Below are positions 1 through 50,977 of a stretch of 50,977 nucleotides of DNA, piece by piece (the first letter of the stretch is position 1; each line of letters opens with the position of its first letter). The translations under genes and the position numbers were made by a program. Source of the DNA: an uncultured Anaeromyxobacter sp. (GTDB lineage: Bacteria > Myxococcota > Myxococcia > Myxococcales > Anaeromyxobacteraceae); assembly GCA_903904005.1 (NCBI GenBank), contig CAIVAR010000024.1:1-50977 (forward strand), written 5' to 3'. The notes beneath the pieces are model-generated. The model made no database searches, was not told where the DNA came from, and saw only the letters and a program-made list of their open reading frames with translations.

Positions 1-125
1 CCCAGGTCCCAGAGCCGGTCCATGAGCCAGACCGAGTTGGTGTCGAGGATCTGCCCGGTGAGGAGCTCGTCGCCGGTGGCGAGGAGCTCCACCTGGAGGT
101 GCGAGGTTCCCGGGCTCCCGGTCAC
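1..125 (-). CDS. cinA: CinA-family protein, N-terminal part (runs off left edge)
   Basis: Only the first ~41 codons are present. Read from a GTG at 125, the protein continues into VELLATGDELLTGQILDTNS, the conserved N-terminus of CinA (MoCF/MoaB-like domain; competence/damage-inducible protein, often a nicotinamide-nucleotide amidase or ADP-ribose pyrophosphatase). The GTG overlaps the pgpA stop codon by 4 bases (GTGA), so it is probably translationally coupled to pgpA and part of the pssA-pgpA-cinA operon. The rest of the gene lies outside the window, so the C-terminal amidase domain cannot be checked. Confidence 0.85.
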   Translation of the reverse strand, partial: MTGSPGTSHLQVELLATGDELLTGQILDTNSVWLMDRLWDL

Positions 126-649
126 GGCGTCAGCTCCATGCACCACCAGTGAATGCTCCCGGTGCAGCCGAGGAGGAGCGTGAGGGCGAGCTGCAGGAAG
201 GCCAGCGCGAACCCCGCGTAGACGCCGGCGGCGACGTCGTCGAGCACCACGCCGAGGCCGGTCTTGATGCGGTCGAGCGCCGAGGCCGGCCAGGGCTTCA
301 TCACGTCGAAGATCCGGAAGAGCAGGAAGCCGGCCAGCGCGTTCCCCCACGACCACGGGAAGAAGGCCATGGCGACGAGGTAGCCCACCACCTCGTCGAT
401 GACGATGGGGGAGGCGTCGACGACCTTCCAGTAGGCGCCGGCCCGGGTGGCGGCCGGCACCGAGAGCAGGAAGAGGGCGAAGGTGGCGGCCAGGTAGCCG
501 CCGAGGGGAAGCTGGCGCAGCGCCCAGAAGAGCGGGATGGCGCCGAGCGTGCCGACCGTGCCGGGGGCGAACGGGGAGAAGCCGCACGGCCCCCAGGCCG
601 CCAGGATCACCCAGGGGGAGGGCGGGCCGTCGGGACGCCCCTTCTTCAC
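122..649 (-). CDS. pgpA: Phosphatidylglycerophosphatase A
   Basis: 175 residues. Dephosphorylates phosphatidylglycerophosphate to phosphatidylglycerol in the inner membrane. The N-terminal GPCGFSPFAPGTVGTLGAIP segment and the following DASPIVIDEVVGY segment are the PgpA family signatures (acidic residues bind Mg2+), and several hydrophobic stretches fit a polytopic membrane protein. The start chosen is the GTG at 649, which overlaps the pssA stop codon by one base; a longer in-frame extension upstream only runs antiparallel through pssA and is not PgpA-like. It sits between pssA and cinA, so two phospholipid-synthesis steps are encoded together. Confidence 0.9.
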   Translation of the reverse strand: MKKGRPDGPPSPWVILAAWGPCGFSPFAPGTVGTLGAIPLFWALRQLPLGGYLAATFALFLLSVPAATRAGAYWKVVDASPIVIDEVVGYLVAMAFFPWSWGNALAGFLLFRIFDVMKPWPASALDRIKTGLGVVLDDVAAGVYAGFALAFLQLALTLLLGCTGSIHWWCMELTP

Positions 650-1497
650 TAGATGTACTCGTCTCCCTCGTCCTTCGTCTCGAGGTCGTCGTCGTCGGGC
701 TCGAGCGCCTCGTCCGACTCGATCTCGCGCTGGACGGCGGGAGGCAGCGACGACTTCTCGATGGTGTGGCGGAAGAAGATCGACTCCACGAGCCCCATGA
801 GGATGTAGGCCCCGGCGAAGACGAGCAGGACGAAGGAGGCCCGGGTGGCGAGGCCGATGGCCACCGCCGCGGCGAGCACGAAGCCGAAGGTGGCGACGCT
901 CTTCACGGTGAGGTGGGTGTCCTTGAAGGTCCGGTAGCGGACCGTCGAGACCATGAGGAAGGAGAGGAGCATCACGCCGATGGCGATGGGGACGTGGGTG
1001 GTCGGCTCGGTGGGGGCGCCGTAGTGGCGGTAATGGGCGATCACCACCGAGACCAGCGCGCCGGCGGCGAGGGGGATGGGCAGCCCCGTGAAGAAGCGGT
1101 GGGAGGCCTTGTCGCCCCGGGCCGCGAGCACGTTGAATCGGGCCAGCCGGAGCGCCCCGCAGGCAGCGAAGGCGAAGGAGAGGAAGAGCCCCATGAACCC
1201 CATGGGGGCGAGCGCCCACCGGTAGACGAGCAGCGCCGGGGCCGCGCCGAACGAGATGACGTCGGCCAGGCTGTCGAGCTGGACGCCGAAGTCGGACTGG
1301 GTGCGGGTCATCCGGGCCACCCGGCCGTCGAACATGTCGAAGAAGATGGCGAAGAAGATGGCCAGGGCCGCCCGGTAGAGCTCCTCGGGCGTGGCGTCCC
1401 CGGAGGCCAGGGTCATCGAGTAGAAGCCGAGGAAGATCGAGCTGACCGTGAACAGGTTCGGCAGCACGAACATGGCCTTGCGCAGGTTGATCTGCAT
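649..1497 (-). CDS. pssA: CDP-diacylglycerol--serine O-phosphatidyltransferase
   Basis: 282 residues, integral membrane enzyme making phosphatidylserine from CDP-diacylglycerol and serine. The CDP-alcohol phosphotransferase motif DGxxAR-x8-G-x3-D-x3-D is complete (D57, G58, A61, R62, G71, D75, D79). About eight hydrophobic segments follow, and the C-terminus is an acidic tail rich in D and E. The start is the ATG at 1497 (MQINLRKAMFVLPN), because upstream in-frame sequence is not hydrophobic or family-like. It is the first gene of the pssA-pgpA-cinA cluster. Small size and motif fit the type II (Bacillus/archaeal-like) PssA rather than the E. coli phospholipase-D type. Confidence 0.92.
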   Translation of the reverse strand: MQINLRKAMFVLPNLFTVSSIFLGFYSMTLASGDATPEELYRAALAIFFAIFFDMFDGRVARMTRTQSDFGVQLDSLADVISFGAAPALLVYRWALAPMGFMGLFLSFAFAACGALRLARFNVLAARGDKASHRFFTGLPIPLAAGALVSVVIAHYRHYGAPTEPTTHVPIAIGVMLLSFLMVSTVRYRTFKDTHLTVKSVATFGFVLAAAVAIGLATRASFVLLVFAGAYILMGLVESIFFRHTIEKSSLPPAVQREIESDEALEPDDDDLETKDEGDEYI

Positions 1498-1623
1498 CGA
1501 GGGCGCGATCCTCCTGGGGGCTCGAGAAGACGGTTCAGGCTGGCACGGGGTGCCGGGGTTGTCGAGGCGAGAACCCCTGGGAGAGGACTTATGCCACCCA
1601 AAGGGGTGTGGCAACGGTCCCGA

Positions 1624-2655
<1,032 letters not shown>

Positions 2656-2693
2656 GGGTCTCCCGGGGGGCGCGGATGTTAGCATCCGCGCCC

Positions 2694-3395
2694 ATGTCGG
2701 AGCGCACGCGCGCGGGCAAGGTGATCGACCTCCTGGGGGAGGCCATGCCCGACGCCCGCATCGAGCTCGACTTCCGGACCGACCTCGAGCTGCTCGTGGC
2801 GGTGATCCTGTCGGCCCAGGCCCGCGACGTCCGGGTGAACCAGGCCACCCCGGCCCTCTTCGCCGCCTTCCCCGACGCCTCCGCCTACGCCGCCGCGAGC
2901 CCGGAGGATCTCTGGCCCCACGTCCGGACGCTGGGGCTCTTCCGGAACAAGGCGAAGGCCATCGTGGCCGCCGCACGGGTCCTGGTCGAGGCGCACGGTG
3001 GCCAGGTCCCGCGCACCCGGGAGGCCCTCGAGGCGCTGCCCGGGGTGGGGCGGAAGACCGCCGGCGTCGTCCTCGTCCACCTCGGCGCCGGCCACGCCTT
3101 CCCGGTCGACACCCACGTCGGGCGGCTGGCCCGGCGGCTCGGCTTCTCGAAGGCGACCGACCCCGACCGGGTGGAGGAGGACCTGTCGGCGCTGCTGCCG
3201 CCCGAGCGCTGGGGGAAGGCCCACCAGCTGCTCGTGTGGCACGGGCGCCGGGTCTGCCACGCGGCCAAGCCCGCCTGTGCGGGCTGCGTGGTGGAGAAGC
3301 TCTGCCGGAAGGTGGGGGTGGCCGCTACAGCGCGGAGCGGTGCTGCGCGGCCTTCTTCACGTCCTCGGGCTTCTCGGAGGCGTGCTCGGCCTTGA
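2694..3395 (+). CDS. nth: Endonuclease III (DNA glycosylase/AP lyase)
   Basis: 233 residues. Removes oxidised pyrimidines and nicks abasic sites in base-excision repair. The helix-hairpin-helix [13 protein letters not shown] carries catalytic K121, and D139 lies in VDTHVGR. The C-terminal [4Fe-4S] ligands C188-x6-C195-x2-C198-x5-C204 match the family spacing exactly. The start is the ATG at 2694 (MSERTRAGK); an ATG 18 bases upstream is in frame but less family-like. The ~29 residues after the last Cys are basic, low-complexity and lie antiparallel to the end of def: the two genes overlap tail to tail by 71 bases. Confidence 0.93.
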
Positions 3396-3882
3396 GCTTC
3401 TTCATGCGCCGGCGGATGAGCTCGCGCTTCAGGCTCGACAGGTGGTCGACGAAGACCGTGCCCTCGAGGTGGTCGTGCTCGTGCTGCAGGGCGATGGCGA
3501 GCAGCTCCTCGGCCTCGATCTCGAACTCCTTGCCGGAGTAGTCGAGCGCCCGGACCCAGACCTTGGCGAAGCGGTCGACGTCCTCGGCCTCGCCGGGGAT
3601 GGAGAGGCAGCCCTCGGTGTAGACGGTGTCCCCCTCGGCCCGGACGATGACCGGGTTCACGAGGTGGAGGAGCTTCTGCCCCTCCTGGCGGGGCGAGGCG
3701 TCGATGACGATGCAGCGCTTCAGCTCGCCGATCTGGACGGCGGCGAGCCCCACCCCCTCGGCCGCGTACATGGTGTCGGACATGTCGTCGAGCAGGCGGC
3801 GGATGCCGTCGTCCACCCGGTCGACGGGCAGGGAGGGCTTCTTGAGGAGGGGATCGGGCCAGATGACGATGTTGCGGACCAT
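3325..3882 (-). CDS. def: Peptide deformylase
   Basis: 185 residues. Removes the formyl group from nascent N-terminal methionine. All three family motifs are present: GVGLAAVQ (43-50), EGCLSIP with metal ligand C92, and QHEHDHLEG with H134, catalytic E135 and H138. The C-terminal ~40 residues form a charged helix rich in K, E and R, common in proteobacterial Def. The start is the ATG at 3882. priA lies 55 bases upstream in the same direction, a def/priA neighbourhood common in bacteria. The 3' end overlaps nth on the other strand by 71 bases. Confidence 0.95.
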   Translation of the reverse strand: MVRNIVIWPDPLLKKPSLPVDRVDDGIRRLLDDMSDTMYAAEGVGLAAVQIGELKRCIVIDASPRQEGQKLLHLVNPVIVRAEGDTVYTEGCLSIPGEAEDVDRFAKVWVRALDYSGKEFEIEAEELLAIALQHEHDHLEGTVFVDHLSSLKRELIRRRMKKLKAEHASEKPEDVKKAAQHRSAL

Positions 3883-3937
3883 GTGCGTGCTCCAGGGTGC
3901 CCGCCGATTGTAATCGGGGTGCCGTTTCCGCGCACCT

Positions 3938-6145
3938 TCACAGCATGGCGTGCGGGTCGACGTCGAAGCGGATGGAGGCCCCGCCCGGGGGACGCAGCGC
4001 CGCCGGCCCGAGCGCCCGGTGCACCCGGCGCAGGGCGGCGGGGTTCCCCGCACGGAAGAGCAGGTGCCAGCGGTATTTCCCCCGGATCCGCTCGATGGCG
4101 GCCGGGGCAGGCCCGAGCATGGTCACGCCCGCCGACAGGGCCGGCCGGGCCGCCTCGCCGAGCGCCTCCGCGGTCCTGCGGGCCCCCGTCTCCGAGCCCT
4201 CCACCCGCACCGCCATCATCCGGCCGAAGGGGGGGTACCCGAGCGCGCGGCGCCGGTCGAGCTCCACCTCGGCGAAACCGGCGTAGTCGTGACCCACCGC
4301 GAATGCGACCGCGGGTGAATGGGGGTGGAAGGTCTGGACGATCACCTGCCCGGCGTCCTCGCCGCGCCCGGCCCGCCCCGCCACCTGGGTGAGGAGCTGG
4401 AAGGTGCGCTCGGCGGCCCGGAAGTCGGGCAAGGCCAGCGCCGTGTCGGCGAGGACCACCCCCACGAGCGTCACCCCCGGGAAGTCGTGCCCCTTGGTGA
4501 CCATCTGGGTGCCGACCAGCACGTCGATCTCCCGCCGGGCGAAGCGGGCCAGCAGCTCGGCCACGTCCCCGGCGCCCGAGAGGGCGTCCCGGTCCATGCG
4601 GGCCACCCGCGCCGCCGGGACGATCTCCCGGACCGCCGCCTCGACCTGCTCGGTGCCGGCCCCCACCCCGGCCCGCTCGCCGCCGCAGTCGGGGCAGCGC
4701 GGGCTCATCCGCTCGGTGGCGCCGCAGTAGTGGCAGAGGAGCACGCCGCGCCGGGCGTGCAGGGTGAGCGACACCGAGCAGTGGCTGCAGCGCTCCTCGC
4801 GGCCGCAGTCCCGGCAGAGCACCAGCGTCTGGAAGCCGCGCCGGTTGAGGAAGAGGATGGCCTGCCGTCCGGCCCGCACCGTGGCCCCCAGCGCGTCGAC
4901 GAGCACCGGGGAGAGGAGCCCGGGCAGGGGCGACCCCTTCCGGATGCGGGAGAGGTCGACGATGCGAACCTCGGGCAGCGGCCGGTCGTCGATGCGCCGG
5001 GGAAGCTCGATGCGCTCGTACTTCCCCGACCGGGCGTTCTCGAGGGTCTCGAGGGACGGGGTGGCCGAGCCGAGCACGCAGACCGCCCCCTCCTCGCGGG
5101 CCCGGACCACCGCCAGATCGCGGGCGTGGTAGCCCGGGCCGTCGTCCTGCTTGAAGGAGGGGTCGTGCTCCTCGTCGACCACCACGATGCCCAGGTCCTG
5201 GACCGGGGCGAAGACGGCGCTGCGCACCCCCACGCAGATGCGGGCCTCCCCGCGCCGGAGCCGCAGCCACTCGGAGTGACGTTCACCGTCGGTCAGGCCG
5301 CTGTGGAGGAGCGCCACCTGGTCGCCGAAGCGGGCCCGGAAGCGCCCGGCCAGCTGCGGGGTGAGCGCGATCTCGGGCACGAGCACCAGCGCGCCGCGCC
5401 CCGCGGCCCGCGCCACCGCGATGGCCTGGAGGTAGACCTCGGTCTTGCCCGAGCCGGTGACGCCGTGGAGGAGGAAGGTGTGGAAGGCGCCCGAGGCGCC
5501 GGTGATGCGCGAGAGCGCCGCCGCCTGATCGTTCGTGAGCGGGAAGGGCTCCAGGGCCGCCGGCAGGAGCGACCCGGCCCCGGCGGCGATGGCCACCGTC
5601 TCCAGGGTGGCGAGCCCCGCCTTCACGAGCGCCGTGAGGGCTGGACGCCCCTTCGGGAAGGCCGTCCGGAGCTCCTCCACCGGGATGCGCCCGCGTGCGA
5701 GCAGGTAGGCGAGGACGGCGCGCCGGGCGTGGGCCCGCGCCCCCAGCGTGGCGAGCGCCTCGGCCGCCCCGGCCGTGGGGGCCGCGAAGTCGACCCCGCG
5801 CCGGGTGGGAGCGGCGGCCCCCTTTCGCGCGTTCAGCCCCGGTGGGAGCGCCGCCCGCATGAGCTCGCCCGGCGGCGCCAGGTAGTAGCCCTCGGCCCAT
5901 CGGATGAGCCGCAGCAGCGCCGGGGTGAAGGGCGGGAACTCGTCGAGGACCCCGGCGACGTCCTTCAGCTCGAAGCCGGGGGGCGGAACGGTGGGCAGCC
6001 CCACCACGTAGCCGGTGGCGCGCGGGCTCTTCCCGAACGGCACGGCCACGCGGCTGCCCAGCGAGACCTCGCCGGCCAGGCGCGCGGGGACGCGGTAGGT
6101 GAAGGTGCCGCGGACGGCGGCGGCGACGGCGACCTCGACGAGCAC
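3938..6145 (-). CDS. priA: Primosomal replication protein N' (PriA helicase)
   Basis: 735 residues. 3'-to-5' DNA helicase that reloads the replisome at stalled forks. The N-terminal 3'-DNA-binding domain (1-100) is followed by a superfamily 2 helicase core with Walker A GVTGSGKTE (228-236) and DEEHD box (324-328). Eight zinc-binding cysteines are in place: C444, C447, C453, C456, C471, C474, C484 and C487. Helicase motifs with GTQMVTKGHDFPGV and QVAGRAGRG follow, and the C-terminal domain is complete. Length is normal for the family. It is read from the ATG at 6145, 37 bases after the galU stop in the same direction. Confidence 0.95.
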   Translation of the reverse strand: MLVEVAVAAAVRGTFTYRVPARLAGEVSLGSRVAVPFGKSPRATGYVVGLPTVPPPGFELKDVAGVLDEFPPFTPALLRLIRWAEGYYLAPPGELMRAALPPGLNARKGAAAPTRRGVDFAAPTAGAAEALATLGARAHARRAVLAYLLARGRIPVEELRTAFPKGRPALTALVKAGLATLETVAIAAGAGSLLPAALEPFPLTNDQAAALSRITGASGAFHTFLLHGVTGSGKTEVYLQAIAVARAAGRGALVLVPEIALTPQLAGRFRARFGDQVALLHSGLTDGERHSEWLRLRRGEARICVGVRSAVFAPVQDLGIVVVDEEHDPSFKQDDGPGYHARDLAVVRAREEGAVCVLGSATPSLETLENARSGKYERIELPRRIDDRPLPEVRIVDLSRIRKGSPLPGLLSPVLVDALGATVRAGRQAILFLNRRGFQTLVLCRDCGREERCSHCSVSLTLHARRGVLLCHYCGATERMSPRCPDCGGERAGVGAGTEQVEAAVREIVPAARVARMDRDALSGAGDVAELLARFARREIDVLVGTQMVTKGHDFPGVTLVGVVLADTALALPDFRAAERTFQLLTQVAGRAGRGEDAGQVIVQTFHPHSPAVAFAVGHDYAGFAEVELDRRRALGYPPFGRMMAVRVEGSETGARRTAEALGEAARPALSAGVTMLGPAPAAIERIRGKYRWHLLFRAGNPAALRRVHRALGPAALRPPGGASIRFDVDPHAML

Positions 6146-6182
6146 GGGGTGCCGAGTGTAGCAGCCGGGTCTGCGCCCCGGG

Positions 6183-7046
6183 CTATCCGACGAGCGTCTT
6201 CAAGTAGGCGAGGAGCGGCCCCCGGAGGTCCGGGCGCTGCAGCGCGAAGGCGATGTTGGCCTTCAGGAACCCGAACCGGTCGCCGGCGTCGTGCCGCTCC
6301 CCCTCGAACCGGTAGCCGAGGAGCCCCTCCTCCCGCGCCAGGACGGCCAGCGCGTCGGTGAGCTGGATCTCGCCCCCCACCCCCGGCTTCACCTGCTCCA
6401 GGACCTCGAAGATGCGGGGGGGCAGGACGTAGCGGCCGATGACGGCCAGGTTGGAGGGCGCGTCCTTCTTCGGCTTCTCGACCAGCCGCTCGATGCGGAT
6501 GGTCCGGTCGTCGACCGGCTTGCCGGCGGCGATGCCGTACATCGAGGTCTCGGCGGGCGCGACCTCCATGAGGGCGATGGTGCCGAGGCCGTTTCGCACG
6601 TAGCAGTCGGCGAGCTGCTTCGCCGCGGGGACGGGCGCGTCGATGATGTCGTCGCCCAGCATGACGATGAACGGCTCGTCGCCGACGAGCTCCTTGGCGC
6701 AGAGCACGGCGTGGCCGAGGCCGAGCGGCTCCTGCTGCCGCACCGTCACCACGTTGGCCATCTTGGCGATGGCCCGCATCTCGGCGCGCAGCGCCTCCTT
6801 GCCGGTGCGCCCGAGGTGGGCCTCGAGCTCCGGGGCGATGTCGAAGTGGTCGACGATGGAGTCCTTGCCGCGCGCGCAGACCAGGATGATCTCGTCCACG
6901 CCAGCCGCCACCGCCTCCTCGACGATGTACTGGATCGTCGGGCGATCGACGATGGGGAGCAGCTCCTTGGGAACCGCCTTGGTGGCAGGGAGGAAGCGGG
7001 TGCCGAGCCCCGCGGCAGGGATGACGGCTTTCCGGATCTTCGACAT
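6183..7046 (-). CDS. galU: UTP--glucose-1-phosphate uridylyltransferase
   Basis: 287 residues. Makes UDP-glucose, the precursor for surface polysaccharides and lipopolysaccharide sugars. The nucleotide-binding N-terminus KAVIPAAGLGTRFLPATK followed by PKELLPIVD is diagnostic, and GDDIID, VEKPKKD and GGEIQLTDAL fit GalU of the bacterial type. Length is normal. The start is the ATG at 7046; an in-frame upstream extension is not family-like. It is divergent from the outer-membrane protein gene at 7153, with ~106 bases between them. UDP-glucose supply fits the polysaccharide-related genes further right, although those are 25 kb away. Confidence 0.93.
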   Translation of the reverse strand: MSKIRKAVIPAAGLGTRFLPATKAVPKELLPIVDRPTIQYIVEEAVAAGVDEIILVCARGKDSIVDHFDIAPELEAHLGRTGKEALRAEMRAIAKMANVVTVRQQEPLGLGHAVLCAKELVGDEPFIVMLGDDIIDAPVPAAKQLADCYVRNGLGTIALMEVAPAETSMYGIAAGKPVDDRTIRIERLVEKPKKDAPSNLAVIGRYVLPPRIFEVLEQVKPGVGGEIQLTDALAVLAREEGLLGYRFEGERHDAGDRFGFLKANIAFALQRPDLRGPLLAYLKTLVG

Positions 7047-7152
7047 GGCCGCCGACTCTAATCGGCGTCGGGCGCAGCGGGAAGGGGGGAAGTGACGGGA
7101 GGTAAACGGGCCGCGCCCTTGCCGGGGGATCGACCGGTGATATCGTGCGCCG

Positions 7153-8025
7153 GTGCGCCGCCTCGCCCTGCTCGTCCTCGCCGCCCTCGCCGTCCCGGCC
7201 CTCGCCGAGGAGGGGCCGCTTCCCCCCACGCCGACCAACTACGTCTACGCGCGGTCGATGGGGATGTCGGCCTACCACGGCGTCTCCGGCGACAACGACG
7301 CCATCTTCTACAACCCGGGGGCGATGGCCGCGCAGAAGGTCTTCCTGACCAACCTGGGCGGGACGATGTACCGGGTGGGCGCCGACACCGACGCGACCGT
7401 CTTCGGGGGCTCGGTGGTCGACTCCTCCTCCACCACCGTCGCCGCGGGCTTCTCCTACAACTACATGTCGACGCTCGGCTACAAGTCGAAGGGCGCCTTC
7501 GGCGGCATGATCAACCTGGCGCTCGCCTTCCCGGTCGGGGACAACCTCTTCATCGGGGCCACCGGGACCTACCTGAACCTCTACTCCGATGCCGCGACCA
7601 TCAGCGCCATCACCACCACCGTGGGGGCCTTCCTCCGGCTCGGGAAGATCTTCTCCGGTGGCTTCACCGGCTACAACCTCATCAACACCTACCATCCGGA
7701 CCTTTTGCCCATCGGGATGGGGGCGGGCATCGCGGTGGGGCCGGGCGACACCTTCCACGTGGTGGCCGACTGGACCCGCATGTACGGTGCCGACGGCGTC
7801 CACGCCGACACCTGGGCGGCCGGGGCCGAGGTCTTCTTCTTCGACATCGCCTCGCTGCGGGGCGGCTGGCTCTACAACGCCGGCACCAACGTGCAGCACT
7901 GGTCGCTCGGCGCCGGCTTCGCCTACGCGGGCTTCGGCGCCGACTTCGCCTACCGGCAGAGCTTCGGCGGCGCCACCTTCCGGACGCTCGCCGCGATGAT
8001 CAAGTTCGCCGTCCCGGGGACGTGA
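7153..8025 (+). CDS. Predicted outer-membrane beta-barrel protein (FadL/PorV-like)
   Basis: 290 residues from a GTG. The N-terminal signal peptide (RRLALLVLAALAVPALA, cleavage after ALA) is followed by GVSGDNDAIFYNPGAMA, like the N-P-A/G stretch near the N-terminus of OmpP1/FadL and PorV-type barrels. The rest alternates Gly- and aromatic-rich strands typical of a beta-barrel. A small exported barrel of unknown substrate is the safest call. Its 3' end overlaps the convergent btuD gene by 26 bases. It faces away from galU. No specific function can be assigned. Confidence 0.6.
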   Translation: MRRLALLVLAALAVPALAEEGPLPPTPTNYVYARSMGMSAYHGVSGDNDAIFYNPGAMAAQKVFLTNLGGTMYRVGADTDATVFGGSVVDSSSTTVAAGFSYNYMSTLGYKSKGAFGGMINLALAFPVGDNLFIGATGTYLNLYSDAATISAITTTVGAFLRLGKIFSGGFTGYNLINTYHPDLLPIGMGAGIAVGPGDTFHVVADWTRMYGADGVHADTWAAGAEVFFFDIASLRGGWLYNAGTNVQHWSLGAGFAYAGFGADFAYRQSFGGATFRTLAAMIKFAVPGT

Positions 8026-8836
8026 CCGGCAGCACCACCGGCGCGCCGGTGGCCCCGTTCTCCCCGCGCCACACCGGCACGCCCCAGACCGCGCTCACCC
8101 GCTCGGCCGAGAGCACCTCGCGCGGCGTCCCGTCGGCGACCACCTGCCCGCGGGAGAGCACGACGATCCGGTCGGCCGACTCGCCGGCCAGGTTGAGGTC
8201 GTGGAGCACCGCCACCACGCAGAGCCCGGCGCGTGCCGCCACCCGTGCCATCTCCATGGCGGCCACCTGGTGGGCCAGGTCGAGGAAGGCGGTGGGCTCG
8301 TCGAGGAGCAGGACCCGCGGCTCCTGGGCCAGCGCGCGGGCGAAGAAGACCCGCCGCCGCTCCCCGCCGGAGAGGGCGTCGAGTCGCCGGTCGGCGAGCG
8401 ACAGGAGGTCGCAGGCCCGCAGCGCCCCGTCCACCGCGCCGTGGTCGAACGGGCCGGCCACGGCGAGCAGCCCCTGGTGCGGCGCCCGCCCCATCATCAC
8501 CGCTTCACGAACCGTGAATGGCCAGGGGGCGCGCGGCTCCTGGGGCACGAGGGCGCAGATGCGCGCCAGCGCCCGGCGGGGCGCCGAGTGGGCCTCGAGC
8601 CCGCCCACCCGGACCCGGCCTGAGGAGGGGGCGAGGAGCCCGGCGGCGAGCCGCAGCAGCGTGCTCTTGCCCGCGCCGTTCGGCCCCACCAGCGCCACCA
8701 GCTCCCCCGCACGGGCGGTGAAGGAGACCCGGTCGAGCGCCGGGCGGTCCCCGTAGGCGAAGGAGACGCCGTCCGCCTCCACGAGCGGCGTGCCGGGCGG
8801 CGCCAGCGCCGGTGCCGGCGGGGCCTGCGACTTCAC
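8000..8836 (-). CDS. btuD: ABC transporter ATPase of the cobalamin uptake system (BtuD-like)
   Basis: 278 residues. Cytoplasmic ATPase that powers import through the BtuC permease. Walker A GPNGAGKSTLL, the signature LSGGERRR, Walker B VLLLDEPTAFLD and H-loop VLHDLN are all intact; the family is FecE/BtuD-like. The start overlaps the stop of the amidohydrolase-like gene by 4 bases (ATGA), so it is the last, translationally coupled gene of the btuB operon. FecE-type ATPases also serve iron-siderophore and haem systems; the cobalamin assignment rests on the riboswitch and BtuB upstream. Confidence 0.85.
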   Translation of the reverse strand: MKSQAPPAPALAPPGTPLVEADGVSFAYGDRPALDRVSFTARAGELVALVGPNGAGKSTLLRLAAGLLAPSSGRVRVGGLEAHSAPRRALARICALVPQEPRAPWPFTVREAVMMGRAPHQGLLAVAGPFDHGAVDGALRACDLLSLADRRLDALSGGERRRVFFARALAQEPRVLLLDEPTAFLDLAHQVAAMEMARVAARAGLCVVAVLHDLNLAGESADRIVVLSRGQVVADGTPREVLSAERVSAVWGVPVWRGENGATGAPVVLPVTSPGRRT

Positions 8837-9843
8837 AGCGCCTCCAGGTCGCCGAAGCCGAGCAGCCTGCGCGCGTTGCCCTGGTAGATGCGCTTCAGCG
8901 CGTCGCGGGGGAGCCCGAGCCCGGCGACGTCGCGGTCGCCCGTCACCGGGCCGGGGATGGCCTCGTCCCGCGACTCGAGGAAGCGCCAGGTGGAGTCGAA
9001 GAAGCGGGAGAGCGCCTCCCGCGACCGGACCGGCGGTCCCTGCCCGAGGACGAGCGCCCGCTGGTCGGGGCGCGGTCCCTGCAGCCAGACGAGGTCGGTC
9101 CCGAGGAGCACGCGGTCGGAGTGGGCGGCGAGGAGTTCCCGGGTCGCCGCCACGTCACGCCCCATGTCCGGGATGGAGCTCCCGGTATCGACGTGGAGGT
9201 TGGGCAGCTTCGACAGGAGGGCGCCCAGCGCGGCCGGGTTCCCGCCCATCTCCGCCATCCGGAGCGCGAGGAAGGAGATCCGGGGGTGGCGGGTGACGAG
9301 CCCCATCATCCGCTCGCGGGCATCCGGCCCCGTCCCGGGGAGGAAGGCGACGGGGATCTCCAGCCCCGCCACCGTCTGCCAGACCGGATCGAGGAGCGGC
9401 GAGTCGAGCGGGACGGAGACCGTCGGCGGAACGTGGAGGCCGCGGGCCCCGAGCGCGCGCCCGGTCACGAGCCGCGCGTTCTCCCGATCGGCCCAGGCGG
9501 CGTCGCAGCAGCCCCGCTCGTCGAGCTCCATGAAGACCAGCACGCGCCCCGGGAAGCGGGCCGCCGCCTCGACGTGCCGCTCCAGGCCGCCACCGGCGTG
9601 GCCGCCGCCCAGGTTCACGATGCCCAGGATCCCCTGGCTCGACGCCACGTTCACGGCGTACCCCAGCACCTCCGGGTCGATCCGCTCGTGAACGTCGATC
9701 TTCCAGATGGCGAGCCCCACGAAGCGATCGAAGTCGCGGGTGTGCGGCTCGAGCAGCGTGCCCACGCCCACCGCCACCCCGAGGAGTACGACGGCGAGGA
9801 CGATGGCGGCAGACCAGGCACGGCGGGGGGTCATGGCGGCCAT
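8833..9843 (-). CDS. Membrane-anchored amidohydrolase-like (TIM-barrel) protein with degenerate active site
   Basis: 336 residues. An N-terminal hydrophobic segment (10-30) suggests membrane anchoring or export. The rest resembles Amidohydrolase_2 TIM barrels: IDVHERI (49-55), HPRISFLALRMAEMGG (186-201) and VLLGTDLVW (246-253) align with the usual motif positions. The expected H-x-H is H52-x-R54, the strand before 172 (PVAFLPGTG) lacks its His, and the usual AHxGG reads AEMGG; only D250 remains. It lies 1 base after btuC and overlaps btuD by 4 bases, so it belongs to the B12-uptake operon. Its role is unknown: a corrinoid-binding or metal-independent hydrolase is possible. Confidence 0.65.
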   Translation of the reverse strand: MAAMTPRRAWSAAIVLAVVLLGVAVGVGTLLEPHTRDFDRFVGLAIWKIDVHERIDPEVLGYAVNVASSQGILGIVNLGGGHAGGGLERHVEAAARFPGRVLVFMELDERGCCDAAWADRENARLVTGRALGARGLHVPPTVSVPLDSPLLDPVWQTVAGLEIPVAFLPGTGPDARERMMGLVTRHPRISFLALRMAEMGGNPAALGALLSKLPNLHVDTGSSIPDMGRDVAATRELLAAHSDRVLLGTDLVWLQGPRPDQRALVLGQGPPVRSREALSRFFDSTWRFLESRDEAIPGPVTGDRDVAGLGLPRDALKRIYQGNARRLLGFGDLEAL

Positions 9844-9844
9844 G

Positions 9845-10864
9845 CTATGCGCTCCGTTCGGTCCGGCGCAGCAGCCAGAGGAAGAGGGGGCCGCCCAGGA
9901 GCGCCGTGAGCGCGCCCACCGGCGGCTCCGATCCCAGGGGCAGGAAGGCGAGGCGCGCCGCCGCGTCGGCGAGCACCAGGAAGGCCGCGCCGAAGAGGAC
10001 CGAGGCGGGGAGCAGGATGCGGTGGTCCGGGCCGAAGACCTTCCGGAGCAGGTGGGGCACGATGAGCCCGACGAAGCCCACCATGCCCGCCAGCGCCACC
10101 GCCGCGCCGGTGGCCAGGCTCGCCGCCAGGAAGACCACGCCGCGCGAACGCCCCACGTCGACGCCCAGTGAAGAGGCCTCGTCGTCGCCGAGGGAGAGCA
10201 GGTTCAGCTGGGCCGACGTGGCGACCAGCACCGCCACCGCGACCACCACGAAGACGGTGCCGGTGACGAGGGTGCCGGTGTCGGCGTAGCCCACCGCGCC
10301 CATGAGCCAGTAGAGGAGGCGCGCCGCCTCCTCGGGCGGCACCATCACCTTCACCACCGTGATGACGCCGGCCGCGAAGGCGTTGAAGACCACGCCGACG
10401 AGGAGCGCCGCCTCCGGCACGAGCTTGCCGCCGATGCGCCCCAGCGCGAAGACGAGCACCGTCGACCCGGCCGCGCCCACCGACGCGCCGAGCGCCACCG
10501 ACGCGCCCGATCCGACCAGCGCCCCGAACGCCGAGGCCGGACCGGCCGCCGCCGCGGCCGCGAGTGCCGCCGTGCCGCCCAGCGCCGCGCCACCCGACAC
10601 GCCCAGCACGAAGGGCTCGGCGAGCGGGTTCCGGAGCAGCGCCTGAAGCGCCACGCCCGCGGCCGCCAGCGCCGCGCCCACGAGCGCCCCCAGGATCACC
10701 CGGGGCAGCCGCAGGCCGAGCAGGATGGCCCGGTCCGGCTCCACGCCGGCGAGCGCCGCGGAGAGGGAGATGGGCTGCGGGCCGAGGAGGAGCGCCGCGA
10801 CCACGCAGGCCACGAGCGCGATGGCTCCCGCGCCGAGCGCCAGCGCGAGCCGCCGACGCATCAC
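9845..10864 (-). CDS. btuC: FecCD-family permease of the cobalamin ABC importer (BtuC-like)
   Basis: 339 residues, highly hydrophobic, about ten transmembrane helices as in BtuC. The family segments LRLPRVILGALVGAALAAAG and FVGLIVPHLLRKVFGPDHR (the coupling-helix region that meets the ATPase) are clear. The ATG at 10864 overlaps the end of btuF by 4 bases. It imports the substrate delivered by the periplasmic BtuF. FecCD permeases carry either siderophores or corrinoids; the cobalamin assignment rests on the riboswitch-led operon. Confidence 0.87.
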   Translation of the reverse strand: MMRRRLALALGAGAIALVACVVAALLLGPQPISLSAALAGVEPDRAILLGLRLPRVILGALVGAALAAAGVALQALLRNPLAEPFVLGVSGGAALGGTAALAAAAAAGPASAFGALVGSGASVALGASVGAAGSTVLVFALGRIGGKLVPEAALLVGVVFNAFAAGVITVVKVMVPPEEAARLLYWLMGAVGYADTGTLVTGTVFVVVAVAVLVATSAQLNLLSLGDDEASSLGVDVGRSRGVVFLAASLATGAAVALAGMVGFVGLIVPHLLRKVFGPDHRILLPASVLFGAAFLVLADAAARLAFLPLGSEPPVGALTALLGGPLFLWLLRRTERSA

Positions 10865-11769
10865 CGGGTTCCCTTCGCGCCGGCGGTCCCCGGCGCGGCC
10901 GTCCCCAGCGCGCCCTGGAGCTGCTCGAGCGCGGCGGGGAGCTGCGGTCCGGGGCGCAGCACCCGGTCGTCGGGGAGGCGGACCACCCGGCCGCCCTTCA
11001 CCGCCGGGATGGCGGAGAGGCGGGCGATGGTGTCGGCGGGCTCGTTGACCGCGGCGTCGATGACCAGATCCGGGTCGTCGGCCACCGCCCGCTCGAGCGA
11101 GTAGACCGGCCAGGGGCGGTCCCCCGTGACGACGTTCACCCCGCCCGCGATGCGGAGCAGCGCGTCCGGGTAGCTTCCCGGTCCGGCCACCACGAGCGGG
11201 TCGCGCCCGATGACCAGCATCACCCGCCGGCGCGGCAGGGAGGAGGCCCGCGCCTCGGCGGCACGGACGGCCGCCTCCATGGACGCGGCGAGCCGTTCGC
11301 CGGCCTCCGGGTTGCCGAGCGCCGCGCCCACGCGCCGGGCGGCCCGCAGCACGTCGGGGACCCCCACCACCGGCAGCGCCAGCACCGGCACACCCAGCTC
11401 GGCGATGCGCCGGACGGCCGGGTAGGCGCCGCCATCGGCGAGCCAGAGGACGAGGTCGGGGCGGAGCCCCAGGACCGCCTCCGGGCTCGGGTCGAGGAAG
11501 CCCCCGACCCGGGGCAGCGACTTCACCTCGGGTGCGGTGTCGTAGCGGGTGACGCCGACCAGCTTCCCGGTCTCGCCGAGCGCGATGACCGTGTCGGTCA
11601 GGCTCGGGGCGAGCGAGATGACGCGGGTTGGCCGCGCCGGGGCCGCTGGCCCCAGCCAGGTCGGTTCGCCGCGGGGGAGCGGGTCGGCGGCCGCCGCGGG
11701 GAGCGGGGCCGCCGCGAGGGCGAGGGCGAAGGCGGCCAGCGCCGCCAGGATGAGGTTCGACCGGGTCAT
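10861..11769 (-). CDS. btuF: Periplasmic cobalamin-binding protein (BtuF-like)
   Basis: 302 residues. An N-terminal signal peptide of ~28 residues ends near AAA. The mature protein follows the class III binding-protein pattern: RVISLAPSLTDTVIALG, VGGFLDPSPEAVLGLRPDLV, and a C-lobe with IAGGVNVV and VYSLERAVADDPDLVI. It should carry cobalamin from BtuB across the periplasm to BtuC. The ATG at 11769 overlaps the beta-propeller lipoprotein gene stop by 4 bases, and the stop overlaps btuC. A tail after ~285 is Ala/Gly-rich and of no clear function. Confidence 0.85.
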   Translation of the reverse strand: MTRSNLILAALAAFALALAAAPLPAAAADPLPRGEPTWLGPAAPARPTRVISLAPSLTDTVIALGETGKLVGVTRYDTAPEVKSLPRVGGFLDPSPEAVLGLRPDLVLWLADGGAYPAVRRIAELGVPVLALPVVGVPDVLRAARRVGAALGNPEAGERLAASMEAAVRAAEARASSLPRRRVMLVIGRDPLVVAGPGSYPDALLRIAGGVNVVTGDRPWPVYSLERAVADDPDLVIDAAVNEPADTIARLSAIPAVKGGRVVRLPDDRVLRPGPQLPAALEQLQGALGTAAPGTAGAKGTR

Positions 11770-12986
11770 CGTCCGCAGATCACGTCGGCCACGAAGCTCG
11801 AGCCGGTGCCGGAGGCGGGGCAGACGAGCCCCCGCGAGGTCACCGCCCGCGAGACGGGGTCGAACCGGAGCACGTTGCCCGAGAACCGGTCCGCGGCAAA
11901 GCCCACCCCGTCGCAGAAGGTGATCGCCCCGGGGGCCGCCCGGGTGGCCGGGACGGCCGTGCCCACCACGGGAGTGGCGCCGGAGACGTCGACCGGTACG
12001 AAGGAGGCGCCGGTGATGTCGGCGGAGCTCGTCGCGTCGTACGGGAAGAAGCCGCAGGTGACCCAGACCGTGGAGCCCAGCACGGCGATGCCGGCGGGGT
12101 TGAGGCAGCCGGGCCCGAGATCGACTGGGTTCGGTGAGGCGGTGCCGGTGGTCGTGTCGATCACCGCCAGCCGCCCGTTCCCGGCCGGCGCGTAGAAGGC
12201 GTCCAGGTTCCAGAGCGTGACGTAGACCCGGGTGCCCGACACGGCGAGGCGGGAGGGGAGGGCGCTTGCGCCGGGGCTCGCCAGCGACGAGAGGTCCACG
12301 TTCCCCGTCACCGTCCGTGTGTCGAGGTCCACGACGGCCACGGAGCTCCACCCGTTCAGGGCCACGTAGCCCTTCGTGCCGCGGAAGGCGATCCCCTGGG
12401 GGAAGGAGAAGTTGCCGAGCTGGATCTCGGCCACGATCGGGGACGCCGCCGCCGGATCGACGACGAGGAGCGAGCCCACCGCGGCGTTCGAGACGTAGAG
12501 GAGCCCGTTCCACTCGGCGAGGTATTCCAGATCCGAGAAGGGGCCGGAGACCGGCACGCTCACCGTGGGGAAGGCGCCGTCGGGGGCGAGGCCGGATGCC
12601 GACAGCTTCATCCGGTCGAGGGTGTTGCTGATGGAGTTCGCCACCCACAGCGACGTCCCGTGCCAGGCGAGCGAGATGGGGCCGGTCTCCACCGCGACCG
12701 GCGCGCCGACCGCGAACGGGATCGCGGTGGCGCCCTGCACCGCGCTCCCGTTGAAGCAGGCCGCGTAGACCGAGGCCGAGCACCCGGCCCCCGAGCAGCA
12801 CTGGCTTCCCGAGCAGCTCTCGCCCGAACCGCACGCAAAGCCGCAGGCCCCGCAATTCCCGGGGTCGCTCGCCAGCGATGTGCACTGTCCGTCGCAGATC
12901 ACCTGCTCGGTCGTGCAGACCACCTCGGCCTTGCAGGCGGCGAGCGAGGCGGCGAGGAGCAGGGCTACGGCGGTGCGATGGGTCAT
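11766..12986 (-). CDS. Cys-rich beta-propeller lipoprotein in the B12-uptake operon (BtuG-like candidate)
   Basis: 406 residues. A lipoprotein signal peptide ends in LAAC (C18). A Cys-rich module follows (about 24-75) with DPGNCGACGFACGSGESC, a motif frequent in myxobacterial surface lipoproteins. The rest (80-406) repeats blades such as LWVANSISNTLDRM, LYVSNAAVGSLLVVD, GYVALNGWSSVAVVDLDT and VYVTLWN, i.e. an YncE/NHL-type beta-propeller. It lies 3 bases after btuB and overlaps btuF, so it is co-expressed under the cobalamin riboswitch. In Bacteroides, the beta-propeller lipoprotein BtuG caps BtuB and captures B12; an analogous role here is inference from fold and position. Confidence 0.7.
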   Translation of the reverse strand: MTHRTAVALLLAASLAACKAEVVCTTEQVICDGQCTSLASDPGNCGACGFACGSGESCSGSQCCSGAGCSASVYAACFNGSAVQGATAIPFAVGAPVAVETGPISLAWHGTSLWVANSISNTLDRMKLSASGLAPDGAFPTVSVPVSGPFSDLEYLAEWNGLLYVSNAAVGSLLVVDPAAASPIVAEIQLGNFSFPQGIAFRGTKGYVALNGWSSVAVVDLDTRTVTGNVDLSSLASPGASALPSRLAVSGTRVYVTLWNLDAFYAPAGNGRLAVIDTTTGTASPNPVDLGPGCLNPAGIAVLGSTVWVTCGFFPYDATSSADITGASFVPVDVSGATPVVGTAVPATRAAPGAITFCDGVGFAADRFSGNVLRFDPVSRAVTSRGLVCPASGTGSSFVADVICGR

Positions 12987-12989
12987 CTG

Positions 12990-14909
12990 TCAGTTCTCCG
13001 GGGAGGTGCCGATGCGCAGGGTGACGAGCAGGGTGCGGGAAGGAAGCGGGTAGCCGAAGCCGTCCTGGAGGGTCCGGTCGTCGAGGAGGTTCTTCACCTC
13101 CACGCCGATGCGGACCTCCGGACTCCGGAGGATCCGGGCGAAGGCGCCGGCGTTCACGACCAGGCTGGCCGGGGCGGAGTGGATGTTGCGGGAGTCGAGG
13201 TACTGGAGCCCCACGTACTGGGCCTCGAGGTGCCCCCCGGCGATGCCCGGGTCCACGGAGACGCGGGCGAAGGCCCGGTTGCGCGGCCGCTGTGGCAGCT
13301 CCTTGCCCACCACGCCCGGGACGCCGCGCAGCACGGTGGTGGCGAGAAAGGTGTAGGAGAGCTGCCCCTGCAGCCCCCAGAGCGTCTTCGCCGCCGCGGT
13401 CAGCAACTCGAGCTCGAGGCCGGCCGACGATGCCCGCAGCGAGTTCTGCGGCTTGAAGCTCCCGGGAACGAGGCCGGGCTCGTAGACGATGAGGTCGTCG
13501 TAGAGGGCCCCGAAGCCGCCGGCGCTGGCCCGGCCCAGCGGTCCGTCGTAGACCAGCGCGCCGTCCACGCTCCAGGCCACCTCGGGGCGCAGGTTCGGGT
13601 TGGGCTCGAACGGCCCCTGGACCATGTAGAGCTCGGAGAAGCTGGGCGGGCGGAAGGAGCGGCCGCCGCTCACGCGCAGCGACCAGGGGCCCGAGATGCG
13701 GACGCTCGTCCCCAGCTTGGCCGAGACCCCGGAGAAGGGGCCCACCGCGTCCACCCGGACCGCCGGTGAGATGCGGGCCGCGTCCTTTCCGATGGTGAAG
13801 TCGTCGGCGGCCCAGGCGGCGTAGGTGGGGCGCTGGTGGTCGCCGCTGGCCGTGGAGTCGAGCCGCTCCAGCGACGCCAGCGCGCCCGCCGTGAAGAGGC
13901 TCGGCCCCGCCTCCCAGGTCACCTTCGCCTCGCCGCCGCCGGCCGCGTCCCGCTGGTCGGTGGTGCTGCCCCCCACGGGAGAGGCGACGTACACGTCGAG
14001 CGTCTCGTAGCGCCCGGCCGCGCCCGCCTCGAAGGTGAGCCCGGAACCGAGCTGGCGCGACCAGCGCAGCGCCCCCGAGGCCCGCCCCCCGCGTTGCCAG
14101 TCGTCCGGCGTTGGGCTCGCCGGAACGCCGGGAAGCTGCCGCCAGCCCCAGGAGAGCTGGACCACGCCGTCCAGCCGGTCCAGCCCCGGCGACCAGCGCC
14201 CCTTCACCAGGAGTCCACCCTGGGCGGCGGCGTCGTTCTCCCGGATCTGGAGCACGAGCGGGCTGTCCGGCACCGAGGGCGAGGACGGGGTGAGGTACGG
14301 GAAGTCCCCCCGGGTCGAGCTGCCGGTGAGTGCGGCCAGGACCGCCCAGCGGTCCCCCCCCACGCCCACGTCGGCGACGGCCGAGGTGGTGCCGAAGGAG
14401 CCGCCGGTGAGCTCGACGCCCCATTTCCCCGCCACGGCAGGGAGGGTGACCACGTTCACCGCGCCCCCCAGGGCACCGGCCCCGTAGTAGGCCCCCTCCG
14501 CGCCGCGGACGATCTCCACGCGGTCCACCCAGTGGAGCGGGATGGTGGAGAGGTCCACGCCCCCGCCGGCCGCGGTGTCGAGGGGGATGCCGTCGAGCAG
14601 CACCCGCACCCCGGCAGTGCCCGACCCGCGGATGGAGATGGTGCTCATCTGTCCGAGGCCGCCGTAGCTGCGGACGGCCACGCCCGGGGCGGTGGCGGCG
14701 AGCTCGGCGACGGTCTTCAGCTCCCCGGCGAACCGGTCGGCCTCGACGACGGTGGTCGACGCGGTGGGATCCTGCGGCGCCGGGGAGCGGGGCAGGGTGA
14801 TGACCTGCTCCTCGAGGCGGACCGGGGGGTCCCCCTCGGCGCCACGGGCCAGCCGGCCCCATGTCACGGCGAGTGCAAAAAGCACCCGGCGCGCGCGCGT
14901 GAGTCGCAT
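12990..14909 (-). CDS. btuB: TonB-dependent outer-membrane cobalamin receptor (BtuB-like)
   Basis: 639 residues from the ATG at 14909. A signal peptide is followed by a plug domain with LAATAPGVAVRSYGG, ISIRGSGTAGVRVLLDGIPL and VDRVEIVRGAEGAYYGAGAL, then a 22-strand-type barrel ending in VTLRIGTSPEN. The N-terminal stretch RLEEQVITLPRSP may be the TonB box. It is the first gene after the cobalamin riboswitch and is followed by the propeller lipoprotein, BtuF, BtuC, amidohydrolase-like and BtuD genes, which supports cobalamin or a related corrinoid as substrate. The long in-frame region upstream of this ATG is the riboswitch leader, not protein. Confidence 0.9.
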   Translation of the reverse strand: MRLTRARRVLFALAVTWGRLARGAEGDPPVRLEEQVITLPRSPAPQDPTASTTVVEADRFAGELKTVAELAATAPGVAVRSYGGLGQMSTISIRGSGTAGVRVLLDGIPLDTAAGGGVDLSTIPLHWVDRVEIVRGAEGAYYGAGALGGAVNVVTLPAVAGKWGVELTGGSFGTTSAVADVGVGGDRWAVLAALTGSSTRGDFPYLTPSSPSVPDSPLVLQIRENDAAAQGGLLVKGRWSPGLDRLDGVVQLSWGWRQLPGVPASPTPDDWQRGGRASGALRWSRQLGSGLTFEAGAAGRYETLDVYVASPVGGSTTDQRDAAGGGEAKVTWEAGPSLFTAGALASLERLDSTASGDHQRPTYAAWAADDFTIGKDAARISPAVRVDAVGPFSGVSAKLGTSVRISGPWSLRVSGGRSFRPPSFSELYMVQGPFEPNPNLRPEVAWSVDGALVYDGPLGRASAGGFGALYDDLIVYEPGLVPGSFKPQNSLRASSAGLELELLTAAAKTLWGLQGQLSYTFLATTVLRGVPGVVGKELPQRPRNRAFARVSVDPGIAGGHLEAQYVGLQYLDSRNIHSAPASLVVNAGAFARILRSPEVRIGVEVKNLLDDRTLQDGFGYPLPSRTLLVTLRIGTSPEN

Positions 14910-14943
14910 CGTCCTGCGCGTCTCCTTCGGACGCGGGACAGCC

Positions 14944-14964
14944 GGTCGCGAACCATTCGCGACC
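14944..14964 (-). promoter_or_regulatory. Perfect hairpin between riboswitch and btuB start (possible expression platform)
   Basis: A perfect 9-bp inverted repeat with a 3-base loop (GGTCGCGAA, TGG, TTCGCGACC on the transcript) lies between the B12 box and the btuB ATG at 14909. There is no U-run after it, so it is not a canonical intrinsic terminator. It may act in translational control or protect the leader, as part of the riboswitch expression platform. Confidence 0.45.
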
Positions 14965-14969
14965 TTGCT

Positions 14970-15165
14970 CGGGGGGAGGTCTCCTGGCTTCCGGGGAACG
15001 GCTCGACGGGCCGTCGGCGCCTGCCACCTTCCCATCGCGCGACGCGCGACAGTGGCGACTGTCCTGCAGGCACCTCTTCCCCGGCTACAGTGGCGGGACC
15101 GCGCCGGACTTCGACCGGCTTCCCTTATCCCCAGAGCGGCAATGTCCCGCCGTGGTAGCCCCTGG
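14970..15165 (-). promoter_or_regulatory. Cobalamin (AdoCbl) riboswitch upstream of btuB
   Basis: On the minus-strand transcript the hallmark elements occur in order: GGGAA followed by GGT...CC (about 15124-15105), CCGCCACTGT (about 15097-15088), a second GCCACTGT (about 15057-15050) and the B12 box AGCCAGGAGACCT (14989-14977). Spacing and order match the cobalamin riboswitch class. It is the only notable content of the 488-base gap 14910-15397 between btuB and the divergent lipoprotein gene, apart from the downstream hairpin; I see no other convincing element there. Cobalamin should repress the whole btu operon. The 5' edge is approximate. Confidence 0.9.
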
Positions 15166-15397
15166 ACCGGGGCAAGTCAAGGCACGCCAGGCCCCTGTCC
15201 GGTCTCCCCCAGGGTGGGGACCCCGCTGTTCTCTTGCGTCGGGGCTCGCATCTACATAGTCTGACCGCGCGCCCTGCCCCTGCGGTATGGCGTGCGGTTC
15301 CCGCGGCGATGGCGGGGAAAACGTGGTGGAGGGCTCGCATTCCTTTGGCGGCCATGACGCGTCGCTTCCTCCCACCCCTGAACGGACTGGAGATTTC

Positions 15398-16318
15398 ATG
15401 CGCAAGATCGCCTTGATCGCCGTCGTCGCCTTCGCCGCCGCCTGCGGCAGCAGCAGTTCCACGCCGATGGGATACATCCGCGTAGCGAACCTCGCCCCCG
15501 ACGTGGCGGGCATCGACTTCTGCGTGGCCACGACGGGTGGGACCTATTCCGCTCCCGTCATGGCGAACGCGGGTTCGGCGGCCGGCCTGAAGTACGACAT
15601 CGGCGCGGCCGTCTACCCCGGCCTGAAGCAGATGTCGAAGTACTTTGGCTACGGCCCGGGAACCTACGACATCAAGATCATGAGCACCGCAGCGGGCGGT
15701 AGCTGCGCCAACCCCCTCGCGACCCTCACCGGCGTCACGCTGGCCGACGGCGGCTACAAGACCATCGGCTTCGTCGGCGCGCAGAGCACCGGGGGCGCCG
15801 ACGCGGCTCCCTTCGCAGCCGTCGCGTTCACCGACGAGGTGTCCGTGTCGTCCTCCGCCGTCGCGATCCGTTTCACGAACGACACCCTCACGCCAACCGG
15901 CCAGGCCGACCCCATGTTCTTCAAGGGCATCTCCTGGAACGTGGGGCTCTCGCGCGCCGGCGGCTCCACCGCCCTCTTCACCGAGATCGCCTACCCGCGC
16001 ACGGCCCGCTCCGGGGCGCTCGTGGACGCGAACGGCTACGCCATCATCCCCACGGCTACGCTGCCCTCGGGCAACCTGACGCTGTACGTCTGCCCGTTCC
16101 CGTTCACCCCGGAGACCGTCGTCTCGCCCTACTCGTGCGGAACGTTCACCGTCACGGGTGCCCAGATCTCGGGCGGCATCATCGCCTCCGCCTACATGAT
16201 CGGCGGCGTCGGGATGACCACTCCGCCCTACAGCCAGACCGCGCTGTTCTGCGGCGACGTCGTCTCCGGCCAGGTTTCGTCGGACGGCAACTACTCGACC
16301 TGCGTGGCGGGCCTCTAG
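15398..16318 (+). CDS. Lipoprotein with DUF4397-like domain
   Basis: 306 residues. The signal peptide MRKIALIAVVAFAAAC ends in a lipobox with C16. The mature part opens with YIRVANLAPDVAGIDFCVA, close to the VRVxHxSPDAPxVDV start of DUF4397 domains, and a second half with FTNDTLTP and TLYVCPFPF may be a related beta domain. GGAG precedes the ATG at 15398 by 6 bases; earlier in-frame codons fall in the intergenic leader and are not protein-like. It is divergent from the btu operon. Function is unknown; a surface or periplasmic lipoprotein is likely. Confidence 0.7.
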   Translation: MRKIALIAVVAFAAACGSSSSTPMGYIRVANLAPDVAGIDFCVATTGGTYSAPVMANAGSAAGLKYDIGAAVYPGLKQMSKYFGYGPGTYDIKIMSTAAGGSCANPLATLTGVTLADGGYKTIGFVGAQSTGGADAAPFAAVAFTDEVSVSSSAVAIRFTNDTLTPTGQADPMFFKGISWNVGLSRAGGSTALFTEIAYPRTARSGALVDANGYAIIPTATLPSGNLTLYVCPFPFTPETVVSPYSCGTFTVTGAQISGGIIASAYMIGGVGMTTPPYSQTALFCGDVVSGQVSSDGNYSTCVAGL

Positions 16319-16342
16319 TAGCCCGTCGTTCCGCTTCACCCT

Positions 16343-16378
16343 CCGCCGCGGCCCGGGTTCCTGCCCGAGCCGCGGCGG
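16343..16378. terminator. Strong GC-rich hairpin between convergent genes
   Basis: CCGCCGCGGC and GCCGCGGCGG form a 10-bp outer stem and CGGG/CCCG an inner stem around TTCCTG. It lies 24 bases after the stop of the lipoprotein gene and 15 bases before the end of the convergent ComEA-like gene, and is followed by a short T-containing stretch (TTCTCGTT) on the plus strand. A bidirectional intrinsic terminator is likely. Confidence 0.6.
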
Positions 16379-16393
16379 TTCTCGTTCCGGCCG

Positions 16394-16735
16394 CTACCTT
16401 GCCGCCGCTGCCGCCGTCTTCGGCACCGTCTTCGGCGCCGCCGCCACGTCACCCACCGTCACCATCCCCTTCACCTTCGCGTACCAGGCCGGCGAGCACC
16501 CCTTCACGCGGGTGACCTCCTCGGCCTTCTTGAAGGGGCGCTTGTCGCGCGAGGCCACGATGGCCTCGGCCCGCTTCTTCCCCACGCCGGGCAGGCGCAT
16601 CAACTCGGCGGAGGTCGCGCTGTTCAGATCCACCCGCTCCCCCGGACCGAGCGGCTTTTTCTCGGCCCGAGCGGGCGTGGCGACGAGGAGCGCGAGTAGC
16701 CCCAGGAGCGGCAACAGCCGCGTGGTCCGGGTCAC
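16394..16735 (-). CDS. Exported helix-hairpin-helix protein (ComEA-like)
   Basis: 113 residues from a GTG. A signal peptide (TRTTRLLPLLGLLALLVATPARA) precedes a ComEA-type HhH domain: VDLNSATSAELMRLPGVGKK, AEAIVASRDKRPFKKAEEV and a third loop with VKGCSPAWYAKVKG. Such domains bind double-stranded DNA without sequence preference. The C-terminal ~20 residues are Ala/Lys-rich. The start overlaps the upstream 85-residue gene by 4 bases (GTGA). No other competence gene is adjacent, so a DNA-uptake role is possible but unproven. Confidence 0.75.
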   Translation of the reverse strand: MTRTTRLLPLLGLLALLVATPARAEKKPLGPGERVDLNSATSAELMRLPGVGKKRAEAIVASRDKRPFKKAEEVTRVKGCSPAWYAKVKGMVTVGDVAAAPKTVPKTAAAAAR

Positions 16736-16989
16736 GTCTGCGCCTCCTCCTCGCGGTGCGCGCCGTTGCCGCCGGCCGGGCGCCCCTCCTCCGGGGCGCG
16801 CTGCTCCCGGATCTGCAGCCGGTTTGTGGAGGTGGGGAAGGCGTCGAGCAACACCGAGAGGCTGCCGTCCCGGTTGGTGAATGCGGCGCCGATCTTCATC
16901 CAGAAAGGCTTTCCCCCATCCTTGCGGTCGAGCACCGCGTACACGGCGAGGGGCTTGCGGCCGTTGGGGCCGCCGTTCGAGTCGGTCAT
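16732..16989 (-). CDS. Small conserved hypothetical protein (85 aa)
   Basis: Starts at the ATG at 16989 with GGGAGAA upstream. It contains a compact domain with AVYAVLDRKDGGKPFWMKIG, then AAFTNRDGSLSVLLDAFPTS, a pattern seen in small uncharacterised proteobacterial proteins that look like single-stranded or ligand-binding beta domains. The C-terminus is charged (REEEAQT). It is translationally coupled to the ComEA-like gene. I do not recognise a function. Confidence 0.6.
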   Translation of the reverse strand: MTDSNGGPNGRKPLAVYAVLDRKDGGKPFWMKIGAAFTNRDGSLSVLLDAFPTSTNRLQIREQRAPEEGRPAGGNGAHREEEAQT

Positions 16990-17108
16990 CTTGGGTTCTC
17001 CCTTGCTGCGGGTTCGCCGGCTCCGGAGAGCAACGGACGTGCCCGCGCAAGGGGGCGACACGACAGCCAGGATGACCGCGGAAAGGGCCGCGGCGCGGAC
17101 GGAAGGTC

Positions 17109-17429
17109 CTAGTTCACGCCCAGCGGCTTCGGGAAATGGGGCGACGGCGTCGCGTCGACCGTCCCGAAGATCGACTCGTACCGCCCCAGGTTCTCCTGCA
17201 TGGCGAGGATGAGCCGCTTCATGTGGCGGGGAGTGAGGATGGCGCGCGCGCGAACCGTGGCCTTGGGCGCCTCGGGGTGGAGGTAGAGCAGGTCGAGGGT
17301 GAACTCGCTGTCGGTGTGGTTCACCATCGCGAAGTTCACGAAGACGCCGTTGGCGGTGGCCGCGTCGATCTCGATCTGGACCTGGAGCTGCTGGGCACCG
17401 GCGGCGGGGACGGCGGGCTTGTCGGACAT
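17109..17429 (-). CDS. DUF3467 family protein
   Basis: 106 residues. The segment GVFVNFAMVNHTDSEFTLDLLYL followed by RARAILTPRHMKRLILAMQENLGRYE is the typical DUF3467 layout (small alpha/beta protein, function unknown; widespread). The ATG at 17429 is preferred to an in-frame TTG two codons upstream. It is divergent from the esterase gene at 17492 with ~62 bases between, and lies 119 bases before the 85-residue gene. Confidence 0.75.
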   Translation of the reverse strand: MSDKPAVPAAGAQQLQVQIEIDAATANGVFVNFAMVNHTDSEFTLDLLYLHPEAPKATVRARAILTPRHMKRLILAMQENLGRYESIFGTVDATPSPHFPKPLGVN

Positions 17430-17491
17430 GGCCAAAGCCTACATCGGAAAGGGCCGTTTCGGGCGTCCCACCTCCGTGCTAAGGGACCGGA

Positions 17492-18277
17492 GTGGCGGCG
17501 CGAAAGACACCCCGGGGAGACCCAGGCCCCTTCGACCTTCCGGGTCGCCCCGGAGGCACCGACGCGGTGCTGCTCCTCCACGGACTCACCGGCACCCCGT
17601 TCGAGCTCCGCCCCGTCGCCGACCGGCTGGCCAGGAACGGCGTCCGCTGCCTCGCCCCCGTCCTGCCCGGCCACGAGAGCCCCGAGGCCCTGGCCCGGAC
17701 CAGCTGGCTCGACTGGGTCGGCGGCGCGCGCGACGCGCTCATCTCGCTCGGCGAGACCCGGCGCACGCTGGTCGTCGGCTCCTCCATGGGGGCGCTCGTC
17801 GCCTGCACGCTGGCCGCCGAGAACCCCGGCCGCGTCGACGGCGTGGCGCTGCTCGCCCCGGCCCTCGAGCTGCAGCCGCTCGGCAAGCTCGCCGGCTGGC
17901 TCGCCCGGAACACCCCGGTGGCCGGCTACGTCCCCCAGATCCCCAAGGGAGGCGGCTCCGACGTGGGGGACCCGAAGGCCCGGGCCGCCAACCCCTGCAT
18001 GGAGACCATCCCCTTCCGTGCGGTGGGGGAGCTCCTCGCCTTCCAGACCCACGTCGACGCCCTTCTCCCGCGGGTGCGCTGCCCGGCGCTGGTCGTCGCC
18101 GGCGCCCTCGACGGCACCGTGACCGTGGCCGGGGCGCGGCGCATGGCCGGCCGGCTCGGCGGCGGGGCCCGCTTCGTCGTCCTCCCGAAGAGCCGCCACC
18201 TCGTCGCCATCGACTTCGAGCGCGAACGGGTGGCCGCCGACGTGGCGAGCTTCCTCGACTCCATCCCGAAGAGGTGA
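17492..18277 (+). CDS. Alpha/beta-hydrolase (carboxylesterase / monoacylglycerol lipase type)
   Basis: 261 residues from a GTG. The catalytic triad is visible: S98 in GSSMG, D207 in VAGALDGTV and H236 in SRHLVAID. VLLLHGLTGTPFELRP supplies the oxyanion-hole region. Size and motifs fit the Est30/monoacylglycerol lipase group, which hydrolyses short-chain or monoacyl esters. It ends 3 bases before glpK in the same direction, with the glpK ribosome-binding site overlapping its stop. Releasing glycerol from acylglycerols and phosphorylating it with GlpK would be a coherent pair; this link is inference. Confidence 0.85.
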   Translation: MAARKTPRGDPGPFDLPGRPGGTDAVLLLHGLTGTPFELRPVADRLARNGVRCLAPVLPGHESPEALARTSWLDWVGGARDALISLGETRRTLVVGSSMGALVACTLAAENPGRVDGVALLAPALELQPLGKLAGWLARNTPVAGYVPQIPKGGGSDVGDPKARAANPCMETIPFRAVGELLAFQTHVDALLPRVRCPALVVAGALDGTVTVAGARRMAGRLGGGARFVVLPKSRHLVAIDFERERVAADVASFLDSIPKR

Positions 18278-18280
18278 ATC

Positions 18281-19759
18281 ATGGCGAAGTACGTCGTGGC
18301 CATCGACCAGGGCACCACCGGCACCACGGTGCTCGTCCTCGACAAGAAGCTCGCGGTGAAGGGCAAGGTCACGAGCGAGTTTCCCCAGCACTTCCCGAAG
18401 CCCGGCTGGGTGGAGCACGACCTCGAGGAGATCTGGGACTGCACCGTCTCCACGCTGCGCCGCGCGCTCTCCCGCGCCGGCGTCTCCGGCCGCGACGTCG
18501 CCGCGGTGGGCATCACCAACCAGCGGGAGACGGTGGCACTGTGGAGCCGGCGCAGCGACGCGCCGCTGGCCCGCGCCATCGTCTGGCAGGACCGACGCAC
18601 CGCCATCGACTGCCAGCGGCTCAAGGACGCCGGGCGCGAGCCCTGGATCCGCGAGCGCACCGGGCTCGTCCTCGACCCCTACTTCTCCGCGACCAAGATC
18701 CGCTGGCTGCTCGATCACGTGAAGGGGGCGCACCGGCGGGCCGAGAAGGGGGAGATCGCCTTCGGGACCATCGACACCTTCCTGGCCTGGCGGCTCACCG
18801 GCGGGAAGGCCCACGTCACCGACCCCTCCAACGCGAGCCGCACGTTGCTCATGAACCTGCGCACCCTCCGCTGGGATCCGGAGCTGCTCGACCTCTTCGG
18901 CGTCCCGGCCGCGATGCTCCCCGAGATCAAGATGAGCTCGGAGGTCTACGGGGTGACGAAGGGCTTGCGCGTCCTGCCCGACGGGGTGCCGGTGGCGGGC
19001 ATCGCCGGCGACCAGCAGGCGGCCCTCTTCGGCCAGGCCTGCTTCACCCCGGGTGACGCGAAGATCACCTACGGCACCGGCGCCTTCGTCCTCACCAACA
19101 CCGGCCCCGAGCCGGTGGCCTCGAAATTCGGCCTCCTCTCCACCGTGGCCTGGGCCATCCCGGGCGAGGTGGCGTACGCGCTGGAGGGCTCGGCCTTCAT
19201 CGCCGGTGCGGCGGTGCAGTGGCTGCGCGACGGGCTCGGGATCATCGGCTCGGCGAAGGAGGTCGAGGCGCTGGCCCGCAGCGTTCCCGACACCGGCGGC
19301 GTGGTCTTCGTGCCGGCGCTCACCGGCCTGGGCGCCCCCCACTGGCGGGCCGACGCCCGCGGCGTCATCGCCGGGATCGACCGCGGCACCCGGGCCGGCC
19401 ACATCGCCCGGGCCGCGCTGGAGGGGATCGCGCTCGAGGTCTTCGACCTCGTCGCCGCCATGCGCCAGGAGGTCCCGCACCGCCCCTCGGCCACCAAGGT
19501 GGACGGCGGCGCATGCAAGAACGATCTGCTCATGCAGCTGCAGGCCGACCTGCTCGAGACGCCGGTCATCCGCCCCAAGATGGTGGAGACCACCGCGCTC
19601 GGCGCCGCCTTCCTGGCCGGCCTCGCTGTGGGCTACTGGAAGTCGCGCGACGAGATCGGCCGCGCCTGGAAGATGGACCGGAAGTTCACGCCCCGGATGA
19701 GCGGGGCGGCGCGCGACCGGATGCACGCCCGGTGGAAGTGGGCGCTCGAACGGGCCTGA
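18281..19759 (+). CDS. glpK: Glycerol kinase
   Basis: 492 residues, normal length. Phosphorylates glycerol to glycerol-3-phosphate for catabolism or phospholipid synthesis. The FGGY-family signatures are clear: AIDQGTTGTTVLVLD at the N-terminus, ITNQRETVALW, YGTGAFVLTNTG, ATKVDGGACKNDLLMQLQAD and TTALGAAFLAGLAVGYW. AGAGGTG just before the ATG is a good ribosome-binding site. It is coupled to the esterase upstream, and its last 74 bases overlap the end of the convergent glycosyltransferase gene. Confidence 0.95.
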   Translation: MAKYVVAIDQGTTGTTVLVLDKKLAVKGKVTSEFPQHFPKPGWVEHDLEEIWDCTVSTLRRALSRAGVSGRDVAAVGITNQRETVALWSRRSDAPLARAIVWQDRRTAIDCQRLKDAGREPWIRERTGLVLDPYFSATKIRWLLDHVKGAHRRAEKGEIAFGTIDTFLAWRLTGGKAHVTDPSNASRTLLMNLRTLRWDPELLDLFGVPAAMLPEIKMSSEVYGVTKGLRVLPDGVPVAGIAGDQQAALFGQACFTPGDAKITYGTGAFVLTNTGPEPVASKFGLLSTVAWAIPGEVAYALEGSAFIAGAAVQWLRDGLGIIGSAKEVEALARSVPDTGGVVFVPALTGLGAPHWRADARGVIAGIDRGTRAGHIARAALEGIALEVFDLVAAMRQEVPHRPSATKVDGGACKNDLLMQLQADLLETPVIRPKMVETTALGAAFLAGLAVGYWKSRDEIGRAWKMDRKFTPRMSGAARDRMHARWKWALERA

Positions 19760-20666
19760 GCCGGGTCACCTTCCAGAAGGCTCGGGCGACGCGCACCGGC
19801 AGGCAGTTCACCAGGAACTGGGCGTTCTCGGTGGCCCGGTCGGCGTCGGCCTGGATGGCCAGGTCGGGCGGGTGCACGAGCGGGAAGGTCATGGCCTCGA
19901 CCGGCATCTCGGCGAAACGGTTGGGGCGCCGCGTCCGGGTCCCGTCCGGGCCGAAGCCGATGTTCGAGACCAGGTTCACCGCTGGTGTGAGGGAGAGCCC
20001 GCCGGAGGCGTGGCAGGCGAAGGCCAGCTGGTAGTCCCAGGTGTCGAAGGCGCCGCTCCAGGTCCGCTCGTACATCTGCTCCCAGAAGCGTCGGACCCAG
20101 GCGCGCGGGAAGGCCTTCGCGGCCCAGCCCTCATCGCGCAGCGCCGGCCACCGGGCCATGGCGACGTCGTAGCGGCTCCAGGCCCGCCGCCAGGAAGCCC
20201 AGCCCCAGACATGGGGGTACCGGGAGACGAAGTAGCTCGCCGGGCCGAAGCGGCGGCCGAAGTTGAAGTTCGACCCCGAGACGAACATCACCCGCTCGTC
20301 GTCGCGGTACCGGGCCAGCAGTTCCTCGCAGTAGCGGAAGAAGGTGGGGTGGGGGAGGCAGTCGTCCTCGAGGACGATGGCCTCCTCGGCCCGGGAGAAG
20401 ACCCAGTCGAGGCCCGAGGAGAGGCGCCGCCGACAGCCCAGGTTCACCTCGGAGAAGGAGGTCTCGACCTCGCACGGCCAGTCGACCCGGTCGACCACCG
20501 ACCGGGCCTCACGGCACAGATCTGCCTCCCCCGGACGGTCGGCCCGGGGGCCATCGGCGACCACGAGCAGCCGCGCCGGACGGGCCTCGCGGATGGCTGC
20601 GAAGACCCGCGCGGTGGTGGCCGGCCGGTTGAAGAGGAGCAGGGCGACGGGGGTGGAAAGGCTCAC
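19686..20666 (-). CDS. Glycosyltransferase (GT-A fold, GT2-like)
   Basis: 326 residues from a GTG that overlaps the radA stop by 4 bases (GTGA). The N-terminus VALLLFNRPATTARVFAAI and VLEDDCLPHPTFFRYCEELL (with acidic residues E100-D102) are typical of GT-A transferases that add sugars to surface glycans. YPHVWGWASWRRAW and WDYQLAFACHASGG are conserved in the same group. The C-terminal ~25 residues are low complexity and lie across the end of glpK (74-base overlap). The acceptor is unknown; coupling to radA is probably only positional. Confidence 0.8.
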   Translation of the reverse strand: MSLSTPVALLLFNRPATTARVFAAIREARPARLLVVADGPRADRPGEADLCREARSVVDRVDWPCEVETSFSEVNLGCRRRLSSGLDWVFSRAEEAIVLEDDCLPHPTFFRYCEELLARYRDDERVMFVSGSNFNFGRRFGPASYFVSRYPHVWGWASWRRAWSRYDVAMARWPALRDEGWAAKAFPRAWVRRFWEQMYERTWSGAFDTWDYQLAFACHASGGLSLTPAVNLVSNIGFGPDGTRTRRPNRFAEMPVEAMTFPLVHPPDLAIQADADRATENAQFLVNCLPVRVARAFWKVTRLRPVRAPTSTGRASGRAPPRSSGA

Positions 20667-22042
20667 AGGAGCGATTGTAGCGCCTCCTCGACCGTCTCCA
20701 CGCCCACGACCTCCATGCCCTTGGGGGCCTCGGCATGGCGTGCGTTCCCCTTCGGCACGACGGCGCGCCGGAAGCCGAGCCGGGCCGCCTCGGAGAGCCG
20801 GGCCTCGCCCTGCGCCACCGCCCGCACCTCGCCGGCCAGACCCACCTCGCCGAGCACCAGCGTGCGCGCGTCGATCACCTTGTCGCGGAACGACGACGCG
20901 AGCGCCGCCACCGTGGCGAGGTCGGCGGCAGGGTCCTCGAGGGTCAAGCCGCCGGCCACGTTCACGAAGAGGTCGCAGCCCAGGATGTCGAGCCCGACCT
21001 TCTTCTCGAGCACCGCGGCGAGAAGCGCCACCCGCGACGGATCGAGCCCCAGCGCGGTGCGGCGCGGTGTGCCGAAGCCGGTGGGGGCGACGAGGGCCTG
21101 GACCTCGACGAGGAGCGTGCGGGTGCCGGAGAGGGCCGCGGTGACGGCGCTGCCGGCCGCGTCCTGCGGCCGCTCGGCGAGGAACAGGGCCGACGGGTTC
21201 GCCACCTCGGCGAGCCCCTTCGCCTTCATCTCGAAGACGCCGATCTCGCTCGCCGAGCCGAAGCGGTTCTTGTGGGCGCGCAGCACGCGGTAGGGGTGGG
21301 CGCCGCCCCCCTCGAAGTAGAGCACCGTGTCGACGATGTGCTCGAGGACCCGCGGGCCGGCGATGGAGCCGTCCTTGGTGACGTGCCCGACGAGGAAGAC
21401 CGGCGTCTCGGTGGTCTTGGCGTAGCCCATGAGCCGCGCCGCCACCTCGCGGATCTGGGTGACCGTGCCGGGCGCCGAGGAGAGCTCGGGCAAGTACTGG
21501 GTCTGGATGGAGTCGACCGCCAGGATGGCCGGCTGGAGCTGGGTGGCGATCTGGAGCACGCGGGAGGCGTCGGTCTCGGCGAGCAGGTGGAGGTTCTCGG
21601 CGTCGACCCCGAGCCGGTCGGCCCGGAGCTTCACCTGCCGTGCGGATTCCTCGCCCGAGACGTAGAGCACGGGGCGGCCGGAGAGCTGCTTTGCCAGCCG
21701 GTCGAGCGCGGTGAGGAGCAGGGTGCTCTTGCCGATGCCCGGGTCGCCGCCGAGGAGCGCCAGCATCCCGGGGACCACCCCGCCGCCGAGCACACGGTCG
21801 AGCTCGCCGATGCCGGTCTTGACCCGCTCCTCCTCGCTCGCCACCACCTCCCGCAGCCGGATGGGCTTCGCCGCGGCGCCGTGGGACGGTCCGCGCGGCG
21901 CACCCCGCGTCTCCTCCACGACCTCCTCGTGCAGGGTGTTCCAGCGGTGGCAGGAGGGGCACTGGCCCAGCCACTTCGGCGAGGAATGGCCGCATTCGGC
22001 GCAGGCGTAGACCGTCTTTGGCCGGGGGGCGGGGCGGGACAT
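20663..22042 (-). CDS. radA: DNA repair protein RadA/Sms
   Basis: 459 residues, normal length. Hexameric ATPase that promotes branch migration during recombination. The N-terminal zinc finger uses C14, C17, C28 and C31. Walker A GGDPGIGKST (98-107), the RadA-specific HKNRFGS motif and a C-terminal Lon-protease-like domain (GGLTLEDPAADLA..., EVGLAGEVRAVAQGEARL) are all present. It starts at the ATG at 22042 and is followed, with a 4-base overlap, by the glycosyltransferase gene. Confidence 0.95.
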   Translation of the reverse strand: MSRPAPRPKTVYACAECGHSSPKWLGQCPSCHRWNTLHEEVVEETRGAPRGPSHGAAAKPIRLREVVASEEERVKTGIGELDRVLGGGVVPGMLALLGGDPGIGKSTLLLTALDRLAKQLSGRPVLYVSGEESARQVKLRADRLGVDAENLHLLAETDASRVLQIATQLQPAILAVDSIQTQYLPELSSAPGTVTQIREVAARLMGYAKTTETPVFLVGHVTKDGSIAGPRVLEHIVDTVLYFEGGGAHPYRVLRAHKNRFGSASEIGVFEMKAKGLAEVANPSALFLAERPQDAAGSAVTAALSGTRTLLVEVQALVAPTGFGTPRRTALGLDPSRVALLAAVLEKKVGLDILGCDLFVNVAGGLTLEDPAADLATVAALASSFRDKVIDARTLVLGEVGLAGEVRAVAQGEARLSEAARLGFRRAVVPKGNARHAEAPKGMEVVGVETVEEALQSLL

Positions 22043-22093
22043 GGTTGGACCTTGCCATGCAAGGCTGACGCCGGGCGGGGCGTCGCCAGGAGG

Positions 22094-22312
22094 TCAACTC
22101 CCCGAAAATCCGACCGTCTCGATCCGGACGCTGGAACCGGTGCCATCCGGCTTGTAGTGAAGGATTTCCACGCCGATCACCCGACCCGAGGCGTCCTTCA
22201 TGTGAATGACCTCGTCCGGCGTCTCCTCGCAGATAGCCTCGCGGGAGGGATCGTCGATCCAGATCGTCAGGGTCTGGCCGGCTGTGTCGTGAATCAGTGT
22301 AATCGCGGCCAT
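22094..22312 (-). CDS. DUF2283 family small protein
   Basis: 72 residues. The stretch DTAGQTLTIWIDDPSREAICEETPDEVIHMKDASGRVIGVEIL is the DUF2283 pattern (a short beta-rich protein often coded next to small putative toxins). Its ATG lies inside the end of the upstream 95-residue gene (19-base overlap), so the two are translationally coupled. A role as partner or antitoxin of that protein is plausible, but not shown by the sequence. Confidence 0.75.
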   Translation of the reverse strand: MAAITLIHDTAGQTLTIWIDDPSREAICEETPDEVIHMKDASGRVIGVEILHYKPDGTGSSVRIETVGFSGS

Positions 22313-22581
22313 ACGAGCTCTCCGATCTTGATGGCATCCGTCGGGTAGGCGGTGATGAGGAACCCCCGGCGACCACTCACCTTGGCAACCGCGCAGAGCC
22401 ACCGGGGAAACTCGCCCCGGTAGAACAATAGCACCGCGGGGTCCTTGCGGCTGCGGCGGACCTGGTCCTCGCACCCACGGAGAACCGGGTGCTTTTCGGC
22501 GATGACCAGTTCCCAGTATCGGCGGGCGGCAATGATGGTGATGCCGAGCGGCGTGGTGACGTGGAAGAGCAGTTCGTCCAT
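22294..22581 (-). CDS. Small protein resembling a BECR-fold/PBECR2-type nuclease
   Basis: 95 residues from the ATG at 22581. The layout FHVTTPLGITIIAARRYWELVIAEKHPVLRG, VLLFYRGEFPRWLCAVAKV and GFLITAYPTDAIK resembles small proteins described as phage/BECR-like nucleases or toxin-like partners of DUF2283; candidate functional residues are H31, R34 and the YPTDAIK end. The match is from memory of family patterns and is not firm. It overlaps the DUF2283 gene by 19 bases and is divergent from bioB, with 97 bases between. Confidence 0.5.
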   Translation of the reverse strand: MDELLFHVTTPLGITIIAARRYWELVIAEKHPVLRGCEDQVRRSRKDPAVLLFYRGEFPRWLCAVAKVSGRRGFLITAYPTDAIKIGELVWPRLH

Positions 22582-22678
22582 CCGACCAAGGCCCTCAGCA
22601 CGCCTCGTGCCAGGGCCATTGTAAACCCCCGTTCCGCCCCCGGTTGACGACGCGCCGCCGGCGGGTATCCTGCCCGCC

Positions 22679-23764
22679 ATGTGCGAGACCCGCGCCGCGC
22701 TCCCCCCCGGAATCGAGCCCATCTCCGCCGAGGAGGCCCGCCGCCTCATCCAGCTCACCGCCGGCCCCGAGTTCGAGGCCCTGCTCGACCGCGCCGCCGC
22801 GATCCGGCACGCCGTCCACGGCGACGAGGTGAGCCTGTGCGGCATCACCAACGCGAAGTCGGGCTCCTGCCCCGAGGACTGTGGCTTCTGCTCCCAGTCG
22901 GCCCACTACCAGGAGGCCGACGCGCCGACCTACGCGCTCCTCACCGCCCGTGAGATCGTGGAGCAGGCCAAGGCCGCCGAGGCCGCCGGGGCCCGCGAGT
23001 TCTCCATCGTCTGCAGCGGCACCCGCATCTCGAAGGAGGAGGAGCTCTCGGTCATCGAGGAGGCCATCCGGCTCATCAAGGCCGAGACCACCGTGGAACC
23101 CTGCGCCTCGCTCGGCCTCATGCGGGAGCAGGACATCGCCCGGCTCCAGGCGGCCGGCCTCATGCACCTGCACCACAACCTCGAGACCGCCCCCAGCCAC
23201 TTCGACAAGGTCTGCACCACCCACACCTTCCAGGAGCAGATCGACACGGTCCGCACCGCCAAGGGCATGGGCATGAAGCTCTGCACCGGCGGCATCCTCG
23301 GCATGGGGGAATCGCCCGAGCAGCGGGTCGAGCTCGCCGAGGTGCTGCGCGACCTCGACGTCGACTGCGTGCCGGTGAACTTCCTGAACCCGCGCCCGGG
23401 CACGCCCATGGCCCACGTGAAGGCCATCACCGCCGAGGAGTGCCTGGCCGCCGTCGCCGTCTACCGACTCATGATGCCCACCGCCCACATCTTCGTGATG
23501 GGCGGACGGGAAGTGAACCTGGGCGGCCGGCAGGACGACATCTTCCGCGCCGGCGCCAACGGCACCATGGTGGGCAACTACCTCACCAGTGCGGGCAGGA
23601 CCCCCGAGCAGGTTATCGAGATGATCACCGGCCAGGGCATGAGCGTCCGCCCCACGCCCGACCCGGAGCACTGGGCCTTCCACGGCGACGCCCCCGCCGA
23701 GACCCGCTGGAACCGGCGCGTCACCGAGCCGGGGCGCCGCTCGCTGCGCGTCGTCCGCGGGTGA
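22679..23764 (+). CDS. bioB: Biotin synthase
   Basis: 361 residues. Radical-SAM enzyme inserting sulfur into dethiobiotin. The [4Fe-4S] motif is C64-x3-C68-x2-C71 in [18 protein letters not shown] and the HHNLETA and [10 protein letters not shown] segments are biotin-synthase specific. The N-terminus differs from E. coli BioB but fits the longer actinobacterial/deltaproteobacterial type. bioF starts 12 bases after its stop, forming a bioB-bioF operon; bioA and bioD are not in the window. Confidence 0.95.
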
Positions 23765-23776
23765 TAAAGTCGAAGG

Positions 23777-24970
23777 ATGCCAAACCGAGCGCTGGACTGG
23801 ATTCCCCAGGAACTCGCGGCCCTGGAGGCGAGGGGGCAGCGCCGCCGGCTCGAGCCCATAGCCGGGGCGCAGGGGCCCGTCGTCGAGATCGACGGCCGCC
23901 CGCTCGTGAACTTCTGCTCGAACGACTACCTCGGGCTCGCCAACCACCCCAGGCTGCGGCAGGCGATGGTCGACGCCGTGGAGCGCTACGGCGCCGGGGC
24001 GGGCGCGGCCCGGCTCCTGGTGGGAGACCTCGCGCTGCATCACGCCCTCGAGGAGCGGCTCGCGCGTTTCAAGGGCACCGAGTCGGCGCTCCTCTTCTCG
24101 TCGGGCTACCACGCCAACGCCGGCGTGCTGGGCGCCCTCGCCGGTCCGGGCGACGCCATCTTCTCCGACGCCTGGAACCACGCCTCCATCATCGACGGCT
24201 GCCGCCTGTCCGGCGCCGACGTCCACGTCTACCCGCACCTCGACGCGGACGGGCTCGGCAAGCTCCTTGCCGCCTCGAAGGCGCGCCGGCGGCTCGTCGT
24301 CACCGACGCCATCTTCAGCATGGACGGCGACGCGGCCCCGCTCGTCGAGATCGTGGAGCTCTGCGAGCGGCACGGCGCGATGCTCTACCTCGACGAGGCC
24401 CACTCCACGGGCGTGCTCGGGGCGACGGGCGGTGGTCTCGCCGAGGCGCTGGGGGTCAGCGGCAGGGTCGACGTGCTCATGGGCACGCTCGGCAAGGCGC
24501 TGGGGAGCTATGGCGCCTTCGTGGCCGGGTCACGTGCCCTCACCAACTGGCTCGTCGGCACGTCCCGCACCTTCATCTTCACCACCGCGCTGCCCCCCGC
24601 CACCTGCGCCGCCTCCATCGCCGCCCTCGACGTCCTCGCGGAGGAGCCGGAGCGGCTTGCGCATCTCGACGCGCTCAGCGCGCGGATGAAGGCGGGGCTC
24701 GAGGCGCTGGGGTTCCCGGTGCGCGACGTGGTCGGGCCCATCTTCCCGGTGATGCTCGTTGAGGAGGCACGCGCGCTCGAGGCGTCACGGGGGCTCCGCG
24801 AGCACGGTTACCTCGCGAAGGCCATCCGGCCCCCCACCGTGCCGCGCGGCACGAGCCGGCTGCGGGTCTCCCTCACGGCGAGTCACACGTTCGAGCAGGT
24901 GGACGGGTTCCTGGCGGCGCTCCGGAAGGACGATCCGGGTGGACGGCGGACGGGTCCCCGGACGACCTAA
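23777..24970 (+). CDS. bioF: 8-amino-7-oxononanoate synthase
   Basis: 397 residues. PLP enzyme joining pimeloyl-ACP (or -CoA) and alanine early in biotin synthesis. LVNFCSNDYLGLANHP is the N-terminal family signature; DEAHSTGVLG and the PLP lysine K240 in MGTLGKALGSYG are present. Length is normal. It follows bioB by 12 bases. The related 2-amino-3-ketobutyrate CoA ligase has a similar fold; the bioB linkage favours BioF. Its end overlaps the convergent MdcG-like gene by 4 bases. Confidence 0.93.
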   Translation: MPNRALDWIPQELAALEARGQRRRLEPIAGAQGPVVEIDGRPLVNFCSNDYLGLANHPRLRQAMVDAVERYGAGAGAARLLVGDLALHHALEERLARFKGTESALLFSSGYHANAGVLGALAGPGDAIFSDAWNHASIIDGCRLSGADVHVYPHLDADGLGKLLAASKARRRLVVTDAIFSMDGDAAPLVEIVELCERHGAMLYLDEAHSTGVLGATGGGLAEALGVSGRVDVLMGTLGKALGSYGAFVAGSRALTNWLVGTSRTFIFTTALPPATCAASIAALDVLAEEPERLAHLDALSARMKAGLEALGFPVRDVVGPIFPVMLVEEARALEASRGLREHGYLAKAIRPPTVPRGTSRLRVSLTASHTFEQVDGFLAALRKDDPGGRRTGPRTT

Positions 24971-25641
24971 CCGCGCAGCCCGGCGAGCAGCCGCTCCACG
25001 TCCACGACCGCCTCGTTCGCCCCGCTCCGGACGAGAACGCGGCGCCTCCCGTGGGCCAGGTCGCGCCAGGCGACGGCGTCGTTCCACCCCAGCACCGCCT
25101 CCCCGGCCAGGGGCGGCCCGTCCCAGCCGTCCCGCAGCCGGAGCAGGGCCAGGATCGCCCCCAGCTGCTGCCGCGTGGAGGGACGGAAGACGAGCTCGAC
25201 CGCCGAGCGGGGCGTCACGTAGGGCTCGCCGGTGAGGTGCTGCCAGGCGAGCGGGCCCGTGACCGAGAGTGGAGCGCCCTCGGCGGTGGCGGCGCGGTCG
25301 AGCTCCTCGAGGGGCGGCCGCCAGGCCGGCGGCGCGCTGGGAATGGCCTCGGCGAGCGGCAGCGGCGGGGCGAGCCGGGCGATGGCCGCCCGGCCGACCG
25401 GGAACCGGAGCGCGGCGTACCAGCGCGCGGCGGGGAGGGTCACCGAGAGTTCCACCCGGGTCGCGTCGCCCGCGGTACCGCCAGCGGCGCCGCACACCAT
25501 GGCCGGGAGCCCCCGGGAGAACCACTCCCCGAGCGCGGCCTGGGCCTCGAGGGAGATCGGCGCGGCGACGTGGAGCTTCCACGAGGGCGAGAGCCAGGCA
25601 CGCTGGTGCCGCGACGGCCGCCCGTGGAGATCGGCGTTCAC
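24967..25641 (-). CDS. MdcG-like protein (malonate decarboxylase holo-ACP synthase family), degenerate motif
   Basis: 224 residues. The N-terminus SRHQRAWLSPSW, the middle GPLAWQHLTGEPYV (129-142) and the end DAVAWRDL...RVLVRS (188-206) follow the MdcG layout (RHDLxWL, GSLAWQxLTGxxYV, xxVAWREL, RVLVK). MdcG transfers the phosphoribosyl-dephospho-CoA group to the malonate decarboxylase acyl carrier protein. Here the catalytic GS reads GP (129-130) and the nucleotidyltransferase SDLDL motif reads SAVEL (146-150), so both usual Asp are missing. No other mdc gene is in the window. It is convergent with bioF and close to ilvA. Possibly inactive or repurposed. Confidence 0.65.
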   Translation of the reverse strand: MNADLHGRPSRHQRAWLSPSWKLHVAAPISLEAQAALGEWFSRGLPAMVCGAAGGTAGDATRVELSVTLPAARWYAALRFPVGRAAIARLAPPLPLAEAIPSAPPAWRPPLEELDRAATAEGAPLSVTGPLAWQHLTGEPYVTPRSAVELVFRPSTRQQLGAILALLRLRDGWDGPPLAGEAVLGWNDAVAWRDLAHGRRRVLVRSGANEAVVDVERLLAGLRG

Positions 25642-25650
25642 CCGGAGACA

Positions 25651-26856
25651 CTACACCAGATCGACCTGGTACCCGTGCCCCCTCAAGCCCGCCAGGATCT
25701 CCTCCACGTGCTCCGGCCCGCGGGTCTCCAGCGTGAGCAGCAGCGTCGTGTCCCCGAACTTCTCGGAAAAGGCCCGGGAATGGTGCACCTCGATGACGTT
25801 CGCCCGCAGCCCCGAGATGATCCCGGACACGATGGTGAGCTGGCCGGGCTTGTCGAGCAAGCGGATGTTTACGCGCACCAGCCGGCCGTCCTTCACGAGG
25901 CCGCGCTCGATGACCCGGGCCACCACGTTCACGTCGATGTTGCCCCCGGATATCACCGAGCAGACCCGCTTGCCGGCGAGCTTCGGGAGCTTGTGGTGCA
26001 TGAGCGCCGCCACCGCCACGGCCCCCGCCCCCTCGGCAACCGTCTTCTCCTTCTCGAGGAGGTAGAGGATGGCCGACGCGATCTCCTCCTCGGTGACGGT
26101 GACGATCTCGTCCACCAGGGACTGGACGTGCTCGAAGGTGATCTCGCCGGCCCGCTTCACGGCGATCCCGTCGGCGATGGTCGAGGCGGCCTCCAGGGTG
26201 ACGAGCTCGCCCGCCTCCACCGCGGCCTGCATGCAGGCGAGCACCTCGGCCTCCACCCCGATCACCTTCACGTGGGGTGCGAGCGCCTTCACCGCCACGG
26301 CCACGCCGGAGACGAGCCCGCCGCCCCCCACCGGCACGAGCACCGCGTCGAGCCCGGGGACCTGCTCCACCACCTCGAGCCCGAGCGTCCCCTGGCCGGC
26401 GATCACCACCTCGTCGTCGAAGGGGTGGACGAAGGTGAGCCCCTCCTCCCGCTCCATCCGGCGGGCCTCCAGGTAGGCCTCGTCGTAGCTCGTCCCGGCG
26501 AGCACCACCCGCGCCCCGTGGCCGCGCGTGTTGGCGACCTTCATGATGGGCGTGGTCTCGGGCATGACGATGGTGGCCGACACCCCGAGCCGCCCGGCGT
26601 GGTAGGCGACCGCCTGGGCGTGGTTGCCGGCCGAGGCGGCGATGAGGCCGCGGGCTCGCTCCGCCGGGCTCAAGGTCAGGAGCTTGTTGAGCGCGCCCCG
26701 TTCCTTGTAGGCCCCCGTCATCTGGAGGTTGTCGAGCTTCAGGAACGCCTGCACGCCCGAGACCCGGGAGAGGGTCTCGGTGCGGGCGCATGGCGACAGG
26801 TAGATCGAATCGCGGACGCGTTCCCGCGCCGCCAGGACGTCCTCGAGGGTGACCAC
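25651..26856 (-). CDS. ilvA: Threonine ammonia-lyase with C-terminal ACT domain
   Basis: 401 residues. PLP enzyme converting threonine to 2-oxobutanoate. K51 in MTGAYKERGALNKL binds PLP; SAGNHAQAVAYHA and VPVGGGGLVSG are fold-type II landmarks. A C-terminal ACT domain (about 325-401, LVRVNIRLLDKPGQLTIVSG...) marks the single-ACT (about 400-residue) group, which may be catabolic or biosynthetic. It starts at the ATG at 26856, 10 bases after the end of the LuxR-type regulator gene on the same strand, so a shared transcript is likely. The ltaE gene at the left also uses threonine but is not linked. Confidence 0.92.
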   Translation of the reverse strand: MVTLEDVLAARERVRDSIYLSPCARTETLSRVSGVQAFLKLDNLQMTGAYKERGALNKLLTLSPAERARGLIAASAGNHAQAVAYHAGRLGVSATIVMPETTPIMKVANTRGHGARVVLAGTSYDEAYLEARRMEREEGLTFVHPFDDEVVIAGQGTLGLEVVEQVPGLDAVLVPVGGGGLVSGVAVAVKALAPHVKVIGVEAEVLACMQAAVEAGELVTLEAASTIADGIAVKRAGEITFEHVQSLVDEIVTVTEEEIASAILYLLEKEKTVAEGAGAVAVAALMHHKLPKLAGKRVCSVISGGNIDVNVVARVIERGLVKDGRLVRVNIRLLDKPGQLTIVSGIISGLRANVIEVHHSRAFSEKFGDTTLLLTLETRGPEHVEEILAGLRGHGYQVDLV

Positions 26857-26866
26857 GAAGCCGAAG

Positions 26867-27388
26867 CTACCGGCTCGAGAGGCGCCGCGCCAGTTCGACC
26901 CGGTTCCGGACGCCCAGCTTGTCGAAGATGGTCTTCAGGTGGCTCTTCACCGTCTGTGGCGCGATGGTGAGCCGCTCGGCGACCTCGCGGCTGCGCAGCC
27001 CGTCGGCGACGAGCAGCGCCACCTCGCGCTCCCGCTGCGTGAGGCCGTCGGAGGTGGCCTCCTCGACCACCGCCGGGCTCTCCACCACGCCGGGCAGGAG
27101 CTCCCGCCACAGGTGGAACTGGGTGCGCCCCTTGCCGACCGCGGTGGCCTCGACCCGGAGCCGCTCGCCGGCGTGCTCCATGATGAGCGTCCGGCGAACG
27201 CCCGGCGGACCTGCCTGGGCGCCGTCTGAGAGCCCCCTCAATTCTGCCGGAAGCCCCACGCCCTCGGCCGCATCCGGCCAGAAAGCCCGCAGCATCTCCT
27301 CACCCGATCGGTCGCAGTGCAGCGCCCCGTCGCCGTCCGAATGCGCAGACGAACCCCTGGGCAGCAACCTTGCGTTCGCTCTCATCAT
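26867..27388 (-). CDS. LuxR-type transcriptional regulator
   Basis: 173 residues. The C-terminal half (115-170) is a GerE/LuxR helix-turn-helix: LTQREREVALLVADGLRSREVAERL, TVKSHLKTIFDKLGVRNRVEL. The N-terminal ~100 residues look like a small PAS-like or sensor domain; no phosphoacceptor receiver domain is seen. It lies just upstream of ilvA on the same strand and is divergent from the MFS transporter at 27507, so it may control either. Two adjacent ATGs (27388 and 27385) are possible starts. Confidence 0.8.
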   Translation of the reverse strand: MMRANARLLPRGSSAHSDGDGALHCDRSGEEMLRAFWPDAAEGVGLPAELRGLSDGAQAGPPGVRRTLIMEHAGERLRVEATAVGKGRTQFHLWRELLPGVVESPAVVEEATSDGLTQREREVALLVADGLRSREVAERLTIAPQTVKSHLKTIFDKLGVRNRVELARRLSSR

Positions 27389-27452
27389 GGCTCGTCCCCC
27401 CTACCGGTTGCCATCACACGATGTAATCTATCACCTACACCCACCTTTGGGA

Positions 27453-27482
27453 GGGACGATTCCCCTGAACTGGGGATGTCCC
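27453..27482. promoter_or_regulatory. Imperfect inverted repeat in the regulator/MFS divergent region
   Basis: GGGAC...TCCCC-TGAACT-GGGGA...GTCCC forms a nested hairpin or dyad in the 118-base gap between the divergent LuxR-type regulator and MFS genes, 25 bases before the MFS start. It could be an operator for the adjacent regulator or a leader hairpin. Symmetry is incomplete, so this is tentative. Confidence 0.3.
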
Positions 27483-28701
27483 GTGGCCCGGGGACATGAG
27501 AGCGAGATGAGAGACGAAGGGGCGGGCCCCGGTCGCAGCGGGGGTGAACCAGGCGCCGTCCCGGGGATTTCCCCCCGGCTCGTCCTCCTCCTCGCGGTGG
27601 CGGCCGCCGCCACCGTCGCGAACCTCTACTACGCACAGCCCCTCCTTCCGGAAATGGCCCGTTCGCTGGGGGTCAACGCCAAGGAGGTGGCCTGGGTGCC
27701 GGTGCTCACGCAGGTGGGCTACGCGGTGGGGCTCTTCCTCTTCATCCCGCTCGGCGACACCGTGGAGCGGCGCCGGCTCATCCTCCAGCTCGTGCTCGCC
27801 TCGGCGGCGGCCCTCCTGGGCGCCGCATTCGCCCCGGGAGCGGCCTGGCTCGCCGTGGCCAGCCTGGGGGTGGGGTTCGTCTCGGTCGTGCCCCACGTGG
27901 CCGTCCCGCTGGCCGCCCACCTCGCCGCGCCCACCGAGCGCGGCCGCGTCATCGGGCTCATCATGAGCGGCATCCTCGCCGGCATCCTGCTCGCCCGCAC
28001 CGCGTCGGGTCTCGTGGGAGGGGCCTTCGGCTGGCGGGTGGTCTACGCGCTGGCCGCGGTGTGCATGGTGCTCCTCGCCATCGGCCTGGCCCGGCTGCTC
28101 CCCCCGTCGCCTCCCGAGCGGGCGGTGCGCTACCTCGACCTGCTCGCCTCGATCGGACCGCTCGTCCGCGACGAGGCGGAGCTGCGCCGCCCATCGCTCA
28201 TCGGCGCCCTGGTCTTCGGGGGATTCAGCGTCTTCTGGACGACGCTCGCCTTCTTCCTGGAGACGCCGCCGTACCACTGGGGCGCCGAGGGGGCCGGGCT
28301 CTTCGGTCTCATCGGCCTCTCCGGCGCCTTCGCGGCGCCCATGATCGGCCGGCTCGCCGACCGGCGCGGGGCCCGCTTCGCGACCGGTCTCTCCCTCGCG
28401 GTGGCGCTCTCCTCCTACGCGGTCTTCGCGCTCCTCGGCCACAACCTCGCCGGCCTCATCGCCGGCGTGGTGCTCCTCGACGTGGGGATCCAGTCGGCCC
28501 ACGTGTCGAACCTGGCCCGCATCCACGCGCTCGACCCTGCCGCGCGCAGCCGCCGCAACACCGTCTACATGGTGGCCTACTTCGTGGGCGGCGCCCTCGG
28601 CACCTTCCTCGGCGTGCGCGCCTGGACCCGCTTCGGCTGGGCCGGCAGCTGTGCCACCGGCGCGGGCTTCCTCCTGCTCGCGCTCCTCGTCTGGGCGCTG
28701 C

Positions 28702-32313
<3,612 letters not shown>

Positions 32314-32397
32314 GGTGTGGCGCCCCCGGGGAGGCGTTAGATAGCAGGGGGGTCTGACCACTTCCAGCCGTGTCGCCGCCGTGTCCGGAGGTCCGAA

Positions 32398-32925
32398 ATG
32401 TTCAAGAAAATCCTGATGGTGATCGTTGCCGTGGTGGGGCTCTTCGCGGCCTACGTGGCCACCCGGCCCACGCAGTACCGCATCAGCCGCAGCGTCGTCG
32501 TCGCGGCGCCCGGGGCGGCCCTCTACCCGAAGGTGGCCGACTTCCGCGCCTGGGAGGCCTGGTCGCCGTGGGCGAAGCTCGATCCGGCGATGAAGACCGA
32601 CTACGCCGGCACGCCCGGGACCGTGGGTTCCACGTACCACTGGAAGGGGAACGACAAGGTGGGGGAGGGGCGGATGACCATCACCGAGCTCGTCCCCGAC
32701 CGGCTCGTCCAGGTGAAGCTCGAGTTCCTCAAGCCGTGGGAGCAGACGAGCATCACCGACTTCAGCTTCGTGCCCGACGGGGCCGGCACCAAGGTGACCT
32801 GGGGCATGTCCGGTGAGCACGACTTCGTCGGCAAGCTCTTCGCCCTGTTCATGGACATGGACAAGATGGTCGGGCCCGACTTCGAGAAGGGGCTCGCGAA
32901 GCTGAAGGAGGAAACGAGCCGGTAG
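32398..32925 (+). CDS. SRPBCC-family (polyketide cyclase-like) protein with N-terminal membrane anchor
   Basis: 175 residues, GGAGG 5 bases before the ATG. An N-terminal helix (FKKILMVIVAVVGLFAAYVA) is followed by an SRPBCC/START-like domain: YRISRSVVVAAPGAALYPKVADFRAWEAWSPWAK and TKVTWGMSGEHDF. Such proteins bind hydrophobic ligands; function here is unknown. It is divergent from dnaE and lies 25 bases before the Wzi-like gene, in the same direction. Confidence 0.8.
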   Translation: MFKKILMVIVAVVGLFAAYVATRPTQYRISRSVVVAAPGAALYPKVADFRAWEAWSPWAKLDPAMKTDYAGTPGTVGSTYHWKGNDKVGEGRMTITELVPDRLVQVKLEFLKPWEQTSITDFSFVPDGAGTKVTWGMSGEHDFVGKLFALFMDMDKMVGPDFEKGLAKLKEETSR

Positions 32926-32950
32926 GGCGTTCTTGAGATAGTGTCGGGAG

Positions 32951-34498
32951 ATGTACGCTTCGATCCTTCTCGCTGTGGCGATGGCGGCCGAGGCCGATCC
33001 CAACGGGCCTACCTGCAAGCTCTCCGGCGATGTGCTGCGGGCCTACGGCATCGGAACGCCCTGGGCGGAACTGGCCCGGATGGCGGAGGACGTGGGCGCC
33101 GCGCCCCTGCGTCCGGACCTCTTCCAGCGACCAGGCGACCGGCAGATCGCCCTCTGCGCCGACGGGCCGGCGCTGCCGATGGGGCGCAGGGAGCCGGAGG
33201 CGAAGCCCGGGACGCTCGACCTGTCGCTCGTGCCGGCGACCCTGTCGGTGTATGCGAACACGGCCTACCCGTCGGGCAAGAACGACGGAGCGGTCTGGCA
33301 GGGGAAGGGGATCTCGACGCAGCTCACGGGCGGGCTGCAGTTCAACTGGGGGATCCTGTCGGCCGCCTTCGTGCCGAGCGTGGCGTGGCAGCAGAATGCC
33401 GCGTACGCGCTGCTGCCGACCCGGGATGGGATGAGCCCCTACTCCAACCCGTACTATGGTGCAGCCCTCGACGTGCCGCAGCGTTTCGGGGACGCGAACT
33501 TCTGGACGCTCTCGCCGGGGCAGAGCTACGTGCAGCTCTCCTACGCCGGTCTCGGCGGTGGCATCTCCACCGAGAACCTCTGGTGGGGGCCGGGGATCCA
33601 GAACACGCTCCTCATGACCAACAACGCCGACGGCTTCCCCCACGCCTTCCTGGGGACGGTGCGGCCGGTCGACATCTGGATCGGAAACCTGGAGGCCGAC
33701 CTCTGGTTCGGCATGCTCAACCGGTCCAGGTACTTCTACACGCGGGACAACGGGTGGTTCGGAGCCTTCACGGCCGATCTGGAGCTCCGCTGGCTGCGCG
33801 GGCTGTACGTGGGCGGTGCCGTCGTGAACCTGGCCTCGGATCTCTGCGGGGGAGGGTGCGACCGGAACACCAACACGCTCTTCGGGCTCTACATGCGCTG
33901 GGTGTTCCCGCCCGCGGGGGTCGAGGTATACGCGGAGTGGACCCGGGAGGACGGCGCGACCGATGCGGGCGACTTCTTCAAGGAGATGGACCATTCGGCC
34001 GGCTACACGCTCGGGCTCCAGAAGGTCTTCGTGGGAAGCGACTACTGGGTCCGGGTGATCGCCGAGATGAGCGACAACGACATCCCGCGCCCTCCCCGCT
34101 ACTGGCGTGACAACCCGACCTCCTACTACACGCACCCCGGCAACACCGGCTACACGAACGGCGGGCAGATCCTGGGTGCGGAGATGGGGCCCGGCGCTTC
34201 CACGCAGTATCTGGGGGTGGACGTCGTCTCCCAGGCCGGCTGGTTCGGGGGCTACCTCCAGCGGACGCGCCGCAACGACGTCTACACCACGTTCGTCAAC
34301 CCGAGCCAGGACTTCCCCGACGTGGAATTCGGAGGCGGTGGACGCTACGTCGGAACCTTCGGGGCCTTCGATCTCGCGGCGGTGGCCGGGATCTTCCAGC
34401 GCTGGAGCCACGACGGACTGCCGAACATGCTCAACTTCCATGGCGAGGTGCAGCTCACCTGGTGGCCGGGAAAGTCGCTCGTGACGGCCTCGAGATAG
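32951..34498 (+). CDS. Capsule assembly Wzi-family outer-membrane protein
   Basis: 515 residues with a short N-terminal hydrophobic signal. The segment GGISTENLWWGPGIQNTLLM, then TNNADGFPHAFLGTVRPVDI, is the core of the Wzi family, whose barrel binds and anchors capsular or exopolysaccharide at the cell surface. Gly- and aromatic-rich beta strands continue to the C-terminus (LNFHGEVQLTWWPGK). It is followed, 3-5 kb away, by a second Wzi-like gene and a YjbH-type gene, so several surface-polysaccharide functions lie together. Confidence 0.8.
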   Translation: MYASILLAVAMAAEADPNGPTCKLSGDVLRAYGIGTPWAELARMAEDVGAAPLRPDLFQRPGDRQIALCADGPALPMGRREPEAKPGTLDLSLVPATLSVYANTAYPSGKNDGAVWQGKGISTQLTGGLQFNWGILSAAFVPSVAWQQNAAYALLPTRDGMSPYSNPYYGAALDVPQRFGDANFWTLSPGQSYVQLSYAGLGGGISTENLWWGPGIQNTLLMTNNADGFPHAFLGTVRPVDIWIGNLEADLWFGMLNRSRYFYTRDNGWFGAFTADLELRWLRGLYVGGAVVNLASDLCGGGCDRNTNTLFGLYMRWVFPPAGVEVYAEWTREDGATDAGDFFKEMDHSAGYTLGLQKVFVGSDYWVRVIAEMSDNDIPRPPRYWRDNPTSYYTHPGNTGYTNGGQILGAEMGPGASTQYLGVDVVSQAGWFGGYLQRTRRNDVYTTFVNPSQDFPDVEFGGGGRYVGTFGAFDLAAVAGIFQRWSHDGLPNMLNFHGEVQLTWWPGKSLVTASR

Positions 34499-34510
34499 AG
34501 CCCGCCCTCA

Positions 34511-34897
34511 TCAGTGCTTGAGGCCGCCCTGGTGGGGCTCCTCCTCGAAACCGTGGGCGACGAGGAAGTGGTAGACGGCGTAGGGCTCGGCCCGGTCGCC
34601 ACCGATCACCTCGAAGAGGTAGCGACGCTCGCCGTCCTCCTCGCTGTCGAGGGTGGACTGCACGAAGACCACGTCCCGCACGTCGAGCGACATCTCTGCG
34701 ATGACCTGCTTGCCCCGGACGAGCTGGACCGAGGGATGGCGCTCCGGCCCCTCGTCGAGGTGCCAGTGGAGGTCCTCCTGGTCGTAGAACCAGGTCTCGG
34801 AGGTTCCCGCTCGCAGGATGCAGTTCGGGTGGTGCCGGAGCCACTTCCAGAAGCGATCGAAGGGCAGGGTCGCGCCCGACTGCACGGTGAGGGACAT
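34511..34897 (-). CDS. Conserved hypothetical protein (128 aa)
   Basis: Starts at the ATG at 34897. It is a mixed alpha/beta protein without signal peptide, with many acidic and aromatic residues (FWKWLRHHPNCILRAG, SETWFYDQEDLHWHLDEG, RRYLFEVIGGDRAEPYAVYHF). I do not recognise the family. It ends 12 bases after the Wzi-like gene on the other strand, and lies 14 bases downstream of the small zinc-ribbon-like gene, so those two are probably cotranscribed. Confidence 0.6.
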   Translation of the reverse strand: MSLTVQSGATLPFDRFWKWLRHHPNCILRAGTSETWFYDQEDLHWHLDEGPERHPSVQLVRGKQVIAEMSLDVRDVVFVQSTLDSEEDGERRYLFEVIGGDRAEPYAVYHFLVAHGFEEEPHQGGLKH

Positions 34898-34911
34898 TCC
34901 CGCCAATATAG

Positions 34912-35130
34912 TCAGGCGGCGGCGCGCGGGGGATAGGCAACGGCGACCTGCCCCTTGCCGTTTCCCTGGACGACCACCGGCTTCGAGATCCAGCCGCACT
35001 TGCCGCACCAGCCCCGCATCGTGCCGGGGGTGGCGCGGACCGTCATCGGCCCCTCGCAGACGGCGCAGCCGCCGTGGACCACGAAGTCGTGGAAAATCGG
35101 GGACTCGACGGGGTTGGTCTTCGCGCGCAT
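34912..35130 (-). CDS. Small zinc-ribbon-like protein (72 aa)
   Basis: Starts at the ATG at 35130. Two CxxC pairs (GGCAVCEG and GWCGKCGW), separated by ~17 residues, make a plausible Zn ribbon. The first ~15 and last ~20 residues are unstructured. Followed 14 bases later by the 128-residue gene. No function is recognised. Confidence 0.6.
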   Translation of the reverse strand: MRAKTNPVESPIFHDFVVHGGCAVCEGPMTVRATPGTMRGWCGKCGWISKPVVVQGNGKGQVAVAYPPRAAA

Positions 35131-35150
35131 GCGGCCAACGTAACCATCCC

Positions 35151-36146
35151 TCAGCCCCGGGCAAGCCGCGGGAGGATGTAACCCAGCGACCGGTCGTATC
35201 GGTAGTTCACGTCGCGGTGGCCGTCGTCGAACTCCTCGTGGACGACGTCGACGCCGCCCTGGCGGAGCGACTCGGCGACCATGCGGGCGCCCCAGCGCAG
35301 GTTGAACTCGTCGCGGGTGCCGCAGTCGAGGAAGACGCTTCCCAGGCTCCGGAAGGCGGGGAGGCTCGCCGGCACGAACCGGACCGGGTCGTGGGCCGCC
35401 CACCGCTCCCAGACCTCCGGCCGTAGCCGCGCGGTCTCCGGATCGAAGGGGAGCTCCAGGCCGGCGGGCGCGCCCGGACGGGGCGAGTAGGCCGCCGCCA
35501 TGGCGAGGATGTTGAGCGGGGCGTGGTCGTCGCCGCGCATCTTGGTCTCGCGGGCCCGGCGGCGCAGCGCCTCGAGCCAGGAGGCCGGGTCGGTGCCGAG
35601 GAGGGCGCCGGCGGTGCGCGGGAAGTCGGGGAGGTAGCAGTACTCGAAGCCGGCGTCGCCGGCGTGGGAGGCGACGTGGCCGAAGACGTCCGGGTGGTGG
35701 CGCCCCATCACCATCGCGCCGTAGCCGCCCGAGGACTTGCCCACCACCGCCCGCGCTTCCGGCCGGGGCAGGGTGCCGAGCTTCCCGTCGACGAAGGCGA
35801 CGACGTCCCGGGCCACGTAGTCGCGGTAGTTCCCGATGGCCGGGCTGTTCACCCACTGGCTGCCGCCGAACGCCGTCCAGCCGTCGACGAAGACCCCCAC
35901 GGCCGGCGGAACGGCGCCCGACGCGATGAGCCGGTCGAGCCGCTCCGGGACGGTGAGACCGAAGCCGGGGAAGCCCGTCCAGGAATGGGCACTGCCCGTG
36001 AACCCGTGCAGGAAGTAGACGGCCGGCAATCCGGGGCGGAAGCCGGGCGGGCGGTAGAGGTACACCGGGCGTCGCGACGGGTCCCCGAGCGGGTTGCCGC
36101 GCAGCGCGGGTGCGTCGATGAGGTCCTCTTCGAGATGGCCTTCCAT
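35151..36146 (-). CDS. Esterase D/tributyrin-esterase-type alpha/beta hydrolase
   Basis: 331 residues from the ATG at 36146, which has GGAGGG at a good distance; an upstream in-frame ATG lacks one. YFLHGFTGSAHSW supplies the oxyanion region, S138 in VVGKSSGGYG is the nucleophile, and DCGTRDEFN and FDDGHRDVNY give Asp and His. The family includes S-formylglutathione hydrolase and mycolyl-transferase-like esterases. No signal peptide is obvious. It lies 20 bases upstream of the zinc-ribbon gene on the same strand. Confidence 0.85.
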   Translation of the reverse strand: MEGHLEEDLIDAPALRGNPLGDPSRRPVYLYRPPGFRPGLPAVYFLHGFTGSAHSWTGFPGFGLTVPERLDRLIASGAVPPAVGVFVDGWTAFGGSQWVNSPAIGNYRDYVARDVVAFVDGKLGTLPRPEARAVVGKSSGGYGAMVMGRHHPDVFGHVASHAGDAGFEYCYLPDFPRTAGALLGTDPASWLEALRRRARETKMRGDDHAPLNILAMAAAYSPRPGAPAGLELPFDPETARLRPEVWERWAAHDPVRFVPASLPAFRSLGSVFLDCGTRDEFNLRWGARMVAESLRQGGVDVVHEEFDDGHRDVNYRYDRSLGYILPRLARG

Positions 36147-36182
36147 GGCGGGATCCCTCCGTTCGGCGCGCTCCGTGGGGCA

Positions 36183-36210
36183 TTGCGCCATGAACACTCC
36201 GGAGTATAAT
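36183..36210 (+). promoter_or_regulatory. Sigma-70-type promoter of the nucleotidyltransferase-like pair
   Basis: TTGCGC (36183-36188) and a perfect TATAAT (36205-36210) are 16 bases apart. The consensus -10 box is striking in this GC-rich region and ends 1 base before the GTG of the next gene, so transcription would start at or just after the annotated start codon, suggesting a leaderless message or use of the in-frame TTG at 36221. Confidence 0.6.
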
Positions 36211-36211
36211 C

Positions 36212-36751
36212 GTGGCGCAATTGGCTGACCACCCCCATCTCGATCGGCCTTCCCTGGCGGCGGCTTTCCGGGCCCTCGACGCGCGGCTCAGGGCGCCGGT
36301 CACGCTCGTCGTCGGTGACGGCACGGCGATGCTCCTCGCCCACGGCATCCAGGTCCGGACACGCGACGTCGATGCCTACACGGCCAGAGGTCACCTCGAC
36401 GACATCGCGCCCCTGCTGCGGGAGGTCGCGAGCGAGGTCGGGCTTCCGTTCGACTGGCTGAATCCCTACTTCGAGACCTTCACCTACGTGCTGCCCTCCG
36501 ACTACGCGTCCCGGCTCAAGGAAGTGTTCGCCGGCAAGCAGCTGAGGGTCATGGCGCTCGGGGTGGAGGACCTGCTCATCATGAAGTGCTTCGCGGGCCG
36601 CGAGAAGGACGTCGGTCACGCCCGGGCGCTCCTCCGGAAGAACCCGGACCTCGGCCTGGTGGATGCCCGGATCCAGGCCCTCATCGAGAAGGGCATCAAG
36701 GGCGCGAGGGATGGCGGCGACTTTCTCGACGACCTCGGGGGCGGCGCATGA
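36212..36751 (+). CDS. Nucleotidyltransferase-like protein (DUF6036/AbiEii-type, putative toxin-antitoxin component)
   Basis: 179 residues. VTLVVGDGTAMLLAHGIQVRTRDVDAYT resembles the G[GS]-x(10-14)-D-x-D motif of minimal nucleotidyltransferases (GDGTA, then RDVDAY), followed by LGVEDLLIMKCFAGREKDVGHARALL, a pattern of DUF6036/AbiEii-like proteins. These are common in putative toxin-antitoxin pairs. The stop overlaps the ATG of the partner gene (ATGA). The start is uncertain: GTG 36212 or TTG 36221, see the promoter just upstream. Confidence 0.6.
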   Translation: MAQLADHPHLDRPSLAAAFRALDARLRAPVTLVVGDGTAMLLAHGIQVRTRDVDAYTARGHLDDIAPLLREVASEVGLPFDWLNPYFETFTYVLPSDYASRLKEVFAGKQLRVMALGVEDLLIMKCFAGREKDVGHARALLRKNPDLGLVDARIQALIEKGIKGARDGGDFLDDLGGGA

Positions 36752-37470
36752 TCAAGCTGGGAGCCGTGCCGCTGGAGGCTCGCGAGATCCCGCGCCTTTA
36801 CGCCGAGCTCGATGCCATCGGCGCCCGGGTCGAGGGGAGGCACGTCCCCTGGCGCTTCGGGAAGCCTTTGCCCGAGGAGCTGCTGGTCCTGGCGGCGCAG
36901 TCCTCGCGACAGGAGCCGCGCCTTCTCTGGGCGCTCGTGGAGTTGCTCGCCCGGCACTACGACCGGTTCGACCCGCTCAAGCTCCGCCGGGCGCTGGCCG
37001 GGGCGCGCTGGCCAGCGACCCTGGGAGTCGCCTTCGAGTTCGCTCGTCTCGTGGCGGGGTCCGCGGAACTGGACGACGTCGCTGCCTTCGTCCTCGCCGG
37101 CGTGAGGCCGGCCGCCAACGAGCGCTTCTTCCTGGGTACCCGTGCCTTTGCCGGCGCGCTCGCACGCCGCGACTCGGAGGAGTCGCTCGCCGAGTACCTT
37201 CGCTGGGGATTCGTGTCCCGCGAGGAGCCCATCGCCAAGGAACTCGGCTCGGACGCTCACGGCACCCTGGCGCGACCCCAGCGGATGAACATGCTGCAGC
37301 GGATAGCCGAGCGGCCAGGTGAGTTCACCCTCGGTGACTACCTGGAGGCGTTGCGGGGGCGCGCTTCGCGCCGCCAGGCCACCCGCGACCTCGCGACGGC
37401 GCCGTTCCTCGTACGCACGGGAACCACCCGCGGCGCCAGGTACCGCCTTCGCGCCCGGCTGGTAGGATAG
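36748..37470 (+). CDS. Hypothetical partner of the nucleotidyltransferase-like protein
   Basis: 240 residues, coupled to the preceding gene by an ATGA overlap. It is mostly helical, with Arg-rich segments (LPEELLVLAAQSSRQEPRLLWALVELLARHYDRFDPLKLRRAL) and an Arg/Thr-rich C-terminus. It might include a winged-helix region as in AbiEi-like antitoxins, but I cannot identify one securely. Function is inferred only from its position in a two-gene unit with its own promoter. Confidence 0.55.
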   Translation: MIKLGAVPLEAREIPRLYAELDAIGARVEGRHVPWRFGKPLPEELLVLAAQSSRQEPRLLWALVELLARHYDRFDPLKLRRALAGARWPATLGVAFEFARLVAGSAELDDVAAFVLAGVRPAANERFFLGTRAFAGALARRDSEESLAEYLRWGFVSREEPIAKELGSDAHGTLARPQRMNMLQRIAERPGEFTLGDYLEALRGRASRRQATRDLATAPFLVRTGTTRGARYRLRARLVG

Positions 37471-37477
37471 CCCGCCC

Positions 37478-38080
37478 ATGCCCTCCGGCATCCTCCTCTC
37501 CTTCGGCCACGCCCTTCGCGGACTCGTCGAGGTCACGGCGGGGGAGCGGAACATGAAGATCCACGTCCTCTGCGGGACGGCGGTGGGGCTGCTGGGCGCC
37601 GAGGTGGCGATGCCCGTCCCCTCCCGGATGGCGCTCCTCTTCGCGGTGGCGCTGGTCGTCGCCGCGGAGATGTGGAACAGCGCGCTCGAGGCGCTCGTCG
37701 ACCTGCACACCCGCGAGCTGCGGGACGAGGCACGCCGGGTGAAGGACGCGGCGGCCGGGGGCGTGCTCGTCCTGGCCGTCGGCGCCGTGCTCCTCGCCGT
37801 GGCGGTCGGGGTCGCGAACCAGGACGCGCTGCGGGCGGCCATGCACCGCCGCGGCGTGCAGCTCCTCCTCGGCGGGGGGGTGGTGCTCCTCGAGGCCTTC
37901 CTCCTCTTCGGCCGGAGCCGCTCCGCGCTGCTCGACGGCATCGCCATCGTGGCGGGGGGGCTGCTCGTCGCCTTCCTCGGGGTCGACGGCCTCTCCGGTT
38001 CCCTCTCTCTCGCCGCTGCGCTGCTCTTCGTGCTCGCATCGGCGTCGGCCATCTCCTCCCGGACGAGGATTCCAGCGTGA
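37478..38080 (+). CDS. dgkA: DgkA-family kinase (diacylglycerol or undecaprenol kinase) with C-terminal membrane extension
   Basis: 200 residues. The first ~120 match DgkA: E64-x2-N67-x3-E71-x3-D75 in AAEMWNSALEALVDL, and KD (89-90) followed by AAAGGVLVLA. The enzyme recycles diacylglycerol or undecaprenol in the inner membrane; undecaprenol phosphate is the carrier for surface glycans. DgkA is normally ~120-130 residues; here ~80 more add about two to three hydrophobic helices. It ends with a GTGA overlap to the second Wzi-like gene, linking it to polysaccharide export. Confidence 0.85.
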   Translation: MPSGILLSFGHALRGLVEVTAGERNMKIHVLCGTAVGLLGAEVAMPVPSRMALLFAVALVVAAEMWNSALEALVDLHTRELRDEARRVKDAAAGGVLVLAVGAVLLAVAVGVANQDALRAAMHRRGVQLLLGGGVVLLEAFLLFGRSRSALLDGIAIVAGGLLVAFLGVDGLSGSLSLAAALLFVLASASAISSRTRIPA

Positions 38081-39615
38081 GGCAACCCAGGCTCCTCCCG
38101 CTGCTCCTCGCGCTCACCGTCTTCCCCGCTGCGATCCCCACCGCGGCGTGGGCCACCTGGGGCGCTGCCGACGAGCTGCCGAGGTACGGCGTTTCGCCGC
38201 TTCTCCCGCCCGAGCACTGGGCCGTCCGGGCCGCGGCACGGCTCGACGGGGTGGGGCTCGTGACCGGCTGGCTCCCTGCCAACCAGGCCGCGCCGATGTA
38301 CATGGTCTGGGCAGCGCTCGACGAGGGGGCGCGCCGCGCCGAGAAGGAGCGGCCGGCCATGGCCGCCGTGGCGAAGGGCTGGAAGGAGAAGTTCCAGCAG
38401 GAGTGGCGCGGCATCGACGAGAAGGGGCTCTTGAGGTTCATCGGGGGGCAGGCGTCGGTGGGGTACGAATACGCCGCCGTGTCTCCCGAGCCGGCGGCCG
38501 TCCCGCCGGAGACGTGGTCGCTCACGCCGCCGAAGGACTCGACCCCGTTCCTCGAGGTCCAGGCGGCCGGCGCGCTCTCCGACCACCTCGCCCTGCTCGT
38601 GGCGCCGGTGGGCACGACCTGGCAGGTGAAGTGGGCCGGCGAACTCGTGGCCGGCGTCGGTCCGGTGTCACTCTCGGTCGGGCGCGCCCCCGCCCAGTCC
38701 GGCTTCGCCGCCCCCGGAGGCGGCGTGATGTTCGGCGGGGAGGCCTTCCACGACCGGGTCGCCTTCCAGATCTACCGGCCGCTCGACATCTACATCGGCC
38801 TCGTCGCGCTCGACGTCTCGCTCGCCCGCGTGGGCGTGCTGACGCAACCCGCGACGTCACTGATCTGGGAATGGTCGCTCCAATACCAGCCCGTGCCGCG
38901 GCTCACCTTCGGCCTGCAGAGCGGCATGATGATGGGCGGCTCGACGTGGGAACAGATCGCCGGGCAGCCGTTCACTGTCAGCGACTTCTTCCGCGCCATC
39001 ACCTACCAGGGGGCCGGGTACATGAACAACGGCTATCCCAACAACATCTTCTCCCTGTCAGGCCGCTGGCGTCTGCCCACCGAGGACTGGGTCCCCATCA
39101 CCATCTACGGTGACTGGGGAACCGACGACAACGGCGGCGCCTGGATGCAGGCACCGGGCATCGATGCCGGCATCTTCGTCCCGGCATTGCCCTTCGCTCC
39201 GGAGGTCGCCGTTGGGCTCGAGGTGAGCTTCTTCGGGGAGATCTGCAAGGAGCGGACGGACAGTTCCTTCTGCCGGTCGCCCGACCAACCCCTCCGGTGG
39301 TACACGCATACCTACTACCCCTGGACGGCGGGCAACCTGCCACTCGGCCATCGAATGGGGGGCAACGGGCGGGAGTTTCTCCTGTACGCCGCCGCCGACC
39401 TTCTCGACGCCCGCCTGCTCATCCGCGGCGACGTGTTCCTTCGCGACCGATTCTCGCAGAACCTCTACTCCCCGTACTCTGGCCAGTCCGCCGGCTTCGA
39501 CCTGCAGGCCACCTGGCGCCTCGGCATCGGCGAGGTGGGGGTATCCGGAAACGTCGAAGCCGCCAGCGGATGGACCGCCGGCGGCTTCGGTGTGCACGCT
39601 TCGGTCTTCTTCTAG
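38077..39615 (+). CDS. Second Wzi-like outer-membrane protein
   Basis: 512 residues from a GTG that overlaps the dgkA stop. A signal peptide (RQPRLLPLLLALTVFPAAIPTAAWA) is followed by a helical segment (about 60-125) and then beta strands. The core GPVSLSVGRAPAQSGFAAPGGG, then RVAFQIYRPLDIYIG, fits the Wzi fold, in which RPx follows a G-rich loop; similarity is weaker than for the gene at 32951. It is translationally coupled to dgkA. A role in anchoring or exporting surface polysaccharide is likely but inferred. Confidence 0.65.
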   Translation: MRQPRLLPLLLALTVFPAAIPTAAWATWGAADELPRYGVSPLLPPEHWAVRAAARLDGVGLVTGWLPANQAAPMYMVWAALDEGARRAEKERPAMAAVAKGWKEKFQQEWRGIDEKGLLRFIGGQASVGYEYAAVSPEPAAVPPETWSLTPPKDSTPFLEVQAAGALSDHLALLVAPVGTTWQVKWAGELVAGVGPVSLSVGRAPAQSGFAAPGGGVMFGGEAFHDRVAFQIYRPLDIYIGLVALDVSLARVGVLTQPATSLIWEWSLQYQPVPRLTFGLQSGMMMGGSTWEQIAGQPFTVSDFFRAITYQGAGYMNNGYPNNIFSLSGRWRLPTEDWVPITIYGDWGTDDNGGAWMQAPGIDAGIFVPALPFAPEVAVGLEVSFFGEICKERTDSSFCRSPDQPLRWYTHTYYPWTAGNLPLGHRMGGNGREFLLYAAADLLDARLLIRGDVFLRDRFSQNLYSPYSGQSAGFDLQATWRLGIGEVGVSGNVEAASGWTAGGFGVHASVFF

Positions 39616-41207
39616 CCGCCTGCGCCGGTCTGCTGGCAGGTGACCGATGCGGAGATGGTCAGCGAGCTCGTCTGGCCGCTCACCAGCGTGATGCTCTTGT
39701 CCGCGAAGACCGGCGTCCCGCCCACCGAGGTCTTCACGGTGAGCGGCGTGCCGTGAGGCAGGTTGGGGATGGTGAGAAGGCCCTCACCGTTGGTGAGCCC
39801 CTTGCCGAGGAGTTCCTCCGGCCCGCCCAGGGCGAGGACGCCCCACACCGTGACGGAGGCCGACCCTACGGTGCTGGTCTTGGTCGGATCCTCGGTGCAG
39901 GCCTTCTGCACGGTGACCCCGAGGGTCGCGGGGGGCAAGGGGGGCACGGTCACGTTCAAGGGGCCCACGGAAGGGGCGCACAGGTTGGTGAAGGCGAGCG
40001 TGCCGACCTGCCTGCCCTGATAGTACGCGTAGAGAAACCCTTTGACGGGCGAGGGGAAGTCGGTGAGCTTCATCGACGAGGCGGTCAGGCCTATCGCGAT
40101 CGTGTTCTCGTAGCCGGCGGTGATCATCCAGATGTCGATGGGGCGGCCCGCCGCGTTGCCGGCGATGGTGAGAGTGGGGGACACCGCACAGGCGACCTGG
40201 GGCTGGAACCAGCCCAGGTTGAAGTAGGAGAGGTGCGTCACCTCGCCCGTGGCGAGGAGGCCCGACGGACCCTGCGCCACGATCAGGTTGCCTTCCGACT
40301 GCCACTTGCCGCTTGCGGTGTCGTAGCTCCAGAACGGGATCGGGTCGCCCACGGCGATCGGGATCTCGGTGAGCGGGTTCACCGTCCCGGCGGGGATGGC
40401 CTGGGCGATCGCGATCGGCTGGTTGAAATTCGAGGCCAGGCGGCCGCTGGAGTCGACGATCTGGACGGAGTTGAATCCGACGGTGAGGAACGAGCCCTGG
40501 CCCTCACCGGGGATGTCCACGCTGAAGCCGCTTGGGAAGTTGTTCAGGGAGGTCACGTCGACCGGGTTGTAGTACACGACCACCGCCGTGAGGGCTCCGG
40601 TGAGCGGCGCCCCGTCCTTGGCGGTGACCGTCGTCTTGGCCGGGATGGTGACGGAGGCCGTTCCCCCGGTCGTCGGTTCGGGGTTCGTCTGGACGGTCAC
40701 GGCGGCGTCGGTCGTTCCGCCAGGATTCGCCGTGCCGGCGGAGGCCTGGGTCGCGGTGACGCCCGCGGGCGGGTCGAGGATCTTCACGACGGCCGCGGAG
40801 GTCTCGATCCCCGCGCTCGTGGCGACGGTGAAGTTGTGGCTCGTCGTCGCGTAGCCGGTCGCCGTCACGACGGCGACGAGGCTCTGGGGAAGGGCCGCGG
40901 TGGACGCGATCTGGAAGATCGCCGTCCCGCCGCTGGTGGTGAAGGCCGCGGTCGCCACGCCGGCGCGGTTCTGGGTGACCGTCGAGAGGTTGCCGGACGT
41001 GTCACGAACCGTGATGACCGCCGCCGCGGGAATCGGGAGGTTGTTGGCACTGTCGATGACGAGGACCGAAACCGGGCGCGCCAGGACGGGAACCGGAGGC
41101 GGCGGGTTGATCTGCTCTGTCGTGGTGCTCTTGCACGCCTGGAGTGTGCCCAGCGACAGGAGCATGAGTGCGAGTGCGCGGGGCCTGCTGACTGATAGCG
41201 TCATCAT
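39612..41207 (-). CDS. Large surface lipoprotein with Ig/carboxypeptidase-regulatory-like domains
   Basis: 531 residues. The signal ends in LQAC (C25). A Pro-rich linker precedes a beta-sandwich domain (VSVLVIDSANNLPIPAAAVITV...), then a middle region with PFWSYDTASGKWQSEGNLIV and THLSYFNLGW, a pattern seen in FAM171/CILP-type and many bacterial surface proteins, and a C-terminal Ig-like module. Cysteines at the C-terminal end may pair. It is divergent from the YjbH-like gene by 84 bases and ends 4 bases into the convergent Wzi-like gene. Function is unknown. Confidence 0.65.
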   Translation of the reverse strand: MMTLSVSRPRALALMLLSLGTLQACKSTTTEQINPPPPVPVLARPVSVLVIDSANNLPIPAAAVITVRDTSGNLSTVTQNRAGVATAAFTTSGGTAIFQIASTAALPQSLVAVVTATGYATTSHNFTVATSAGIETSAAVVKILDPPAGVTATQASAGTANPGGTTDAAVTVQTNPEPTTGGTASVTIPAKTTVTAKDGAPLTGALTAVVVYYNPVDVTSLNNFPSGFSVDIPGEGQGSFLTVGFNSVQIVDSSGRLASNFNQPIAIAQAIPAGTVNPLTEIPIAVGDPIPFWSYDTASGKWQSEGNLIVAQGPSGLLATGEVTHLSYFNLGWFQPQVACAVSPTLTIAGNAAGRPIDIWMITAGYENTIAIGLTASSMKLTDFPSPVKGFLYAYYQGRQVGTLAFTNLCAPSVGPLNVTVPPLPPATLGVTVQKACTEDPTKTSTVGSASVTVWGVLALGGPEELLGKGLTNGEGLLTIPNLPHGTPLTVKTSVGGTPVFADKSITLVSGQTSSLTISASVTCQQTGAGG

Positions 41208-41291
41208 GAATCTCCTCTGCGGGTCGAGTACCGAGCGTGGAAATGTACCACCGCCACCTGGAACTAAGTAGTCTGTTACCCGGAAGGGTCG

Positions 41292-43295
41292 ATGACCTGC
41301 AACGACGACCGAGTGATCGGAAGTGACCGCGAAATCTCGCGTCGTCCCTCACGGGATCGGCTTTCACCTGTAATTGCAGCCGCCGCACTCCTGGCCCTCT
41401 CCGCACCCGCTCCCGCCAGGGGCGCGAGCCCGTCCCTCGAGGGTTACACCGGCCTGCTCCGGACCCCGTCGGCGTGGGTCGAGGAATCGGGGCGGATGAT
41501 GCTTCTCGTTGGACAGCCCGGGGACCCCGGCCTCTTCGCCGGTGCGACCCGCTATGCGATCACCCTGGGCTTCCTCCGGTACCTGGAAGCTTCGGCGGTG
41601 GACACGGACTGGGTTGGAGCGGGCAGCGATCTCTCCGCCAACCTCAAGCTGCAGGTCCCGCTCGACCTGATCTTCCCGGGAATCCCCGTGGCGTTTGCGG
41701 CGGGCGGGCAGTCCATCGGCGGCACGGCCGACCATTTCCGGACCTGGTACGTCGTCGCGAGCGCCAGGCTGTGGCGCCTCGACGGAACGGTCGGCTGGGG
41801 CAGCGGTCCGGGCCGGATGCAGGGCGTGTTCGGAGGACTGTCGCTGAGCGTGGTCGACGGCGTCGAGATCGTGGGCGACTGGGACACCAAGGACATCCAC
41901 GTCGGGGCGAAGGCCTCCGTTTCCCTCGACCCCCTCATCGGCGTCCCGATCCGGATAGGCGGCATCTTCTCGAGCGCCGTGACCCGCAGCCCGGTCACCT
42001 TCGCCTGGGGGGCGACGCTCGAGATCCCGCTCTGGTGGAGCCAGGACCCGGACGGGAAGCGGACGCCACCGTACGTTCCTCCAGTTCCCGACGAACCGCC
42101 GGCGCCGATACCTCCCGCACCGACACCTCCCGCACTTCCCATCGCCGACGCGGGCCTGGCACGTCTCGAGGACGCGCTCGTGGAAGACGGCTTCGAGGAG
42201 GTCCGCGTCGGCCGGCAAGGGGACCGGATCGTCGTCGAGTACGAGAACGACCGCTACAACTACGACCAGTCCGACGGCCTCTACGTCGTGATGCGCGAGA
42301 TCGAGCGGAGCGCCGTGGCGGCGGAGCCGGTCACGGTGGTCCTGAAGCGCCACGGGTTGCGGCTCGCCGAGATGGAGTTCCCGGGGAACCGCCCGGCCGG
42401 CGGCCGGTTCATCCCTGCGACGACCAGCTTCTCGCTCACCCCGCCGGAGCGGCCGGCGGTCTGGGCCTCACCGTCTCCACGGAACCGCGTGTTCCTCCAC
42501 TCGCAGCTGGTGCTCGCGCCCGGACTCCGGACCTGGGTGGGAACCGAGACCGGCCTGTTCGACTTCGTCCTCTCCTTCCGCCCCCAGTTCATCCTCCCCT
42601 TCTGGCCCGGGCTCGTCGGATTCGTGCAGGCCGACATCCCGTTCCTGTGGTCGTCGGGGATGGCCGACGGGGCCGGGCTCGCCTTCCTGCGGCCCGCGCC
42701 GGCGATGCAGTACGCGCTCCTCCAGCAGACTCTCGGCCTCGGCCACGGCGTGATGGCGATGGTCGGAGGAGGGCTCTACGCCACCTCCTACGCAGGCGGC
42801 CTCGGCGAGGTCATGTGGGCGGTGGGGAACGGCGACCTCGCCATCGGCGTCCAGGGAGCCTGGCTCTGGGACCAGGACTACGTGCAGCACCGGTCCGTGA
42901 CCGGCTCCATCCGCTACCGCTTCCCCCCGCTCGACCTCGTCGGGTCCATCCAGGCCGGGAAGTTCGTCGGCGACGACGTCGGCGTGAGCGTCGAGCTCTC
43001 CCGCTGGTTCGGGAACACCCAGGTCGGATTCTTCTTCACCAAGAGCGACTTCACCGTCGCGGGTGCGTTCATCACCATCCCGCTCACCCTGCGACGCGAC
43101 ATGGACCCGGGCTACATCCAGGTCCGCGGGTCGAGGCGCTGGGCCTACCAGCTCGGGACCCGGGTGGGCGGTGGCGCCAATTACGTGGGCGGGAAGGTCA
43201 TCGGCGTGTCGCCGGTCGCTCCCATGAACCTCGAGACCGAGTACTTCGACGAGAGCCGCATCTCGCTCGACGGGCTCGTCAAGGAGTTCGAGTGA
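41292..43295 (+). CDS. YjbH-family exopolysaccharide biosynthesis/export protein
   Basis: 667 residues with a good ribosome-binding site (GGAAGGG). An N-terminal signal (RLSPVIAAAALLALSAPAPARG) is followed by EGYTGLLRTPSAWVEESGRMML, the typical beginning of YjbH/GfcD lipoprotein-barrel proteins. A Pro-rich linker (~260-285) precedes a periplasmic domain, then a C-terminal barrel (LRTWVGTETGLFDFVL... to GKFVGDDVGVSVELSRWFG and MDPGYIQVRG). YjbH proteins work with group 4 capsule/exopolysaccharide secretion. It is the nearest upstream gene of the giant cytochrome, 199 bases away and in the same direction. Confidence 0.8.
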   Translation: MTCNDDRVIGSDREISRRPSRDRLSPVIAAAALLALSAPAPARGASPSLEGYTGLLRTPSAWVEESGRMMLLVGQPGDPGLFAGATRYAITLGFLRYLEASAVDTDWVGAGSDLSANLKLQVPLDLIFPGIPVAFAAGGQSIGGTADHFRTWYVVASARLWRLDGTVGWGSGPGRMQGVFGGLSLSVVDGVEIVGDWDTKDIHVGAKASVSLDPLIGVPIRIGGIFSSAVTRSPVTFAWGATLEIPLWWSQDPDGKRTPPYVPPVPDEPPAPIPPAPTPPALPIADAGLARLEDALVEDGFEEVRVGRQGDRIVVEYENDRYNYDQSDGLYVVMREIERSAVAAEPVTVVLKRHGLRLAEMEFPGNRPAGGRFIPATTSFSLTPPERPAVWASPSPRNRVFLHSQLVLAPGLRTWVGTETGLFDFVLSFRPQFILPFWPGLVGFVQADIPFLWSSGMADGAGLAFLRPAPAMQYALLQQTLGLGHGVMAMVGGGLYATSYAGGLGEVMWAVGNGDLAIGVQGAWLWDQDYVQHRSVTGSIRYRFPPLDLVGSIQAGKFVGDDVGVSVELSRWFGNTQVGFFFTKSDFTVAGAFITIPLTLRRDMDPGYIQVRGSRRWAYQLGTRVGGGANYVGGKVIGVSPVAPMNLETEYFDESRISLDGLVKEFE

Positions 43296-43494
43296 CTACC
43301 CCTAAAGGGTCAGATCGTTCTCCGGAGCGGGTTCTTCACCCCATTCGTCTGTGCGCTATTTCCTTACAGCACCAGATGATGAATATCTAAGTAATAACGG
43401 CATAATAGACTCACAATGGCGTGCGAAGAAATAGACGGAATATTTCCCGCATGGCGTGGCGCGTACCCTGTTCATGTGACTAAACCATGGGGGC
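43296..43494 (+). promoter_or_regulatory. AT-rich leader/promoter region of the giant cytochrome gene
   Basis: This 199-base gap contains the most AT-rich stretch in the window (43351-43450, with AATATCTAAGTAATAACGGC then ATAATAGAC). CATAAT within it is a plausible -10 box; no clear -35 box is evident. GGGGG ends 1 base before the ATG at 43495, so the ribosome-binding site is very close. The base composition contrast suggests a specific regulatory region or a foreign DNA junction. Confidence 0.4.
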
Positions 43495-46400
43495 ATGCAA
43501 AAGCCTTTCGTGGCCCCCGTCCTCGCCTCGGTTCTCCTCGCCTCCCTCGCCAGCGGATGTGGCGGCAGTGGCTCCCAGGCCTCGTCGTCGGTTCCAGTGC
43601 CGTCCGGGGTCAGCCACTCCAGCCACCTCCGCGGAGGAACCGTCGCCGCGGGGATGACCTGCGCCTCGTGCCACTCCCCGACGGGATTCGCCGTCGACTT
43701 CTCGCAGGACCCGGTGGTCCGTGCGGCCGGCGCCACCTACGACCCGGTGACGAAGACCTGCAGCAACGTCAGCTGCCACGGAAACTTCGCGATTCGCGGC
43801 GTTGAGGGCACCCACGCGATCGTCCGGTGGAACGACCCCGCCGTCACCTGCAGCTCCTGCCATGGGATGCCTCCCGCCGGCCACCCGGCGGTCGCGAACG
43901 GCGCCGACCCGAGGAGCTGCAACATCTGCCACTCCGGGACCGTGAACCCCGACGGGAAGGTGAACGTCGCCGGCGGCCTTCACATGAACGGGAAGCTGGA
44001 CGTCGAGGGCGGCTCCTGCACGGCGTGCCACGGCGACGTGGCCCGTGTCGCCAACGTTGCCGGCACCGATCTCTTCATGACCTCGGCGCCGCCCGTCGTC
44101 TCGCCCGGCGCCTCCGCCTCCGCAGCCGGCGCGCATCTCGGCCACGTGAACCCGCTCGCCTCGACCGGGGTGATGCTGCCCATCGCCTGCGCGGAATGTC
44201 ACGCCGTTCCCTCGGACGACACCCACGCCATCTCCCCGCCCGCCCAGAAGGTCGTGTTCGGGCCACTCTCCACGACCGGGGCCGCATCGCCGAGCTGGAC
44301 CGTTGCGACCGCCGGCTGTTCGGCCACCTACTGCCACGGCAACTTCTCCTTCTCCGGGGTCACCGGCGCCTCCGTCACGCCCGTCTGGACGGACACGGCG
44401 CCTGCCACCTGCACCTCCTGCCACGGGATGCCGCCGGTCGGTCATCCTCCGCTCGCCGGGACGAGCACGCCGGCTTCGTGCAGCGCCTGCCATCCCCAGT
44501 CGGTGGACGCCGATGGACGCATCGTCTTCGCCGGAGCTCACCTGAACGGCCTCGCCGACGTGGCGGCGCTCGGATGCACGAGTTGCCACGGAGATCCGGC
44601 GCGCACGGGGAACCTGCCGGGCACCGACGTGAACCTCGTGTCGGCACCTCCCGCCGCGCCCGGCGGCGCGCCGGCCTATGCCTCGGGGGCCCACCTCGGC
44701 CACGTGAATCCCACGGCCGAAACGGTGCTCATGGCGCCCATCGCCTGCAGCGAGTGCCATCCCGTGCCAGCCGATTCGAAGCACGCGAAGACGCCCCCGC
44801 CGCAGGGTGTCGTCTTCGGCGCGCTCTCCCGCGCGGGCGGTGCGGCCCCGACGTTCGTGGCCGGGACCGCCGGCTGCGCGGCCTCCTATTGCCACGGCAA
44901 CTTCAGCTTCAACGGGGTGTCGGGCTCGAATGCCACCCCGACGTGGACCGACACCGCGCCGATCGGCTGCACCTCCTGCCACGGGATGCCTCCCACCGGA
45001 CACCTCGCGGTCGCCCAGCCGGCGAACGCCGCCTCCTGCGCGAGCTGCCATCCCCTCGCGTTCAACCCCGACGGATCGCTCAACCAGGTCGACGCGGGTC
45101 ACCTGAACGGGAAGTCCGACGTGGCGGCCCTCGGCTGCACGAGCTGCCACGGCGACGCGGGCCGGGCCTCGAACCTCCCCGGCGTGGACGTGAACTTCGC
45201 GTCGGCTCCGCCGATCGCGCCCCCCGGCGCGCCCGCGTACGCGACGGGCGCGCACCTCGGCCACATGAACCCCGCGGCGGCAACGGCGGTCATGGATCCC
45301 CTCAGCTGCAGCGAATGCCACACCGTGCCCACCGACAACGTCCACGCCAGCCGCCCGCCCACCCAGCGGGTCGTCTTCGGGGCGCTCGCCAGCGCCGGCG
45401 GCGCGACGCCGACCTGGGTGGCCGGAAGCGCGGGATGCCTGGCGTCCTACTGCCACGGCAACTTCAACTTCAACGGCGTGACCGGGTCCACGATCACGCC
45501 CGTCTGGACCGACACCACTCCCGCCACCTGCACCTCCTGCCACGGGATGCCTCCCAGCGGGCATCCGCCCTTCCCCGGCGCGACCACCGCCGCCAGCTGC
45601 GCCACCTGTCACCCGCAGTCGGTGGACCCCGCGGGCAAGATCGTGTCCGGCGGCAACCACATGAACGGGAAGTCGGACGTGGCCGAGCTGGGCTGCACGA
45701 GTTGCCACGGCGAAGCAGGGCGCAAGGGCAACGTTCCGGGCACGGACCTGAACCTGGCGTCGGCGCCACCCGTGGCGTCTCCCGGCGCCCCGGCCTCCGT
45801 CGTCGGCGCCCACCTCAGCCATCTGAACCCCCTGGCCGTTCCGGCCATCATGGGTCCCGTCGCCTGCGCCGAGTGCCACGTCGTTCCCACCGACTCCAGC
45901 CACGCGACGAAGCCACCCCCCCAGAAGGTCGCCTTCGGGCCGCTCGCGAGGACGGGGGGCGCGGTTCCGACGTATGTCGCCGGCAGCCTGGGCTGCGCCG
46001 CCTCCTACTGCCACGGCAACTTCAGCTTCAACGGGGTGTCCGGCTCGAATGCCACGCCCCTCTGGACCGACACCGCACGGCTCACCTGCGCGTCCTGCCA
46101 CGCCATGCCCCCCACCGGCCACCCTCCGCTCGCCGGATCGGTCACGGCGGCCTCGTGCAGCGCTTGCCATCCGCAGTCGGTGGACGCGGCGGGCGACATC
46201 GTGGCCGGGGGAGGGCACCTGAACGGGATCGCCGACGTGGCGGCGCTCGGCTGCACCCAGTGCCACGGCGATCCGAAGCGGACCGGGAGCCTCCCGGGCG
46301 CCGACCTGAACCTCACGTCGGCTCCGCCGGCGGCATCACCGGGCGCTCCGGCGTACGCCACGGGTGCGCACCTCGGCCACGTGAACCCCGGTGCCCCGAC

Positions 46401-49302
46401 GGCGCTCCGAGGCCCCATCGCTTGCGCCGAATGCCACGTCGTTCCCGCCGACTCCGCCCACGCGGCCCGGCCGCCCGTGCAGAAGGTGGTCTTCGGACCA
46501 CTCTCCACGTCCGGCGGCGCGGTGCCCACCTGGACGGCCGGGACGGCCGGTTGCGCCGCGTCCTACTGCCACGGCAACTTCAACTTCAACGGCGTTTCCG
46601 GCACGACGACCACGCCAGTGTGGACCGACACGACGGCGCTCACCTGCACCTCCTGCCACGGCATGCCGCCCACCGGCCACCTCGCCGTCGCCGGGCCCGT
46701 CACGGCGTCGTCTTGCTCCATGTGCCACCCCACGTCGGTGAACCCCGACGGCTCGCTCAACCTGATCGACCGGGGCCACCTGAACGGGAGGTCCGACGTC
46801 GCGGTTCTGGGGTGCACGAGTTGCCACGGCGATCCGGGCAGGGTCGCCAACGTCGCCGGGACGGACCTGAACCTCACGTCGGCTCCCCCCGTCGCCTCCC
46901 CCGGCGCTCCCGCCTTCGCGGCGGGCGCCCACGCCGGCCACGTGAACCCCACCGTGGCGACATGGCTCATGCCACCGATCGCCTGCGCCGAGTGCCACAT
47001 CGTGCCGGCCGACTCGGTCCACGCCACCTACCCACCCGCCGAGCGCGTCGTGTTCGGGGCGCTCTCTGCCACGGGTGGGGCGGCTCCTGCATGGGTCGCC
47101 ACGACCGCGGGCTGCTCGGCCACTTACTGCCACGGCAAGTTCAACTTCAGCGGCGTCACCGGCTCCTTGGCCGTGCCGCTCTGGAGCGACACTTCGCCCC
47201 TCAACTGCACCTCCTGCCACGGCATGCCGCCCACCGGCCACTTCGCGGTGGCGGCTCCCACCGACGCGGCCTCCTGCTCGAAGTGCCACCCCTCCGCGGT
47301 GAACGCAGACGGCACCATCAACAGGGTCGACAAGGGACACCTGAACGGGAAGGTGGACGCGGTCTCCCTCGGGTGCGCGAGCTGTCACGGCGACGCCACC
47401 CGCAAGGGCAACCTCGCCGACACCGACCTGAACCTCGCCTCGTCACCCCCGGTCGCTTCCCCCAACGCCCCCGCCTACGCGGTCGGCGCGCACCTCGGCC
47501 ACGTGAACCCGGTCGCCGGGAGCGCGGTGATGGCCCCCATCGCCTGCGCGGAGTGCCACGTGGTGCCGGCTGATTCGAAGCACGCCACCAGTCCACCGGC
47601 GCAGCGGGTCGTATTCGGGACGCTCTCCAAGGCCGGCGGCGCCGTGCCGTTCTGGAGCGCGAGCTCGGCCGGCTGCTCGACGTCGTACTGCCACGGCAAC
47701 TTCTCCTACAACGGGATCGGCGGGGCGAACGCCACGCCGATCTGGACCAACACGGCGCCGCTCACCTGCACCTCGTGCCACGGCATGCCGCCGCCGAACC
47801 ACGTCGCCGTCGCCGCTCCGGTGACCGCGGCCTCCTGCTCGATCTGCCACCCCAGGGCGTTCAACGCCGACGGCTCGCTCAACCTCGTCGCCAGGGGTCA
47901 CCTGAACGGGCAGGCCGACACGGCTCTGCTCGGGTGCACGGCCTGCCACGGCGATGCCACGCGCAATGGGATCCTCGCCGGTGTCGACGTCAACCTGCCC
48001 TCCGCACCCCCCGTCGCGTCTCCCGGCGCTCCCGCCTACGCGGTCGGCGCTCACCTCGGGCACCTGAATCCGACCGCGGCCAGCGCGCTCATGGGCCCGA
48101 TCGCCTGCACCGAGTGCCACTCGGTTCCGGCCGACTCGACGCACGCCACCAGCCCACCCGCGCAGAAGGTGGTCTTCGGAGCCCTCGCCAAGACCGGCGG
48201 CGTGTCGCCCACCTGGACGGCCGGCACCGCCGGATGCGCCGCCTCCTACTGCCACGGCAACTTCTCCTTCGGCGGCATCACGGGCTCGAACGCGACGCCC
48301 ATCTGGACGAGCCCGACGGCCATGACCTGCACCTCCTGCCACGGCATGCCCCCGACCGGCCACGTCGCGGTCGTCGCACCGGTCACCGCGGCCTCGTGCA
48401 ACGCATGCCACCCCAAGGCGGTGAACGCCGACGGGACCATCAACCTGACCGATCGCGGTCACATGAACGGGCTCGACGACACCTCGGCGGTGGGCTGCGC
48501 CACCTGCCACGGGGATGCCACCCGCAAGGCCAACCTCGCCGGAACCGACGTGAACCTCACCTCGGCGCCTCCGGTGGCCCCGGCGGGCTCACCCGCCTAC
48601 GCGGTCGGCGCGCACCTGGGGCACATGAACCCGACGGTGGCGACCTACCTCATGGCGCCCATTGCGTGCGCCGAGTGCCACGTCGTGCCCGTCGACTCGG
48701 CCCACGCGACGAGCCCGCCCGCAACCGTCGTCGTGTTCGGCACCCTGTCGAAGACCGGTGGCGCCGCGCCCGCCTTCAGCGCCGGCACGGCCGGCTGCTC
48801 CGCCACGTACTGCCACGGCAAGTTCATCTTCAACGCCGTCACCGGCTCCAACGCGACGCCCACCTGGACGAGCACGGCGGCGCTGGCCTGTACCTCCTGC
48901 CACGGGATGCCACCGACCGGCCACCCGGCCTTCTCCGGGACGCCCACGGCGGTGAGCTGCTTCCAGTGCCACCCCCAGTCGGTGAACGCCGATGGGACGA
49001 TCAAGCAGGCAGGAGGCCACATCAACGGCAAGGCCGACGGCGGCGGATGCACGGGTTGCCATGGCGACCCGCCAGCCACCGGCAAGCACACCATCTCCGA
49101 CCACAAGAACCGTCGCTGCGATGCCTGCCACCCGACCGGCTACACGAGCAGCGTGACGATCCCGGCCTTCCACAACAACGGCAAGTCGAATCTCGGAACC
49201 CAGGCTGGTTACAAGTGCAACAACGTGGCCTCACTCGTGGGCTGCCCGACCGGCCAGACGCGGACCTGCGCCAACAGCTGCCACGGCTCGGAGAAGTGGT
49301 GA
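43495..49302 (+). CDS. Giant multihaem c-type cytochrome lipoprotein (ten CX4CH/CXXCH repeats)
   Basis: 1935 residues. The signal ends in LASGC (C22), so it is a lipoprotein, probably on the outer membrane or cell surface. After a lone CASCH come ten tandem repeats of 186-187 residues. A full repeat has five haem-type motifs in fixed order: CX4CH (as GCAASYCHGNF), CTSCHGMPP, CSACHP, CTSCHGD and CAECHxVP. In all I count 41 CXXCH, 10 CX4CH and one CX3CH, i.e. 52 potential haems. Conserved GAHLGHVNP and HLNG give extra His that could be distal ligands. The family is the Geobacter/Anaeromyxobacter CX4CH...CXXCH cytochromes, used in extracellular electron transfer. Confidence 0.93.
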   Translation: MQKPFVAPVLASVLLASLASGCGGSGSQASSSVPVPSGVSHSSHLRGGTVAAGMTCASCHSPTGFAVDFSQDPVVRAAGATYDPVTKTCSNVSCHGNFAIRGVEGTHAIVRWNDPAVTCSSCHGMPPAGHPAVANGADPRSCNICHSGTVNPDGKVNVAGGLHMNGKLDVEGGSCTACHGDVARVANVAGTDLFMTSAPPVVSPGASASAAGAHLGHVNPLASTGVMLPIACAECHAVPSDDTHAISPPAQKVVFGPLSTTGAASPSWTVATAGCSATYCHGNFSFSGVTGASVTPVWTDTAPATCTSCHGMPPVGHPPLAGTSTPASCSACHPQSVDADGRIVFAGAHLNGLADVAALGCTSCHGDPARTGNLPGTDVNLVSAPPAAPGGAPAYASGAHLGHVNPTAETVLMAPIACSECHPVPADSKHAKTPPPQGVVFGALSRAGGAAPTFVAGTAGCAASYCHGNFSFNGVSGSNATPTWTDTAPIGCTSCHGMPPTGHLAVAQPANAASCASCHPLAFNPDGSLNQVDAGHLNGKSDVAALGCTSCHGDAGRASNLPGVDVNFASAPPIAPPGAPAYATGAHLGHMNPAAATAVMDPLSCSECHTVPTDNVHASRPPTQRVVFGALASAGGATPTWVAGSAGCLASYCHGNFNFNGVTGSTITPVWTDTTPATCTSCHGMPPSGHPPFPGATTAASCATCHPQSVDPAGKIVSGGNHMNGKSDVAELGCTSCHGEAGRKGNVPGTDLNLASAPPVASPGAPASVVGAHLSHLNPLAVPAIMGPVACAECHVVPTDSSHATKPPPQKVAFGPLARTGGAVPTYVAGSLGCAASYCHGNFSFNGVSGSNATPLWTDTARLTCASCHAMPPTGHPPLAGSVTAASCSACHPQSVDAAGDIVAGGGHLNGIADVAALGCTQCHGDPKRTGSLPGADLNLTSAPPAASPGAPAYATGAHLGHVNPGAPTALRGPIACAECHVVPADSAHAARPPVQKVVFGPLSTSGGAVPTWTAGTAGCAASYCHGNFNFNGVSGTTTTPVWTDTTALTCTSCHGMPPTGHLAVAGPVTASSCSMCHPTSVNPDGSLNLIDRGHLNGRSDVAVLGCTSCHGDPGRVANVAGTDLNLTSAPPVASPGAPAFAAGAHAGHVNPTVATWLMPPIACAECHIVPADSVHATYPPAERVVFGALSATGGAAPAWVATTAGCSATYCHGKFNFSGVTGSLAVPLWSDTSPLNCTSCHGMPPTGHFAVAAPTDAASCSKCHPSAVNADGTINRVDKGHLNGKVDAVSLGCASCHGDATRKGNLADTDLNLASSPPVASPNAPAYAVGAHLGHVNPVAGSAVMAPIACAECHVVPADSKHATSPPAQRVVFGTLSKAGGAVPFWSASSAGCSTSYCHGNFSYNGIGGANATPIWTNTAPLTCTSCHGMPPPNHVAVAAPVTAASCSICHPRAFNADGSLNLVARGHLNGQADTALLGCTACHGDATRNGILAGVDVNLPSAPPVASPGAPAYAVGAHLGHLNPTAASALMGPIACTECHSVPADSTHATSPPAQKVVFGALAKTGGVSPTWTAGTAGCAASYCHGNFSFGGITGSNATPIWTSPTAMTCTSCHGMPPTGHVAVVAPVTAASCNACHPKAVNADGTINLTDRGHMNGLDDTSAVGCATCHGDATRKANLAGTDVNLTSAPPVAPAGSPAYAVGAHLGHMNPTVATYLMAPIACAECHVVPVDSAHATSPPATVVVFGTLSKTGGAAPAFSAGTAGCSATYCHGKFIFNAVTGSNATPTWTSTAALACTSCHGMPPTGHPAFSGTPTAVSCFQCHPQSVNADGTIKQAGGHINGKADGGGCTGCHGDPPATGKHTISDHKNRRCDACHPTGYTSSVTIPAFHNNGKSNLGTQAGYKCNNVASLVGCPTGQTRTCANSCHGSEKW
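43774..49000 (+). repeat. Ten tandem coding repeats of 558-561 bp
   Basis: The TGCCACGG of the CX4CH motif recurs at 43774, 44332, 44890, 45451, 46009, 46567, 47128, 47689, 48250 and 48811: spacings are 558, 558, 561, 558, 558, 561, 561, 561 and 561 bases. The first five units differ from the last five in one codon of length, suggesting growth by duplication of multi-repeat blocks. Unit 10 lacks the fifth motif. The end coordinate is approximate. Confidence 0.95.
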
Positions 49303-49305
49303 TCG

Positions 49306-50505
49306 CTAGGCGGGGCCGTCCCCGGCGGAGGCCGCGGCCCCGCCGGCCGGCCCGTTGCCGGAGGTGTACTGGTCCATCCAGTCGTTGCCGTAGATGAGGC
49401 GCGCGGCCAGGTCGTTGTGGATGCGGCAGAGCAGCCTGCAATTATCGACCGTCGAGGGGCCTCCCAGCGCCCGCGGGACGACGTGGTCGACCTGGATCTG
49501 GTGCGTGGACTCGCACCTTCGGCCGTCGTGGCGCGGCCACTGGCACTTGCCCCTGTCCCGCTCCCAGACGGCGCGCCGGACCCAGGCGGGGACGTGGTTC
49601 GGCCCCGAAGCCCGGGGGTTGGTCTGCGGCCGCGCCGATGCGCCGCGCCGTTTCGCCTGGTGGTCGAGGAGGAGGTCGAGGGCGACCTCGAGGACCTCCC
49701 CAGCCGTCGCGCCAGCCTGCGCGTGGGATTGCCCAGCCCGCGCGGCATCGAGCTTCACCAGGAAGCGCTTCGTGACCGTCAGGTGGAGCCGGCACAGTTC
49801 CGCGGTGAGGGGTTCGGTGGAGGTTGCGGGGAGGGCGCTTCGTGGGGCAGGGGGCGGGTCCCGCGGGTCCGGCGTCGCCGCGACGGCCGCCGAAGGCGGC
49901 GAGCCTACCGGAGGCCCGTTCGGCGGACCGGCCGAGCCGGGCGCCGCCATCGCGTCCCCGCTTTCGGGGTGGGTCATCGCCGTTTCGCCCGGACGAAACA
50001 GAGATGACCCAGGCAAATCTGACCCAGGCATCCCCGTCACCACATCGCGGCGCGGCACCACTTCGGCGGGCAGGATCTCCACCGCCACCGCGCGAGCCTC
50101 CCGCTTCGACAGGTAAAAGAACCGGGGCATGATGTACCCGCGGTTCTCCTCGTTCATGACCCGGGCCAGGTCGGCCATGGCCGTGAGGCAGAGCTTTCCC
50201 TCCCGGACCGGCCCCACCACCTCCGGGAATCGCTGGATGAGCCGCGCCGCCACCTTCCGGTACCAGGCCGCGGCGTTCGACAGCTTGAGCTCGTGGTGCA
50301 GGTACGGGAAGAGCCTCGGGTAGCCGAGCTGCTCCCAGAGCCGGTCCCGGTCGAACTCGGCCAGGGCCAGGAGGAACTCGCCCCGCCCGTCGTGCTCGTG
50401 ACGGAGCAGACTCGCGAGGTGGAGGGACGACTCCCTGGCACGCTGGAGTCCTTCGGTCTGGGGCAGCTCGTCACGAACGAGAAGGGCAGGGGAGGGGGCG
50501 TTCAT
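49306..50505 (-). CDS. HNH endonuclease domain protein
   Basis: 399 residues from the ATG at 50505. The N-terminal half is helical (RARESSLHLASLLRHEHDGRGEFLLALAEFDR, LIQRFPEVVGPVREGKL), a linker rich in Pro, Ala and Gly follows, and the C-terminus has a Cys/His HNH: VWERDRGKCQWPRHDGRRC, HQIQVDHVVPRALGG, NCRLLCRIHND. The H-x-x-P and D-H-V-V-P core looks intact. Such proteins occur in several copies in myxobacteria and are often linked to mobile DNA. It is convergent with the cytochrome gene, 3 bases away. Confidence 0.85.
   Translation of the reverse strand: MNAPSPALLVRDELPQTEGLQRARESSLHLASLLRHEHDGRGEFLLALAEFDRDRLWEQLGYPRLFPYLHHELKLSNAAAWYRKVAARLIQRFPEVVGPVREGKLCLTAMADLARVMNEENRGYIMPRFFYLSKREARAVAVEILPAEVVPRRDVVTGMPGSDLPGSSLFRPGETAMTHPESGDAMAAPGSAGPPNGPPVGSPPSAAVAATPDPRDPPPAPRSALPATSTEPLTAELCRLHLTVTKRFLVKLDAARAGQSHAQAGATAGEVLEVALDLLLDHQAKRRGASARPQTNPRASGPNHVPAWVRRAVWERDRGKCQWPRHDGRRCESTHQIQVDHVVPRALGGPSTVDNCRLLCRIHNDLAARLIYGNDWMDQYTSGNGPAGGAAASAGDGPA
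49309..49344. terminator. GC-rich hairpin after the cytochrome gene
   Basis: GGCGGGGCCG (49309-49318) and CGGCCCCGCC (49335-49344) form a 10-bp stem 6 bases after the cytochrome stop. It lies inside the 3' end of the HNH gene, so it would act mainly as a terminator for the cytochrome transcript. No T-run follows, hence moderate confidence. Confidence 0.45.
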
Positions 50506-50660
50506 GCCCCGTGCGTACCTGCGAATCCGGGGCCGTCCAGGGATACGGAGAACAGGCACGGTGGGGCGGGCGGGTGGTACGAACCGCGGACCGTTCGGTC
50601 GCCGAGGCGGACGATTCGGTCTCGCCAGAACCCCGTCCCCCCGTCCCCTGGCCCTCGACA

Positions 50661-50684
50661 AATGGTGCCATTAATGGCACCATT
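50661..50684. promoter_or_regulatory. Perfect 24-bp palindrome, probable HicB operator
   Basis: AATGGTGCCATT followed by its exact reverse complement AATGGCACCATT, 6 bases before the ATG of the hicB remnant. Toxin-antitoxin antitoxins of the HicB type usually bind palindromes in their own promoter, so this is a likely autoregulatory operator. It has survived although the gene behind it is broken. Confidence 0.65.
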
Positions 50685-50690
50685 ATCACG

Positions 50691-50837
50691 ATGGGCAACA
50701 GCATCGAAGACCTGCTCGCCGAGAAGTACACCTACCGGATCGCCTGGTCGGAAGAGGACGGGGAGTACGTCGGACTCTGCGCCGAGATGCCCAGCCTGAG
50801 CTGGCTCGACAGGTCGCGGAACATCGCGCTCCGGGGG
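50691..50837 (+). pseudogene. hicB: HicB-type antitoxin, truncated
   Basis: From the ATG at 50691 the product matches the start of HicB-like antitoxins: YTYRIAWSEEDGEYVGLCAEMPSLSWLD (residues 13-40). After ~40 residues the sequence loses all similarity, and the frame continues to 50972 through repetitive GC-rich DNA. A normal HicB continues with a helix and a DNA-binding domain for another ~80-100 residues. The break lies near 50802-50837, just before the IS-like end. No hicA is visible here, so it could lie outside the window. Confidence 0.6.
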
Positions 50838-50977
50838 TGTCACCACCGGGGAGGTGGGGCCCCCAGATCACCGGAATCACCGGGCACCCGGGCGCCCTCC
50901 GGTGATTTTGAGGCGGTTCTTCGCCCCAACCGTCAGCGCATGAGGGGGACGCAGGGCCAATCCGCTCAGTGAAGGCG
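50838..50977 (+). mobile_element. Possible end of an insertion sequence (IS21-like), runs off the right edge
   Basis: The stretch begins TGTCACCACCGG and holds ATCACCGG at 50867-50874 and 50876-50883 and its inverse CCGGTGAT at 50899-50906. Short repeated blocks near a TGT terminus, with GGCCCCCAGATCACCGG, are reminiscent of IS21-family ends, where transposase-binding repeats are found. No transposase is in the window, so this is tentative. Confidence 0.35.

Follow-up and report, generated by a model that had tools for sequence, protein, structure and literature searches.

The window, i.e., the whole stretch of 50,977 nucleotides analysed here, contains a gene for a c-type cytochrome built from ten tandem five-haem modules. 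With a probability of roughly 65%, this protein is a conduit for extracellular electron transfer, made of haems on a single chain and enlarged by module duplication. Its size and architecture are not new, since it is neither the largest array in its own genome nor the sole ten-unit array in its family. Such arrays are common in the relatives and are sometimes larger, and the window protein is a neatly built example of a cytochrome type already known.

The Gene and Its Haem Motifs

The 52 haem motifs of the protein consist of 41 CXXCH, ten CX4CH, and one CX3CH (Table 1). The coordinates, the length of 1935 residues and the motif counts of the original prediction were all exact. Shuffling of the residues left 0.9 motifs on average and 5 at most. 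The GC content at the third codon positions is 0.91, in line with the surrounding genes. Only three of the 107 Cys residues are outside the motifs: Cys22 of the lipobox, Cys1908, and Cys1917.

The N-terminus, MQKPFVAPVLASVLLASLASGC, matches a PS51257-like lipobox pattern in its permissive form only, with Ala at position -3, and on this pattern a lipobox is plausible. The 52 motifs together with this N-terminus correspond to what characterizes multihaem c-type cytochromes, several CXnCH motifs and an exported N-terminus. The C-terminal cap contains one CXXCH, one CX3CH, three other His, and the unpaired Cys1908 and Cys1917. These two Cys residues (region 48985–49302) are also conserved in a five-module sister gene, and a disulphide bond between them is possible.

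Table 1. Features of the cytochrome gene. Positions are those of the window.
Feature	Residues	Position	Strand	Basis
Whole gene, lipoprotein multihaem c-type cytochrome, 52 haem motifs	1935 aa	43495..49302	+	ORF, motif count
Predicted lipoprotein signal peptide	1-21	43495..43557	+	Pattern match only
Predicted lipid-anchor Cys22	22	43558-43560	+	Pattern match only
Short Ser/Gly/Pro linker	22-40	43558..43614	+	Sequence
Module 1 (5 motifs, 5 other His)	41-213	43615..44133	+	HxxH frame
Module 2	214-399	44134..44691	+	HxxH frame
Module 3	400-586	44692..45252	+	HxxH frame
Module 4	587-772	45253..45810	+	HxxH frame
Module 5	773-958	45811..46368	+	HxxH frame
Module 6	959-1145	46369..46929	+	HxxH frame
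Module 7	1146-1332	46930..47490	+	HxxH frame
Module 8	1333-1519	47491..48051	+	HxxH frame
Module 9	1520-1706	48052..48612	+	HxxH frame
Module 10 (end shortened)	1707-1857	48613..49065	+	HxxH frame
C-terminal cap	1858-1935 and stop	49066..49302	+	Motif/His count

The NCBIfam model TIGR01904 matches all ten units (E 4e-94, 308 bits against a cut-off of 27), and PF09698 matches ten stretches (88 bits against a cut-off of 21.7). With both curated cut-offs exceeded, the protein belongs to the CxxxxCH/CxxCH cytochromes, in agreement with its earlier assignment to a family of haem conduits of Geobacter and Anaeromyxobacter. The Cytochrome_C7 model is also matched. Above the cut-off, the Pfam scan of the window protein returned cytochrome models only, and no S-layer domain was found.

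Five-Haem Modules and Extra Histidines

The cleanest repeat frame starts at the HxxH pair and gives ten modules of about 187 residues and the two-motif cap. The counts are the same in all ten modules, namely exactly five motifs and five other His. The spacings of the motifs are 35, 28, 23, 33, and 57 at the start of the array, followed by repeats of 45-29-23-32/33-57, and the final spacings are 30-23-51. Successive CX4CH motifs start 186 or 187 residues apart. The fixed five-motif order that had been proposed is borne out by these values.

Besides the 52 His in the motifs, the protein has 53 others. The five extra His of each module are seen in the conserved contexts GMPPxGH, xHxNG, GAHxxH (two His), and DxxHA. 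In an alignment of 90 modules from the window protein and related proteins, the motif residues show no or almost no variation, and the distal His (reference positions 118, 151, 202, 205, and 232) are at least 90% conserved. At least five non-motif His are present in 79 of 80 five-motif units from 16 arrays. By analogy with known multihaem cytochromes, one distal His ligand per haem and bis-His coordination at most sites are likely. Near-complete haem loading is also likely, because the 1:1 stock of extra His is conserved.

Structure predictions describe the module in part. An AlphaFold2 model of three units from a 22-row alignment was unusable (pLDDT 41.8), and the placement of the modules cannot be read from it. 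A model of 250 residues around module 6 (46327–47076, about 1.3 modules, 90 rows) reached pLDDT 81 and pTM 0.64. Coil predominates in it, together with short helices, and this is expected of multihaem cytochromes. Neither Foldseek nor VIA-align found a PDB fold match to this model, probably because haem-free, coil-rich cytochromes are poor queries. By profile, the best solved sequence relative is GSU1996 (3OV0, E 2e-8), which is distant.

The modular and periodic chain could also be considered as a subunit of micrometre filaments formed by end-to-end polymerization, as is the case with OmcS, OmcE, and OmcZ. OmcS and OmcE are likewise chains with bis-His coordination, in which neighbouring subunits share His at their borders (PMC12954529). 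However, searches of PDB sequences with the protein or the unit profiles matched none of the three. Foldseek did not match their folds either, which is a weak test, as it matched nothing at all. The predicted lipid anchor and the distinct end caps speak for a monomer that is complete in itself, and polymerization of this kind is very improbable.

Age and Duplication of the Repeats

Units 1–9 are 52–74% identical to one another in protein, and modules 1–9 are 59–75% alike in DNA. Where the encoded amino acid is the same, the third codon bases are identical in 52–73% of cases against 57% by chance, mostly near the random level. Because of this protein identity and of the third-base agreement mostly near chance, the repeats are, by their sequences, old and held by selection.

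The source genome is a draft of 186 contigs (4.56 Mb, 98% complete), and in such a draft the repeat number of a repetitive gene could be an artefact of the assembly. The longest exact direct repeat in the gene is, however, only 38 bp, so that collapse or expansion of short reads is unlikely. Together with the old and diverged units, this largely refutes a misassembled array, and an error in the repeat number is scarcely credible.

When 80 units were placed in a tree, the first unit of the window gene and those of its five-module sister and of a large protein in another genome (G015) shared a basal position in one well-supported group. The inner units of the window gene mostly group with one another and with the units of the sister gene. 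Block duplication within the array is plausible from this tree, in which only some of the branches are well supported.

Relatives and Array Length

The five-haem unit is present in all 24 genomes of the family and in 57 of 145 genomes of the order. Array length varies strongly across paralogues and genomes. The named loci nearest to the window protein are from uncultured Anaeromyxobacter.

In its own genome, contig C37 encodes a paralogue of 2910 residues with 65 motifs. On one strand of C37:22000–41999, this gene is seen with those of 19-motif and 3-motif cytochromes, a PpiC/SurA-type isomerase, and a 39-CXXCH protein (Paired_CXXCH), which is incomplete at the edge of the stretch examined. 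This gene run looks like a large electron-transfer cluster. At C94:1–16000 of the same genome, four TIGR01904-type cytochrome genes are in a row, followed by that of a di-haem CCP/MauG-type protein. The fourth of them is the five-module sister (1002 aa, 27 motifs), which shares its N-cap with the window protein and has a C-terminal segment of 97 residues with 78% identity to it.

The big arrays in the relatives examined contain 94, 66, 66, 61, 61, and 58 motifs. The smallest of these is a 2081-aa protein of about ten units in G006, a complete single-contig genome of 5,277,990 bp, which we take to be that of Anaeromyxobacter sp. Fw109-5. Several middle or adjacent units of this array (L072:2191–8436, - strand) are 90–99% identical in DNA, and the sequences thus indicate that module duplication is recent in this genome. 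The 94-motif protein (3891 residues) is encoded in G015, the uncultured Anaeromyxobacter bin-406 (CAIOAK010000028.1, L067:5366–17041, - strand), and has an N-cap as in the window protein. It may rank with the bacterial proteins of highest haem count, although exact internal repeats of about 115 bp make the draft assembly less certain there. The genome of a close relative, G001, presumably that of strain 2CP-1, encodes a TIGR01904-type protein of 1341 aa with 40 motifs and spacings of 218, 219, 165, 167, and 167. These are less regular than in the window array, which is the most regular among the arrays examined with 186–187 aa throughout. The search for proteins of ten or more units, which had been suggested as a check, was answered by the G006 array. 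The accompanying idea that a repeat-built cytochrome of this size may be undescribed does not hold, as equal or larger arrays exist in the own genome and in the relatives.

Strong variation in array length fits charge capacity as the selected trait. Based on this, the protein could be mainly an electron-storage protein, in which the haems keep charge in reserve at the envelope as long as an acceptor is lacking, and long-distance conduction is not the task. Storage has been proposed for the large cytochromes of A. dehalogenans (PMC2330069) and for large multihaem cytochromes (MHCs) in general (PMC7399161). The strict motif spacing and the five conserved distal His of each module also fit conduction, however, and do not separate the two. 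Storage as the main task is considered rather unlikely.

Gene Neighbourhood

The gene of a YjbH-type outer-membrane beta-barrel protein (41292–43295, + strand) lies 200 bp upstream of the cytochrome gene, and a convergent HNH nuclease gene is the 3' neighbour. No gene for a porin or for another partner in extracellular electron transfer adjoins the cytochrome gene at this locus. Adjacent porin and periplasmic cytochrome genes, by which porin-cytochrome complexes (Pcc) are recognized, are not seen here, the neighbours being the YjbH-type and the nuclease genes. A search of the own genome for MtrB/PioB porins gave no match, but the control gave none either. Genes for cytochrome c assembly do occur in this genome. 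No plasmid match was found.

These observations concern a possible role as a surface terminal reductase or as part of a porin-cytochrome complex, similar to OmcB or MtrC. The Pfam model of MtrC/MtrF domain II/IV matches residues 1069–1301 (E 1e-17), and the lipobox and the origin of family genomes from metal reducers would fit such a role. However, the match covers one stretch of a multihaem repeat and could be due to CXXCH similarity in general. As no porin stands beside the gene, this role is improbable.

YjbH is present in 4 of the 24 family genomes. As a functional partner of the cytochrome it was rejected: the two genes are not side by side in G006 or in G013, which is another genus, and the contig of G015 ends inside YjbH. 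In the window, a lipoprotein gene (39612–41207, - strand) stands beside the YjbH gene. In G013, YjbH adjoins a homologue of this lipoprotein with 35% identity. Because the lipoprotein homologue adjoins YjbH in another genus, the conserved unit is, judged from gene order, the lipoprotein and YjbH pair and not the cytochrome. For the same reason, the pairing of YjbH in G013 with the lipoprotein homologue and not with the cytochrome, the cytochrome gene is likely transcribed on its own.

Near the YjbH gene are also two genes for capsule assembly proteins of the Wzi type (32951–34498 and 38128–39615), and this might be an envelope polysaccharide locus. At 8000–15035 of the window, genes for an ABC ATPase, an amidohydrolase, an FecCD permease, a Cys-rich lipoprotein, and a TonB-dependent receptor are in a row, which is probably for the uptake of iron chelates or cobalamin.

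Comparison with Known Systems

The CxxxxCH/CxxCH cytochromes (TIGR01904/PF09698) of Anaeromyxobacteraceae and Geobacteraceae are alike in unit, motif order, tandem arrays, and lipobox. The window protein differs in its N- and C-caps, which it has in common with the five-module sister. A gene with 40 haem motifs was reported from A. dehalogenans 2CP-C in 2008 (PMC2330069). It encodes a large multihaem cytochrome in the same bacterial family, with fewer haems than the window protein, and the 40-motif protein of G001 is probably its counterpart. From bioanode genomes, MHCs of 30–53 haems are known, as are homologous MHCs that differ in motif number (PMC7399161).

GSU1996 of G. sulfurreducens (3OV0) is a single chain with 12 linearly packed haems, 3–5 Å edge to edge (PMC10138318). 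It resembles the window protein in its tandem haem modules on a single chain; the linear packing is the feature of GSU1996. It differs in having four three-haem c7-type domains, 12 haems, some Met ligands, and weak sequence similarity. The OmcS, OmcE, and OmcZ nanowires may be alike in function with their contiguous bis-His haem chains, whereas they consist of many small subunits and a sequence relation to the window protein was not detected.

Very large single-chain haem arrays are also known from archaea, with 86 motifs in ANME-2c (PMC9012536) and 113 in 'Ca. Methanoperedens manganireducens' (PMC7082337). The ANME S-layer multihaem cytochromes are tied to extracellular electron transfer, as is proposed here, but they are archaeal and contain S-layer domains, unlike the window protein. 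In the open-licence literature, neither a biochemical characterization of a protein built from the five-haem unit nor a description of the exact 5:5 module used at different lengths was found.

Proposed Function and Meaning

The protein would be an exported lipoprotein, probably anchored in the outer membrane, in which ten five-haem modules are joined covalently and followed by a two-haem cap. With five attachment motifs and as many distal His in every module, the haems would form one long bis-His chain on a single polypeptide. Electrons from periplasmic or outer-membrane carriers might pass along this array to extracellular acceptors such as Fe(III) or Mn(IV) minerals, and a respiratory role can be supposed. 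As a second function, the haems could hold a large electron reserve. The family that bears the unit includes metal-respiring isolates (PMC2330069, PMC4319575). The present size of the array would have been reached by tandem module duplication long ago and then kept by selection. Duplication is considered as the mechanism of growth because adjacent modules in G006 are up to 99% identical and the units of the window gene group in the tree.

An extended, wire-like shape may be supposed by analogy with one protein, the distant 12-haem wire GSU1996. The rises of OmcS, OmcE, and OmcZ are 47, 34, and 58 Å for 6, 4, and 8 haems, respectively (PMC12954529). If the haems were spaced as in these three, the array would be about 37–44 nm long. 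It could be up to about 52 nm if they were packed as in GSU1996, with 12 haems in 12 nm.

The gain and loss of haems among homologous cytochromes have been called little studied (PMC7399161). The clean unit of five motifs and five His, with arrays of varied length in one genome and in the family, makes the relation of repeat number to conduction or storage testable. It can be speculated, tentatively and with some doubt, that the five-haem, five-His module is a self-contained block for single-chain, membrane-tethered wires of set length. Such wires might be a covalent alternative to polymeric nanowires, whose length would evolve by duplication. For protein wires with a chosen length, the five-haem module is a natural template.
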